Shown here piece by piece: positions 1 to 64,000 of a stretch of 64,000 bases of DNA. A program made the translations under genes and the position numbers. The stretch covers positions 1,054,001 to 1,118,000 of the forward strand of contig JAUKPH010000029.1 of assembly GCA_030549335.1 (NCBI GenBank). The letters run 5' to 3'. Below the pieces are notes generated by a model that did not search any database, was not told the DNA's origin, and worked only from the letters and a program-made list of their open reading frames with translations. Every line of letters starts with the position of its first letter. Positions within the stretch are counted from its first letter, which is position 1. This stretch comes from Pontederia crassipes (lineage: Eukaryota > Streptophyta > Magnoliopsida > Commelinales > Pontederiaceae).

Positions 1-350
1 GTAAAAGGCGTGCGCGCGAAATTTCGCACCCCCGGAAAATTTTCATCCGAGTCCATTTTTTCATCCCAATCATCTCACCATGCACCAATAGGCATGAAAG
101 CGTCGAAAATTTGGCATCTTTTGACAGCCTCAAAAATTTCGCATTTTTTGACCTTCTTGGCTGAAAACACGAGTAAAAGGCGCGCGGCGAAATTTCGCAC
201 CCCCGGAAAATTTTCATCCGAGTCTATTTTTTCGTCCCAATCATCTCACCATGCATCAACAGGCACGATAGCGTCAAAAATTTGGCATCTTTTGACAGCG
301 TCAAAAATTTCGCATTTTTTGACCTTCTTGGCTGAAAACACGAGTAAAAG

Positions 351-370
351 GCGCGCGCGCGAAATTTCGC
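351..370. other. CG-alternating tract and GCGAAATTTCGC palindrome (example)
   Basis: An alternating purine-pyrimidine run of about 11 bases (CGCGCGCGCG) passes into the perfect 12-base palindrome GCGAAATTTCGC at 359-370. The pair recurs in nearly every full unit at the same place, once per 171-172 bases. In short units the palindrome is lost and replaced by GCGAAAATTTGGC. Alternating CG is the sequence class most prone to left-handed DNA; that this happens here is inference. Confidence 0.7.
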
Positions 371-471
371 ACCCCCGGAAAATTTTCATCCGAGTCCATT
401 TTTTCGTCCCAATCATCTCACCATGCACCAATAGGCATGAAAGCGTCGAAAATTTAGCATCTTTTGACAGC

Positions 472-495
472 GTCAAAAATTTCGCATTTTTTGAC
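472..495 (+). other. Stem-loop in the 3' part of the monomer (example)
   Basis: GTCAAAAA and TTTTTGAC form a perfect 8-base inverted repeat around an 8-base loop, TTTCGCAT. It lies at monomer positions 129-152 directly after the smaller inverted repeat TGAC-AGC-GTCA. Some units carry both changes of a pair (GTAAAAAA with TTTTTTAC at 8,081-8,104), but unpaired combinations are also common (7,911-7,934). Whether it folds or binds a protein is unknown. Confidence 0.6.
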
Positions 496-1000
496 CTTCT
501 AGGCTGAAAACACGAGTAAAAGGCGCGCACGCGAAATTTCGCACCCCCGTAAAATTTTCATCCGAGTCCATTTTTTCGTCCCAATCATCTCACCATGCAT
601 CAAAAGGCATGATAGCGTCGAAAATTTGGCATCTTTTGACAGCGTCAAAAATTCCACGTTTTTTGACCTTCTTGGCTGAAAACAAAAGTAAAAGGCGCAC
701 GTGCGAAATTTCGCACCCCCGGAAAATTTTCATCCGAGTCCATTTTTTCGTCTCAATCATCTCACCATGCATAAACAGGCATGATAGCGTCGAAAATTTG
801 TCATCTTTTGACAGCGCCAAAAATTACGCGTTTTTTGACCTTCTTGGCTGAAAACACGAGTAAAAGGCGCGCGCGCGAAATTTTGCACTCCCGGAAAATT
901 TTCATTCGAGTCCATTTTTTTGTCCCAATCATCTCATCATGCATCAACAGGCACGAAAGCGTCGAAAATTTGGCATCTTTTGACAGCGTCAAAAATTTCG

Positions 1001-1018
1001 CGTTTTTTATAAACACGA
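1001..1018 (+). other. Shortened unit lacking GACCTTCTTGGCTGA
   Basis: The sequence reads GCGTTTTTTATAAACACGAG where a normal unit has TTTTTTGACCTTCTTGGCTGAAAACACGAG. The unit starting at 860 is therefore 159 bases, a loss of about 13. The same junction occurs at 3,315-3,330. Confidence 0.9.
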
Positions 1019-1484
1019 GTAAAAGGCGTGCGCGCGAAATTTTGCACCCCCGGAAAATTTTTATCCGAGTCCATTTTTTCATTCCAATCATCTCACCATG
1101 CATCAATAGGCACGAAAGCGTCGTAAATTTGGCATCTTTTGACAGCGTCAAAAATTTTGCATTTTTTGACCTTCTTTCTGAAAACACGGGTAAAAGGCGC
1201 GCGCACGAAATTTCGCAACCCCGGAAGTTTGCGCGTGAGACCTTTTTTTCATCCCAATCATCTCACTATGCATCAACAGGCACGAAAGCATCGCAAATTT
1301 GGCATCTTTTGACAGCGTAAAAAATTTCTCATTTTTTTACCTTCTTGGCTGAAAACACAAGTAAAAGGCTCGCGCGCGAAATTTCGCACCCCTGAAAAAT
1401 TTTCATCCGAGTCCATTATTTCGTCCCAATCATCTCACCAGGAATCAACAGGCACGAAAGCGTCGAAAATTTGGCATCTTTTGA

Positions 1485-1510
1485 TAGCGTAAAAATTTGC
1501 GCCAGAGTCC
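1485..1510 (+). other. Fusion monomer joined within AAAAATTT
   Basis: GATAGCGTAAAAATTT runs straight into GCGCCAGAGTCC. The 3' stem-loop region of one unit is fused to the variable box of the next. GTAAAAGG starts at 1,361 and 1,628 are 267 bases apart, about 76 less than two full units. The join lies in an AAAAATTT motif present at both parental positions. Confidence 0.85.
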
Positions 1511-3104
1511 TTTTTTCGTCCCAATCATCTCACCTTACATCAACAGGCACGAAAGAGTCTAAAATTTGGCATCTTTAGACAGCGTCAAAAAATTCGCATT
1601 TTTTGACCCTCTTGGCTGAAAACACGAGTAAAAGGCGTGCGCGCGAAATTTCGCACCCCCGGAAAATTTTCATCCGAGTCCATTTTTTCGTCCCAATCAT
1701 CTCACCATGCATCAATAGGCATGAAAGCGTCGAAAATTTGGCATCTTTTGACAGCGTCAAAAATTTCGCATTTTTTGACCTTCTTGGCTGAAAACACGAG
1801 TAAAAGGCGCGCGACGAAATTTCGCACCCCCGGAAAATTTTCATCCGAGTCTATTTTTTCGTCCCAATCATCTCACCATGCATCAACAGGCACGATAGCA
1901 TCGAAAATTTGGCATCTTTTGACAGCGTAAAAATTTTCGCATTTTTTGACCTTCTTGACTGAAAACACGAGGAAAAGGCGCGCGCGCGAAATTTCGCACC
2001 CCCGGAAAATTTTCATCCGAGTCCATTTTTTCGTCCCAATCATCTCACCATGCATCAATAGGCACGAAAGCGTCGAAAATTTGGCATCTTTTGATAGCGT
2101 CAAAAATTTCGCATTTTTTGACCTTTTTGGCTGAAAACACGGGTAAAAGCCGCACGCGCGAAATTTCGCACCCCCGGAAGTTTGCGATAGAGTCCTTTTT
2201 TTTGCCCAAATCATCTCACCATGCATCAACGGGCACGAAAAGCGTAAAAAATTTGGCATCTTTTGACATCGTCAAAAATTTCGCATTTTTTGACCTTCTT
2301 GGCTGAAAACACGAGTAAAAGGCGCGCGCGCGAAATTTTGCACCCCCGAAAAATTTTCATCCGAGTCCATTTTTTCGTCCCAATCATCTCAACAAGCATC
2401 AATAGGCATGAAAGTATCGAAAATTTGGCATCTTTTGACAGCGTCAAAAATTTCTCATTTTTTGACCTTCTTGGCTGAAAACACGAGTAAAGGGCGCGCG
2501 CGCAAAATTTCGCACCCGCGAAAGTTTGCGCGTGAGTCCTTTTTTTCGTCCCAATCATCTCACCATGCAACAACAGGCACGAAAGCGTCAAAAATTTGGC
2601 ATCTTTTGATAGCGTAAAAAATTTCGCATTTTTTGACCATCTTGGCTGAAAACACGAGTAAAAGGCGTGCGCGCGAAATTTCACACCCACGAAAAATTTG
2701 CGCCTGAGTCCTTTTTTCCGTCCCAATCATCTCACCATGCATCAACAGGTACGAAAGCGTCGAAAATTTGGCATCTTTTGACAGCGTCAAAAATTTCTTA
2801 TTTTTTGACCTTCTTGGTTGAAAAAACGAATAAAAGGCGCGCGCGCGAGATTTTGCACCCCCGAAAAATTTTCATCCGTGTCCATTTTTTCGTCTCAATC
2901 ATCTTACCAGGCATCAATAGGCACGAAAGCGTCGAAAATTTGGCATCTTTTGACAGCGTAAAAAATTTTGCATTTTTTGACCTTCTTGGCTGAAAACACG
3001 AGTAAAAGGCGTGTGCGCGAAATTTCGCACCCACGAAAAATTTGTGCCTGAGTCCTTTTTTCTCGTCCCAATCATGTCACCATGCATCAACAGGCACGAA
3101 AGCA

Positions 3105-4523
3105 TCGAAAATTTGGCATCTTTTGACAGCGCCAAAAATTACGCGTTTTTTGACCTTCTTGGCTGAAAACACGAGTAAAAGGCGCGCGCGCGAAATTTTG
3201 AACTCCCGGAATATTTTCATTCGAGTCCATTTTTTGTCCCAATCATCTCATCATGCATCAACAGGCACGAAAGCGTCGAAAATTTGGCATCTTTTGACAG
3301 CGTCAAAAATTTCGCGTTTTTTATAAACACGAGTAAAAGGCGTGCGCGCGAAATTTTGCACCCCCGGAAAATTTTTATCCGAGTCCATTTTTTCATTCCA
3401 ATCATCTCACCATGCATCAATAGGCACGAAAGCGTCGTAAATTTGGCATCTTTTGACAGCGTCAAAAATTTTGCATTTTTTGACCTTCTTTCTGAAGACA
3501 CGGGTAAAAGGCGCGCGCACGAAATTTCACAACCCCGGAAGTTTGCGCGTGAGACCTTTTTTTCGTCCCAATCATCTCACTATGCATCAACAGGCACGAA
3601 AGCGTCGCAAATTTGGCATCTTTTGACAGCGTAAAAAATTTCTCGTTTTTTTACCTTCTTGGCTGAAAACACGAGTAAAAGGCTCGCGCGCGAAATTTCG
3701 CACCCCTGAAAAATTTTCATCCGAGTCCATTATTTCGTCCCAATCATCTCACCAGGAATCAACAGGCACGAAAGCGTCGAAAATTTGGCATCTTTTGATA
3801 GCGTCAAAAATTTCGCATTTTTTGACCTTTTTGGCTGAAAACACGGGTAAAAGCCGCACGCGCGAAATTTCGCACCCCCGGAAGTTTGCGATAGAGTCCT
3901 TTTTTTTGCCCAAATCATCTCACCCTGCATCAACGGGCACGAAAAGCGTAAAAAATTTGGCATCTTTTGACATCGTCAAAAATTTCGCGTTTTTTGACCT
4001 TCTTGGCTGAAAACACGAGTAAAAGGCGCGCGCACGAAATTTTGCACCCCCGAAAAATTTTCATCCGAGTCCATTTTTTCGTCCCAATCATCTCAACAAG
4101 CATCAATTGGCACGAAAGTGTCGAAAATTTGGCATCTTTTGACAGCTTCAAAAATTTCTCATTTTTTGACCTTCTTGGCTGAAAACACGAGTAAAAGGCG
4201 TGCGCGCGAAATTTCACACCCACGAAAAATTTGCGCCTGAGTCCTTTTTTTCGTCCCAATCATCTCACCATGCATCAACAGGTACGAAAGCGTCGAAAAT
4301 TTGGCATCTTTTGACAGCGTCAAAAATTTCTTATTTTTTGACCTTCTTGGTTGAAAAAACGAATAAAAGGCGCGCGCGCGAAATTTTGCACCCCCGAAAA
4401 ATTTTCATCCGTGTCCATTTTTTCGTCTCAACCATCTTACCAGGCATCAATAGGCATGAAAGCGTCGAAAATTTGGCATCTTTTGACAGCGTAAAAAATT
4501 TTGCATTTTTTGACCTTCTTCTC
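3105..4523. repeat. Two-copy block A, copy 2 (internally deleted)
   Basis: Copy of 790-2,990 with two internal losses. At about 3,790 it jumps from sequence matching base 1,480 to sequence matching 2,090. At 4,190 it skips one whole 171-base monomer. The unit at 3,315-3,330 repeats the odd GTTTTTTATAAACACG junction of copy 1, so that junction predates the duplication. Confidence 0.8.
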
Positions 4524-6121
4524 TGAAAACACGAGAAAAAGACGCGCACGTGAAATTTCGCACCCCCGGAAAATTTTCATCCGAGTCCATTTTTTCGTCT
4601 CAATCATCTCACCATGCATAAACAGGCACGATAGCGTAAAAAATTTGGCATCTTTTGACAGCGCCAAAAATTTCGCGTTTTTTGACCTTCTTGGATGAAA
4701 ACACGAGGAAAAGGCGCACGCGCGAAATTTTGCACCCCCGGAAAATTTTCATCCGAGTCCATTTTTCGTCCCAATCATCTCACCATGCATCGACAGGCAC
4801 GAAAGCGTCGAAAATTTAGCATCTTTTGACAGCGTCAAAAATTTCGGTTTTTTGACCTTCTTGGTTGAAAAAATGAATAAAAGGCGCGCGCGCGAAATTT
4901 TGCACCCCCGAAAAATTTTCATCCGTGTCCATTTTTTCGTCTCAATCATCTTACCAGGCATCAATAGGCACGAAAGCGTCGAAAATTTGGCATCTTTTGA
5001 CAGCGTCAAAAATTTTGCGTTTTTTGACCTTCTTGGCTGAAAACACGAGTAAAAGGCGTGTGCGCGAAATTTCGCACCCACGAAAAATTTGTGCCTGAGT
5101 CCTTTTTTTTCGTCCCAATCATCTCACCATGCATCAACAGGCACGAAAGCATCGAAAATTTGGCATCTTTTGACAGCGTCAAAAATTTCTTGTTTTTTGA
5201 CCTTCTTGGCTGAAACACGAGTAAAAGGCGCGAGCGCGAAATTTTGCACCCCCGAAAAATTTTCATCCGTGTCCATTTTTTCGTCCCAATCATCTCACCA
5301 TGCATCAATAGGCACGAAAGCGTCGAAAATTTGACATCTTTTGACAGCGTCAAAAATTTCGCATTTTTTGACCTTCTTGCTGAAAACATGGGTAAAAGGC
5401 GCGCGCGCGAAATTTCGCACCCCCGGAAGTTTGCGGGTGAGTCCTTTTTTTCGTCCCAATCATCTCACCATGCATCAACAGGCACGAAAGCATCAAAAAT
5501 TTGGCATCTTTTGACAGCGTCAAAAATTTCGCATTTTTTTACCTTCTTGGCTGAAAACACGAGTAAAAGGCGCGCGCGCGAAATTTCGCACCCCCGGAAA
5601 ATTTTTATCCGAGTCTATTTTTTCGTTCCAATCATCTCACCAGGCATCAATAGGCACGAAATCGTCGAAAATTTGGCATCTTTTGACAGCGTAAAAAATT
5701 TCACATTTTTTGACCTTCTTGCTGAAAACACGGGTAAAAGGTGCGCGCGCGAAAATTTGGCATATTTTGACAGCGTAAAAAATTTCGCGTTTTTAACCTT
5801 CTTTGCTAAAAAAAGGAGTAAAAGGCGCGCGCGCGAAATTTCGCACCACCGGAAAATTTGCGCCTGAGTCCTTTTTTCGTCCCAATCATCTCACCATGCA
5901 TCAACAGGCACAAAAGCGTCAAAAATTTGGCATATTTGGACAGCGTAAAAAATTTCGCGTTTTTAACCTTCTTTGCTGAAAACACGAGTAAAAGGCGCGC
6001 GCGCGAATTTCGCACCACCGGAAAATTTGCGCCTGAGTCCTTTTTTCGTCCCAATCATCACACCATGCATCAACAGGCACGAAAGCGTCGAAAAGTTGGC
6101 ATCTTTTGACAGCGTCAAAAA
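4327..6121. repeat. 1,795-base HOR, copy 1 (10 full + 1 short unit)
   Basis: Unit starts at 4363, 4535, 4707, 4877, 5049, 5221, 5392, 5563, 5734, 5818 and 5988, with the next at 6158, give ten units of 170-172 bases and one of 84 (5734-5817). The next 1,795 bases repeat the pattern with only three base differences noticed (4930, 5389 and 5546 against 6725, 7184 and 7341). Homology to the next copy breaks just after CAAAAATTTC near 6,121. Confidence 0.92.
5734..5817 (+). repeat. 84-base short monomer (S type), first in the window
   Basis: After GTAAAAGGTGCGCGCGCG the sequence passes directly to AAAATTTGGCATATTTTGAC. The 87 bases from AAATTTCGCACC to GCGTCG are missing, which removes the variable box and the CCCAATCATCTCACC and GCATCAACAGG segments. 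Other 84-base examples are at 7529, 8639, 19507, 20104, 20700, 21469, 46806, 49457 and 61424. All share GCATATTTTGACAGC and a shortened G(T)5 run, consistent with a single origin followed by spread. Confidence 0.93.
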
Positions 6122-7916
6122 TTTCTTATTTTTTGACCTTCTTGGTTGAAAAAACGAATAAAAGGCGCGCGCGCGAAATTTTGCACCCCCGAAAAATTTT
6201 CATCCGTGTCCATTTTTTCGTCTCAACCATCTTACCAGGCATCAATAGGCATGAAAGCGTCGAAAATTTGGCATCTTTTGACAGCGTAAAAAATTTTGCA
6301 TTTTTTGACCTTCTTCTCTGAAAACACGAGAAAAAGACGCGCACGTGAAATTTCGCACCCCCGGAAAATTTTCATCCGAGTCCATTTTTTCGTCTCAATC
6401 ATCTCACCATGCATAAACAGGCACGATAGCGTAAAAAATTTGGCATCTTTTGACAGCGCCAAAAATTTCGCGTTTTTTGACCTTCTTGGATGAAAACACG
6501 AGGAAAAGGCGCACGCGCGAAATTTTGCACCCCCGGAAAATTTTCATCCGAGTCCATTTTTCGTCCCAATCATCTCACCATGCATCGACAGGCACGAAAG
6601 CGTCGAAAATTTAGCATCTTTTGACAGCGTCAAAAATTTCGGTTTTTTGACCTTCTTGGTTGAAAAAATGAATAAAAGGCGCGCGCGCGAAATTTTGCAC
6701 CCCCGAAAAATTTTCATCCGTGTCAATTTTTTCGTCTCAATCATCTTACCAGGCATCAATAGGCACGAAAGCGTCGAAAATTTGGCATCTTTTGACAGCG
6801 TCAAAAATTTTGCGTTTTTTGACCTTCTTGGCTGAAAACACGAGTAAAAGGCGTGTGCGCGAAATTTCGCACCCACGAAAAATTTGTGCCTGAGTCCTTT
6901 TTTTTCGTCCCAATCATCTCACCATGCATCAACAGGCACGAAAGCATCGAAAATTTGGCATCTTTTGACAGCGTCAAAAATTTCTTGTTTTTTGACCTTC
7001 TTGGCTGAAACACGAGTAAAAGGCGCGAGCGCGAAATTTTGCACCCCCGAAAAATTTTCATCCGTGTCCATTTTTTCGTCCCAATCATCTCACCATGCAT
7101 CAATAGGCACGAAAGCGTCGAAAATTTGACATCTTTTGACAGCGTCAAAAATTTCGCATTTTTTGACCTTCTTGCTGAAAACACGGGTAAAAGGCGCGCG
7201 CGCGAAATTTCGCACCCCCGGAAGTTTGCGGGTGAGTCCTTTTTTTCGTCCCAATCATCTCACCATGCATCAACAGGCACGAAAGCATCAAAAATTTGGC
7301 ATCTTTTGACAGCGTCAAAAATTTCGCATTTTTTTACCTTGTTGGCTGAAAACACGAGTAAAAGGCGCGCGCGCGAAATTTCGCACCCCCGGAAAATTTT
7401 TATCCGAGTCTATTTTTTCGTTCCAATCATCTCACCAGGCATCAATAGGCACGAAATCGTCGAAAATTTGGCATCTTTTGACAGCGTAAAAAATTTCACA
7501 TTTTTTGACCTTCTTGCTGAAAACACGGGTAAAAGGTGCGCGCGCGAAAATTTGGCATATTTTGACAGCGTAAAAAATTTCGCGTTTTTAACCTTCTTTG
7601 CTAAAAAAAGGAGTAAAAGGCGCGCGCGCGAAATTTCGCACCACCGGAAAATTTGCGCCTGAGTCCTTTTTTCGTCCCAATCATCTCACCATGCATCAAC
7701 AGGCACAAAAGCGTCAAAAATTTGGCATATTTGGACAGCGTAAAAAATTTCGCGTTTTTAACCTTCTTTGCTGAAAACACGAGTAAAAGGCGCGCGCGCG
7801 AATTTCGCACCACCGGAAAATTTGCGCCTGAGTCCTTTTTTCGTCCCAATCATCACACCATGCATCAACAGGCACGAAAGCGTCGAAAAGTTGGCATCTT
7901 TTGACAGCGTCAAAAA
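6122..7916. repeat. 1,795-base HOR, copy 2
   Basis: Nearly identical tandem copy of 4,327-6,121. The short unit falls at 7,529-7,612, exactly 1,795 bases after its counterpart. At 7,917 the sequence switches from TTCTTATTTTTTGACC, as at 6,122, to TTCGCATTTTTTTACC, which marks the right edge of the duplication. Confidence 0.92.
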
Positions 7917-9905
7917 TTTCGCATTTTTTTACCTTCTTGGCTGAAAACACGAGTACAAGGCGTGCGTGCGAAATTTTGCACCCCCGGAAAATTTTCATCC
8001 GAGTCCTTTTTTTTGTCCCTATCATCTCACCATGCATCAACAGGCACGAAAGCGTAAAAAATTTGGCATCTTTTGACAGCGTAAAAAATTTCGCATTTTT
8101 TTACCTTCTTGGCTGAAAACACGAGTAAAAGGCGTGCGTGCGAAATTTCGCACCCCCGGAAAATTTTCATCCGAGTCCATTTTTTCGTCCCAATCATCTC
8201 ACCATGCATCAACAGGTACGAAAGCATAAAAAATTTGGCATATTTTGACAGCGTAAAAAATTTCGGGTTTTTAACCTTCTTTGCTGAAAATACGAGTAAA
8301 AGGCGCGCGCGCGAAATTTTGCACCTCCGAAAAATTTTTATCCGAGTCCTTTTTTCGTCCCAATCATCTCACCAGGCATCAACAGGAACGAAAGCATCGA
8401 AAATTTGGCATATTTTGACAGCGTCAAAAATTTCGCATTTTGTTTTACCTTCTTGGCTGAAAACACGGGTAAAAGGCGCGCGCGCGAAATTTCGCACCCC
8501 CGGAAGTTTGCGCCAGAGTCCTTTTTTTCGTCCCAATCATCTCACCACGCATCAACGGGCATGAAAGCGTCGAATATTTGGCATCTTTTGACAGCGTCAA
8601 AAATTTCGCATTTTTTGACCTTCTTGATGAAAACACGGGTAAAAGGCGCGCGCGCGAAAATTTGGCATATTTTGACAGCATAAAAAATTTCGCGTTTTTG
8701 ACCTTCTTGGTTGAAAACACGAGTAAAAGGCGCGCGCGCGAAATTTCGCACCCCCGAAAAATTTGCGCCTGAGTACTATTTTCGTCCCAATTATCTCACC
8801 ATGCATCAACAGGCACGAAAGCACCGAAAATTTGGCATCTTTTGACAGCGTCAAAAATTTCGCATTTTTTTACCTTCTTGGCTGAAAACACGAGTAAAAG
8901 GCGCGCGCGCGAAATTTCGCACCCCCGGAAAATTTTTATCCGAGTCTATTTTTTCGTTCCAATCATCTCACCAGGCATCAATAGGCACGAAATCGTCGAA
9001 AATTTGGCATCTTCTGACAGCGTAAAAAATTTCACATTTTTTGACCTTCTTGCTGAAAACACGGGTAAAAGGTGCGCGCGCGAAAATTTGGCATATTTTG
9101 ACAGCGTAAAAAATTTCGCGTTTTTAACCTTCTTTGCTGAAAACAGGAGTAAAAGGCACGCGCGCGAAATTTCGCACCACCAGAAAATTTGCGCCTGAGT
9201 CCTTTTTTCGTCCCAATCATCTCACCATGCATCAACAGGCACAAAAGCGTCGAAAATTTGGCATATTTTGACAGCGTAAAAAATTTCGGATTTTTAACCT
9301 TCTTTGCTGAAAACACGAGTAAAAGGCGCGCGCGCGAAATTTTGCACCACCGGAAAATATGCGTCTGAGTCCTTTTTTCGTCCCAATCATCTCACCATGC
9401 ATCAACAGGCACGAAAGAGTCGAAAATTTGGCATCTTTTGACAGCGTCAAAAATTTCGCATTTTTTTACCTTCTTGGCTGAAAACACGAGTAAAAGACGT
9501 GCGTGCGAAATTTTGCACCCCCGGAAAATTTTCATCCGAGTCCTTTTTTTTGTCCCAATCATCTCACCATGCATCAACAGGCACGAAAGCGTAAAAAATT
9601 TGGCATCTTTTGACAGCGTAAAAAATTTCGCATTTTTTTACCTTCTTGGCTGAAAACACGAGTAAAAGGCGTGCGTGCGAAATTTCGCACCCCCGGAAAA
9701 TTTTCATCCGAGTTCATTTTTTCGTCCCAATCATCTCACCATGCATCAACAAGCACGAAAGCGTAAAAAATTTGGCATATTTTGACAGCGTAAAAAATTT
9801 CGGGTTTTTAACCTTCTTTGCTGAAAATAGGAGTAAAAGGCGCGCGCGCGAAATTTCGCACCACCGGAAAATTTGCGCCTGAGTCCTTTTTTCGTCCCAA
9901 TCATC
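7730..9905. repeat. Block C, copy 1
   Basis: Matches 13,365-15,910 at offset 5,635 up to about 8,460 and at 6,005 after it. The 370-base step equals two full units plus a 27-base duplication present only in the other copy. Shared private variants include GCATATTTGGACAGC (7,725), CATTTTGTTTTACC (8,437) and AATATGCGTCTGAG (9,355). Two short units lie inside, at 8,639 and about 9,066. Confidence 0.82.
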
Positions 9906-10349
9906 TCACCATGCATCAACAGGCACGAAAGCGTCGAAAATTTGGCATATTTTGACAGCGTAAAAAATTTCGCGTTTTTAACCTTCTTTGCTGAAAACAG
10001 GAGTAAAAGGCGCGCGGGCGAAATTTCGCACCACCGGAAAATTTGCGCCTGAGTCCTTTTTTCGTCCCAATCATCTCACCATGCATCAACAGGCACGAAA
10101 GCGTAAAAAATTTGGCATCTTTTGACAGCGTAAAAAATTTCGCATTTTTTTACCTTCTTGGCTGAAAACACGAGTAAAAGGCGTGCGTGCGAAATTTCGC
10201 ACCCCCGAAAAATTTTCATCCGAGTCCATTTTTTCATCCCAATCATCTCACCATGCATCAACAAGCACGAAAGCGTAAAAAATTTGGCATATTTTGACAG
10301 CGTAAAAAATTTTGGGTTTTTAACCTTCTTTGCTGAAAACACGAGTAAA

Positions 10350-13300
10350 AGGCGCGCGCGCGAAATTTTGCACCCCCGAAAAATTTTCAACCGAGTCCAT
10401 TTTTTCGTCCCAATCATCTCACCAGGCATCAATAGGCACGAAATCGTCGAAAATTTGGCATCTTTTAACAGCGTAAAAAATTTCACATTTTTTGACCTTC
10501 TTGCTGAAAACACGGGTAAAAGGCGCGCGCGCGAAAATTTGGCATATTTTGACAGCGTAAAAAATTTCACGTTTTTGACCGTCTTTGCTGAAAACACGAG
10601 TAAAAGGCGCGCGCGCGAATTTCGCACCACCGGAAAATTTGCGCCTGAGTCCTTTTTTCGTCCCAATCATCTCACCATGCATCAACAGGCATGAAAGCGT
10701 CGAAAATTTGGCATATTTTGACAGCGTAAAAAATTTCGCATTTTTTACCTTCTTGGCTGAAAACACGAGTAAGAGGCGCGCGCGCGAAATTTCGCATCCC
10801 CGAAAAATTTTCATCCGAGTCTATTTTTTCATCCCAATCATCTCTCCATGCATCAACAGGCACGATAGCGTCGAAAATTTAGCATCTTTTGACAGCGTCA
10901 AAAATTTCGCATTTTTTGACCTTTTTGGCTTAAAACACGAGTAAAAGGCGTGCGCGCAAAATTTCGCACCCCGGAAAATTTTCATCCGAGTCCATTTTTT
11001 CATCCCAATCATCTCATCATGCATCAACAGGCAATAAAGCGTCGAAAATTTGGCATCTTTTGACAACGTCAAAAATTTCTTATTTTTTGACCTTCTTGGT
11101 TGAAAACACGAGTAAAAGTCGCGCGCGCAAAATTTTGCACCCCCGAAAAATTTTCATCCGAGTCCATTTTTTCCTCCCAATCATCTTACCAGGCATCAAT
11201 AGGCACTAAATCGTCGTAAATTTGGCATCTTTTAACATCGTAAAAAATTTCGTGTTTTTTGACCTTCTTGCTGAAAACACGGGTAAAAGGCGCGCGCGCG
11301 AAAATTTGGCATATTTTGACAGCATAAAAAATTTCGCGTTTATGACCTTTTTGGCTGAAAACACGAGTAAAAGGCTCGCGCGGGAAATTTCGCACCCCCG
11401 AAAAATTTGCGCCTGAGTACTTTTTTCGTCCCAATCATATCACCATGCATCAACAGGCACGAAAGCGTCGAAAATTTGGCAGCTTTTGACAGCATCAAAA
11501 ATTTCTCATTTTTTGACCTTCTTGGCTGAAAACACGAGTAAGAGGCGCGCGCGCGAAATTTCGCATCCCCGAAAAATTTTCATCCGAGTCTATTTTTTCA
11601 TCCCAATCATCTCTCCATGCATCAACAGGCACGATAGCGTCGAAAATTTAGCATCTTTTGACAGCGTCAAAAATTTCGCATTTTTTGACCTTTTTGGCTT
11701 AAAACACGAGTAAAAGGCGTGCGCGCAAAATTTCGCACCCCGGAAAAATTTTCATCCTAGTCCATTTTTTCCTCCCAATCATCTTACCAGGCATCAATAG
11801 GCACTAAATCGTCGTAAATTTGGCATCTTTTAACATCGTAAAAAATTTCGTGTTTTTTGACCATCTTGCTGAAAACACGGGTAAAAGGCGCGCACGCGAA
11901 AATTTGGCATATTTTGACAGCGTAAAAAATTTCGCATTTTTAACCTTCTTTCCTGAAAACACGAATAAAAGGCGCGCACACGAAATTTCGCACCACCGGA
12001 AAATTTGCGCCTGAGTCCTTTTTTCATCCCAATCATCTCACCATGCATCAACAGGCACGAAAGCGTCGAAAATTTGGCATCTTTTGACAGTGTCAAAAAT
12101 TTCGCATTTTTTGACCTTCTTGGCTGAAAACACGAGTAAAAGGCGTGCGCGCGAAATTTCGCACCCCCGAAAAATTTTCATCCGAGTCCATTTTTTCGTC
12201 CCAATCATCTCACCATGCATCAACAGGCACGAAAGCGTCGAAAATTTGGCATATTTTGACAGCGTAAAAAATTTCGCGTTTTTGACCTTCTTGGCTGAAA
12301 ACACGAGTAAAAGGCGCGCGCGCGAAATTTCGCACCCCTGGAAAATTTGTGCCTGAGTCATTTTTTCATCCCAATCATCTCACCATGCATCAACAGGCAT
12401 GAAAGCGTAAAAAATTTGGCATCTTTTGACAACGTAAAAAATTTCGCATTTTTGACCTTCTTGGCTGAAAACACGAGTAAAAGGCGTGCGCGCAAAATTT
12501 CGCACCCCCGGAAAATTTTCATCCGAGTCCATTTTTTCGTCCCAATCATCTCACCATGCATCAACAGGCACGAAAGCGTCGAAAATTTGGCACCTTTTTA
12601 CAGCGTCAAAAATTTCACATTTTTTGACATTTTGGCTGAAAACACGGGTAAAAGGCGCGCGCGCGAAGTTTTGCACCCCCGGAAGTTTGCACCAGAGTCC
12701 TTTTTTTCGTCCCAATCATCTCACCATGCATCAACGGGCACGAAAGCGTCAAAACTTTGGCATCTTTTGACAGCGTCAAAAATTTCGCGTTTTTTGACCT
12801 TCTTGGCTGAAAACACGAGTAAAAGGCGCGCGCACGAAATTTTGCACCCCCGAAAAATTTGCGCCTGAGTCCTTTTTTTCGTCCCAATCATCTCACCATG
12901 CATCAACAGGCACGAAAGCGTCGAAAATTTGGCATCTTTTGACAGCGTAAAAAATTTCTTATTTTTTGTCCTTCTTGGCTGAAAACACGAGTAAAAGGCA
13001 TGCGCGCGAAATTTTGAACCCCCGGAAAATTTTCATCCGAGTCCTTTTTTTCGTCCCAATCATCTCACCATGCATCAACGGGCACGAAAGCGTCGAAAAT
13101 TTGGCATCTTTTGACAGCGTCAAAAATTGCATGTTTTTTGACCTTCTTGGCTGAAAACACGAGTAAAAGGCGCTCGCGCGAAATTTTGCACCCCCGAAAA
13201 ATTTTCATCCGAGTCCATTTTTTCGTCCCAATCATCTCACCAGGCATCAATAGGCATGAAATCGTCGAAAATTTGGCATCTTTTGACAGCGTAAAAAATT

Positions 13301-13515
13301 TCACATTTTTTTACCTTCTTGCTGAAAACACGGGTAAAAGGCGCGCGCGCGAAAATTTGGCATATTTGGACAGCGTAAAAAATTTCGCGTTTTTAACCTT
13401 CTTTGCTGAAAACACGAGTAAAAGGCGCGCGCGCGAATTTCGCACCACCGGAAAATTTGCGCCTGAGTCCTTTTTTCGTCCCAATCATCACACCATGCAT
13501 CAACAGGCACGAAAG
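10350..13515. repeat. Block D1
   Basis: Related at high similarity to 32,920-34,800 (offset 22,566, then 21,968) and to 38,980-41,285 (offset about 27,771). The 598-base step matches a 3F+1S sub-block. Markers include the rare AGTAAGAGGCGCG unit (10,769 and 11,538, 769 bases apart), GCAATAAAGCG (11,032), GGCACTAAATCGTCG (11,203 and 11,802) and GACATTTTGGCTG (12,625). The 769-base internal spacing equals four full plus one short unit. Confidence 0.8.
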
Positions 13516-15910
13516 CGTCGAAAATTTGGCATCTTTTGACAGCGTCAAAAATTTCGCATTTTTTTACCTTCTTGGCTGAAAACACGAGTACAAGGCGTGC
13601 GTGCGAAATTTTGCACCCCCGGAAAATTTTCATCCGAGTCCTTTTTTTTGTCCCTATCATCTCACCATGCATCAACAGGCACGAAAGCGTAAAAAATTTG
13701 GCATCTTTTGACAGCGTAAAAAATTTCGCATTTTTTTACCTTCTTGGCTGAAAACACGAGTAAAAGGCGTGCGTGCGAAATTTCGCACCCCCGGAAAATT
13801 TTCATCCGAGTCCATTTTTTCATCCCAATCATCTCACCATGCATCAACAAGCACGAAAGCGTAAAAAATTTGGCATATTTTGACAGCGTAAAAAATTTCG
13901 GGTTTTTAACCTTCTTTGCTGAAAACACGAGTAAAAGGCGCGCGCGCGAAATTTTGCACCCCCGAAAAATTTTTATCCGAGTCCTTTTTTCGTCCCAATC
14001 ATCTCACCAGGCATCAACAGAAACGAAAGCATCGAAAATTTGGCATATTTTGACAGCGTCAAAAATTTCGCGTTTTTTTTTACCTTCTTGGCTGAAAACA
14101 CGGGTAAAAGGTGCGCACGCGAAATTTCGCACCCCTGGAAGTTTGCGCCAGAGTCATTTTTTTCGTCCCAATCATCTCACTAAGCATCAACGGGCATGAA
14201 AGCGTCGAATATTTGGCATCTTTTGACAGCGTCAAAAATTTCGGATTTTTAACCTTCTTTGCTGAAAACACGAGTAAAAGGTGCGCGCGCGAAATTTTGC
14301 ACCACCGGAAAATATGCGTCTGAGTCCTTTTTTCGTCCCAATCATCTCATCATGCATCAACAGGCACGAAAGAGTCGAAAATTTGGCATCTTTTGACAGC
14401 GTCAAAAATTTGGCATATTTTGACAGCGTCAAAAATTTCGCATTTTGTTTTACCTTCTTGGCTGAAAACACGGGTAAAAGGCGCGCGCGCGAAATTTCGC
14501 ACCCCCGGAAGTTTGCGCCAGAGTCCTTTTTTTCGTCCCAATCATCTCACCACGCATCAACGGGCATGAAAGCGTCGAATATTTGGCATCTTTTGACAGC
14601 GTCAAAAATTTCGCATTTTTTGACCTTCTTGATGAAAACACGGGTAAAAGGCGCGCGCGCGAAAATTTGGCATATTTTGACAGCATAAAAAATTTCGCGT
14701 TTTTGACCTTCTTCGTTGAAAACACGAGTAAAAGGCGCGCGCGCGAAATTTCGCACCCCCGAAAAATTTGCGCCTGAGTACTATTTTCGTCCCAATTATC
14801 TCACCATGCATCAACAGGCACGAAAGCACCGAAAATTTGGCATCTTTTGACAGCGTCAAAAATTTCGCATTTTTTTACCTTCTTGGCTGAAAACACGAGT
14901 AAAAGGCGCGCGCGCGAAATTTCGCACCCCCGGAAAATTTTTATCCGAGTCTATTTTTTCGTTCCAATCATCTCACCAGGCATCAATAGGCACGAAATCG
15001 TCGAAAATTTGGCATCTTCTGACAGCGTAAAAAATTTCACATTTTTTGACCTTCTTGCTGAAAACACGGGTAAAAGGTGCGCGCGCGAAAATTTGGCATA
15101 TTTTGACAGCGTAAAAAATTTCGCGTTTTTAACCTTCTTTGCTGAAAACAGGAGTAAAAGGCACGCGCGCGAAATTTCGCACCACCAGAAAATTTGCGCC
15201 TGAGTCCTTTTTTCGTCCCAATCATCTCACCATGCATCAACAGGCACAAAAGCGTCGAAAATTTGGCATATTTTGACAGCATAAAAAATTTCGGATTTTT
15301 AACCTTCTTTGCTGAAAACACGAGTAAAAGGCGCGCGCGCGAAATTTTGCACCACCGGAAAATATGCGTCTGAGTCCTTTTTTCGTCCCAATCATCTCAC
15401 CATGCATCAACAGGCACGAAAGAGTCGAAAATTTGGCATCTTTTGACAGCGTCAAAAATTTCGCATTTTTTTACCTTCTTGGCTGAAAACACGAGTAAAA
15501 GACGTGCGTGCGAAATTTTGCACCCCCGGAAAATTTTCATCCGAGTCCTTTTTTTTGTCCCAATCATCTCACCATGCATCAACAGGCACGAAAGCGTAAA
15601 AAATTTGGCATCTTTTGACAGCGTAAAAAATTTTGCATTTTTTTACCTTCTTGGCTGAAAACACGAGTAAAAGGCGTGCGTGCGAAATTTCGCACCCCCG
15701 GAAAATTTTCATCCGAGTTCATTTTTTCGTCCCAATCATCTCACCATGCATCAACAAGCACGAAAGCGTAAAAAATTTGGCATATTTTGACAGCGTAAAA
15801 AATTTCGGGTTTTTAACCTTCTTTGCTGAAAACAGGAGTAAAAGGCGCGCGCGCGAAATTTCGCACCACCGGAAAATTTGCGCCTGAGTCCTTTTTTCGT
15901 CCCAATCATC
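13365..15910. repeat. Block C, copy 2
   Basis: Copy of 7,730-9,905. It carries about 370 extra bases between 14,090 and 14,460, including the rearranged unit at 14,374-14,432. A third, shorter relative starts near 15,850 and matches 7,800-8,400 (offset about 8,056); it leads into the 2,388-base HOR. Confidence 0.78.
14374..14432 (+). other. 27-base internal duplication in a monomer
   Basis: AAAATTTGGCAT occurs at 14,378 and again at 14,405. The segment AAAATTTGGCAT...TTTTGACAGCGTC is thus present twice, 27 bases apart, the second copy with the CATATTTT variant. The step equals the distance between the A/T motifs at monomer positions 104 and 131, as expected if those two mispaired. Confidence 0.88.
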
Positions 15911-16350
15911 ACACCATGCATCAACAGGCACGAAAGCGTCGAAAAGTTGGCATCTTTTGACAGCGTCAAAAATTTCGCATTTTTTTACCTTCTTGGCTGA
16001 AAACACGAGTACAAGGCGTGCGTGCGAAATTTTGCACCCCCGGAAAATTTTCATCCGAGTCCTTTTTTTTGTCCCTATCATCTCACCATGCATCAACAAG
16101 CACGAAAGCGTAAAAAATTTGGCATCTTTTGACAGCGTAAAAAATTTCGCATTTTTTTACCTTCTTGGCTGAAAACACGAGTAAAAGGCGTGCGTGCGAA
16201 ATTTCGCACCCCCGGAAAATTTTCATCCGAGTCCATTTTTTCGTCCCAATCATCTCACCATGCATCAACAAGCACGAAAGCGTAAAAAATTTGGCATATT
16301 TTGACAGCGTAAAAAATTTCGGGTTTTTAACCTTCTTTGCTGAAAACACG
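15910..16350. repeat. Transition units before the 2,388-base HOR
   Basis: Two to three full units of the GTGCGTGCG type with CAAGCACGAAAGCG. They resemble 7,854-8,300 and 13,490-13,900 more closely than the HOR that follows. No short unit and no foreign sequence is present. Confidence 0.7.
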
Positions 16351-16949
16351 AGTAAAAGGCGCGCGCGCGAAATTTTGCACCCCCGAAATATTTTTATCCG
16401 AGTCCTTTTTTCATCCCAATCATCTCACCAGGCATCAACAGGAACGAAAGCATCGAAAATTTGGCAAATTTTGACAGCGTCAAAAATTTCGCATTTTTTT
16501 TTACCTTCTTGGATGAAAACACGGGTAAAAGGCGCGCGCGCGAAATTTCGCACCCCCGGAAGTTTGCGCCAGAGTCATTTTTTTCGTCCCAATCATCTCA
16601 CCACGCATCAACGGGCATGAAAGCGTCGAATATTTGGCATCTTTTGACAGCGTCAAAAATTTCGCATTTTTTGACCTTCTTGATGAAAACATGGGTAAAA
16701 GGCGCGCGCGCGAAAATTTGGCATATTTTGACAGCATAAAAAATTTCGCGTTTTTGACCTTCTTGGCTGAAAACACGAGTAAAAGGCGCGGGCGCGAAAT
16801 TTCGCACCCCCGAAAAATTTGTGCATGAGTACTTTTTTCGTCCCAATTATCTCACAATGCATCAACAGGCACGAAAGCACCGAAAATTAGGCATCTTTTG
16901 ACAGCGTCAAAAATTTCGCATTTTTTGACCTTCTTGGCTGAAAACACGA
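16350..16949. repeat. 2,388-base HOR, leading partial copy
   Basis: Contains the last four units of the HOR order: TTATCCGAG type, GGAAG type, 84-base short unit near 16,695, and GTGCATGAGTAC type. It matches 18,739-19,335 at offset 2,386. Both share GGATGAAAACACGGG and AACATGGG variants that are absent from the corresponding part of the later copies. Confidence 0.85.
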
Positions 16950-19335
16950 GTAAAAGGCGCGCGCGTGAAATTTCGCACCCCCGGAAATTTTTTATCCGAG
17001 TCCATTTTTTCGTTCCAATCATCTCACCAGGCATCAATAGGCACGAAATCGTCGAAAATTTGGCATCTTCTGACAGCGTAAAAAATTTCACATTTTTTGA
17101 CCTTCTTGCTGAAAACACGGGTAAAAGGTGCGCGCGCGAAAATTTGGCATATTTTGACAGCGTAAAAAATTTCGCGTTTTTAACCTTCTTGGCTGAAAAC
17201 ACGAGTAAAAGGCGTGCGCGCGAAATTTCGCACCACCGGAAAATTTTCATCCGAGTCCATTTTTTCGTCCCAATCATCTCACCATGCATCAACAGGCACG
17301 AAAGCGTAAAAAATTTGGCACATTTTGACAGCGTAAAAAATTTCGGGTTTTTAACCTTCTTTGCTGAAAACACGAGTAAAAGGCGCGCGCGCGAAATTTC
17401 GCACCACCGGAAAATTTCCGCCTGAGCCCTTTTTTCGTCCCAATCATCTCACCAGGCATCAACAGGAATGAAAGCATCGAAAATTTGGCATATTTTGACA
17501 GCGTCAAAAATTTTGCATTTTTTTTACCTTCTTGGCTGAAAACATGGGTAAAAGGCGCGCGCGCGAAATTTCGCACCCCCGGAAGTTTGCGCCAGAGTCC
17601 TTTTTTTCGTCCCAATCATCTCACCACGCATCAACGGGCATGAAAGCGTCGAATATTTGGCATCTTTTGACAGCATCAAAAATTTCGCATTTTTTGACCT
17701 TCTTGATGAAAACACGGGTAAAAGGCGCGCGCGCGAAAATTTGGCATATTTTGACAGCATAAAAAATTTCGCGTTTTTGAACTTCTTCGCTGAAAACACG
17801 AGTAAAAGGCGCGCGCGCGAAATTTCGCACCCCCGAAAAATTTGCGCCTTAGTCCTTTTTTCGTCCCAATCATCTCACCATGCATCAACAGGCACGAAAG
17901 CGTCGAAAATTTGGCATTTTTGACAGCGTCAAAAATTTCGCATTTTTTGACCTTCTTGGCTCAAAACACGAGTAAAAGGCGCGCGCGCGAAATTTCGCAC
18001 CACCGGAAAATTTCAGCCTGAGTCCTTTTTTCCTCCCAATCATCTCACCAGGCATCAACAGGAATGAAAGCATCGAAAATTTGGCATATTTTGACAGCGT
18101 CAAAAATTTCACATTTTTTTTACCTTCTTGGCTGAGAACACGGGTAAAAGGCGCGCGCGCGAAATTTCGCACCCCCGGAAGTTTGCGCCAGAGTCCTTTT
18201 TTCGTCCCAATCATCTCACCACGCATCAACGGGCATGAAAGCGTCGAATATTTGGCATCTTTTGACAGCGTCAAAAATTTCGCATTTTTTGACCTTCTTG
18301 ATGAAAACACGGGTAAAAGGCGCGCGCGCGAAAATTTGGCATATTTTGACAGCATAAAAAATTTCGCGTTTTTGAACTTTTTGGCTGAAAACACGAGTAA
18401 AAGGCGCGCGCGCGAAATTTTGCACCCCCGAAAAATTTGCGCCTTAGTCCTTTTTTCGTCCCAATCATCTCACCATGCATCAACAGGCACGAAAGCGTCG
18501 AAAATTTGGGATTTTTTACAGCGTCAAAAATTTCGCTTTTTTTGACCTTCTTGGCTGAAAACACGAGTAAAAGGCGTGCGCGCGAAATTTCGCACCACCG
18601 GAAAATTTTCATCCGAGTCCATTTTTTCGTCCCAATCATCTCACCATGCATCAACAGGCACGAAAGCGTAAAAAATTTGGCATATTTTGACAGCGTAAAA
18701 AATTTTGGGTTTTTAACCTTCTTTGCTGGAAACACGAGTAAAAGGCGCGCGCGCGAAATTTTGCACCCCCGAAAATTTTTTATCCGAGTCCTTTTTTCGT
18801 CCCAATCATCTCACCAGGCATCAACAGGAACGAAAGCATCGAAAATTTGGCAAATTTTGACAGCGTCAAAAATTTCGCATTTTTTTTTACCTTCTTGGAT
18901 GAAAACACGGGTAAAAGGCGCGCGCGCGAAATTTCGCACCCCCGGAAGTTTGCGCCAGAGTCATTTTTTTCGTCCCAATCATCTCACCACGCATCAACGG
19001 GCATGAAAGCGTCGAATATTTGGCATCTTTTGACAGCGTCAAAAATTTCGCATTTTTTGACCTTCTTGATGAAAACATGGGTAAAAGGCGCGCGCGCGAA
19101 AATTTGGCATATTTTGACAGCATAAAAAATTTCGCGTTTTTGACCTTCTTGGCTGAAAACACGAGTAAAAGGCGCGGGCGCGAAATTTCGCACCCCCGAA
19201 AAATTTGTGCATGAGTACTTTTTTCGTCCCAATTATCTCACCATGCATCAACAGGCACGAAAGCACCGAAAATTAGGCATCTTTTGACAGCGTCAAAAAT
19301 TTCGCATTTTTTGACCTTCTTGGCTGAAAACACGA
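16950..19335. repeat. 2,388-base HOR, copy 1 (2,386 bases)
   Basis: Same 16-unit order as the next copies. It differs by scattered substitutions and indels (CCGGAAATTTTTTATCC near 16,981, GCTGGAAACACG near 18,725, GGATG and CATGGG variants near 18,895 and 19,079). It is the least typical of the four full-length copies. Confidence 0.92.
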
Positions 19336-21723
19336 GTAAAAGGCGCGCGCGTGAAATTTCGCACCCCCGGAAAATTTTTATCCGAGTCCATTTTTTCGTT
19401 CCAATCATCTCACCAGGCATCAATAGGCACGAAATCGTCGAAAATTTGGCATCTTCTGACAGCGTAAAAAATTTCACATTTTTTGACCTTCTTGCTGAAA
19501 ACACGGGTAAAAGGTGCGCGCGCGAAAATTTGGCATATTTTGACAGCGTAAAAAATTTCGCGTTTTTAACCTTCTTGGCTGAAAACACGAGTAAAAGGCG
19601 TGCGCGCGAAATTTCGCACCACCGGAAAATTTTCATCCGAGTCCATTTTTTCGTCCCAATCATCTCACCATGCATCAACAGGCACGAAAGCGTAAAAAAT
19701 TTGGCACATTTTGACAGCGTAAAAAATTTCGGGTTTTTAACCTTCTTTGCTGAAAACACGAGTAAAAGGCGCGCGCGCGAAATTTCGCACCACCGGAAAA
19801 TTTCCGCCTGAGCCCTTTTTTCGTCCCAATCATCTCACCAGGCATCAACAGGAATGAAAGCATCGAAAATTTGGCATATTTTGACAGCGTCAAAAATTTT
19901 GCATTTTTTTTACCTTCTTGGCTGAAAACATGGGTAAAAGGCGCGCGCGCGAAATTTCGCACCCCCGGAAGTTTGCGCCAGAGTCCTTTTTTTCGTCCCA
20001 ATCATCTCACCACGCATCAACGGGCATGAAAGCGTCGAATATTTGGCATCTTTTGACAGCATCAAAAATTTCGCATTTTTTGACCTTCTTGATGAAAACA
20101 CGGGTAAAAGGCGCGCGCGCGAAAATTTGGCATATTTTGACAGCATAAAAAATTTCGCGTTTTTGAACTTCTTCGCTGAAAACACGAGTAAAAGGCGCGC
20201 GCGCGAAATTTCGCACCCCCGAAAAATTTGCGCCTTAGTCCTTTTTTCGTCCCAATCATCTCACCATGCATCAACAGGCACGAAAGCGTCGAAAATTTGG
20301 CATTTTTGATAGCGTCAAAAATTTCGCATTTTTTGACCTTCTTGGCTGAAAACACGAGTAAAAGGCGCGCGCGCGAAATTTCGCACCACCGGAAAATTTC
20401 AGCCTGAGTCCTTTTTTCCTCCCAATCATCTTACCAGGCATCAACAGGAATGAAAGCATCGAAAATTTGGCATATTTTGACAGCGTCAAAAATTTCGCAT
20501 TTTTTTTACCTTCTTGGCTGAGAACACGGGTAAAAGGCGCGCGCGCGAAATTTCGCACCCCCGGAAGTTTGCGCCAGAGTCCTTTTTTTCGTCCCAATCA
20601 TCTCACCACGCATCAACGGGCATGAAAGCGTCGAATATTTGGCATCTTTTGACAGCGTCAAAAATTTCGCATTTTTTGACCTTCTTGATGAAAACACGGG
20701 TAAAAGGAGCGCGCGCGAAAATTTGGCATATTTTGACAGCATAAAAAATTTCGCGTTTTTGAACTTTTTGGCTGAAAACACGAGTAAAAGGCGCGCGCGC
20801 GAAATTTTGCACCCCCGAAAAATTTGCGCCTTAGTCCTTTTTTCGTCCCAATCATCTCACCATGCATCAACAGGCACGAAAGCGTCGAAAATTTGGGATT
20901 TTTTACAGCGTCAAAAATTTCGCTTTTTTTGACCTTCTTGGCTGAAAACACGAGTAAAAGGCGTGCGCGCGAAATTTCGCACCACCGGAAAATTTTCATC
21001 CGAGTCCATTTTTTCGTCCCAATCATCTCACCATGCATCAACAGGCACGAAAGCGTAAAAAATTTGGCATATTTTGACAGCGTAAAAAATTTTGGGTTTT
21101 TAACCTTCTTTGCTGAAAACACGAGTAAAAGGCGCGCGCGCGAAATTTTGCACCCCCGAAATATTTTTATCCGAGTCCTTTTTTCATCCCAATCATCTCA
21201 CCAGGCATCAACAGAAACGAAAGCATCGAAAATTTGGCATATTTTGACAGCGTCAAAAATTTCGCATTTTTTTTTACCTTCTTGGCTGAAAACACGGGTA
21301 AAAGGCGCGCGCGCGAAATTTCGCACCCCCGGAAGTTTGCGCCAGAGTCCTTTTTTTCGTCCCAATCATCTCACCACGCATCAACGGGCATGAAAGCGTC
21401 GAATATTTGGCATCTTTTGACAGCGTAAAAAATTTCGCATTTTTTGACCTTCTTGGCTGAAAACACGAGTAAAAGGCGCGCGCGCGAAAATTTGGCATAT
21501 TTTGACAGCATAAAAAATTTCGCGTTTTTGACCTTCTTGGTTGAAAACACGAGTAAAAGGCGCGGGCGCGAAATTTCGCACCCCCGAAAAATTTGTGCAT
21601 GAGTACTTTTTTCGTCCCAATTATCTCACCATGCATCAACAGGCACGAAAGCACCGAAAATTAGGCATCTTTTGACAGCGTCAAAAATTTCGCATTTTTT
21701 GACCTTCTTGGCTGAAAACACGA
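19336..21723. repeat. 2,388-base HOR, copy 2 (12 full + 4 short units)
   Basis: Unit starts at 19336, 19507, 19591, 19762, 19934, 20104, 20188, 20358, 20530, 20700, 20784, 20954, 21125, 21298, 21469 and 21553 sum to exactly 2,388 bases. The 84-base units begin at 19507, 20104, 20700 and 21469. They split the HOR into sub-blocks of 597, 596, 769 and 426 bases, that is 3F+S, 3F+S, 4F+S and 2F+S. Full units alternate between CATCCGAG, GCC(T)TAG/CAGCCTGAG and GGAAGTTTGCGCCAGAG box types. Confidence 0.95.
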
Positions 21724-24111
21724 GTAAAAGGCGCGCGCGTGAAATTTCGCACCCCCGGAAAATTTTTATCCGAGTCCATTTTTTCGTTCCAATCATCTCA
21801 CCAGGCATCAATAGGCACGAAATCGTCGAAAATTTGGCATCTTCTGACAGCGTAAAAAATTTCACATTTTTTGACCTTCTTGCTGAAAACACGGGTAAAA
21901 GGTGCGCGCGCGAAAATTTGGCATATTTTGACAGCGTAAAAAATTTCGCGTTTTTAACCTTCTTGGCTGAAAACACGAGTAAAAGGCGTGCGCGCGAAAT
22001 TTCGCACCACCGGAAAATTTTCATCCGAGTCCATTTTTTCGTCCCAATCATCTCACCATGCATCAACAGGCACGAAAGCGTAAAAAATTTGGCACATTTT
22101 GACAGCGTAAAAAATTTCGGGTTTTTAACCTTCTTTGCTGAAAACACGAGTAAAAGGCGCGCGCGCGAAATTTCGCACCACCGGAAAATTTCCGCCTGAG
22201 CCCTTTTTTCGTCCCAATCATCTCACCAGGCATCAACAGGAATGAAAGCATCGAAAATTTGGCATATTTTGACAGCGTCAAAAATTTTGCATTTTTTTTA
22301 CCTTCTTGGCTGAAAACATGGGTAAAAGGCGCGCGCGCGAAATTTCGCACCCCCGGAAGTTTGCGCCAGAGTCCTTTTTTTCGTCCCAATCATCTCACCA
22401 CGCATCAACGGGCATGAAAGCGTCGAATATTTGGCATCTTTTGACAGCATCAAAAATTTCGCATTTTTTGACCTTCTTGATGAAAACACGGGTAAAAGGC
22501 GCGCGCGCGAAAATTTGGCATATTTTGACAGCATAAAAAATTTCGCGTTTTTGAACTTCTTCGCTGAAAACACGAGTAAAAGGCGCGCGCGCGAAATTTC
22601 GCACCCCCGAAAAATTTGCGCCTTAGTCCTTTTTTCGTCCCAATCATCTCACCATGCATCAACAGGCACGAAAGCGTCGAAAATTTGGCATTTTTGATAG
22701 CGTCAAAAATTTCGCATTTTTTGACCTTCTTGGCTGAAAACACGAGTAAAAGGCGCGCGCGCGAAATTTCGCACCACCGGAAAATTTCAGCCTGAGTCCT
22801 TTTTTCCTCCCAATCATCTTACCAGGCATCAACAGGAATGAAAGCATCGAAAATTTGGCATATTTTGACAGCGTCAAAAATTTCGCATTTTTTTTACCTT
22901 CTTGGCTGAGAACACGGGTAAAAGGCGCGCGCGCGAAATTTCGCACCCCCGGAAGTTTGCGCCAGAGTCCTTTTTTTCGTCCCAATCATCTCACCACGCA
23001 TCAACGGGCATGAAAGCGTCGAATATTTGGCATCTTTTGACAGCGTCAAAAATTTCGCATTTTTTGACCTTCTTGATGAAAACACGGGTAAAAGGAGCGC
23101 GCGCGAAAATTTGGCATATTTTGACAGCATAAAAAATTTCGCGTTTTTGAACTTTTTGGCTGAAAACACGAGTAAAAGGCGCGCGCGCGAAATTTTGCAC
23201 CCCCGAAAAATTTGCGCCTTAGTCCTTTTTTCGTCCCAATCATCTCACCATGCATCAACAGGCACGAAAGCGTCGAAAATTTGGGATTTTTTACAGCGTC
23301 AAAAATTTCGCTTTTTTTGACCTTCTTGGCTGAAAACACGAGTAAAAGGCGTGCGCGCGAAATTTCGCACCACCGGAAAATTTTCATCCGAGTCCATTTT
23401 TTCGTCCCAATCATCTCACCATGCATCAACAGGCACGAAAGCGTAAAAAATTTGGCATATTTTGACAGCGTAAAAAATTTTGGGTTTTTAACCTTCTTTG
23501 CTGAAAACACGAGTAAAAGGCGCGCGCGCGAAATTTTGCACCCCCGAAATATTTTTATCCGAGTCCTTTTTTCATCCCAATCATCTCACCAGGCATCAAC
23601 AGAAACGAAAGCATCGAAAATTTGGCATATTTTGACAGCGTCAAAAATTTCGCATTTTTTTTTACCTTCTTGGCTGAAAACACGGGTAAAAGGCGCGCGC
23701 GCGAAATTTCGCACCCCCGGAAGTTTGCGCCAGAGTCCTTTTTTTCGTCCCAATCATCTCACCACGCATCAACGGGCATGAAAGCGTCGAATATTTGGCA
23801 TCTTTTGACAGCGTAAAAAATTTCGCATTTTTTGACCTTCTTGGCTGAAAACACGAGTAAAAGGCGCGCGCGCGAAAATTTGGCATATTTTGACAGCATA
23901 AAAAATTTCGCGTTTTTGACCTTCTTGGTTGAAAACACGAGTAAAAGGCGCGGGCGCGAAATTTCGCACCCCCGAAAAATTTGTGCATGAGTACTTTTTT
24001 CGTCCCAATTATCTCACCATGCATCAACAGGCACGAAAGCACCGAAAATTAGGCATCTTTTGACAGCGTCAAAAATTTCGCATTTTTTGACCTTCTTGGC
24101 TGAAAACACGA
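21724..24111. repeat. 2,388-base HOR, copy 3
   Basis: Exactly 2,388 bases. I saw no difference from copy 2 in the segments compared. Copies 2 and 3 alone share GTAAAAGGAGCGCG (20,700 and 23,088) and CATCTTACCAGG (20,429 and 22,817), where copies 1 and 4 have GGCGCGCG and CATCTCACCAGG. This indicates a very recent duplication of this internal unit. Confidence 0.95.
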
Positions 24112-26328
24112 GTAAAAGGCGCGCGCGTGAAATTTCGCACCCCCGGAAAATTTTTATCCGAGTCCATTTTTTCGTTCCAATCATCTCACCAGGCATCAAT
24201 AGGCACGAAATCGTCGAAAATTTGGCATCTTCTGACAGCGTAAAAAATTTCACATTTTTTGACCTTCTTGCTGAAAACACGGGTAAAAGGTGCGCGCGCG
24301 AAAATTTGGCATATTTTGACAGCGTAAAAAATTTCGCGTTTTTAACCTTCTTGGCTGAAAACACGAGTAAAAGGCGTGCGCGCGAAATTTCGCACCACCG
24401 GAAAATTTTCATCCGAGTCCATTTTTTCGTCCCAATCATCTCACCATGCATCAACAGGCACGAAAGCGTAAAAAATTTGGCACATTTTGACAGCGTAAAA
24501 AATTTCGGGTTTTTAACCTTCTTTGCTGAAAACACGAGTAAAAGGCGCGCGCGCGAAATTTCGCACCACCGGAAAATTTCCGCCTGAGCCCTTTTTTCGT
24601 CCCAATCATCTCACCAGGCATCAACAGGAATGAAAGCATCGAAAATTTGGCATATTTTGACAGCGTCAAAAATTTTGCATTTTTTTTACCTTCTTGGCTG
24701 AAAACATGGGTAAAAGGCGCCCGCGCGAAATTTCGCACCCCCGGAAGTTTGCGCCAGAGTCCTTTTTTTCGTCCCAATCATCTCACCACGCATCAACGGG
24801 CATGAAAGCGTCGAATATTTGGCATCTTTTGACAGCATCAAAAATTTCGCATTTTTTGACCTTCTTGATGAAAACACGGGTAAAAGGCGCGCGCGCGAAA
24901 ATTTGGCATATTTTGACAGCATAAAAAATTTCGCGTTTTTGAACTTCTTCGCTGAAAACACGAGTAAAAGGCGCGCGCGCGAAATTTCGCACCCCCGAAA
25001 AATTTGCGCCTTAGTCCTTTTTTCGTCCCAATCATCTCACCATGCATCAACAGGCACGAAAGCGTCGAAAATTTGGCATTTTTGATAGCGTCAAAAATTT
25101 CGCATTTTTTGACCTTCTTGGCTGAAAACACGAGTAAAAGGCGCGCGCGCGAAATTTCGCACCACCGGAAAATTTCAGCCTGAGTCCTTTTTTCCTCCCA
25201 ATCATCTCACCAGGCATCAACAGGAATGAAAGCATCGAAAATTTGGCATATTTTGACAGCGTCAAAAATTTCGCATTTTTTTTACCTTCTTGGCTGAGAA
25301 TACGGGTAAAAGGCGCGCGCGCGAAATTTCGCACCCCCGGAAGTTTGCGCCAGAGTCCTTTTTTTCGTCCCAATCATCTCACCACGCATCAACGGGCATG
25401 AAAGCGTCGAATATTTGGCATCTTTTGACAGCGTCAAAAATTTCGCATTTTTTGACCTTCTTGATGAAAACACGGGTAAAAGGCGCGCGCGCGAAAATTT
25501 GGCATATTTTGACAGCATAAAAAATTTCGCGTTTTTGAACTTTTTGGCTGAAAACACGAGTAAAAGGCGCGCGCGCGAAATTTTGCACCCCCGAAAAATT
25601 TGCGCCTTAGTCCTTTTTTCGTCCCAATCATCTCACCATGCATCAACAGGCACGAAAGCGTCGAAAATTTGGGATTTTTTACAGCGTCAAAAATTTCGCT
25701 TTTTTTGACCTTCTTGGCTGAAAACACGAGTAAAAGGCGTGCGCGCGAAATTTCGCACCACCGGAAAATTTTCATCCGAGTCCATTTTTTCGTCCCAATC
25801 ATCTCACCATGCATCAACAGGCACGAAAGCGTAAAAAATTTGGCATATTTTGACAGCGTAAAAAATTTTGGGTTTTTAACCTTCTTTGCTGAAAACACGA
25901 GTAAAAGGCGCGCGCGCGAAATTTTGCACCCCCGAAATATTTTTATCCGAGTCCTTTTTTCATCCCAATCATCTCACCAGGCATCAACAGAAACGAAAGC
26001 ATCGAAAATTTGGCATATTTTGACAGCGTCAAAAATTTCGCATTTTTTTTTACCTTCTTGGCTGAAAACACGGGTAAAAGGCGCGCGCGCGAAATTTCGC
26101 ACCCCCGGAAGTTTGCGCCAGAGTCCTTTTTTTCGTCCCAATCATCTCACCACGCATCAACGGGCATGAAAGCATCGAATATTTGGCATCTTTTGACAGC
26201 GTAAAAAATTTCGCATTTTTTGACCTTCTTGGCTGAAAACACGAGTAAAAGGCGCGCGCGCGAAAATTTGGCATATTTTGACAGCATAAAAAATTTCGCG
26301 TTTTTGACCTTCTTGGTTGAAAACACGA
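24112..26328. repeat. 2,388-base HOR, copy 4 (lacks the last unit)
   Basis: Follows the HOR order through unit 15 (short unit ending at 26,328). The expected GTGCATGAGTAC unit is then replaced by a GCGCCTCAGTAC unit. Copy-specific changes include GCGCCCGCGCG at 24,717 and GAGAATACGGG at 25,296. This is the right edge of the homogeneous array. Confidence 0.92.
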
Positions 26329-26830
26329 GTAAAAGGCGCGCGCAGCGAAATTTCGCACCCCCGAAAAATTTGCGCCTCAGTACTTTTTTCGTCCCAATTA
26401 TCTCACCATGCATCAACAGGCACGAAAGCACCGAAAATTTGGCATCTTTTGACAGCGTCAAAAATTTCGCACTTTTTTACCTTCTTGGCTGAAAACACGA
26501 GTAAAAGGCGTGCGCGCGAAATTTCGCACCACCGGAAAATTTTCATCCGAGTCCATTTTTTCGTCCCAATCATCTCACCATGCATCAACAGGCACGAAAG
26601 CGTAAAAAATTTGGCATATTTTGATAGCGTAAAAAATTTCGGGTTTTTAACCTTCTTTGCTGAAAACACGAGTAAAAGGCGCGCGCGCGAAATTTTGCAC
26701 CCCCGAAAAATTTTTATCCGAGTCCTTTTTTCGTCCCAATCATCTCACCAGGCATCAACAGAAACGAAAGCATCGAAAATTTGGCATATTTTGACAGCGT
26801 CAAAAATTTCGCATTTTTTTTTACCTTCTT
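26329..26830. repeat. Block F0
   Basis: About three full units beginning with the GCGCCTCAGTAC variant (26,371). The opening CG tract is interrupted (GCGCGCAGCG at 26,338). The order of units matches the start of F1 and F2 sub-modules further right. Confidence 0.7.
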
Positions 26831-28780
26831 GGCTGAAAACACGGGTAAAAGGCGCGCGCGCGAAATTTTGCACCCCTGGAAGTTTGCGCCAGAGTCCTTT
26901 TTTTCGTCCCAATCATCTCACTAAGCATCAACGGGCATGAAAGCGTCGAATATTTGGCATCTTTTGACAGCGTCAAAAATTTTGCATTTATTGACCTTCT
27001 TCCTGAAAACACGAGTAAAAGGCGCGCGCGCGAAAATTTGGCATATTTTGACAGCATAAAAAATTTCGCGTTTTTTACCTTCTTGGCTGAAAACACGAGT
27101 AAAAGGCGCGCGCGCAAAATTTCGCACCCCCGAAAAATTTGCGCCTGAGTACGTTTTTCGTCCCAATTATCTCACCATGCATCAACAGGCACGAAAGCAC
27201 CGAAAATTTGGCATCTTTTGACAGCGTCAAAAATTTCGCATTTTTTGACCTTCTTGGCTGAAAACACGAGTAAAAAGCGCGCGCGCGAAATTTCGCACCC
27301 CCGGAAAATTTTTATCCGAGTCCATTTTTTCGTTCCAATCATCTCACCAGGCATCAATAGGCACGAAATCGTCGAAAATTTTGCATCTTCTGACAGCGTA
27401 GAAAATTTCACATTTTTTGACCTTCTTGCTGAAAACACGAGTAAAAGGTGCGCGCGCGAAAATTTGGCATATTTTGACAGCGTAAAAAATTTCGCGTTTT
27501 TAACCTTCTTTGCTGAAAACAGGAGTAAAAGGCGCGCGCGCGAAATTTTGCACCACCGGAAAATTTGCGCCTGAGTCCTTTTTCCATCCTAATCATCTCA
27601 CCATGCATCAACAGGCATGAAAGCGTCGAAAATTTGGCATCTTTTGACAGCGTCAAAAATTTCGCATTTTTTTACCTTCTTGGCTGAAAATACGAGTAAA
27701 AGGCGTGCGTGCGAAATTTCGCACCACCGAAAAATTTTCATCCGAGTCCATTTTTTCGTCCCAATCATCTCACCATGCATCAACAGGCACGAAAGCGTAA
27801 AAAATTTGGCATATTTTGACAGCGTAAAAAATTTCGGGTTTTTAACCTTCTTTGCTGAAAACACGAGTAAAAGGCGCGCGCGCGAAATTTTGCACCCCCG
27901 AAAAATTTTTATCCGAGTCCTTTTTTCGTACCAATCATCTCACAAGGCATCAACAGGAACGAAAGCATAAAAAATTTGGCATATTTTGACAGCGTCAAAA
28001 ATTTCGCATTTTTTTTTACCTTCTTGGCTGAAAACACGGGTAAAAGGCGCGCGCGCGAAATTTCGCACCCCCGGAAGTTTGCGCCAGAGTCCTTTTTTTC
28101 GTCCCAATCATCTCACCACGCATCAACTGGCATGAAAGCGTCGAATATCTGTCATCTTTTGACAGCGTCAAAAATTTCGCATTTTTTGACCTTTTTGATG
28201 AAAACACGGGTAAAAGGCGCGCGCACGAAAATTTGGCATATTTTGACAGCATAAAAAATTTCGCGTTTTTGACCTTCTTGGCTGAAAACACGAGTAAAAG
28301 GCGCGCGCGCGAAATTTCGCACCCCCGAAAAATTTGCGCCTGAGTCCTTTTTTCGTCCCAATCATCTCACCATGCATCAACAGGCACGAAAGCGTCGAAA
28401 ATTTGGCATTTTTGACAGCGTCAAAAATTTCGCATTTTTTTAATCTTCTTGGCTGAAAACATGAGTAAAAGGCGTGCGCGCGAAATTTCCCACCACCGGA
28501 AAATTTTCATCCGAGTCCATTTTTTCATCCCAATCATCTCACCATGCATCAACAGGCACGAAAGCGTAAAAAAATTGGCATATTTTGACAGCGTAAAAAA
28601 TTTCGGGTTTTTAACCTTCTTTGCTGAAAACACGAGTAAAAGGCGCGCGCGCGAAATTTTTGACCCCCGAAAAATTTTTATCCGAGTCCTTTTTTCGTCC
28701 CAATCATCTCACCAGGCATCAACAGAAATGAAAGCATCGAAAATTTGGCATATTTTGACAGCGTCAAAAATTTCGCATTT
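26830..28780. repeat. Block E1
   Basis: Related to 30,330-32,460 (offset 3,503, then about 3,676) and to 36,560-38,650. Markers: CATTTATTGACCTTCTTCC (26,985), CCATCCTAATCATC (27,584), CATCAACTGGCATG (28,120), AATATCTGTCATC (28,144) and GAAATTTTTGACCCCCG (28,653). The 173-base change in offset is one full unit. Confidence 0.8.
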
Positions 28781-30330
28781 TTTTTTACCTTCTTGGCTGA
28801 AAACACGGGTAAAAGGCGCGCGCGCGAAATTTCGCACCCCCGGAAGTTTGCGCCAGAGTCCTTTTTTTCGTCCCAATCATCTCACCACGCATCAACGGGC
28901 ATGAAAGCATCGAATATTTGGCATCTTTTGACAGCGTAAAAAATTTCGCATTTTTTGACCTTCTTGGCTGAAAACACGAGTAAAAGGCGCGCGCGCGAAA
29001 ATTTGGCATATTTTGACAGCATAAAAAATTTCGCGTTTTTGACCTTCTTGGTTGAAAACACGAGTAAAAGGCGCGCGCGCGCGAAATTTCGCACCCCCGA
29101 AAAATTTGCGCCTCAGTACTTTTTTCGTCCCAATTATCTCACCATGCATCAACAGGCACGAAAGCACCGAAAATTTGGCATCTTTTGACAGCGTCAAAAA
29201 TTTCGCATTTTTTGACCTTCTTGGCTGAAAACACGAGTAAAAGGCGTGCGCGCGAAATTTTGCACCACCGGAAAATTTTCATCCGAGTCCATTTTTTCGT
29301 CCCAATCATCTCACCATGCATCAACAGAATGAAAGCGTAAAAAATTTGGCATATTTTGACAGCGTAAAAATTTTTGGGTTTTTAACCTTCTTTGCTGAAA
29401 ACACGAGTAAAAGGCGCGCGCGCGAAATTTTGCACCCCCGAAAAATTTTTATCCGAGTCCTTTTTTCATCCCAATCATCTCACCAGGCATCAATAGAAAC
29501 GAAAGCATCGAAAATTTGGCATATTTTGACAGCGTCAAAAATTTCGCATTTTTTTTTACCTTCTTGGCTGAAAACACGGGTAAAAGGCGCGCGCGCGAAA
29601 TTTCGCACCCCCGGAAGTTTGCGCCAGAGTCCTTTTTTTCGTCCCAATCATCTCACCACGCATCAACGGGCATGAAAGCATCGAATATTTGGCATCTTTT
29701 GACAGCGTCAAAAATTTCGCATTTTTTGACCTTCTTGGCTGAAAACACGAGTAAAAGGCGCGCGCGCGAAAATTTGGCATATTTTGACAGCATAAAAAAT
29801 TTCGCGTTTTTGACCTTCTTGGTTGAAAACACGAGTAAAAGGCGCGCGCGCGAAATTTCGCACCCCCGAAAAATTTGCGCCTCAGTACTTTTTTCGTCCC
29901 AATTATCTCACCATGCATCAACAGGCACGAAAGCACCGAAAATTTGGCATCTTTTGACAGCGTCAAAAATTTCGCATTTTTTTACCTTCTTGGCTGAAAA
30001 CACGAGTAAAAGGCGTGCACGCGAAATTTCGCACCACCGAAAAATTTTCATCCGAGTCCATTTTTTCGTCCCAATCATCTCACCATGCATCAACAGGCAC
30101 GAAAGCGTAAAAAATTTGGCATATTTTGACAGCGTAAAAAATTTTGGGTTTTTAACCTTCTTTGCTGGAAACACGAGTAAAAGGCGCGCGCGCGAAATTT
30201 TGCACCCCCGAAAAATTTTTATCCGAGTCCTTTTTTCGTCCCAATCATCTCACCAGGCATCAACAGAAACGAAAGCATCGAAAATTTGACATATTTTGAC
30301 AGCGTCAAAAATTTCGCATTTTTTTTTACC
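28780..30330. repeat. Block F1 with 769-base modules
   Basis: The CCTCAGTAC marker recurs at 29,111 and 29,880, 769 bases apart, which equals four full plus one short unit. The same spacing recurs in F2 (35,087 and 35,856). Box types follow the order TTATCCGAG, GGAAG, short, CCTCAG, CATCCGAG. Confidence 0.78.
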
Positions 30331-32460
30331 TTCTTTGCTGAAAACACGGGTAAAAGGCGCGCGCGCGAAATTTCGCACCCCTGAAAGTTTGCGCCAGTGT
30401 CCTTTTTTTCGTCCCAATCATCTCACTAAGCATCAACGGGCATGAAAGCGTCGAATATTTGGCATCTTTTGACAGCGTCAAAAATTTTGTATTTATTGAC
30501 CTTCTTCCTGAAAACACGAGTAAAAGGCGCGCGCGCGAAAATTTGGCATATTTTGACAGCATAAAAAATTTCGCGTTTTTGACCTTCTTGGCTGAAAACA
30601 CGAGTAAAAGGCGCGCCCGAAATTTCGCAGCCCCGAAAAATTTGCGCCTGAGTACTTTTTTCGTCCCAATTATCTCACCATGCATCAACAGGCACGAAAG
30701 CACCGAAAATTTGGCATCTTTTGACAGCGTCAAAAATTTCGCATTTTTTGACCTTCTTGGCTGAAAACACGAGTAAAAGGCGCGCGCGCGAAATTTCGCA
30801 CCCCCGAAAAATTTTTATCCGAGTCCATTTTTTCGTTCCAATCATCTCACCAGGCATCAATAGGCACGAAATCGTCAAAAATTTGGCATCTTCTGACATC
30901 GTAAAAAATTTCACATTTTTTGACCTTCTTGGCTGAAAACACGAGTAAAAGGTGCGCGCGCGAAAATTTGGCATATTTTGACAGCGTAAAAAATTTCGCG
31001 TTTTTAACCTTCTTTGCTGAAAACAGGAGTAAAAGGCGCGCGCGCGAAATTTCGCACTACCGGAAAATTTGCGCCTGAGTCCTTTTTTCGTCCCAATCAT
31101 CTCACCATGCATCAACAGGCACAAAAGCGTCGAAAATTTGGCATATTTTGACAGCGTAAAAAATTTTGGGTTTTTAACCTTCTTTGCTGAAAACACGAGT
31201 AAAAGGCGCGCGCGCGAAATTTCGCACCACCGGAAAATTTGCGCCTGAGTCCTTTTTCCATCCTAATCATCTCACCATGCATCAACAGGCACGAAAGCGT
31301 CGAAAATTTGGCATCTTTTGACAGCGTCAAAAATTTCGCATTTTTTTACTTTCTTGGCTGAAAATACGAGTAAAAGGCGTGCGTGCGAAATTTCGCACCC
31401 CCGGAAAATTTTCATCCGAGTCCATTTTTTCGTCCCAATCATCTCACCATGCATCAACAGGCACGAAAGCGTAAAAAATTTGGCATATTTTGACAGCGTA
31501 AAAAATTTCGGGTTTTTAACCTTCTTTGCTGAAAACACGAGTAAAAGGCGCGCGCGCGAAATTTTGCACCCCGGAAAAATTTTTATCCGAGTCCTTTTTT
31601 CGTACCAATCATCTCACAAGGCATCAACAGGAACGAAAGCATAAAAAATTTGGCATATTTTGACAGCGTCAAAAATTTCGCATTTTTTTTTTTACCTTCT
31701 TGGCTGAAAACACGGGTAAAAGGCGCGCGCGCGAAATTTCGCACCCCCGGAAGTTTGCGCCAGAGTCCTTTTTTTCGTCCCAATCATCTCACCACGCATC
31801 AACTGGCATGAAAGCGTCGAATATCTGTCATCTTTTGACAGCGTCAAAAATTTCGCATTTTTTGACCTTTTTGATGAAAACACGGGTAAAAGGCGCGCGC
31901 GCAAAAATTTGGCATATTTTGACAGCATAAAAAATTTCGCGTTTTTGACCTTCTTGGCTGAAAACACGAGTAAAAGGCGCGCGCGCGAAATTTCGCACCC
32001 CCGAAAAATTTGCGCCTGAGTCCTTTTTTCGTCCCAATCATCTCACCATGCATCAACAGGCACGAAAGCGTCGAAAATTTGGCATTTTTGACAGCGTCAA
32101 AAATTTCGCATTTTTTTAACCTTCTTGGCTGAAAACATGAGTAAAAGGCGTGCGCGCGAAATTTCGCACCACCGGAAAATTTTCATCCGAGTCCATTTTT
32201 TCATCCCAATCATCTCACCATGCATAAACAGGCACGAAAGCGTAAAAAATTTGGCATATTTTGACAGCGTAAAAAATTTTGGGTTTTTATCCTTCTTTGC
32301 TGAAAACACGAGTAAAAGGCGCGCGCGCGAAATTTTTGACCCCCGAAAAATTTTTATCCGAGTCCTTTTTTCGTCCCAATCATCTCACCAAGCATCAACA
32401 GAAATGAAAGCATCGAAAATTTGGCATATTTTGACAGCGTCAAAAATTTCGCGTTTTTTT
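30330..32460. repeat. Block E2
   Basis: Second copy of the E block, carrying the same markers (CATTTATTGACC near 30,490, CCATCCTAATCATC at 31,258, AACTGGCATG at 31,801, CTGTCATC at 31,824). It matches E3 at offset 6,232-6,234 and is followed by D2 as E3 is by D3. Confidence 0.82.
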
Positions 32461-34800
32461 TTTACCTTCTTGGCTGAAAACACGGGTAAAAGGCGCGCGC
32501 GTGAAATTTCGCACCCCTGGAAGTTTGCGCCAGAGTCCTTTTTTTCGTCCCAATCATCTCACCATGCATCAACGGGCAAGAAAGCGTCGAAAATTTGGCA
32601 TCTTTTGACAGCGTCAAAAATTTCGCATTTATTGACCTTCTTGCTGAAAACAAGAGTAAAAGGCGCGCGCGCGAAAATTTGGCATATTTTGACAGCATAA
32701 AAAATTTCGCGTTTATGACCTTCTTGGCTGGAAACACGAGTAAAAGGCTCGCGCGCGAAATTTCGCACCCCCGAAAAATTTGCTCCTGAGTACTTTTTTC
32801 GTCCCAATCATATCACCATGCATCAACAGGCACGAAAGCGTCGAAAATTTGGCAGCTTTTGACAGCATCAAAAATTTCTCATTTTTTGACCTTCTTGACT
32901 GAAAACACGAGTAAAAGGCGCGCGCGCGAAATTTTGCACCCCCGAAAAATTTTCAACCGAGTCCATTTTTTCGTCCCAATCATCTCACCAGGCATCAATA
33001 GGCACGAAATCGTCGAAAATTTGACATCTTTTAACAGCGTAAAAAATTTCACATTTTTTGACCTTCTTGCTGAAAACACGGGTAAAAGGCGCGCGCGCGA
33101 AAATTTGGCATATTTTGACAGCGTAAAAAATTTCACGTTTTTGACCGTCTTTGCTGAAAACACGAGTAAAAGGCGCGCGCGCGAATTTCGCACCACCGGA
33201 AAATTTGCGCCAGAGTCCTTTTTTCGTCCCAATCATCTCACCATGCATCAACAGGCATGAAAGCGTCGAAAATTTGGCATATTTTGACAGCGTAAAAAAT
33301 TTCGCATTTTTTACCTTCTTGGCTGAAAACACGAGTAAGAGGCGCGCGCGCGAAATTTCGCATCCCCGAAAAATTTTCATCCGAGTCTATTTTTTCATCC
33401 CAATCATCTCTCCATGCATCAACAGGCACGATAGCGTCGAAAATTTAGCATCTTTTGACAGCGTCAAAAATTTCGCATTTTTTGACCTTTTTGGCTTAAA
33501 ACACGAGTAAAAGGCGTGCGCGCAAAATTTCGCACCCCGGAAAATTTTCATCCGAGTCCATTTTATCATCCCAATCATCTCACCATGCATCAACAGGCAA
33601 TAAAGCGTCGAAAATTTGGCATCTTTTGACAACGTCAAAAATTTCTTATTTTTTGACCTTCTTGGTTGAAAACACGAGTAAAAGTCGCGCGCGCAAAATT
33701 TTGCACCCCCGAAAAATTTTCATCCGAGTCCATTTTTTCCTCCCAATCATCTTACCAGGCATCAATAGGCACTAAATCGTCGTAAATTTGGCATCTTTTA
33801 ACATCGTAAAAAATTTCGTGTTTTTTGACCTTCTTGCTGAAAACACGGGTAAAAGGCGCGCACGCGAAAATTTGGCATATTTTGACAGCGTAAAAAATTT
33901 CGCATTTTTAACCTTCTTTCCTGAAAACACGAATAAAAGGCGCGCACACGAAATTTCGCACCACCGGAAAATTTGCGCCTGAGTCCTTTTTTCATCCCAA
34001 TCATCTCACCATGCATCAACAGGCACGAAAGCGTCGAAAATTTGGCATCTTTTGACAGTGTCAAAAATTTCGCATTTTTTGACCTTCTTGGCTGAAAACA
34101 CGAGTAAAAGGCGTGCGCGCAAAATTTCGCACCCCCGAAAAATTTTCATCCGAGTCCATTTTTTCGTCCCAATCATCTCACCATGCATCAACAGGCACGA
34201 AAGCGTCGAAAATTTGGCATATTTTGACAGCGTAAAAAATTTCGCGTTTTTGACCTTCTTGGCTGAAAACACGAGTAAAAGGCGCGCGCGCGAAATTTCG
34301 CACCCCTGGAAAATTTGCGTCTGAGTCCTTTTTTCATCCCAATCATCTCACCATGCATCAACAGGCATGAAAGCGTAAAAAATTTGGCATCTTTTGACAA
34401 CGTAAAAAATTTCGCATTTTTGACCTTCTTGGCTGAAAACACGAGTAAAAGGCGTGCGCGCAAAATTTCGCACCCCCGGAAAATTTTCATCCGAGTCCAT
34501 TTTTTCGTCCCAATCATCTCACCATGCATCAACAGGCACGAAAGCGTCGAAAATTTGGCATCTTTTTACAGCGTCAAAAATTTCACATTTTTTTACATTT
34601 TGGCTGAAAACACGGGTAAAAGGCGCGCGCGCGAAGTTTTGCACCCCCGGAAGTTTGCACCAGAGTCCTTTTTTTCGTCCCAATCATCTCACCATGCATC
34701 AACGGGCACGAAAGCGTCAAAACTTTGGCATCTTTTGACAGCGTCAAAAATTTCGCGTTTTTTGACCTTCTTGGCTGAAAACACGAGTAAAAGGCGCGCG
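32460..34800. repeat. Block D2
   Basis: Copy of D1 and D3. It keeps AGTAAGAGGCGCG (33,337), GCAATAAAGCG (33,597), GGCACTAAATCG (33,769) and TACATTTTGGCTG (34,592). It lacks the extra 598 bases found in D1, and homology ends near 34,800 where a GGAAGTTTGCG unit begins. Confidence 0.82.
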
Positions 34801-36560
34801 CACGAAATTTCGCACCCCCGGAAGTTTGCGCCAGAGTCCTTTTTTTCGTCCCAATCATCACACCACGCATCAACGGGCATGAAAGCATCGAATATTTGGC
34901 ATCTTTTGACAGCGTAAAAAATTTCGCATTTTTTGACCTTCTTGGCTGAAAACACGAGTAAAAGGCGCGCGCGCGAAAATTTGGCATATTTTGACAGCAT
35001 AAAAAAATTCGCGTTTTTGACCTTCTTGGTTGAAAACACGAGTAAAAGGCGCGCGCGCGAAATTTCGCACCCCCGAAAAATTTGCGCCTCAGTACTTTTT
35101 TCGTCCCAATTATCTCACCATGCATCAACAGGCACGAAAGCACCGAAAATTTGGCATCTTTTGACAGCGTCAAAAATTTCGCATTTTTTTACCTTCTTGG
35201 CTGAAAACACGAGTAAAAGGCGTGCGCGCGAAATTTCGCACCACCGGAAAATTTTCATCCGAGTCCATTTTTTCGTCCCAATCATCTCACCATGCATCAA
35301 CAGGCACGAAAGCGTAAAAAATTTGGCATATTTTGACAGCGTAAAAAATTTTGGGTTTTTAACCTTCTTTGCTGAAAACACGAGTAAAAGGCGCGCGCGC
35401 GAAATTTTGCACCCCCGAAATATTTTTATCCGAGTCCTTTTTTCATCCCAATCATCTCACCAGGCATCAATAGAAACGAAAGCATCGAAAATTTGGCATA
35501 TTTTGACAGCGTCAAAAATTTCGCATTTTTTTTTTACCTTCTTGGCTGAAAACACGGGTAAAAGGCGCGCGCGCGAAATTTCGCACCCCCGGAAGTTTGC
35601 GCCAGAGTCCTTTTTTTCGTCCCAATCATCTCACCACGCATCAACGGGCATGAAAGCATCGAATATTTGGCATCTTTTGACAGCGTAAAAAATTTTGCAT
35701 TTTTTGACCTTCTTGGCTGAAAACACGAGTAAAAGGCGCGCGCGCGAAAATTTGGCATATTTTGACAGCATAAAAAATTTCGCGTTTTTGACCTTCTTGG
35801 CTGAAAACACGAGTAAAAGGCGCGCCCGAAATTTCGCACCCCCGAAAAATTTGCGCCTCAGTACTTTTTTCGTCCCAATTATCTCACCATGCATCAACAG
35901 GCACGAAAGCACCGAAAATTTGGCATCTTTTGACAGCGTCAAAAATTTCGCATTTTTTGACCTTCTTGGCTGAAAACACGAGTAAAAGGCGCGCGCAGGA
36001 AATTTCGCACCCCCGAAAAATTTTTATCCGAGTCCATTTTTTCGTTCCAATCATCTCACCAGGCATCAATAGGCACGAAATCGTAGAAAATTTGGCATCT
36101 TCTGACAGCATAAAAAATTTCACATTTTTTGACCTTCTTGCTGAAAACACGGGTAAAAGGTGCGCGCGCGAAAATTTGGCATATTTTGACAGCGTAAAAA
36201 ATTTCACGTTTTTAACCTTCTTTGCTGAAAACAGGAGTAAAAGGCGCGCGCGCGAAATTTCGCACCACCGGAAAATTTGCGCCTGAGTCCTTTTTTCGTC
36301 CCAATCATCTCACCATGCATCAACAGGCACAAAAGCGTCGAAAATTTGGCATATTTTGACAGCGTAAAAAATTTTGGGTTTTTAACCTTCTTTGCTGAAA
36401 ACACGAGTAAAAGGCGCGCGCGCGAAATTTCGCACCACCGGAAAATTTCCGCTTGAGTCCTTTTTTCGTCCCAATCATCTCACCAGGCATCAACAGGAAT
36501 GAAAGCATCGAAAATTTGGCATATTTTGACAGCGTCAAAAATTTCGCATTTTTTTTTACC
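34800..36560. repeat. Block F2 with 769-base modules
   Basis: Equivalent of F1. CCTCAGTAC occurs at 35,087 and 35,856, spacing 769. One CG tract is shortened to GGCGCGCCCGAAATTT near 35,819, as at 30,610. It separates D2 from E3, so E2-D2-F2 forms one turn of a super-repeat of about 6.2 kb. Confidence 0.78.
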
Positions 36561-38650
36561 TTCTTGGCTGAAAACACGAGTAAAAGGCGCGCGCGCGCGA
36601 AATTTCGCACCCCTGGAAGTTTGCGCCAGAGTCCTTTTTTTCGTCCCAATCATCTCACTAAGCATCAACGGGCATGAAAGCGTCGAATATTTGGCATCTT
36701 TTGACAGCGTCAAAAATTTTGCATTTATTGACCTTCTTCCTGAAAACACGAGTAAAAGGCGCGCGCGCGAAAATTTGGCATATTTTGACAGCATAAAAAA
36801 TTTCGCGTTTTTTACCTTCTTGGCTGAAAACACGAGTAAAAGGCGCGCGCGCGAAATTTCGCAGCCCCGAAAAATTTGCGCCTGAGTACGTTTTTCGTCC
36901 CAATTATCTCACCATGCATCAACAGGCACGAAAGCACCGAAAATTTGGCATCTTTTGACAGCGTCAAAAATTTCGCATTTTTTGACCTTCTTGGCTGAAA
37001 ACACGAGTAAAAGGCGCGCGCGCGAAATTTCGCACCCCCGGAAAATTTTTATCCGAGTCCATTTTTTCGTTCCAATCATCTCACCAGGCATCAATAGGCA
37101 CGAAATCGTCGAAAATTTGGCTTCTTCTGACAGCGTAAAAAATTTCACATTTTTTGACCTTCTTGCTGAAAACACGGGTAAAAGGTGCGCGCGCGAAAAT
37201 TTGGCATATTTTGACAGCGTAAAAAATTTCGCGTTTTTAACCTTCTTTGCTGAAAACAGGAGTAAAAGGCGCGCGCGCGAAATTTCGCACCACCGGAAAA
37301 TTTGCGCCTGAGTCCTTTTTTCGTCCCAATCATCTCACCATGCATCAACAGGCACAAAAGCGTCGAAAATTTGGCATATTTTGACAGCGTAAAAAATTTT
37401 GGGTTTTTAACCTTCTTTGCTGAAAACACGAGTAAAAGGCGCGCGCGCGAAATTTCGCACCACCGGAAAATTTGCGCCTGAGTACTTTTTCCATCCTAAT
37501 CATCTCACCATGCATCAACAGGCACGAAAGCGTCGAAAATTTGGCATCTTTTGACAGCGTCAAAAATTTCGCATTTTTTTACTTTTTGGCTGAAAATACG
37601 AGTAAAAGGCGTGCGTGCGAAATTTCGCACCCCCGGAAAATTTTCATCCGAGTCCATTTTTTCGTCCCAATCATCCCACCATGCATCAACAGGCACGAAA
37701 GCGTAAAAAATTTGGCATATTTTGACAGCGTAAAAAATTTCGGGTTTTTAACCTTCTTTGCTGAAAACACGAGTAAAAGGCGCGCGCGCGAAATTTTGCA
37801 CCCCCGAAAAATTTTTATCCGAATCCTTTTTTCGTACCAATCATCTCACAAGGCATCAACAGGAACGAAAGCATAAAAAAATTTGGCATATTTTGACAGC
37901 GTCAAAAATTTCGCATTTTTTTTTTACCTTCTTGGCTGAAAACACGGGTAAAAGGCGCGCGCGCGAAATTTCGCACCCCCGGAAGTTTGCGCCAGAGTCC
38001 TTTTTTTCGTCCCAATCATCTCACCACGCATCAACTGGCATGAAAGCGTCGAATATCTGTCATCTTTTGATAGCGTCAAAAATTTCGCATTTTTTGACCT
38101 TTTTGATGAAAACACGGGTAAAAGGCGCGCGCGTGAAAATTTGGCATATTTTGACAGCATAAAAAATTTCGCGTTTTTGACCTTCTTGGCTGAAAAAACG
38201 AGTAAAAGGCGCGCGCGCGAAATTTCGCACCCCCGAAAAATTTGCGCCTGAGTCCTTTTTTCGTCCCAATCATCTCACCATGCATCAACAGGCACGAAAG
38301 CGTCGAAAATTTGGCATTTTTGACAGCGTCAAAAATTTCGCATTTTTTTAACCTTCTTGGCTGAAAACATGAGTAAAAGGCGTGCGCGCGAAATTTCGCA
38401 CCACCGGAAAATTTTCATCCGAGTCCATTTTTTCATCCCAATCATCTCACCATGCATCAACAGGCACGAAAGCGTAAAAAATTTGGCATATTTTGACAGC
38501 GTAAAAAATTTTGGGTTTTTATCCTTCTTTGCTGAAAACACGAGTAAAAGGCGCGCGCGCGAAATTTTTGACCCTCGAAAAATTTTTATCCGAGTCCTTT
38601 TTTCGTCCCAATCATCTCACCAGGCATCAACAGAAATGAAAGCATCGAAA
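36560..38650. repeat. Block E3
   Basis: Third copy of the E block at offset 6,232-6,234 from E2. Markers: CATTTATTGACC (36,722), CCATCCTAATCATC (37,490), AACTGGCATG (38,033), CTGTCATC (38,056) and GAAATTTTTGACCCTCG (38,562). Confidence 0.82.
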
Positions 38651-41285
38651 ATTTGGCATCTTTTGACAGCGTCAAAAATTTCGCGTTTATTGACCTTCTT
38701 GCTGAAAACACGAGTAAAAGGCGCGCGCGCGAAAATTTGGCATATTTTGACAGCATAAAAAATTTCGCGTTTATGACCTTCTTGGCTGGAAACACGAGTA
38801 AAAGGCTCACGCGCGAAATTTCGCACCCCCGAAAAATTTGCTCCTGAGTACTTTTTTCGTCCCAATCATATCACCATGCATCAACAGGCACGAAAGCGTC
38901 GAAAATTTGGCAGCTTTTGACAGCATCAAAAATTTCTCATTTTTTGACCTTCTTGACTGAAAACACGAGTAAAAGGCGCGCGCGCGAAATTTTGCACCCC
39001 CGAAAAATTTTCAACCGAGTCCATTTTTTCGTCCCAATCATCTCACCAGGCATCAATAGGCACGAAATCGTCGAAAATTTGGCATCTTTTAACAGCGTAA
39101 AAAATTTCACATTTTTTGACCTTCTTTGCTGAAAACACGAGTAAAGGGCGCGCGCGCGAATTTCGCACCACCGGAAAATTTGCGCCTGAGTCCTTTTTTC
39201 GTCCCAATCATCTCACCATGCATCAACAGGCATGAAAGCGTCGAAAATTTGGCATATTTTGACAGCGTAAAAAATTTCGCATTTTTTGACCTTTTTGGCT
39301 TAAAACACGAGTAAAAGGCGTGCGCGCAAAATTTCGCACCCCGGAAAATTTTCATCCGAGTCCATTTTTTCATCCCAATCATCTCACCATGCATCAACAG
39401 GCAATAAAGCGTCGAAAATTTGGCATCTTTTGACAACGTCAAAAATTTCTTATTTTTTGACCTTCTTGGTTGAAAACACGAGTAAAAGTCGCGCGCGCAA
39501 AATTTTGCACCCCCGAAAAATTTTCATCCGAGTCCATTTTTTCCTCCCAATCATCTTACCAGGCATCAATAGGCACTAAATCGTCGTAAATTTGGCATCT
39601 TTTAACATCGTAAAAAATTTCGTGTTTTTTGACCTTCTTGCTGAAAATACGGGTAAAATGCGCGCTCGCGAAAATTTGGCATATTTTGACAGCGTAAAAA
39701 ATTTCGCATTTTTAACCTTCTTTCCTGAAAACACGAATAAAAGGCGCGCACACGAAATTTCGCACCACCGGAAAATTTGCGCCTGAGTCCTTTTTTCATC
39801 CCAATCATCTCACCATGCATCAACAGGCACGAAAGCGTCAAAAATTTGGCATCTTTTGACAGTGTCAAAAATTTCGCATTTTTTGATCTTCTTGGCTGAA
39901 AACACGAGTAAAAGGCGTGCGCGCGAAATTTCGCACCCCCGAAAAATTTTCATCCGAGTCCATTTTTTCGTCCCAATCATCTCACCATGCATCAACAGGC
40001 ACGAAAGCGTAAAAAATTTGGCATATTTTGACAGCGTAAAAAATTTCGCGTTTTTGACCTTCTTGGCTGAAAACACGAGTAAAAGGCGCGCGCGCGAAAT
40101 TTCGCACCCCTGGAAAATTTGCGCCTGAGTCCTTTTTTCATCCCAATCATCTCACCATGCATCAACAGGCATGAAAGCGTAAAAAATTTGGCATCTTTTG
40201 ACAACGTAAAAAATTTCGCATTTTTGACCTTCTTGGCTGAAAACACGAGTAAAAGGCGTGCGCGCAAAATTTCGCACCCCCGGAAAATTTTCATCCGAGT
40301 CCATTTTTTCGTCCCAATCATCTCACCATGCATCAACAGGCACGAAAGCGTCGAAAATTTGGCACCTTTTTACAGCGTCAAAAATTTCACATTTTTTGAC
40401 ATTTTGGCTGAAAACACGGGTAAAAGGCGCGCGCGCGAAGTTTTGCACCCCCGGAAGTTTGCACCAGAGTCCTTTTTTTCGTCCCAATCATCTCACCATG
40501 CATCAACGGGCACGAAAGCGTCAAAACTTTGGCATCTTTTGACAGCGTCAAAAATTTCGCGTTTTTTGACCTTCTTGACTGAAAACACGAGTAAAAGGCG
40601 CGCGCACGAAATTTTGCACCCCGAAAAATTTGCGCCTGTGTCCTTTTTTTCGTCCCAATCATCTCACCATGCATCAACAGGCACGAAAGCGTCGAAAATT
40701 TGGCATCTTTTGACAGCGTAAAAAATTTCTTATTTTTTGTCCTTCTTGGCTGAAAACACGAGTAAAAGGCATGCGCGCGAAATTTTGAACCCCCGGAAAA
40801 TTTTCATCCGAGTCCTTTTTTTCGTCCCAATCATCTCACCATGCATCAACGGGCACGAAAGCGTCGAAAATTTGGCATCTTTTGACAGCGTCAAAAATTG
40901 CGTGTTTTTTGACCTTCTTGGCTGAAAACACGAGTAAAAGGCGCTCGCGCGAAATTTTGCACCCCCGAAAAATTTTCATCCGAGTCCATTTTTTCGTCCC
41001 AATCATCTCACCAGGCATCAATAGGCACGAAATCGTCGAAAATTTGGCATCTTTTGACAGCGTAAAAAATTTCACATTTTTTTACCTTCTTGCTGAAAAC
41101 ACGGGTAAAAGGCGCGAGCGAAAATTTGGCATATTTTGACAGCGTAAAAAATTTCGCGTTTTTAACCTTCTTTGCTGAAAACACGAGTAAAAGGCGCGCG
41201 CGCGAATTTCGCACCACCGGAAAATTTGCGCCTGAGTCCTTTTTTCGTCCCAATCATCACACCATGCATCAACAGGCACGAAAGC
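38650..41285. repeat. Block D3
   Basis: Third D copy. Its offset from D2 is 6,058, then 5,804; the 254-base step is one full plus one short unit, missing near 39,125. It extends further right than D2 and matches D1 up to about 13,515 (ATTTTGAACCCCCGG at 40,782 and 13,011; GCGTGTTTTTTGACC at 40,900 against GCATGTTTTTTGACC at 13,129). Confidence 0.82.
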
Positions 41286-42440
41286 GTCGAAAATTTGGCA
41301 TATTTTGACATCGTAAAAAATTTCGCATTTTTTACCTTCTTGGCTGAAAACACGAGTAAGAGACGCGTGCGCGAAATTTCGCATCCCCGAAAAATTTTCA
41401 TCCGAGTCCATTTTTTCGTCCCAATCATCTCACCATGCATCAACAGGCACGAAAGCGTCGAAAATTTGGCATCTTTTGACAGCGTCAAAAATTTCTTATT
41501 TTTTGACCTCCTTGGCTGAAAACACGAGTAAAAGTCGCGCGCGCGAAATTTTGCACCCCCGAAAAATTTTTAGCCGAGTCCATTTTTTCCTCCCAATCAT
41601 CTCACCAGGCATCAATAGGCACTAAATCGTCGAAAATTTGGCATCTTTTAACAGCGTAAAAAATTTTGTGTTTTTTGACCTTCTTGCTGAAAACAAGGGT
41701 AAAAGGCGCGCACGCGAAAATTTGGCATATTTTGACAGCGTAAAAAATTTCGCGTTTTTAACATTCTTTGCTGAAAACACGAATAAAAGGCGCGCGCACG
41801 AAATTTTTCACCATCGGAAAATTTGCGCCTGAGTCCTTTTTTCGTCCCAATCATCTCACCATGCATCAAGAGGCACGAAAGCGTCGAAAATTTGGCATCT
41901 TTTGACAACGTAAAAAATTTCGCATTTTTGACCTTCTTGGCTGAAAACACGAGTAAAAGGCGTGCGCGCAAAATTTCGCACCCCCGGAAAATTTTCATCC
42001 GAGTCCATTTTTTCGTCCCAATCATCTCAACATACATCAATAGGCACGAAAGCGTCAAAAATTTGGCATATTTTTACAGCGTCAAAAATTTCACGTTTTT
42101 TGACATTTTGGCTGAAAACACGGGTAAAAGGCGCGCGCACGACGTTTTGCACCCCCGGAAGTTTGCGCCAGAGTCCTTTTTTTCGTCCCAATCATCTCAC
42201 CATGCATCAACGGGGACGAAAGCGTCGAAAGTTTGGCATCTTTTGACAGCGTCAAAAATTTCGCGTTTTTTGAACTTCTTGGCTGAAAACATGAGTAAAA
42301 GGCGCGCGCGCGAAATTTGCACCCCCAAAAAATTTGCGCCTGTGTCCTTTTTTTCGACCCAATCATCTCACCTTGCATCAACAGGCACGAAAGCGTCGAA
42401 AATTTGGCATCTTTTGACAGCGTAAAAAATTTCGGGTTTT
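41285..42440. repeat. Diverged D-like block (D4)
   Basis: Follows the D order (GGCACTAAATCG at 41,611, GACATTTTGGCTG at 42,100) at an offset of 1,704 from D3. It carries many private changes such as CAACATACATCAATAGG (42,028), CACGACGTTTTGCACC (42,138) and CATCAACGGGGACG (42,205). It looks like an older duplicate than D1-D3. Confidence 0.7.
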
Positions 42441-45400
42441 TAACCTTCTTTGCTGAAAACACGAGTAAAAGGCGCGCGCGCGAAATTTCGCACCACCGGA
42501 AAATTTGCGCCTGAGTCCTTTTTTCGTCCCAATCATCTCACCATGCATCAACAGACACGAAAGCGTCGAAAATTTGGCAACTTTTGACAGCGTCAAAAAT
42601 TTTGCATTTTTTGACCTTCTTGGCTGAAAACACGAGTAAAAGGCGTGCGCGCAAAATTTCGCACCCCCGGAAAATTTTCATCCGAGTCCATTTTTTCGTC
42701 CCAATCATCTCACCATGCATCAACAGGCACGAAAGCGTCGAAAATTTGGCATCTTTTGACAGCGTAAAAAATTTCGCATTTTTTTACCTTCTTGGCTGAA
42801 AACATGAGTAAAAGGCGTGCATGCGAAATTTCGCACCCCCGAAAAATTTTCATCCGAGTCCATTTTTTCGTCCCAATCATCTCACCATGCGTCAACAGGC
42901 ACGAAAGCGTCGAAAATTTGGCATCTTTTGACAGCGTCAAAAATTTCTCATTTTTTGACCTTCTTGGCTGAAAACACGAGTAAAAGGCGCGTGCGCGAAA
43001 TTTCGCACGCCCGAAAAATTTTTATCCGAGTTCATTTTTTCGTCCCAATCATCTCACCAGGCATCAACAGGAACGAAAGCGTCGAAAATTTGGCATCTAT
43101 TGACAACGTCAAAAAATTTTGCATTTTTTTACCTTCTTAGCTGAAAACACGGGTAAAAGGCGCGCGCGCGCGAAATTTCGCACCCCCGGAAGTTTGGGCC
43201 AGAGTCCTTTTTTTCGTCCCAATCATCTCACCACGCATCAACGGGCATGAAAGCGTCGAATATTTGGCATATTTTGACAGCGTCAAAAATTTTGCATTTT
43301 TTGACCTTCTTGCTGAAAACACGGGTAAAAGGCGCACGCGCGAAAATTTGGCATATTTTGACAGCATAAAAAATTTTGCGTTTTTGACCTTCTTGGCTGA
43401 AAACACGGGTAAAAGGCGCGCGCGTGAAATTTCGCACCCCCGAAAAATTTGTGCCTGAGTCCTTTTTTGTCCCAATCATCTCACCATGCATCAACAGACA
43501 CGAAAGCGTCGAAAATTTGGCATCTTTTGACAGCGTCAAAAATTTTGCATTTTTTGACCTTCTTGGCTGAATACACGAGTAAATGGCGTGCGCGCGAAAT
43601 TTCGCACCCACGGAAAATTTTCATCCGAGTCTATTTTTTCGTCCCAATCATCTCACCATGCATCAACAGGTACGAAAGCGTCGAAAATTTGGCATCTTTT
43701 GACAGCGTAAAAAATTTCTCATTTTTTGACTTCTTGGCTGAAAACACGAGTAAAAGGCGCGCGCGCGAAATTTCGCACCCCCGAAAAATTTGCCTCCGAG
43801 TCCATTTTTTCCTCCCAATCATCTCCCCAGGCATCAACAGGCACGAAAGCGTCAAAAAATTGGCATCTTTTGACAGCGTCAAAAATTTCTCATTTTTTGA
43901 CCTTCTTGGCTGAAAACACGGGTAAAAGGCGTGCGCGCAAAATTTCGCACCCCCGGAAGTTTGCGCCAGAGTCCTTTTTTTCGTCCCAATCATCTCACAA
44001 TGCATCAACATGTACAGGTATGAAAGCGTAAAAAAATTGGCATCTTTTGACAGGATCAAAAATTTCTCATTTTTTGACCTTCTTGGCTGAAAACACGAGT
44101 AAAAGGCACGCGCGCAAAATTTCGCACCCCCGAAATATTTTCATCCAAGTCCATTTTTTCGTCCCAATCATCTCCACAAGCATCAATAGGACCGAATGCG
44201 TCAAAAATTTGGCTTCTTTTGACAGCATAAAAAATTTTTCATTTTTTTTACCTTCTTGGCTGAAAGCACGGGAACAAGGCGCGCGCGCGAAATTTCGCAC
44301 CCCGGAAGTTTGCGCCCGAGTCCTTTTTTTCGTCCCAATCATTTCACCACGCATCAACGGGCATGAAAGCGTCAAAAATTTGGCATCTTTTGACAGCGTC
44401 AAAAATTTCGCATTTTTTGACCTTCTTGGCTGAAAACACAAGTAAAAGGCGTGCGCGCGAAATTTCGCACCCACGAAAAATTTGCGCCTAAGTCCTTTTT
44501 TTCGTCCCAATCATCTCACCATGCATCAACAGGCACGAAAGCGTCGAAAATTTGGCTTCTTTTGACAGCGTCAAAAATTTCGCGTTTTTTGACCTTCTTG
44601 GCTGAAAACACGAGTAAAAGGCGCGCGCGCAAAATTTCGCACCACGGGAAAATTTGCGCCTGAGTCCTTTTTTTCGTCCCAATCATCTCAACATGCATCA
44701 ACAGGCACGAAAGCGTCGAAAATTTGGGATCTTTTGACAGCGTCAAAAATTTCTTGTTTTTTGACCTTCTTGGCTGAAAACACGAGTAAAAGGCGCTCGT
44801 CCAAAATTTTGCACCCCCGAAAAATTTTCGTCCGAGTCCATTTTTTCGTCCCAATCATCTCACCAGGCATCAATAGGCACGAAATCGTCGAAACTTTGGC
44901 TTCTTTTGACAGCGTTAAAAATTTCACGTTTTTTGACCTTCTTGCTGAAAACACGGGTAAAAGGGGCGCGCGCGAAAATTTAGCATATTTTGACAGCATA
45001 AAGAATTTCGCGTTTTTCACTTTCGAAAATTTGGCATCTTTTGACAACGTAAAAAATTTCGCATTTTTTTACCTTCTTGGCTGAAAACACGAGTAAAAGG
45101 CGTGCGTGCGAAATTTCGCACCCCCGAAAAATTTTCATCCGAGTCCATTTTTTCGTGCCAATCATCTCACCATGCATCAACAGGCACGAAAGCGTCGAAA
45201 ATTTGGCATCTTTTGACAGCGTAAAAAATTTCTCATTTTTTGACCTTCTTGGCTGAAAACACGAGTAAAAGGCACGCGCGCGAGATTTCGCACCCCTGAA
45301 AAATTTTCCTCCGAGTCCATTTTTCGTCCCAATCATCTCACCAGGCGTCAACAGGCACGAAAGCGTCAAAAAATTGGCATCTTTTGACAGCGTCAAAAAT

Positions 45401-45582
45401 TTCTCATTTTTTGACCTTCTTGGCCGAAAACACGAGTAAATGGCTCGCGCGCAAAATTTTGCACCCCCGAAAAATTTTCATCCGAGTCCATTTTTTCGTC
45501 CCAATCATCTCACCAGGCATCAACAGGTACGAAAGCGTCGAAAATTTGGCATCTTTTCATAGCGCAAAAAATTTCTCGTTTT
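42440..45582. repeat. Heterogeneous monomers without a clear HOR
   Basis: About 18 full units and a few short ones with mixed box types. I could not find an internal period longer than the monomer. Singular features are the 6-base insertion GTACAGGTATGAAAG (44,011), GGAACAAGGCGCG (44,270) and the rearranged unit near 45,020. No unique sequence is present. Confidence 0.7.
45010..45035 (+). other. Truncated chimeric monomer
   Basis: A short unit beginning at 44,957 runs GCGTTTTTCACTTTCGAAAATTTGG. It jumps from the T-run directly to the CGAAAATTT motif and skips the TTCTTGGCTGAAAACACG end and the next unit's first half. GTAAAAGG starts are 136 bases apart (44,957 to 45,093). Unlike other junctions, no long shared motif is evident at the join. 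Confidence 0.85.
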
Positions 45583-46464
45583 TTGACCTTCTTGACTGTA
45601 AACACGAGTAAAAGGCTCACGCGCGAAATTTCGCACCCCCGAAATATTTTTATCCGAGTTCATTTTTTCGTCCCAATCATCTCACCAGACTTCAACAGAA
45701 ATGAAAGCGTCGAAAATTTGGCATCTTTTGACAGCGTCAAAAATTTCGCATTTTTTTTACCTTCTTGGATGAAAGCACGGGTAAAAGGCTCGCGCGCGAA
45801 ATTTCGCACCCCCGGAAGTTTGCGCCAGAGTCCTTTTTTTCGTCCCAATCATCTCACCACGCATCAACGGGCATGAAAGCGTCGAAAATTTGGCATTTTT
45901 TGACAGCATCAAAAATTTTGCATTTTTTGACCTTCTTGGCTGAAAACACGAGTAAAAGGCGTGCGCGCGAAATTTCGCACCCACGAAAAATTTGCGCCTC
46001 AGTCCTTTTTTTTGTCTCAATCATCTCACCATGCATCAACTGGCACGAAAGCGCCAAAAATTTGGCGTCTTTTGACAGCGTCAAAAATTTCTTATTTTTT
46101 GACCTTCTTGGCTGAAAACACGAGTAAAAGACGCGCGCGCGAAATTTTGCACCCCCGAAAAAATTTCATCTGTGTCCATTTTTTCGTCCCAATCATCTCA
46201 CCAGGCATCAATAGGCACGAAAGCGCAAAAAATTTGGCATCTTTTGACAGCGTCAAAAATTTCGCATTTTTTTACCTTCTTGCTGAAAACACGGGTAAAA
46301 GGCGCGCGCGCGAAATTTCGCACCCCCGGAAGTTTGCGCGTGAGCCCTTTTTTTCTTCCCAATCATCTCACCATGCATCAACAGGCATGAAAGCGTCGAA
46401 AATTTGGCATCTTTTGACAGCGTCAAAAATTTCGCGTTTTTGACCTTCTTGGCTCAAAACACGA
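45583..46464. repeat. Partial relative of the 3,929-base HOR
   Basis: Matches about 47,722-48,600 at offset 2,139 and 51,650-52,530 one HOR later. Markers are CCAGACTTCAACAG (45,685 and 47,824), GATGAAAGCACGGG and CAACTGGCACGAAAGCGCC. It then jumps to sequence equivalent to the HOR start, so an internal part of the HOR is missing here. Confidence 0.82.
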
Positions 46465-49400
46465 GTAAAAGACGCGCGCGCGAAATTTCGCACCCCCGAA
46501 AAATTTGCGCCTGAGTCCTTTTTTCGTCCCAATCATCTCACCATGCATCAACGGGCACAAAAGCGTCAAAAATTTGGCATCTTTTGACAGCGTCAAAAAT
46601 TTTGCATTTTTTAACCTTCTTGGCTGAAAAAACGAGTAAAAGGCGTGCGCGCGAAATTTTGCACCCCCGAAAAATTTTCATCCGAGTCCATTTTTCGTCC
46701 CAATCATCTCACCAAGCATCAATAGGCACGAAATCGTCGAAAATTTGGCATCTTTTGACAGCGTCAAAAATTTCGCATTTTTTGACCTTCTTGCTGAAAA
46801 CACGAGTAAAAGGCGCGCGCGCAAAAATTTCGCATATTTTGACAGCTTAAAAAATTTTGCGTTTTTGACCTTCTTGGCAGAAAACACGAGTAAAAGGCAC
46901 GCACGCGAAATTTCGCATCCCCGAAAAATTTGCGCCTGAGTCCTTTTTTCGTCCCAATCATCTCACCATGCATCAACAGGCACGATAGCGTCGAAAATTT
47001 GGCATCTTTTGACAGCGTCAAATATTTTGCATTTTTTTACCATCTTGGCTGAAAAAACGAGTAAAAGGCGTGCGCGCGAAATTTCGCACCCGAAAAATTT
47101 TCATCCGAGTCCATTTTTTCATCCCAATCATCTCACCATGCATCAACAGGTACGAAAGCGTCGAAAATTTGGCATCTTTTGACAGCGTCAAAAATTTCTC
47201 ATTTTTTGACCTTCTTGGCTGAAAACACGAGTAAAAGGCACGCGCACGAAATTTCGCACCCCCGAAAAATTTTCCTCCGAGTCCATTTTTTCGTCCCAAT
47301 CATCTCACTAGGCATCAACAGGCACGAAAGCGTAAAAAATTTGGCATCTTTTGACATCGTCAAAAATTTCTCGTTTTTTGACCTTCTTGGCTGAAAAAAC
47401 GAGTACAAGGCTCGCGCGCGAAATTTCGCACCCCCGAAAAATTTTCATCCGAGTCCATTTTTTCATCCCAATAATCTCACCAGGCATCAACAGGAACGAA
47501 AGCGTAAAAAATTTGGCATCTTTTGACAGCGTCAAAAAATTTCACATTTTTTGACCTTCTTGGCTGAAAAGACGGGTAAAAGGCGCGCGCGCAAAATTTC
47601 GCACCCCCGGAAGTTTGCGCCAGAGTCCATTTTTTCGTCCCAATCATCTCACCAGGCATCAACAGGTACGAAAGCGTCGAAAATTTGGCATCTTTTCATA
47701 GCGCAAAAAATTTCTCGTTTTTTGACCTTCTTGACTGTAAACACGAGTAAAAGGCTCACGCGCGAAATTTCGCACCCCCGAAAAATTTTTATCCGAGTTC
47801 ATTTTTTCGTCCCAATCATCTCACCAGACTTCAACAGAAATGAAAGCGTCAAAAATTTGGCATCTTTTGACAGCGTCAAAAATTTCGCATTTTTTTTACC
47901 TTCTTGGATGAAAGCACGGGTAAAAGGCTCGCGCGCGAAATTTCGCACCCCCGGAAGTTTGCGCCAGAGTCCTTTTTTTCGTCCCAATCATCTCACCACG
48001 CATCAACGGGCATGAAAGCGTCGAAAATTTGGCATTTTTTGACAGCATAAAAAATTTTGCATTTTTTGACCTTCTTGGCTGAAAACACGAGTAAAAGGCG
48101 TGCGCGCGAAATTTCGCACCCACGAAAAATTTGCGCCTCAGTCCTTTTTTTCGTCTCAATCATCTCACCATGCATCAACTGGCACGAAAGCGCCAAAAAT
48201 TTGGCGTCTTTTGACAGCGTCAAAAATTTCTTATTTTTTGACCTTCTTGGCTGAAAACACGAGTAAAAGACGCGCGCGCGAAATTTTGCACCCCCGAAAA
48301 AATTTCATCTGTGTCCATTTTTTCGTCCCAATCATCTCACCAGGCATCAATAGGCACGAAAGCGCAAAAAATTTGGCATCTTTTGACAGCGTCAAAAATT
48401 TCGCATTTTCTTACCTTCTTGCTGAAAACACGGGTAAAAGGCGCGCGCGCGAAATTTCGCACCCCCGGAAGTTTGCGCGTGAGCCCTTTTTTTCTTCCCA
48501 ATCATCTCACCATGCATCAACAGGCACGAAAGCGTCGTAAATTTGGCATCTTTTGACAGCGTCAAAAATTTCGCGTTTTTTGACCTTCTTGGCTGAATAC
48601 ACGAGTAAAAGGCGCGCACGCAAAATTTCGCACCCCCGGAAAATTTGCGCCTGAGTCCATTTTTTCGTCCCAATCGTCTCACCAGGCATCAATAGGCACA
48701 AAAGCGTCAAAAATTTGGCATCTTTTGAAAGCATCAAAAATTTCGCGTTTTTTGACCTTCTTGGCTGAAAACACGAGTAAAAGGCGTGCGCACGAAATTT
48801 CGCACCCCGGAAAATTTTCATCCGAGTCCATTTTTTCGTCCCAATCATCTCACCATGCATCAACAGGCACGAAAGCGTCGAAAATTTGGCATCTTTTGAC
48901 AGCATCAAAAATTTCGCGTTTTTGACCTTCTTGGCTCAAAACACGAGTAAAAGACGCGCGCGCGAAATTTCGCACCCCCGAAAAATTTGCGCCTGATTCC
49001 TTTTTTCGTCACAATCATCTCACCATGCATCAACGGGCACGAAAGCGTCAAAAATTTGGCATCTTTTGACAGCGTCAAAAATTTTGCATTTTTTAACCTT
49101 CTTGGCTGAAAACACGAGTAAAAGGCGCGCGCGCGAAATTTCGCACCCACGGAAAATTTTCATGCGAGTCCATTTTTTCGTCCCAATCATCTCACCATGC
49201 ATCAACAGGCACGAAAGCGTCGAAAATTTGGCATCTTTTGATAGCGTCAAAAATTTCTTGTTTTTTGACCTTCTTGACTGAAAATACGAGTAAAAGGCGC
49301 GCGCGAAATTTTGCACCCCCGAAAAATTTTCATCCGAGTCCATTTTTCGTCCCAATCATCTCACCAGGCATCAATAGGCACGAAATCGTCGAAAATTTGG

Positions 49401-50393
49401 CATCTTTTGACAGCGTCAAAAATTTCGCATTTTTTGACCTTCTTGCTGAAACACGAGTAAAAGGCGCGCGCGCGAAAATTTCGCATATTTTGACAGCATA
49501 AAAAATTTCGCGTTTTTGACCTTCTTGGCAGAAAACACGAGTAAAAGGCACGCGCGCGAAATTTCGCATCCCCGAAAAATTTGCGCCTGAGTCCTTTTTT
49601 CGTCCCAATCATCTCATCATGCATCAACAGGCACGATAGCGTCGAAAATTTGGCATCTTTTGACAGCGTCAAATATTTCGCATTTTTTGACCATCTTGGC
49701 TGAAAAAACGAGTAAAAGGCGTGCGCGCGAAATTTTGCACCCCCGAAAATTTTCATCCGAGACCATTTTTTCGTCCCAATCATCTCACCAGGCATCAATA
49801 GGCATGAAAGCGCCAAAAATTTGGCATCTTTTGACAGCGTCAAAAATTTCGCATTTTTTGACCTTCTTGCTGAAAACACGGGTAAAAGGCGCGCGCGCGA
49901 AATTTCGCACCCCCGGAAGTTTGCGCGTGAGCCCTTTTTTTCTTCCCAATCATCTCACCATGCATCAACAGGCACGAAAACGTCGAAAATTTGGCATCTT
50001 TTGACAGCGTCAAAATTTTCGCGTTTTTTGACCTTCTTGGCTGAATACACGAGTAAAAGGCGCGCGCGCAAAATTTCACACCCCCGGAAAATTTGCGCCT
50101 GAGTCCATTTTTTCATCCCAATCATCTCACCAGGCATCAATAGGCACAAAAGCGTCAAAAATTTGGCATCTTTTGAAAGCATCAAAAATTTCGCTTTTTT
50201 GACCTTCTTGGCTGAAAACACGAGTAAAAGGCGTGCGCACGAAATTTCGCACCCCGGAAAATTTTCATCCGAGTCCATTTTTTCGTCCCAATCATCTCAC
50301 CATGCATCAACAGGCATGAAAGCGTCGAAAATTTGGCATCTTTTGACAGCGTCAAAAATTTCGCGTTTTTGACCTTCTTGGCTCAAAACACGA
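46465..50393. repeat. 3,929-base HOR, copy 1 (22 full + 2 short units)
   Basis: Unit starts from 46465 (CAAAACACGAGTAAAAGACG) through 46636, 46806, 46890, 47061 and on to 50224 give 24 units that sum to 3,929 bases. The 84-base units are at 46806-46889 and 49457-49540. Distinctive units include GAGTACAAGGCTCG (47,401), GACTGTAAACACG (47,733) and GGCAGAAAACACG (46,876). An internal near-repeat at offset about 2,482 (46,465 and 48,947) shows a smaller, older duplication inside the unit. Confidence 0.93.
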
Positions 50394-53300
50394 GTAAAAG
50401 ACGCGCGCGCGAAATTTCGCACCCCCGAAAAATTTGCGCCTGAGTCCTTTTTTCGTCCCAATCATCTCACCATGCATCAACGGGCACAAAAGCGTCAAAA
50501 ATTTGGCATCTTTTGACAGCGTCAAAAATTTTGCATTTTTTAACCTTCTTGGCTGAAAAAACGAGTAAAAGGCGTGCGCGCGAAATTTTGCACCCCCGAA
50601 AAATTTTCATCCGAGTCCATTTTTCGTCCCAATCATCTCACCAAGCATCAATAGGCACGAAATCGTCGAAAATTTGGCATCTTTTGACAGCGTCAAAAAT
50701 TTCGCATTTTTTGACCTTCTTGCTGAAAACACGAGTAAAAGGCGCGCGCGCAAAAATTTCGCATATTTTGACAGCTTAAAAAATTTCGCGTTTTTGACCT
50801 TCTTGGCAGAAAACACGAGTAAAAGGCACGCACGCGAAATTTCGCATCCCCGAAAAATTTGCGCCTGAGTCCTTTTTTCGTCCCAATCATCTCACCATGC
50901 ATCAACAGGCACGATAGCGTCGAAAATTTGGCATCTTTTGACAGCGTCAAATATTTTGCATTTTTTTACCATCTTGGCTGAAAAAACGAGTAAAAGGCGT
51001 GCGCGCGAAATTTCGCACCCGAAAAATTTTCATCCGAGTCCATTTTTTCGTCCCAATCATCTCACCATGCATCAACAGGTACGAAAGCGTCGAAAATTTG
51101 GCATCTTTTGACAGCGTCAAAAATTTCTCATTTTTTGACCTTCTTGGCTGAAAACACGAGTAAAAGGCACGCGCACGAAATTTCGCACCCCCGAAAAATT
51201 TTCCTCCGAGTCCATTTTTTCGTCCCAATCATCTCACTAGGCATCAACAGGCACGAAAGCGTAAAAAATTTGGCATCTTTTGACATCGTCAAAAATTTCT
51301 CGTTTTTTGACCTTCTTGGCTGAAAAAACGAGTACAAGGCTCGCGCGCGAAATTTCGCACCCCCGAAAAATTTTCATCCGAGTCCATTTTTTCATCCCAA
51401 TAATCTCACCAGGCATCAACAGGAACGAAAGCGTAAAAAATTTGGCATCTTTTGACAGCGTCAAAAAATTTCACATTTTTTGACCTTCTTGGCTGAAAAC
51501 ACGGGTAAAAGGCGCGCGCGCAAAATTTCGCACCCCCGGAAGTTTGCGCCAGAGTCCATTTTTTCGTCCCAATCATCTCACCAGGCATCAACAGGTACGA
51601 AAGCGTCGAAAATTTGGCATCTTTTCATAGCGCAAAAAATTTCTCGTTTTTTGACCTTCTTGACTGTAAACACGAGTAAAAGGCTCACGCGCGAAATTTC
51701 GCACCCCCGAAAAATTTTTATCCGAGTTCATTTTTTCGTCCCAATCATCTCACCAGACTTCAACAGAAATGAAAGCGTCGAAAATTTGGCATCTTTTGAC
51801 AGCGTCAAAAATTTCGCATTTTTTTTACCTTCTTGGATGAAAGCACGGGTAAAAGGCTCGCGCGCGAAATTTCGCACCCCCGGAAGTTTGCGCCAGAGTC
51901 CTTTTTTTCGTCCCAATCATCTCACCACGCATCAACGGGCATGAAAGCGTCGAAAATTTGGCATTTTTTGACAGCATCAAAAATTTTGCATTTTTTGACC
52001 TTCTTGGCTGAAAACACGAGTAAAAGGCGTGCGCGCGAAATTTCGCACCCACGAAAAATTTGCGCCTCAGTCCTTTTTTTCGTCTCAATCATCTCACCAT
52101 GCATCAACTGGCACGAAAGCGCCAAAAATTTGGCGTCTTTTGACAGCGTCAAAAATTTCTTATTTTTTGACCTTCTTGGCTGAAAACACGAGTAAAAGAC
52201 GCCCGCGCGAAATTTTGCACCCCCGAAAAAATTTCATCTGTGTCCATTTTTTCGTCCCAATCATCTCACCAGGCATCAATAGGCACGAAAGCGCAAAAAA
52301 TTTGGCATCTTTTGACAGCGTCAAAAATTTCGCATTTTTTTACCTTCTTGCTGAAAACACGGGTAAAAGGCGCGCGCGCGAAATTTCGCACCCCCGGAAG
52401 TTTGCGCGTGAGCCCTTTTTTTCTTCCCAATCATCTCACCATGCATCAACAGGCACGAAAGCGTCGTAAATTTGGCATCTTTTGACAGCGTCAAAAATTT
52501 CGCATTTTTTGACCTTCTTGGCTGAATACACGAGTAAAAGGCGCGCACGCAAAATTTCGCACCCCCGGAAAATTTGCGCCTGAGTCCATTTTTTCGTCCC
52601 AATCATCTCACCAGGCATCAATAGGCACAAAAGCGTCAAAAATTTGGCATCTTTTGAAAGCATCAAAAATTTCGCGTTTTTTGACCTTCTTGGCTGAAAA
52701 CACGAGTAAAAGGCGTGCGCACGAAATTTCGCACCCCGGAAAATTTTCATCCGAGTCCATTTTTTCGTCCCAATCATCTCACCATGCATCAACTGGCACG
52801 AAAGCGTCGAAAATTTGGCATCTTTTGACAGCATCAAAAATTTCGCGTTTTTGACCTTCTTGGCTCAAAACACGAGTAAAAGACGCGCGCGCGAAATTTC
52901 GCACCCCCGAAAAATTTGCGCCTGAGTCCTTTTTTCGTCACAATCATCTCACCATGCATCAACGGGCACGAAAGCGTAAAAAATTTGGCATCTTTTGACA
53001 GCGTCAAAAATTTTGCATTTTTTAACCTTCTTGGCTGAAAACACGAGTAAAAGGCGCGCGCGCGAAATTTCGCACCCACGGAAAATTTTCATGCGAGTCC
53101 ATTTTTTCGTCCCAATCATCTCACCATGCATCAACAGGCACGAAAGCGTCGAAAATTTGGCATCTTTTGATAGCGTCAAAAATTTCTTGTTTTTTGACCT
53201 TCTTGACTGAAAATACGAGTAAAAGGCGCGCGCGAAATTTTGCACCCCCGAAAAATTTTCATCCGAGTCCATTTTTCGTCCCAATCATCTCACCAGGCAT

Positions 53301-54323
53301 CAATATGCACGAAATCGTCGAAAATTTGGCATCTTTTGACAGCGTCAAAAATTTCGCATTTTTTGACCTTCTTGCTGAAAACACGAGTAAAAGGCGCGCG
53401 CGCGAAAATTTCGCATATTTTGACAGCACAAAAAATTTCGCGTTTTTGACCTTCTTGGCAGAAAACACGAGTAAAAGGCACGCGCGCGAAATTTCGCATC
53501 CCCGAAAAATTTGCGCCTGAGTCCTTTTTTCGTCCCAATCATCTCACCATGCATCAACAGGCACGATAGCGTCGAAAATTTGGCATCTTTTGACAGCGTC
53601 AAATATTTCGCATTTTTTGACCATCTTGGCTGAAAAAACGAGTAAAAGGCGTGCGCGCGAAATTTTGCACCCCCGAAAATTTTCATCCGAGTCCATTTTT
53701 TCGTCCCAATCATCTCACCAGGCATCAATAGGCACAAAAGCGCCAAAAATTTGGCATCTTTTGACAGCGTCAAAAATTTCGCATTTTTTGACCTTCTTGC
53801 TGAAAACACGGGTAAAAGGCGCGCGCGCGAAATTTCGCACCCCCGGAAGTTTGCGCGTGAGCCCTTTTTTTCTTCCCAATCATCTCACCATGCATCAACA
53901 GGCACGAAAGCGTCGAAAATTTGGCATCTTTTGACAGCGTCAAAATTTTCGCGTTTTTTGACCTTCTTGGCTGAATACACGAGTAAAAGGCGCGCGCGCA
54001 AAATTTCACACCCCCGGAAAATTTGCGCCTGAGTCCATTTTTTCATCCCAATCATCTCACCAGGCATCAATAGGCACAAAAGCGTCAAAAATTTGGCATC
54101 TTTTGAAAGCATCAAAAATTTCGCTTTTTTGACCTTCTTGGCTGAAAACACGAGTAAAAGGCGTGCGCACGAAATTTCGCACCCCGGAAAATTTTCATCC
54201 GAGTCCATTTTTTCGTCCCAATCATCTCACCATGCATCAACAGGCATGAAAGCGTCGAAAATTTGGCATCTTTTGACAGCGTCAAAAATTTCGCGTTTTT
54301 GACCTTCTTGGCTCAAAACACGA
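50394..54323. repeat. 3,929-base HOR, copy 2 (3,930 bases)
   Basis: Same 24-unit order. Differences noticed are few: 47,571 GACGGG against 51,500 CACGGG, 48,417 TTCTTACC against 52,346 TTTTTACC, and 52,791 CAACTGGCACG against 48,862 CAACAGGCACG. Its right edge at CAAAACACGAGTAAAAGACG (54,324) opens the next copy. Confidence 0.93.
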
Positions 54324-55390
54324 GTAAAAGACGCGCGCGCGAAATTTCGCACCCCCGAAAAATTTGCGCCTGAGTCCTTTTTTCGTCCCAATCATCTCAC
54401 CATGCATCAACGGGCACAAAAGCGTCAAAAATTTGGCATCTTTTGACAGCGTCAAAAATTTTGCATTTTTTAACCTTCTTGGCTGAAAAAACGAGTAAAA
54501 GGCGTGCGCGCGAAATTTTGCACCCCCGAAAAATTTTCATCCGAGTCCATTTTTCGTCCCAATCATCTCACCAAGCATCAATAGGCACGAAATCGTCGAA
54601 AATTTGGCATCTTTTGACAGCGTCAAAAATTTCGCATTTTTTGACCTTCTTGCTGAAAACACGAGTAAAAGGCGCGCGCGCAAAAATTTCGCATATTTTG
54701 ACAGCTTAAAAAATTTCGCGTTTTTGACCTTCTTGGCAGAAAACACGAGTAAAAGGCACGCACGCGAAATTTCGCATCCCCGAAAAATTTGCGCCTGAGT
54801 CCTTTTTTCGTCCCAATCATCTCACCATGCATCAACAGGCACGATAGCGTCGAAAATTTGGCATCTTTTGACAGCGTCAAATATTTTGCATTTTTTTACC
54901 ATCTTGGCTGAAAAAACGAGTAAAAGGCGTGCGCGCGAAATTTCGCACCCGAAAAATTTTCATCCGAGTCCATTTTTTCGTCCCAATCATCTCACCATGC
55001 ATCAACAGGTACGAAAGCGTCGAAAATTTGGCATCTTTTGACAGCGTCAAAAATTTCTCATTTTTTGACCTTCTTGGCTGAAAACACGAGTAAAAGGCAC
55101 GCGCAGGAAATTTCGCACTCCCGAAAAATTTTCCTCCGAGTCCATTTTTTCGTCCCAATCATCTCACTAGGCATCAACAGGCACGAAAGCGTAAAAAATT
55201 TGGCATCTTTTGACATCGTCAAAAATTTCTCGTTTTTTGACCTTCTTGGCTGAAAAAACGAGTACAAGGCTCGCGCGCGAAATTTCGCACCCCCGAAAAA
55301 TTTTCATCCGAGTCCATTTTTTCATCCCAATAATCTCACCAGGCATCAACAGGAACGAAAGCGTAAAAAATTTGGCATCTTTTGACAGCG
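54324..55390. repeat. 3,929-base HOR, copy 3 (partial)
   Basis: Follows the first six units of the HOR, including the short unit at 54,665, then breaks. At 55,391-55,402 the sequence reads GTCAAAAAATTTGACCTTC with about 14 bases lost, where the HOR has CAAAAAATTTCACATTTTTTGACC. Beyond this point the order no longer matches copies 1 and 2. Confidence 0.88.
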
Positions 55391-57151
55391 TCAAAAAATT
55401 TGACCTTCTTGGCTGAAAACCCGGGTAAAAGGCGCGCGCGCAAAATTTCGCACCCCCGGAAGTTTGCGCCAGAGTCCTTTTTTTCGTCCCAATCATCTCA
55501 CCATGCATCAACATGTACAGGTATGAAAGCGTAAAAAATTTGGCATCTTTTGACAGCGTCAAAAATTTCTCATTTTTTCACCTTCTTGACTGAAAACACG
55601 AGTAAAAGGCACGCGCGCGCGAAATTTCGCACCCCCGGAAAATTTTCATCCGAGTCCATTTTTTCGTCCCAATCATCTCACCAGACATCAACAGGAACGA
55701 AAGCGTCGAAAATTTGGCATTTTTTGACAGCGTCAAAAATTTCGCGTTTTTTTACCTTCTTGGCTGAAAGCACGGGAAAAAGGCTCGCAGCGCGAAATTT
55801 CGCACACCCGGAAGTTTGCGCCAGAGTCCTTTTTTTCGTCCCAATCATCTCACCACGCATCAACGGGCATGAAAGCGTCGAAAATTTGGTATTTTTTGAC
55901 AGCGTCAAAATTTCGCGTTTTTTGACCTTCTTGCTGAAAACAGGAGTAAAAGGCGTGGCGCGCGAAATTTCGCACCCACGAAAAATTTGCGCCTGAGTCC
56001 TTTTTTGTCTCAATCATCTCACCATGCATCAACAGGCACGAAAGCGTCGAAAATTTGGCATCTTTTGACAGCGTCAAAAATTTCTTATTTTTTGACCATC
56101 TTGGCTGAAAACACGAGTAAAAGACGCGCGCGCGAAATTTTGCACCCCCGAAAAATTTTCATCTGTGTCCTTTTTTTCGTCCCAATTATCTCACCAGGCA
56201 TCAATAGGCACGAAGCGTAAAAAATTTGGCATTTTTTGACAGCGTCAAAATTTCGCATTTTTTGACCTTCTTGCTGAAAACACGGTAAAAGGCGCGCTGC
56301 GCGAAATTTCGCACCCCCGGAAGTTTGCGCGTGTGCCCTTTTTTTCTTCCCAATCATCTCACCATGCATCAACAGGCACGAAAGCGTCGAAAATTTGGCA
56401 TCTTTTGACAGCGTAAAAAATTTCGCATTTTTTGACCTTCTTGGCTGAAAACATGGGTAAAAGGCGCGCGCGCGAAATTTTGCACCCCCGGAAATTGCGC
56501 CAGAGTCCTTTTTTTCGTCTCAATCATCTCACCATGCATCAACAGGTACAGGTATGAAAGCGTAAAAAATTTGGCATCTTTTGACAGCGTCAAAAATTTC
56601 TCATTTTTTGACCTTCTTGGCTGAAAACACGAGTAAAAGGCGTCGCGCCGCGAAATTTTGCACCCCCGGAAAATTTTCATCCGAGTCCATTTTTCGTCCC
56701 AATCATCTCACCATGCATCAAAGGCACGAAAGCCTCGAAAATTTGGCATCTTTTGACAGCGTCAAAAAATTTCGCATTTTTTGACCTTCTTGGCTGAAAA
56801 CACGGGTAAAAGGCGCGCGCGCGAAATTTTGCACCCCCGAAAGTTTGCGCCAGAGTCCTTTTTTTTGTCTTAATCATCTTACCATGCATCAACAGGTACA
56901 GGTATGAAAGCGTAAAAAATTTGGCATCTTTTGACAGCGTCAAAAATTTCTCATTTTTTTATCTTCTTGGCTGAAAACACGAGTAAAAGGCGCTGCGCGA
57001 AATTTCGCATCCCCGGAAAATTTGCGCCTGAGTCCTTTTTTCGTCCCAATTATCTCACCAGGCATCAATAGGCACGAAAGCGTAAAAAATTTGGCATCTT
57101 TTGACAGCGTCAAAAATTTCGCATTTTTTGACCTTCTTGCTGAAAACACGG
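55390..57151. repeat. Irregular full monomers with many small indels
   Basis: About ten full units without a visible multi-unit order. Several contain the 6-base insertion marker GTACAGGTATGAAAG (55,514, 56,548 and 56,901). The normally regular CG tract is disturbed in most units (GCTCGCAGCGCG, GCGTGGCGCGCG, GCGCGCTGCGCG, GCGTCGCGCCGCG, GCGCTGCGCG). Single-base losses occur elsewhere (CACGGTAAAAGG, GCACGAAGCG, ATCAAAGGCACG). Confidence 0.75.
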
Positions 57152-58522
57152 GTAAAAGGCGCGCTGCAGGCGAAATTTCGCACCCCCGGAAGTTTGCGCG
57201 TGTGCCCTTTTTTTCTTCCCAATCATCTCACTAGGCATCAACAGGAAAGAAAGCGTCAAAAAATTGGCATCTTTTGATAGCGTCAAAAATTTCGCATTTT
57301 TTTTACCTTCTTGGCTGAAAGCACGGGTAAAAGGCGCGGCGCGCAATATTTCGCACCCCCGAAAATTTGCGCCAGAGTCCTTTTTTTCGTCCCAATCATC
57401 TCACCACGCATCAACGGGCATGAAAGCGTCAAAAATTTGGCATCTTTTGACAGCGTCAAAAATTTCGCGTTTTTGAACCTTCTTGGCTGAAAACACGAGT
57501 AAAAGGCGTGCGCTGCGAATTTCGCACCCCACGAAAAATTTGCGCCTGAGTCTTTTTTTTCGTCCCAATCATCTCACCATGCATCAACAGGCACGAAAGC
57601 GTCGGAAAATTTGGATCTTTTGACAGCGTCATAAATTTCGTATTTTTTTACCTTCTTGGCTGAAAACACGAGTAAAAGACGAGCGCTGCGAAATTTTGCA
57701 CCCCCGAAAAATTTTCATCTGTGTCCATTTTTTCATCCCAATCATCTCATCAGGCATCAATAGACACGAAAGCGTCGAAAATTTGGCATCTTTTGACAGC
57801 GTCAAGAATTTCGCATTTTTTGACCTTCTTGGTGAAAACACGGGTAAAAGGCGCGCGCGCGAAATTTCGCACCCCCGAAAGTTTGCACGTGAGCCCTTTT
57901 TTCTTCCCAATCATCTCACCATGCATCAACAGGCACGACAGCGTCGAAAATTTGCATCTTTTGACAGCGTAAAAAATTTCGTGTTTTTTGACATTCTTGA
58001 CTGAAAACAAGAGTAAAATGTGCGTGCGCAAAATTTTGCACCCCCGGAAAATTTGCGCCTGAGTCCATTTTTTCGTCCCAATCATCTCACCAGGCATCAA
58101 TAGGCACAAAAGCGTCGAAAATTTGGCATCTTTTGACAGCATCAAAAATTTCGCATTTTTTGACCTTCTTGACTGAAAACACGAGTAAAGGGCGTGCGCG
58201 CGAAATTTTGCACCCCCGGAAAATTTTCATCCGAGTCCATTTTTCGTCCCAATCATCTCCACCATGCATCAACAGGCACGAAAGCGTCGAAAATTTGGCA
58301 TATTTTGACAGCGTAAAAAATTTCGCGTTTTTGACCTTGGCTGAAAACACGAGTAAAAGGAGCGCGCGCGAAATTTTGCACCCCCAGAAAATTTGCGCCT
58401 GAGTCCTTTTTTCGTCCCAATCATCTCACCATGCATCAATAGGCACGAAAGCGTAAAAAATTTGGCATCTTTTGACAGCGTCAAAAATTTCGCATTTTTT
58501 GACCTTCTTGCTGAAAACACGG
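57152..58522. repeat. ~1.37-kb repeat, copy 1
   Basis: The order of units recurs at offset 1,362-1,371 (57,152 to 58,523). Markers include TTTGGATCTTTTGACAG (57,611 and 58,974), GCGTCAAGAATTTCGC (57,800 and 59,161), AAGTTTGCACGTGAGC (57,880 and 59,241) and TGACCTTGGCTGAAAAC (58,333). The indel-rich CG tracts of the preceding zone continue into its left half. Confidence 0.82.
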
Positions 58523-59800
58523 GTAAAAGGCGCGCGCGCGAAATTTCGCACCCCCGGAAGTTTGCGTGTGTGCCCTTTTTTTCTTCCCAATCATCTCACC
58601 AGGCATCAACAGGAAAGAAAGCGTCAAAAATTTGGCATCTTTTGATAGCGTCAAAAATTTCGCATTTTTTTTACCTTCTTGGCTGAAAGCAAGGGTAAAA
58701 GGCGCTCGCGCGAAATTTCGCACCGCCGAAAATTTGCGCCAGAGTCCTTTTTTTCGTCCCAATCATCTCACCACGCATCAACGGGCATGAAAGCGTCGAA
58801 AATTTGGCATCTTTTGACAGCGTCAAAAATTTCGCGTTTTTTGACCTTCTTGGCTGAAAACAAGAGTAAAAGGCGTGCGCGCGAATTTCGCACCCACGAA
58901 AAATTTGCGCCTGAGTCCTTTTTTTCGTCCCAATCATCTCACCATGCATCAACAGGCACGAAAGCGTCGAAAATTTGGATCTTTTGACAGCGTCATAAAT
59001 TTCGTGTTTTTTTACCTTCTTGGCTGAAAACACGAGTAAAAACGCGCGCGCGAAATTTTGCACCCCCGAAAAATTTTCATCTGTGTCCATTTTTTCATCC
59101 CAATCACCTCATCAGGCATCAATAGACACGAAAGCGTCGAAAATTTGGCATCTTTTGACAGCGTCAAGAATTTCGCATTTTTTGACCTTCTTGCTGAAAA
59201 CACGGGTAAAAGGCGCGCGCGCGAAATTTCGCACCCCCGAAAGTTTGCACGTGAGCCCTTTTTTTCTTCCCAATCATCTCACCATGCATCAACAGGCACG
59301 AAAGCGTCGAAAATTTGGCATCTTTTGACAGCGTAAAAAATTTCGTGTTTTTTGACATTCTTGACTGAAAACACGAGTAAAATGTACGCGCGCAAAATTT
59401 TGCACCCCCGGAAAATTTGCGCCTGAGTCCATTTTTTCGTCCCAATCATCTCACCAGGCATCAATAGGCACAAAAGCGTCGAAAATTTGGCATCTTTTGA
59501 CAGCATCAAAAATTTCGCATTTTTTGACCTTCTTGACTGAAAACACGAGTAAAGGGCGTGCGCGCGAAATTTTGCACCCCCGGAAAATTTTCATCCGAGT
59601 CCATTTTTTCGTCCCAATCATCTCACCATGCATCAACAGGCACGAAAGCGTCGAAAATTTGGCATATTTTGACAGCGTAAAAAATTTCGCGTTTTTGACC
59701 TTGGCTGAAAACACGAGTAAAAGGAGCGCGCGCAAAATTTTGCACCCCCTGAGTCCTTTTTTTGTCCCAATCATCTCACCATGCATCAACAGGCACGAAA
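58523..59800. repeat. ~1.37-kb repeat, copy 2
   Basis: Copy of 57,152-58,522. Its CG tracts are mostly regular where copy 1 has interruptions. Near 59,749 the unit reads GCACCCCCTGAGTCC, having lost about 20 bases of the variable box that the first copy retains (58,378-58,405). Confidence 0.82.
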
Positions 59801-60388
59801 GCGTCAGAAATTTGGCATCTTTTGACAGCGTCAAAAATTTCGCATTTTTTGACCTTCTTGGCCGACAACACGAGTAAAAGGCGTGCGCGCAAAATTTTGC
59901 ACCCACGGAAAATTTTCATCTGAGTCCATTTTTTCGTCCCAATCATCTCACCATGCATCAACAAGCACGAAAGCGTCGAAAATTTGGCATCTTTTGACAG
60001 CGTCAAAAATTTCGCATTTTTTGACCTTCTTGGCTGAATACACCGGTAAAAGGCCCGTGCGCAAAATTTCGCACCCCCAAAAATTTGCGCCTGAGTCCTT
60101 TTTTCGTCCCAATCATCTCATCATGCATCAATAGGCACGAAAAGCGTCAAAAATTTGGCATCTTCTGATAGCGTCAAAAATTTCGTGTTTTTTGACCTTC
60201 TTGACTGAAAACACGAGTAAAAGGCGTGCGCACGAAATTTCGCACCCCCGGAAAATTTTCATCCGAGTCCATTTTTTCGTCCCAATCATCTCACCATGCA
60301 TCAACAGGTACGAAAGCGTCGAAAATTTGGCATCTTTTGACAGCGTGAAAAAGTACTCATTTTTTGACCTTCTTGGCTGAAAACTCGA
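59800..60388. repeat. Full monomers between two HORs
   Basis: Three to four full units with private variants (GGCCGACAACACG at 59,861, AATACACCGGTAAAAGG at 60,038 and GGCACGAAAAGCGTC at 60,131). No short unit and no foreign sequence. Confidence 0.72.
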
Positions 60389-61849
60389 GTAAAAGGCGCG
60401 CGCGCGAAATTTCGCACCCCCGAAAAATTTTCCTCCGAGTCCATTTTTTCGTCCCAATCATCTCACCAGGCATCAACAGGCACGAAAGCATAAAAAATTG
60501 GCATCTTTTGATAGCGTCAAAAATTTCTCGTCTTTTGACCTTCTTGGCTGAAAACACGAGTAAAAGGCTCGCGCGCGAAATTTCGCACCCCCTAAAAATT
60601 TTCATCCGAGTCCATTTTTTCGTCCCAATAATCTCACCAGGCATCAACAGGAACGAAAGCGTCGAAAATTTGGCATCTTTTGACAGCGTCAAAAATTTTC
60701 GCATTTTTTTACCTTCTTGGCTGAAACACGGGTAAAAGGTGCGCGGGGAAAATTTCGTATCCCTGGAAGTTTGCGTCAGAGTCCTTTTTTTCGTCTCAAT
60801 CATCTCACCATGCATCAACAGGTACAGGTACGAAAGCGTCGAAAATTTGGCATCTTTTGATAGCGTCAAAAATTTCTCATTTTTTGACCTTCTTGGCTGA
60901 AAACACGAGTAAAAGGCGCGTGCGCGAAATTTCGCACCCCCGAAAAATTTTCATCCGAGTCCACTTTTTCATCCCAATCATCTCACCAGGCATCAACAGG
61001 CACGAAAGCGTCGAAAATTTGGCATCTTTTGACAGCGTAAAAAATTTCGTGTTTTTTTACCTTCTTGGCTGAAAATACGAGTAAAAGGCCCGCGTGCGAA
61101 ATTTCGCACCCCCGAAAAATTTGCGCCTGAGTCCTTTTTTTCGTCCCAATCATATCACCATGCATCAACAGGCACGAAAGCGTAAAAAATTTGGCATCTA
61201 TTGACAGCGTCAAAAATTTCTCATTTTTTTACCTTCTTGGCTTAAAACATGAGTAAAAAGCGAGCGCGCGAATTTTCGCACCCCCGAAAAATTTTCATCC
61301 GAGTCCATTTTTTCGTCCCAATCATCTCACCAGGCATCAATAGGCACGAAATCGTCAAAAATTTAGCATCTTTTGACAGCGTCAAAAATGTCGCATTTTT
61401 TGACCTTCTTGCTGAAAACACGGGTAAAAGGCGCGCGCGCGAAAATTTAGCATATTTTGACAGCATAAAAAAATTCGCGTTTTTGACCTTATTGGCTGAA
61501 AACACGAGTAAAAGGCGCGCGCGCGAAATTTTGCACCCCCGAAAAATTTGCGTCTGAGTCCTTTTTTCGTCCCAATCATCTCACCATGCATCAACAGGCA
61601 CGAAAGCGTCGAAAATTTGGCATCTTTTGACAGCGTCAAAAATTTCGCATTTTTTGACCTTCTTGGCTGAAAAATGAGTAAAAGGCGCGCGCGCGAAATT
61701 TCGCACCCCCGCAAAATTTTCATCCGAGTCCATTTTTTCGTCCCAATCATCTCACCATGCATCAACAGGTACGAAAGCGTCGAAAATTTGGCATCTTTTG
61801 ACAGCGTCAAAAAGTACTCATTTTTTGACCTTCTTGGCTGAAAACTCGA
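60389..61849. repeat. ~1.46-kb HOR, copy 1 (8 full + 1 short unit)
   Basis: Unit starts at 60389, 60560, 60732, 60909, 61081, 61253, 61424, 61508 and 61678 sum to 1,461 bases. The 60732 unit is 177 bases because of the duplicated hexamer in GTACAGGTACG. The short unit is 61424-61507. The HOR is marked by AAAAGTACTC and AAACTCGAGTAAAAGG, which add AGTACT and CTCGAG sites rare elsewhere in the window. Confidence 0.9.
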
Positions 61850-63303
61850 GTAAAAGGCGCGCACGCGAAATTTCGCACCCCCGAAAAATTTTCCTCCGAG
61901 TCCATTTTTTCGTCCCAATCATCTCACCAGGCATCAATAGGCACGAAAGCATAAAAAAATTGGCATCTTTTGATAACATCAAAAATTTCTCGTCTTTTGA
62001 CCTTCTTGGCTGAAAACACGAGTAAAAGGCTCGCGCGCGAAATTTCGCACCCCCTAAAAATTTTCATCCGTGTCCATTTTTTCGTCCCAATAATCTCACC
62101 AGGCATCAAAAGGAACGAAAGCGTCGAAAATTTGGCATCTTTTGACAGCGTAAAAAATTTTCGCATTTTTTGACATTCTTGGCTGAAACACTGGTAAAAG
62201 GTGCGCGGGGAAAATTTCGTACCCCCGGAAGTTTGCGTCAGAGTCCTTTTTTTCGTCTCAATCATCTCGCCATGCATCAACAGGTACAGGTACGAAAGCG
62301 TCGAAAATTTGGCATCTTTTGATAGCGTCAAAAATTTCTCATTTTTTGACCTTCTTGGCTGAAAACACGAGTAAAAGGCGCGCGCGCGAAATTTCGCACC
62401 CCCGAAAAATTTTCATCCGAGTCCACTTTTTCATCCCAATCATCTCACCAGGCATCAACAGGCACAAAAAAGTCAAAAATTTGGCATCTTTTGACAGCGT
62501 AAAAAATTTCGTATTTTTTTTACCTTTTTGGCTGAAAATACGAGTAAAAGGCCCGCGTGCGAAATTTCGTACCCCCGAAAAATTTGCGCCTGAGTCCTTT
62601 TTTTCGTCCCAATCATATCACCATGCATCGACAGGCACGAAAGCGTCGAAAATTTAGCATCTTTTGACAGCGTCAAAAATTTCGGTTTTTTGACCTTCTA
62701 GGCTGAAAACACGAGTAAAAGGCGCGCGCGCGAAATTTCGCACCCCCGAAAAATTTTCATCCGAGTCCATTTTTTCGTCCCAATCATCTCACCAGGCATC
62801 AATAGGCACGAAATCGTCGAAAATTTAGCATCTTTTGACAGCGTCAAAAATGCGACATTTTTTGACCTTCTTGCTGAAAACACGGGTAAAAGGCGCGCAC
62901 GCGAAAATTTAGCATATTTTGACAGCATAAAAAATTTCGCATTTTTGACCTTATTGGCTGAAAACACGAGTAAAAGGCGCGGCGCGCGAAATTTTGCACC
63001 CCCGAAAAATTTGCGCCTGAGTCCTTTTTTCGTCCCAATCATCTCAACAGGCACGACAGCGTCGAAAATTTGGCATCTTTTGACAGCGTCAAAAATTTCG
63101 CATTTTTTGACCTTCTTGGCTGAAAAAATGAGTAAAAGGCGTGCGCGCGAAATTTCGCACCCCCGCAAAATTTTCATCCAAGTCCATTTTTTCGTCCCAA
63201 TCATCTCACCATGCATCAACAGGTACGAAAGCGTCGAAAATTTGGCATCTTTTGACAGCGTGAAAAAGTACTCATTTTTTTACCTTCTTGGCTGAAAACT
63301 CGA
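61850..63303. repeat. ~1.46-kb HOR, copy 2 (1,454 bases)
   Basis: Same order as copy 1, seven bases shorter overall. The unit near 63,041 reads CATCTCAACAGGCACG and has lost about ten bases (ACCATGCATC). Another CG tract is altered to GGCGCGGCGCGCG at 62,979. Confidence 0.9.
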
Positions 63304-64000
63304 GTAAAAGGCGCGCGCGCGAAATTTCGCACCCCCGAAAAATTTTCCTCCGAGTCCATTTTTTCGTCCCAATCATCTCACCAGGCATCAACAGGCACGA
63401 AAGCATAAAAAAATTGGCATCTTTTGATACCGTCAAAAATTTCTCGTCTTTTGACCTTCTTGGCTGAAAACACGAGTAAAAGGCTCGCGCGCGAAATTTT
63501 GCACCCCCTAAAAATTTTCATCCGAGTCCATTTTTTCGTCCCAATAATCTCACCAGGCATCAACAGGAACGAAAGCGTCGAAAATTTGGCATCTTTTGAC
63601 AGCGTCAAAAATTTTCGCATTTTTTGACCTTCTTGGCTGAAACACGGGTAAAAGGTGCGCGGGGAAAATTTCGTACCCCCGGAAGTTTGCGTCAGAGTCC
63701 TTTTTTTCGTCTCAATCATCTCGCCATGCATCAACAGGTACAGGTACGAAAGCGTCGAAAATTTGGCACCCCCGAAAAATTTTCATCCAAGTCCACTTTT
63801 TCATCCCAATCATCTCACCAGGCATCAACAGGCACAAAAAAGTCGAAAATTTGGCATCTTTTGACAGCGTAAAAAATTTCGTATTTTTTTTACCTTTTTG
63901 GCTGAAAATACGAGTAAAAGGCCCGCGTGCGAAATTTCGCACCCCCGAAAAATTTGCGCCTGAGTCCTTTTTTTCGTCCCAATCATATCACCATGCATCA
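63304..64000. repeat. ~1.46-kb HOR, copy 3 (cut by the window edge)
   Basis: Begins with CTCGAGTAAAAGG and follows the HOR order with the TCTCGTCTTTTGACC, GGGGAAAATTTCGT and GTACAGGTACG markers. It contains the fusion unit at 63,754-63,780 and continues past base 64,000, so the array extends beyond the window. Confidence 0.88.
63754..63785 (+). other. Fusion unit, apparent reciprocal of the short monomer
   Basis: GTCGAAAATTTGGCA runs directly into CACCCCCGAAAAATTTTC. The sequence leaves one unit in the 104-116 motif and enters the next unit in its 17-30 motif. Starts at 63,648 and 63,914 are 266 bases apart; the same pair in copy 1 of this HOR spans 349, so 83 bases are missing. The missing half is complementary to the part missing from 84-base units. 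Confidence 0.88.

Follow-up and report, generated by a model that had tools for sequence, protein, structure and literature searches.

A ~172-bp tandem satellite fills the whole of the 64-kb stretch of Pontederia crassipes DNA analysed here (the window), which lies on contig C29. Cutting the satellite at an anchor yielded 400 units, of which 56 are half units of 82–85 bp (S) and 344 are others; below, F stands for a full unit and numbers in brackets are monomer classes. Neighbouring full units are ~13% apart (median of 22 edits of ~171), and diversity is lower among S units (median of 6 edits of ~84 bp, or 7%) than among full units (21 of ~171, or 12%). The window lies at the edge of a large array. 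Median pairwise edits on C29 are 12 at 994–1,040 kb, 20 in the S-rich zone and 22 at the edge, and no S was found among 267 units deeper in the array (C29, 994–1,040 kb). Eight of 10 one- or two-kb samples taken elsewhere were near the consensus (5.0–7.8 edits), and two samples of contig C5 were farther from it (13.2 at 5.56 Mb and 11.6 at 6.00 Mb). On C5, which is 60 Mb long, the satellite is present at 5.43–6.00 Mb and absent from samples at 6.5 and 7.5 Mb. An ORF in the flank matched no Pfam family, and a text search of the literature with four stretches of the satellite returned only single matches to a 12-letter stretch, in three articles on unrelated subjects by title. The features of the window, including a higher-order repeat (HOR) and blocks that end in S (words), are as follows:

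5,755–43,429, + strand: S-rich zone at the array edge, containing 49 of the 56 S units of the window
8,744–9,169, + strand: 2F+S word [28 21 S] beyond the HOR, found further at 14,749, 27,119, 30,623, 35,832 and 36,857
10,620–11,387, + strand: 768-bp word [30 31 32 33 S], of the length of the HOR 4F+S word, with different monomer classes
15,940–26,697, + strand: whole 2,388-bp periodicity, about 4.5 copies (self-alignment of 15,940–24,308 with 18,329–26,697, lag 2,388–2,389, 98.87%)
16,716–16,799, + strand: example of an S unit, 84 bp, 3' half of a full unit
16,800–19,185, + strand: HOR copy 1, 2,386 bp, [28 21 S][25 44 27 S][45 44 27 S][45 25 26 27 S], 22–25 differences to the other copies
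19,186–21,573, + strand: HOR copy 2, 2,388 bp, identical to copy 3 (0 differences in 2,389 columns)
21,574–23,961, + strand: HOR copy 3, 2,388 bp, 22 differences to copy 1
23,962–26,350, + strand: HOR copy 4, 2,389 bp, 7 differences to copies 2 and 3
28,315–29,084, + strand: HOR 4F+S word [45 25 26 27 S] beyond the array
29,085–29,855, + strand: kin word [28 25 26 27 S], close to a HOR word
35,063–35,831, + strand: kin word [28 25 26 27 S], close to a HOR word

From 16,800 to 26,350, the class string of copy 1 is read four times, and each copy totals 2,386–2,389 bp, or 12 F and 4 S. Its blocks measure 426 bp (2F+S), 597 bp (3F+S), 596 bp (3F+S, once 595) and 769 bp (4F+S, once 768 and once 770). 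Identity among the four copies is 98.95–100%, versus the ~13% divergence of neighbouring full units; the copies are far more alike than the monomers within a block, and by definition the 2,388-bp repeat is a HOR. The unit cut and the self-alignment thus agree with a preliminary description of this DNA, which had proposed a 2,388-base HOR of 12 full and 4 short units; its sub-block lengths of 597, 596, 769 and 426 bases (3F+S, 3F+S, 4F+S and 2F+S) came out of the unit cut, and the extent that it gave, 16,350–26,328, falls within the measured 15,940–26,697.

When the monomers were cut and clustered and the window was read as a string of classes, S-ended words recurred beyond the HOR far above chance. 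The window holds 37 tokens of repeated S-ended words, versus a mean of 0.04 (maximum 2) when the order of F was shuffled 2,000 times and a mean of 0.89 (maximum 9) when S was placed at random 2,000 times in the real F order. Outside the HOR, 20 of 40 tokens are recurring S-ended words (random S placement: mean 0.2, maximum 4). The further proposal that the sub-blocks of the HOR themselves occur outside the array holds for two of the four words, [28 21 S] (six times) and [45 25 26 27 S] (once), provided that units up to 7–9 edits apart are pooled; under strict clustering (4–5 edits) no HOR word was found outside the HOR. The other two, [25 44 27 S] and [45 44 27 S], were not found outside the HOR in the window, nor in the C5 stretch. 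Among the 769-base spacings reported outside the array, those at 29,111 and 35,087 are the kin words [28 25 26 27 S], and the one at 10,769 consists of other monomers. We therefore rejected the equation of block length with block content, as the word at 10.6 kb has the length of the HOR 4F+S word and other monomers. A 598-bp word, [34 31 33 S], follows at 11,388.

S is not an inserted foreign element, as it matches the 3' half of the full unit, covering columns 89–175 of the 176 in the alignment. Every one of the window's 56 S units starts with A(A)TTTNGCA after the GAA(A) end of a unit, and each half of the full unit is preceded by CGAAA and opens with a TTT(C/G)GCA-like stretch. The exact 28-base S junction has 68 matches in 1.13 Gb, 40 at the window edge on C29 and 28 at the matching edge on C5. 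With a looser pattern (143 matches in total), one genuine, isolated S unit on another chromosome (85 bp; C12, 11.865 Mb) was among the 100 matches listed. Four loose-pattern matches at C29:1.480–1.492 Mb were rejected as S; these are full 171-bp units with CGCGAAAA replacing the CGTCGAAAA of others.

There are two main S sequence types, with Sa nearest to full-unit class 36 and Sb nearest to classes 22 and 25 (1–2 differences each), which implies either repeated births of S or conversion of S units by their neighbours; one birth for all S units is not proven. The S units do not form one clade in a tree of 3' halves, a tree of 726 distinct sequences with little power on one versus several births. 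Full-unit classes that follow S resemble one another (mean of 17.7 differences versus 22.6, a value that no draw out of 300 at random reached), which inherited cassettes would predict. For the classes that precede S, 218 of 300 draws gave a value as low, so that these are no more related than chance allows. None of the long units (200–307 bp) inspected by eye was accepted as the exact partner product of the proposed S deletion. Three S rows (type Sf) are misaligned in the alignment of all units, with letters in 5' columns; their column comparison was unused and the rows were kept in the breakpoint counts.

The preliminary description went on to call the short unit a punctuation mark of reusable modules. 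Any tandem repeat with S units arithmetically yields S-ended blocks, so such blocks alone are no evidence for punctuation. An active S would be a preferred restart point for recombination or replication, and arrays would be shuffled in whole S-ended modules. We consider this very unlikely, although both contigs show S-ended words in new orders, the window outside the HOR and C5 have 7 word types in common (random S placement: mean 0.19, maximum 2), and next-class entropy is higher across S (1.23 versus 0.90 bits), a lean opposite to that of the other measures. Plain segment duplication likewise predicts word recurrence, and breaks are not in excess at S within the S-rich zones of the two contigs, which contain 515 units and 99 of the 124 S. 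The next full unit after a matched full unit differs in 338 of 601 cases with S between and in 807 of 1,304 without. In the backward direction, 186 of 449 pairs break across S versus 825 of 1,324 without S; the former becomes 322 of 585 if 136 one-sided-S pairs, all broken, are included. Distinct junction types across S number 21 in 99, well below the 58 (51–65) expected for plain junctions.

Base-level ends of duplications gave the same answer. Unique right ends inside S number 28 (23.8 expected), and 14 unique left ends (23.7 expected) lie within S or where S faces F; neither S nor the full unit that follows it has an excess of ends, and breakpoints are scattered across the unit. Left ends are enriched at the unit start (121 versus 57), which is one of the two sites of putative S birth. 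Odd-length units (neither 150–190 nor <100 bp) were excluded from the tree, phase and segment tests. The first segment test excluded ends at S-facing-F steps or odd units and a later test added them, with the result unchanged; ends at S-against-F steps are 69 of 2,667 on the left and 0 on the right, with 8 unique in the zone. We thus rejected S as a break hot spot or recombination boundary. S-ended words are indeed reused, in the window and on C5, but an active boundary is unsupported, and S is best read as a passive marker of descent rather than a director of breaks.

The C29 and C5 edges share about 16 kb of flank that is ~99% identical, and judged from this unphased flank C29 is probably the other allele of C5. 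The outermost array also aligns between the two contigs (51 units, 8,356 bp); the unit alignment is good in stretches only, and its long gaps (e.g., 59.7–76 kb on the window scale) are forced and were not interpreted. From the same S-ended words, C5 has HORs of 2,900 bp in three copies (8–19 differences of 2,903) and 1,024 bp in three copies (2–18 of 1,025). The 2,388-bp HOR was not found in the 110 kb of C5 examined, where the best full-length match was 88.4% and partial matches were at most 93.2% over 1,902 bp. Collapsed, expanded or misjoined satellite in the assembly is very unlikely to account for the HOR or for the contrast between C29 and C5. The identity of HOR copies 2 and 3, the length of C29 (1.8 Mb, against 60 Mb for C5) and the presence of the satellite on C29 in both orientations would all fit an artefact; yet copy 1 has 22 differences to copies 2 and 3 and copy 4 has 7, the flank and the 51 outermost units align with C5, and HORs of similar style occur elsewhere on both contigs.

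The lower diversity of S (7% versus 12%) and its length of about half a unit could also point to a chromatin role, with selection retaining a half unit that either alters nucleosome phase or contains a binding site. This is highly improbable, as the exact junction is confined to the C29/C5 edge pair (the looser pattern gives at least one lone copy, on C12), the 267 deeper units have no S, and some full units have 3' halves that differ from Sa and Sb by only 1–2 bases.

We conclude that S is probably a deletion-derived half monomer, passively copied by unequal exchange or break-induced amplification at the array edge. A putative deletion between two TTT(C/G)GCA-like sites would have removed the 5' half of a unit and left the 84-bp 3' half to which S corresponds in sequence. 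Longer segments that included S units would then have been copied, through exchange out of register or break-induced replication between neighbouring units; such events would create hybrid full units and shift block length by whole units (4F+S, 3F+S, 2F+S). Candidate hybrids, called as the best of all parent pairs without a null run, include class 22, with the left of 23 and the right of 25 (1 difference, where the best single parent has 8), class 44, with the left of 22, 158, 161 or 170 and the right of 26 (4 versus 11), and class 27, from 67 and 19 (2 versus 6). In the latest step, roughly fourfold multiplication of one 16-unit segment would have produced the 2,388-bp HOR on C29, and the matching edge on C5 would have multiplied other combinations of the S-ended words. 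Across words, S units differ from one another by a median of 7%, less than full units do (12–13%), which raises a very unlikely variant, that S units serve as short homology anchors keeping segments in register during break-induced re-copying, with the two alleles rebuilding different HORs from common words. If so, the half unit would be a cis feature shaping HOR birth, and not itself a break site.

The Pontederia HOR has parallels in known systems. Human alpha-satellite HORs (PMC11062924) are likewise tandem copies, ~99–100% alike, of distinct ~171-bp monomers (we compare organisation, not sequence); related HORs differ by whole units, and two haplotypes carry different HORs. Some HOR layers there are found on one haplotype only, and HOR variants probably arose by monomer deletion out of an ancestral HOR at the array edge. 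Unlike these, the Pontederia blocks include a recurring half monomer and have few copies, about 4. CentromereArchitect gives hybrid and partial monomers in human centromeres (e.g., a partial length of 113 in cen8), which resemble our hybrids of the left of one class and the right of another and our truncated units; the human truncated monomers are classed as non-monomeric blocks, whereas Pontederia has one truncated unit that is found 56 times within 64 kb (PMC8336445). Salicaceae satellite arrays also have HOR organisation and haplotype differences, but with other monomers and lengths (Palv156, Palv148), and half-unit words are not noted in the sections of that report at hand (PMC12046899). 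A HOR with half-unit markers is thus best read as belonging to a familiar type, resolved here in unusual detail.

Since the half unit is a diagnostic marker, segments can be followed, and the marker evidence argues against a truncated unit directing array breakage. With two copies of one array edge carrying different recent HORs from the same words, this locus offers a clean, small natural experiment on HOR birth.

The satellite fills the entire window, with TRF reporting a period of 172 over 1,492-61,452 and further rows leftward (among the 150 of 239 rows listed), and with units cut by a 35-base anchor tiling 193-63,934. No satellite was detected on the reverse strand of the window by matching a 21-base landmark. 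The anchor cut yielded 400 units. Short units of 82-85 bp (hereafter S) make up 56 of these, and the remaining 344 include four of odd length:

1382-1648, odd-length unit, 267 bp
14295-14494, odd-length unit, 200 bp
44978-45113, odd-length unit, 136 bp
63668-63934, odd-length unit, 267 bp

By eye, some 144- or 200-bp units look as if one 27-bp internal sub-repeat had been lost or gained. The end of the consensus unit reads GCGCGCGCG, with AAA next, an alternating sequence rich in CpG, and the satellite has a GC content of 43%. Within the window, adjacent full units (F, ~172 bp) are separated by a median of 22 edits versus 21 for any two, and the nearest neighbour of 249 of the 340 full units lies at 0-3 edits.

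Using classes of full units from average-linkage clustering (numbers in brackets), 16,800-26,350 reads as four copies of [28 21 S][25 44 27 S][45 44 27 S][45 25 26 27 S], with blocks of 426, 597, 596 and 769 bp giving a higher-order repeat (HOR) of 2,388 bp with 12 full and 4 short units, and self-alignment carries its period over 15,940-26,697. The string of classes shows the same pattern under a second numbering. Clustering and self-alignment together bear out the unit count, block lengths and location in the preliminary description. Copies 2 and 3 are without difference, copy 4 differs from them in 7 of 2,389 columns, and copy 1 differs from the others in 22-25 of 2,389. Further repeats occupy the right part of the window:

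46911-54769, second HOR of ~3,930 bp in two copies differing at 19 of 3,930 positions, each made of two S-ended blocks, one of 16 units (2,651-2,652 bp) and one of 8 (1,278 bp)
54770-61528, S-free block of eight unit classes (81-87 with 71 in the second numbering), present twice
61529-64000, 9-unit HOR (8F+S) of ~1,463 bp, continuing toward the array edge to ~C29:1,133 kb (C29 being contig JAUKPH010000029.1, of which the window spans 1,054,001-1,118,000), with roughly a dozen copies on C29 versus about three on contig C5 of the same assembly

Because S-ended blocks can be cut from any tandem repeat that has S units in it, describing the HOR as nested is not evidence in itself. By cutting and clustering the monomers and searching the resulting string, as had been proposed, we found repeated S-ended words outside 16-26 kb. 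With at least two full units per word, 37 tokens in the window are copies of words that repeat (11 of 29 word types), versus means of 0.04 with full units shuffled and 0.89 with S randomly placed in the true unit order. Outside the HOR, repeated words account for 20 of 40 in the window versus 0.21 expected (maximum 4), and this is robust to clustering cut-offs of 4-13 edits (13-23 tokens versus means of 0.14-0.59, maximum 6). The idea that S-ended words are reused beyond the HOR therefore stands as recurrence far above chance, but only in part for the HOR's own words: just two of the four recur outside it, at 7 places in the window and at 11 places in the C5 stretch, while both 3F+S words are absent outside the HOR in the window and absent from the C5 stretch. 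Detection of HOR words outside the HOR depends on the cut-off: none appears at 4-5 edits, at 7 edits the window has one and C5 two, and at 9 edits each has two. The 769-base spacing near 10.8 kb, taken earlier for the same sub-block, matches in length (768 bp, at 10,620) but consists of classes 30 31 32 33, which differ from the HOR word at the same positions in 13-28 columns for three of four classes (class 32 left out of the comparison).

The array ends at C29:1,140,123 and C5:5,425,867. Because the flanks beyond both edges are 99.0-99.3% identical over ~16 kb, to the limit of the C5 stretch compared, C29 most likely represents the other haplotype at the C5 locus, although the likeness may instead reflect a recent duplication. 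One open reading frame was noted in the flank, without a match in Pfam; its product may resemble a plant PRCC-like proline-rich protein:

C29:1,164,753-1,166,282, minus strand, 509-aa ORF, ~25 kb beyond the array

Good unit alignment between C29 and C5 is confined to the outermost array (22 units over 3,528 bp with 48 edits and 29 units over 4,828 bp with 66 edits, separated by 10 C29-only units). Deeper in the C5 array, words of the same kind are combined differently, including two HORs:

C5, 2,900 bp, three copies 8-19 positions apart, [160 21 S][22 161 162 28 21 S][23 25 26 27 S][45 25 26 46 S]
C5, 1,024 bp, three in a row and 2-18 positions apart, [28 21 S][22 44 46 S], with class 160 replacing 28 in the first

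No whole copy of the 2,388-bp HOR was found in 110 kb of C5, where the best full-length match was 88.4% and partial matches reached 93.2% over 1,902 bp. Flank divergence of ~1% versus 0-7 differences among HOR copies 2-4 suggests that at least the last HOR amplification postdates the parting of the two edge copies.

Deeper in the C29 array (994-1,040 kb), 267 full units include no S, and median edits rise from 12 there to 20 in the S zone and 22 at the edge. This inward gain in uniformity resembles the layered arrangement that PMC11062924 describes for primate centromeres. However, two of ten small samples elsewhere, both on C5, are as diverged as the edge, so the array interior is not simply uniform. 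Sampled satellite on C29 lies on the minus strand at positions 1-1,000 and at 1.5 Mb and on the plus strand at 0.6-1.14 Mb, which suggests either that a segment is inverted or that arrays were joined.

S aligns with the 3' half of the full unit, and its junction joins GAAA of the unit end to mid-unit ATTTGGCA; the two sites have CGAAA in common, followed by a similar stretch. Most simply, S would have arisen by deletion between these sites. Among 124 S, 67 are of type Sa and 32 of type Sb, with nearest 3' halves in class 36 and in classes 22 and 25, respectively. Since the two types are nearest to different full units, either S was born more than once or S units were later converted. Across the assembly (1.13 Gb, 43 contigs), the exact 28-base junction has 68 matches, 40 of them at this C29 edge and the other 28 at that of C5. 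A looser pattern has 143; among the 100 listed, 94 are without mismatch, 89 of these at the two edges. Four mismatch-free matches at C29 1.48-1.49 Mb turned out to be full units. Among the matches listed there was one lone true S, possibly an independent birth at the same motif:

C12:11,864,800-11,865,400 (another contig), half unit of 85 bp with another 3' half

Full-unit classes following S are kin (as alike in 0 of 300 random sets), and those preceding S show no kinship beyond chance (218 of 300). In the open literature, reports of HORs along with monomers described as truncated, partial, half, shortened or incomplete were found only for human alpha satellite or centromeres, and a text search with four sequence stretches did not find this satellite.

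Does S act as punctuation, as the preliminary description held? Tests covering the S-rich zones of the two contigs (253 and 262 units, with 99 of the 124 S) argue against it. With full units matched at 5 edits (3 and 7 edits agree), the next full unit differs in 807 of 1,304 adjacent pairs versus 338 of 601 with S between; looking backward, the values are 825 of 1,324 and 186 of 449. All pairs in which just one side has S (4 forward, 136 backward) differ, and if the 136 are scored as breaks at S, the backward count becomes 322 of 585, again without excess. Junctions across S comprise 21 types in 99, versus 120 in 317 for plain junctions, equivalent to 58 (51-65) when thinned to 99. Only next-class entropy leans toward punctuation, S junctions being looser (1.23 versus 0.90 bits).

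The ends of 2,667 colinear segments, made unique within the S-rich zone and compared with expectation by length, likewise show no excess of breaks at S. Right ends inside S number 28 (23.8 expected), and left ends 6 inside S plus 8 at S-facing-F steps (23.7 expected). Right and left ends number 44 (47.3 expected) and 49 (47.1) in the full unit after S, and 40 (48.4) and 57 (48.1) in that before S. Sorted by unit phase across the two stretches in full, left ends are overrepresented at the unit start (121 versus 57) and in deficit at columns 48-79 (35 versus 88); right ends are in deficit at columns 48-63 (21 versus 51) and not at 64-79 (60 versus 57). PMC8997354 outlines models of unequal exchange and break-induced replication, and candidate hybrid full units together with changes in unit number would be the outcome expected of either process under those models.
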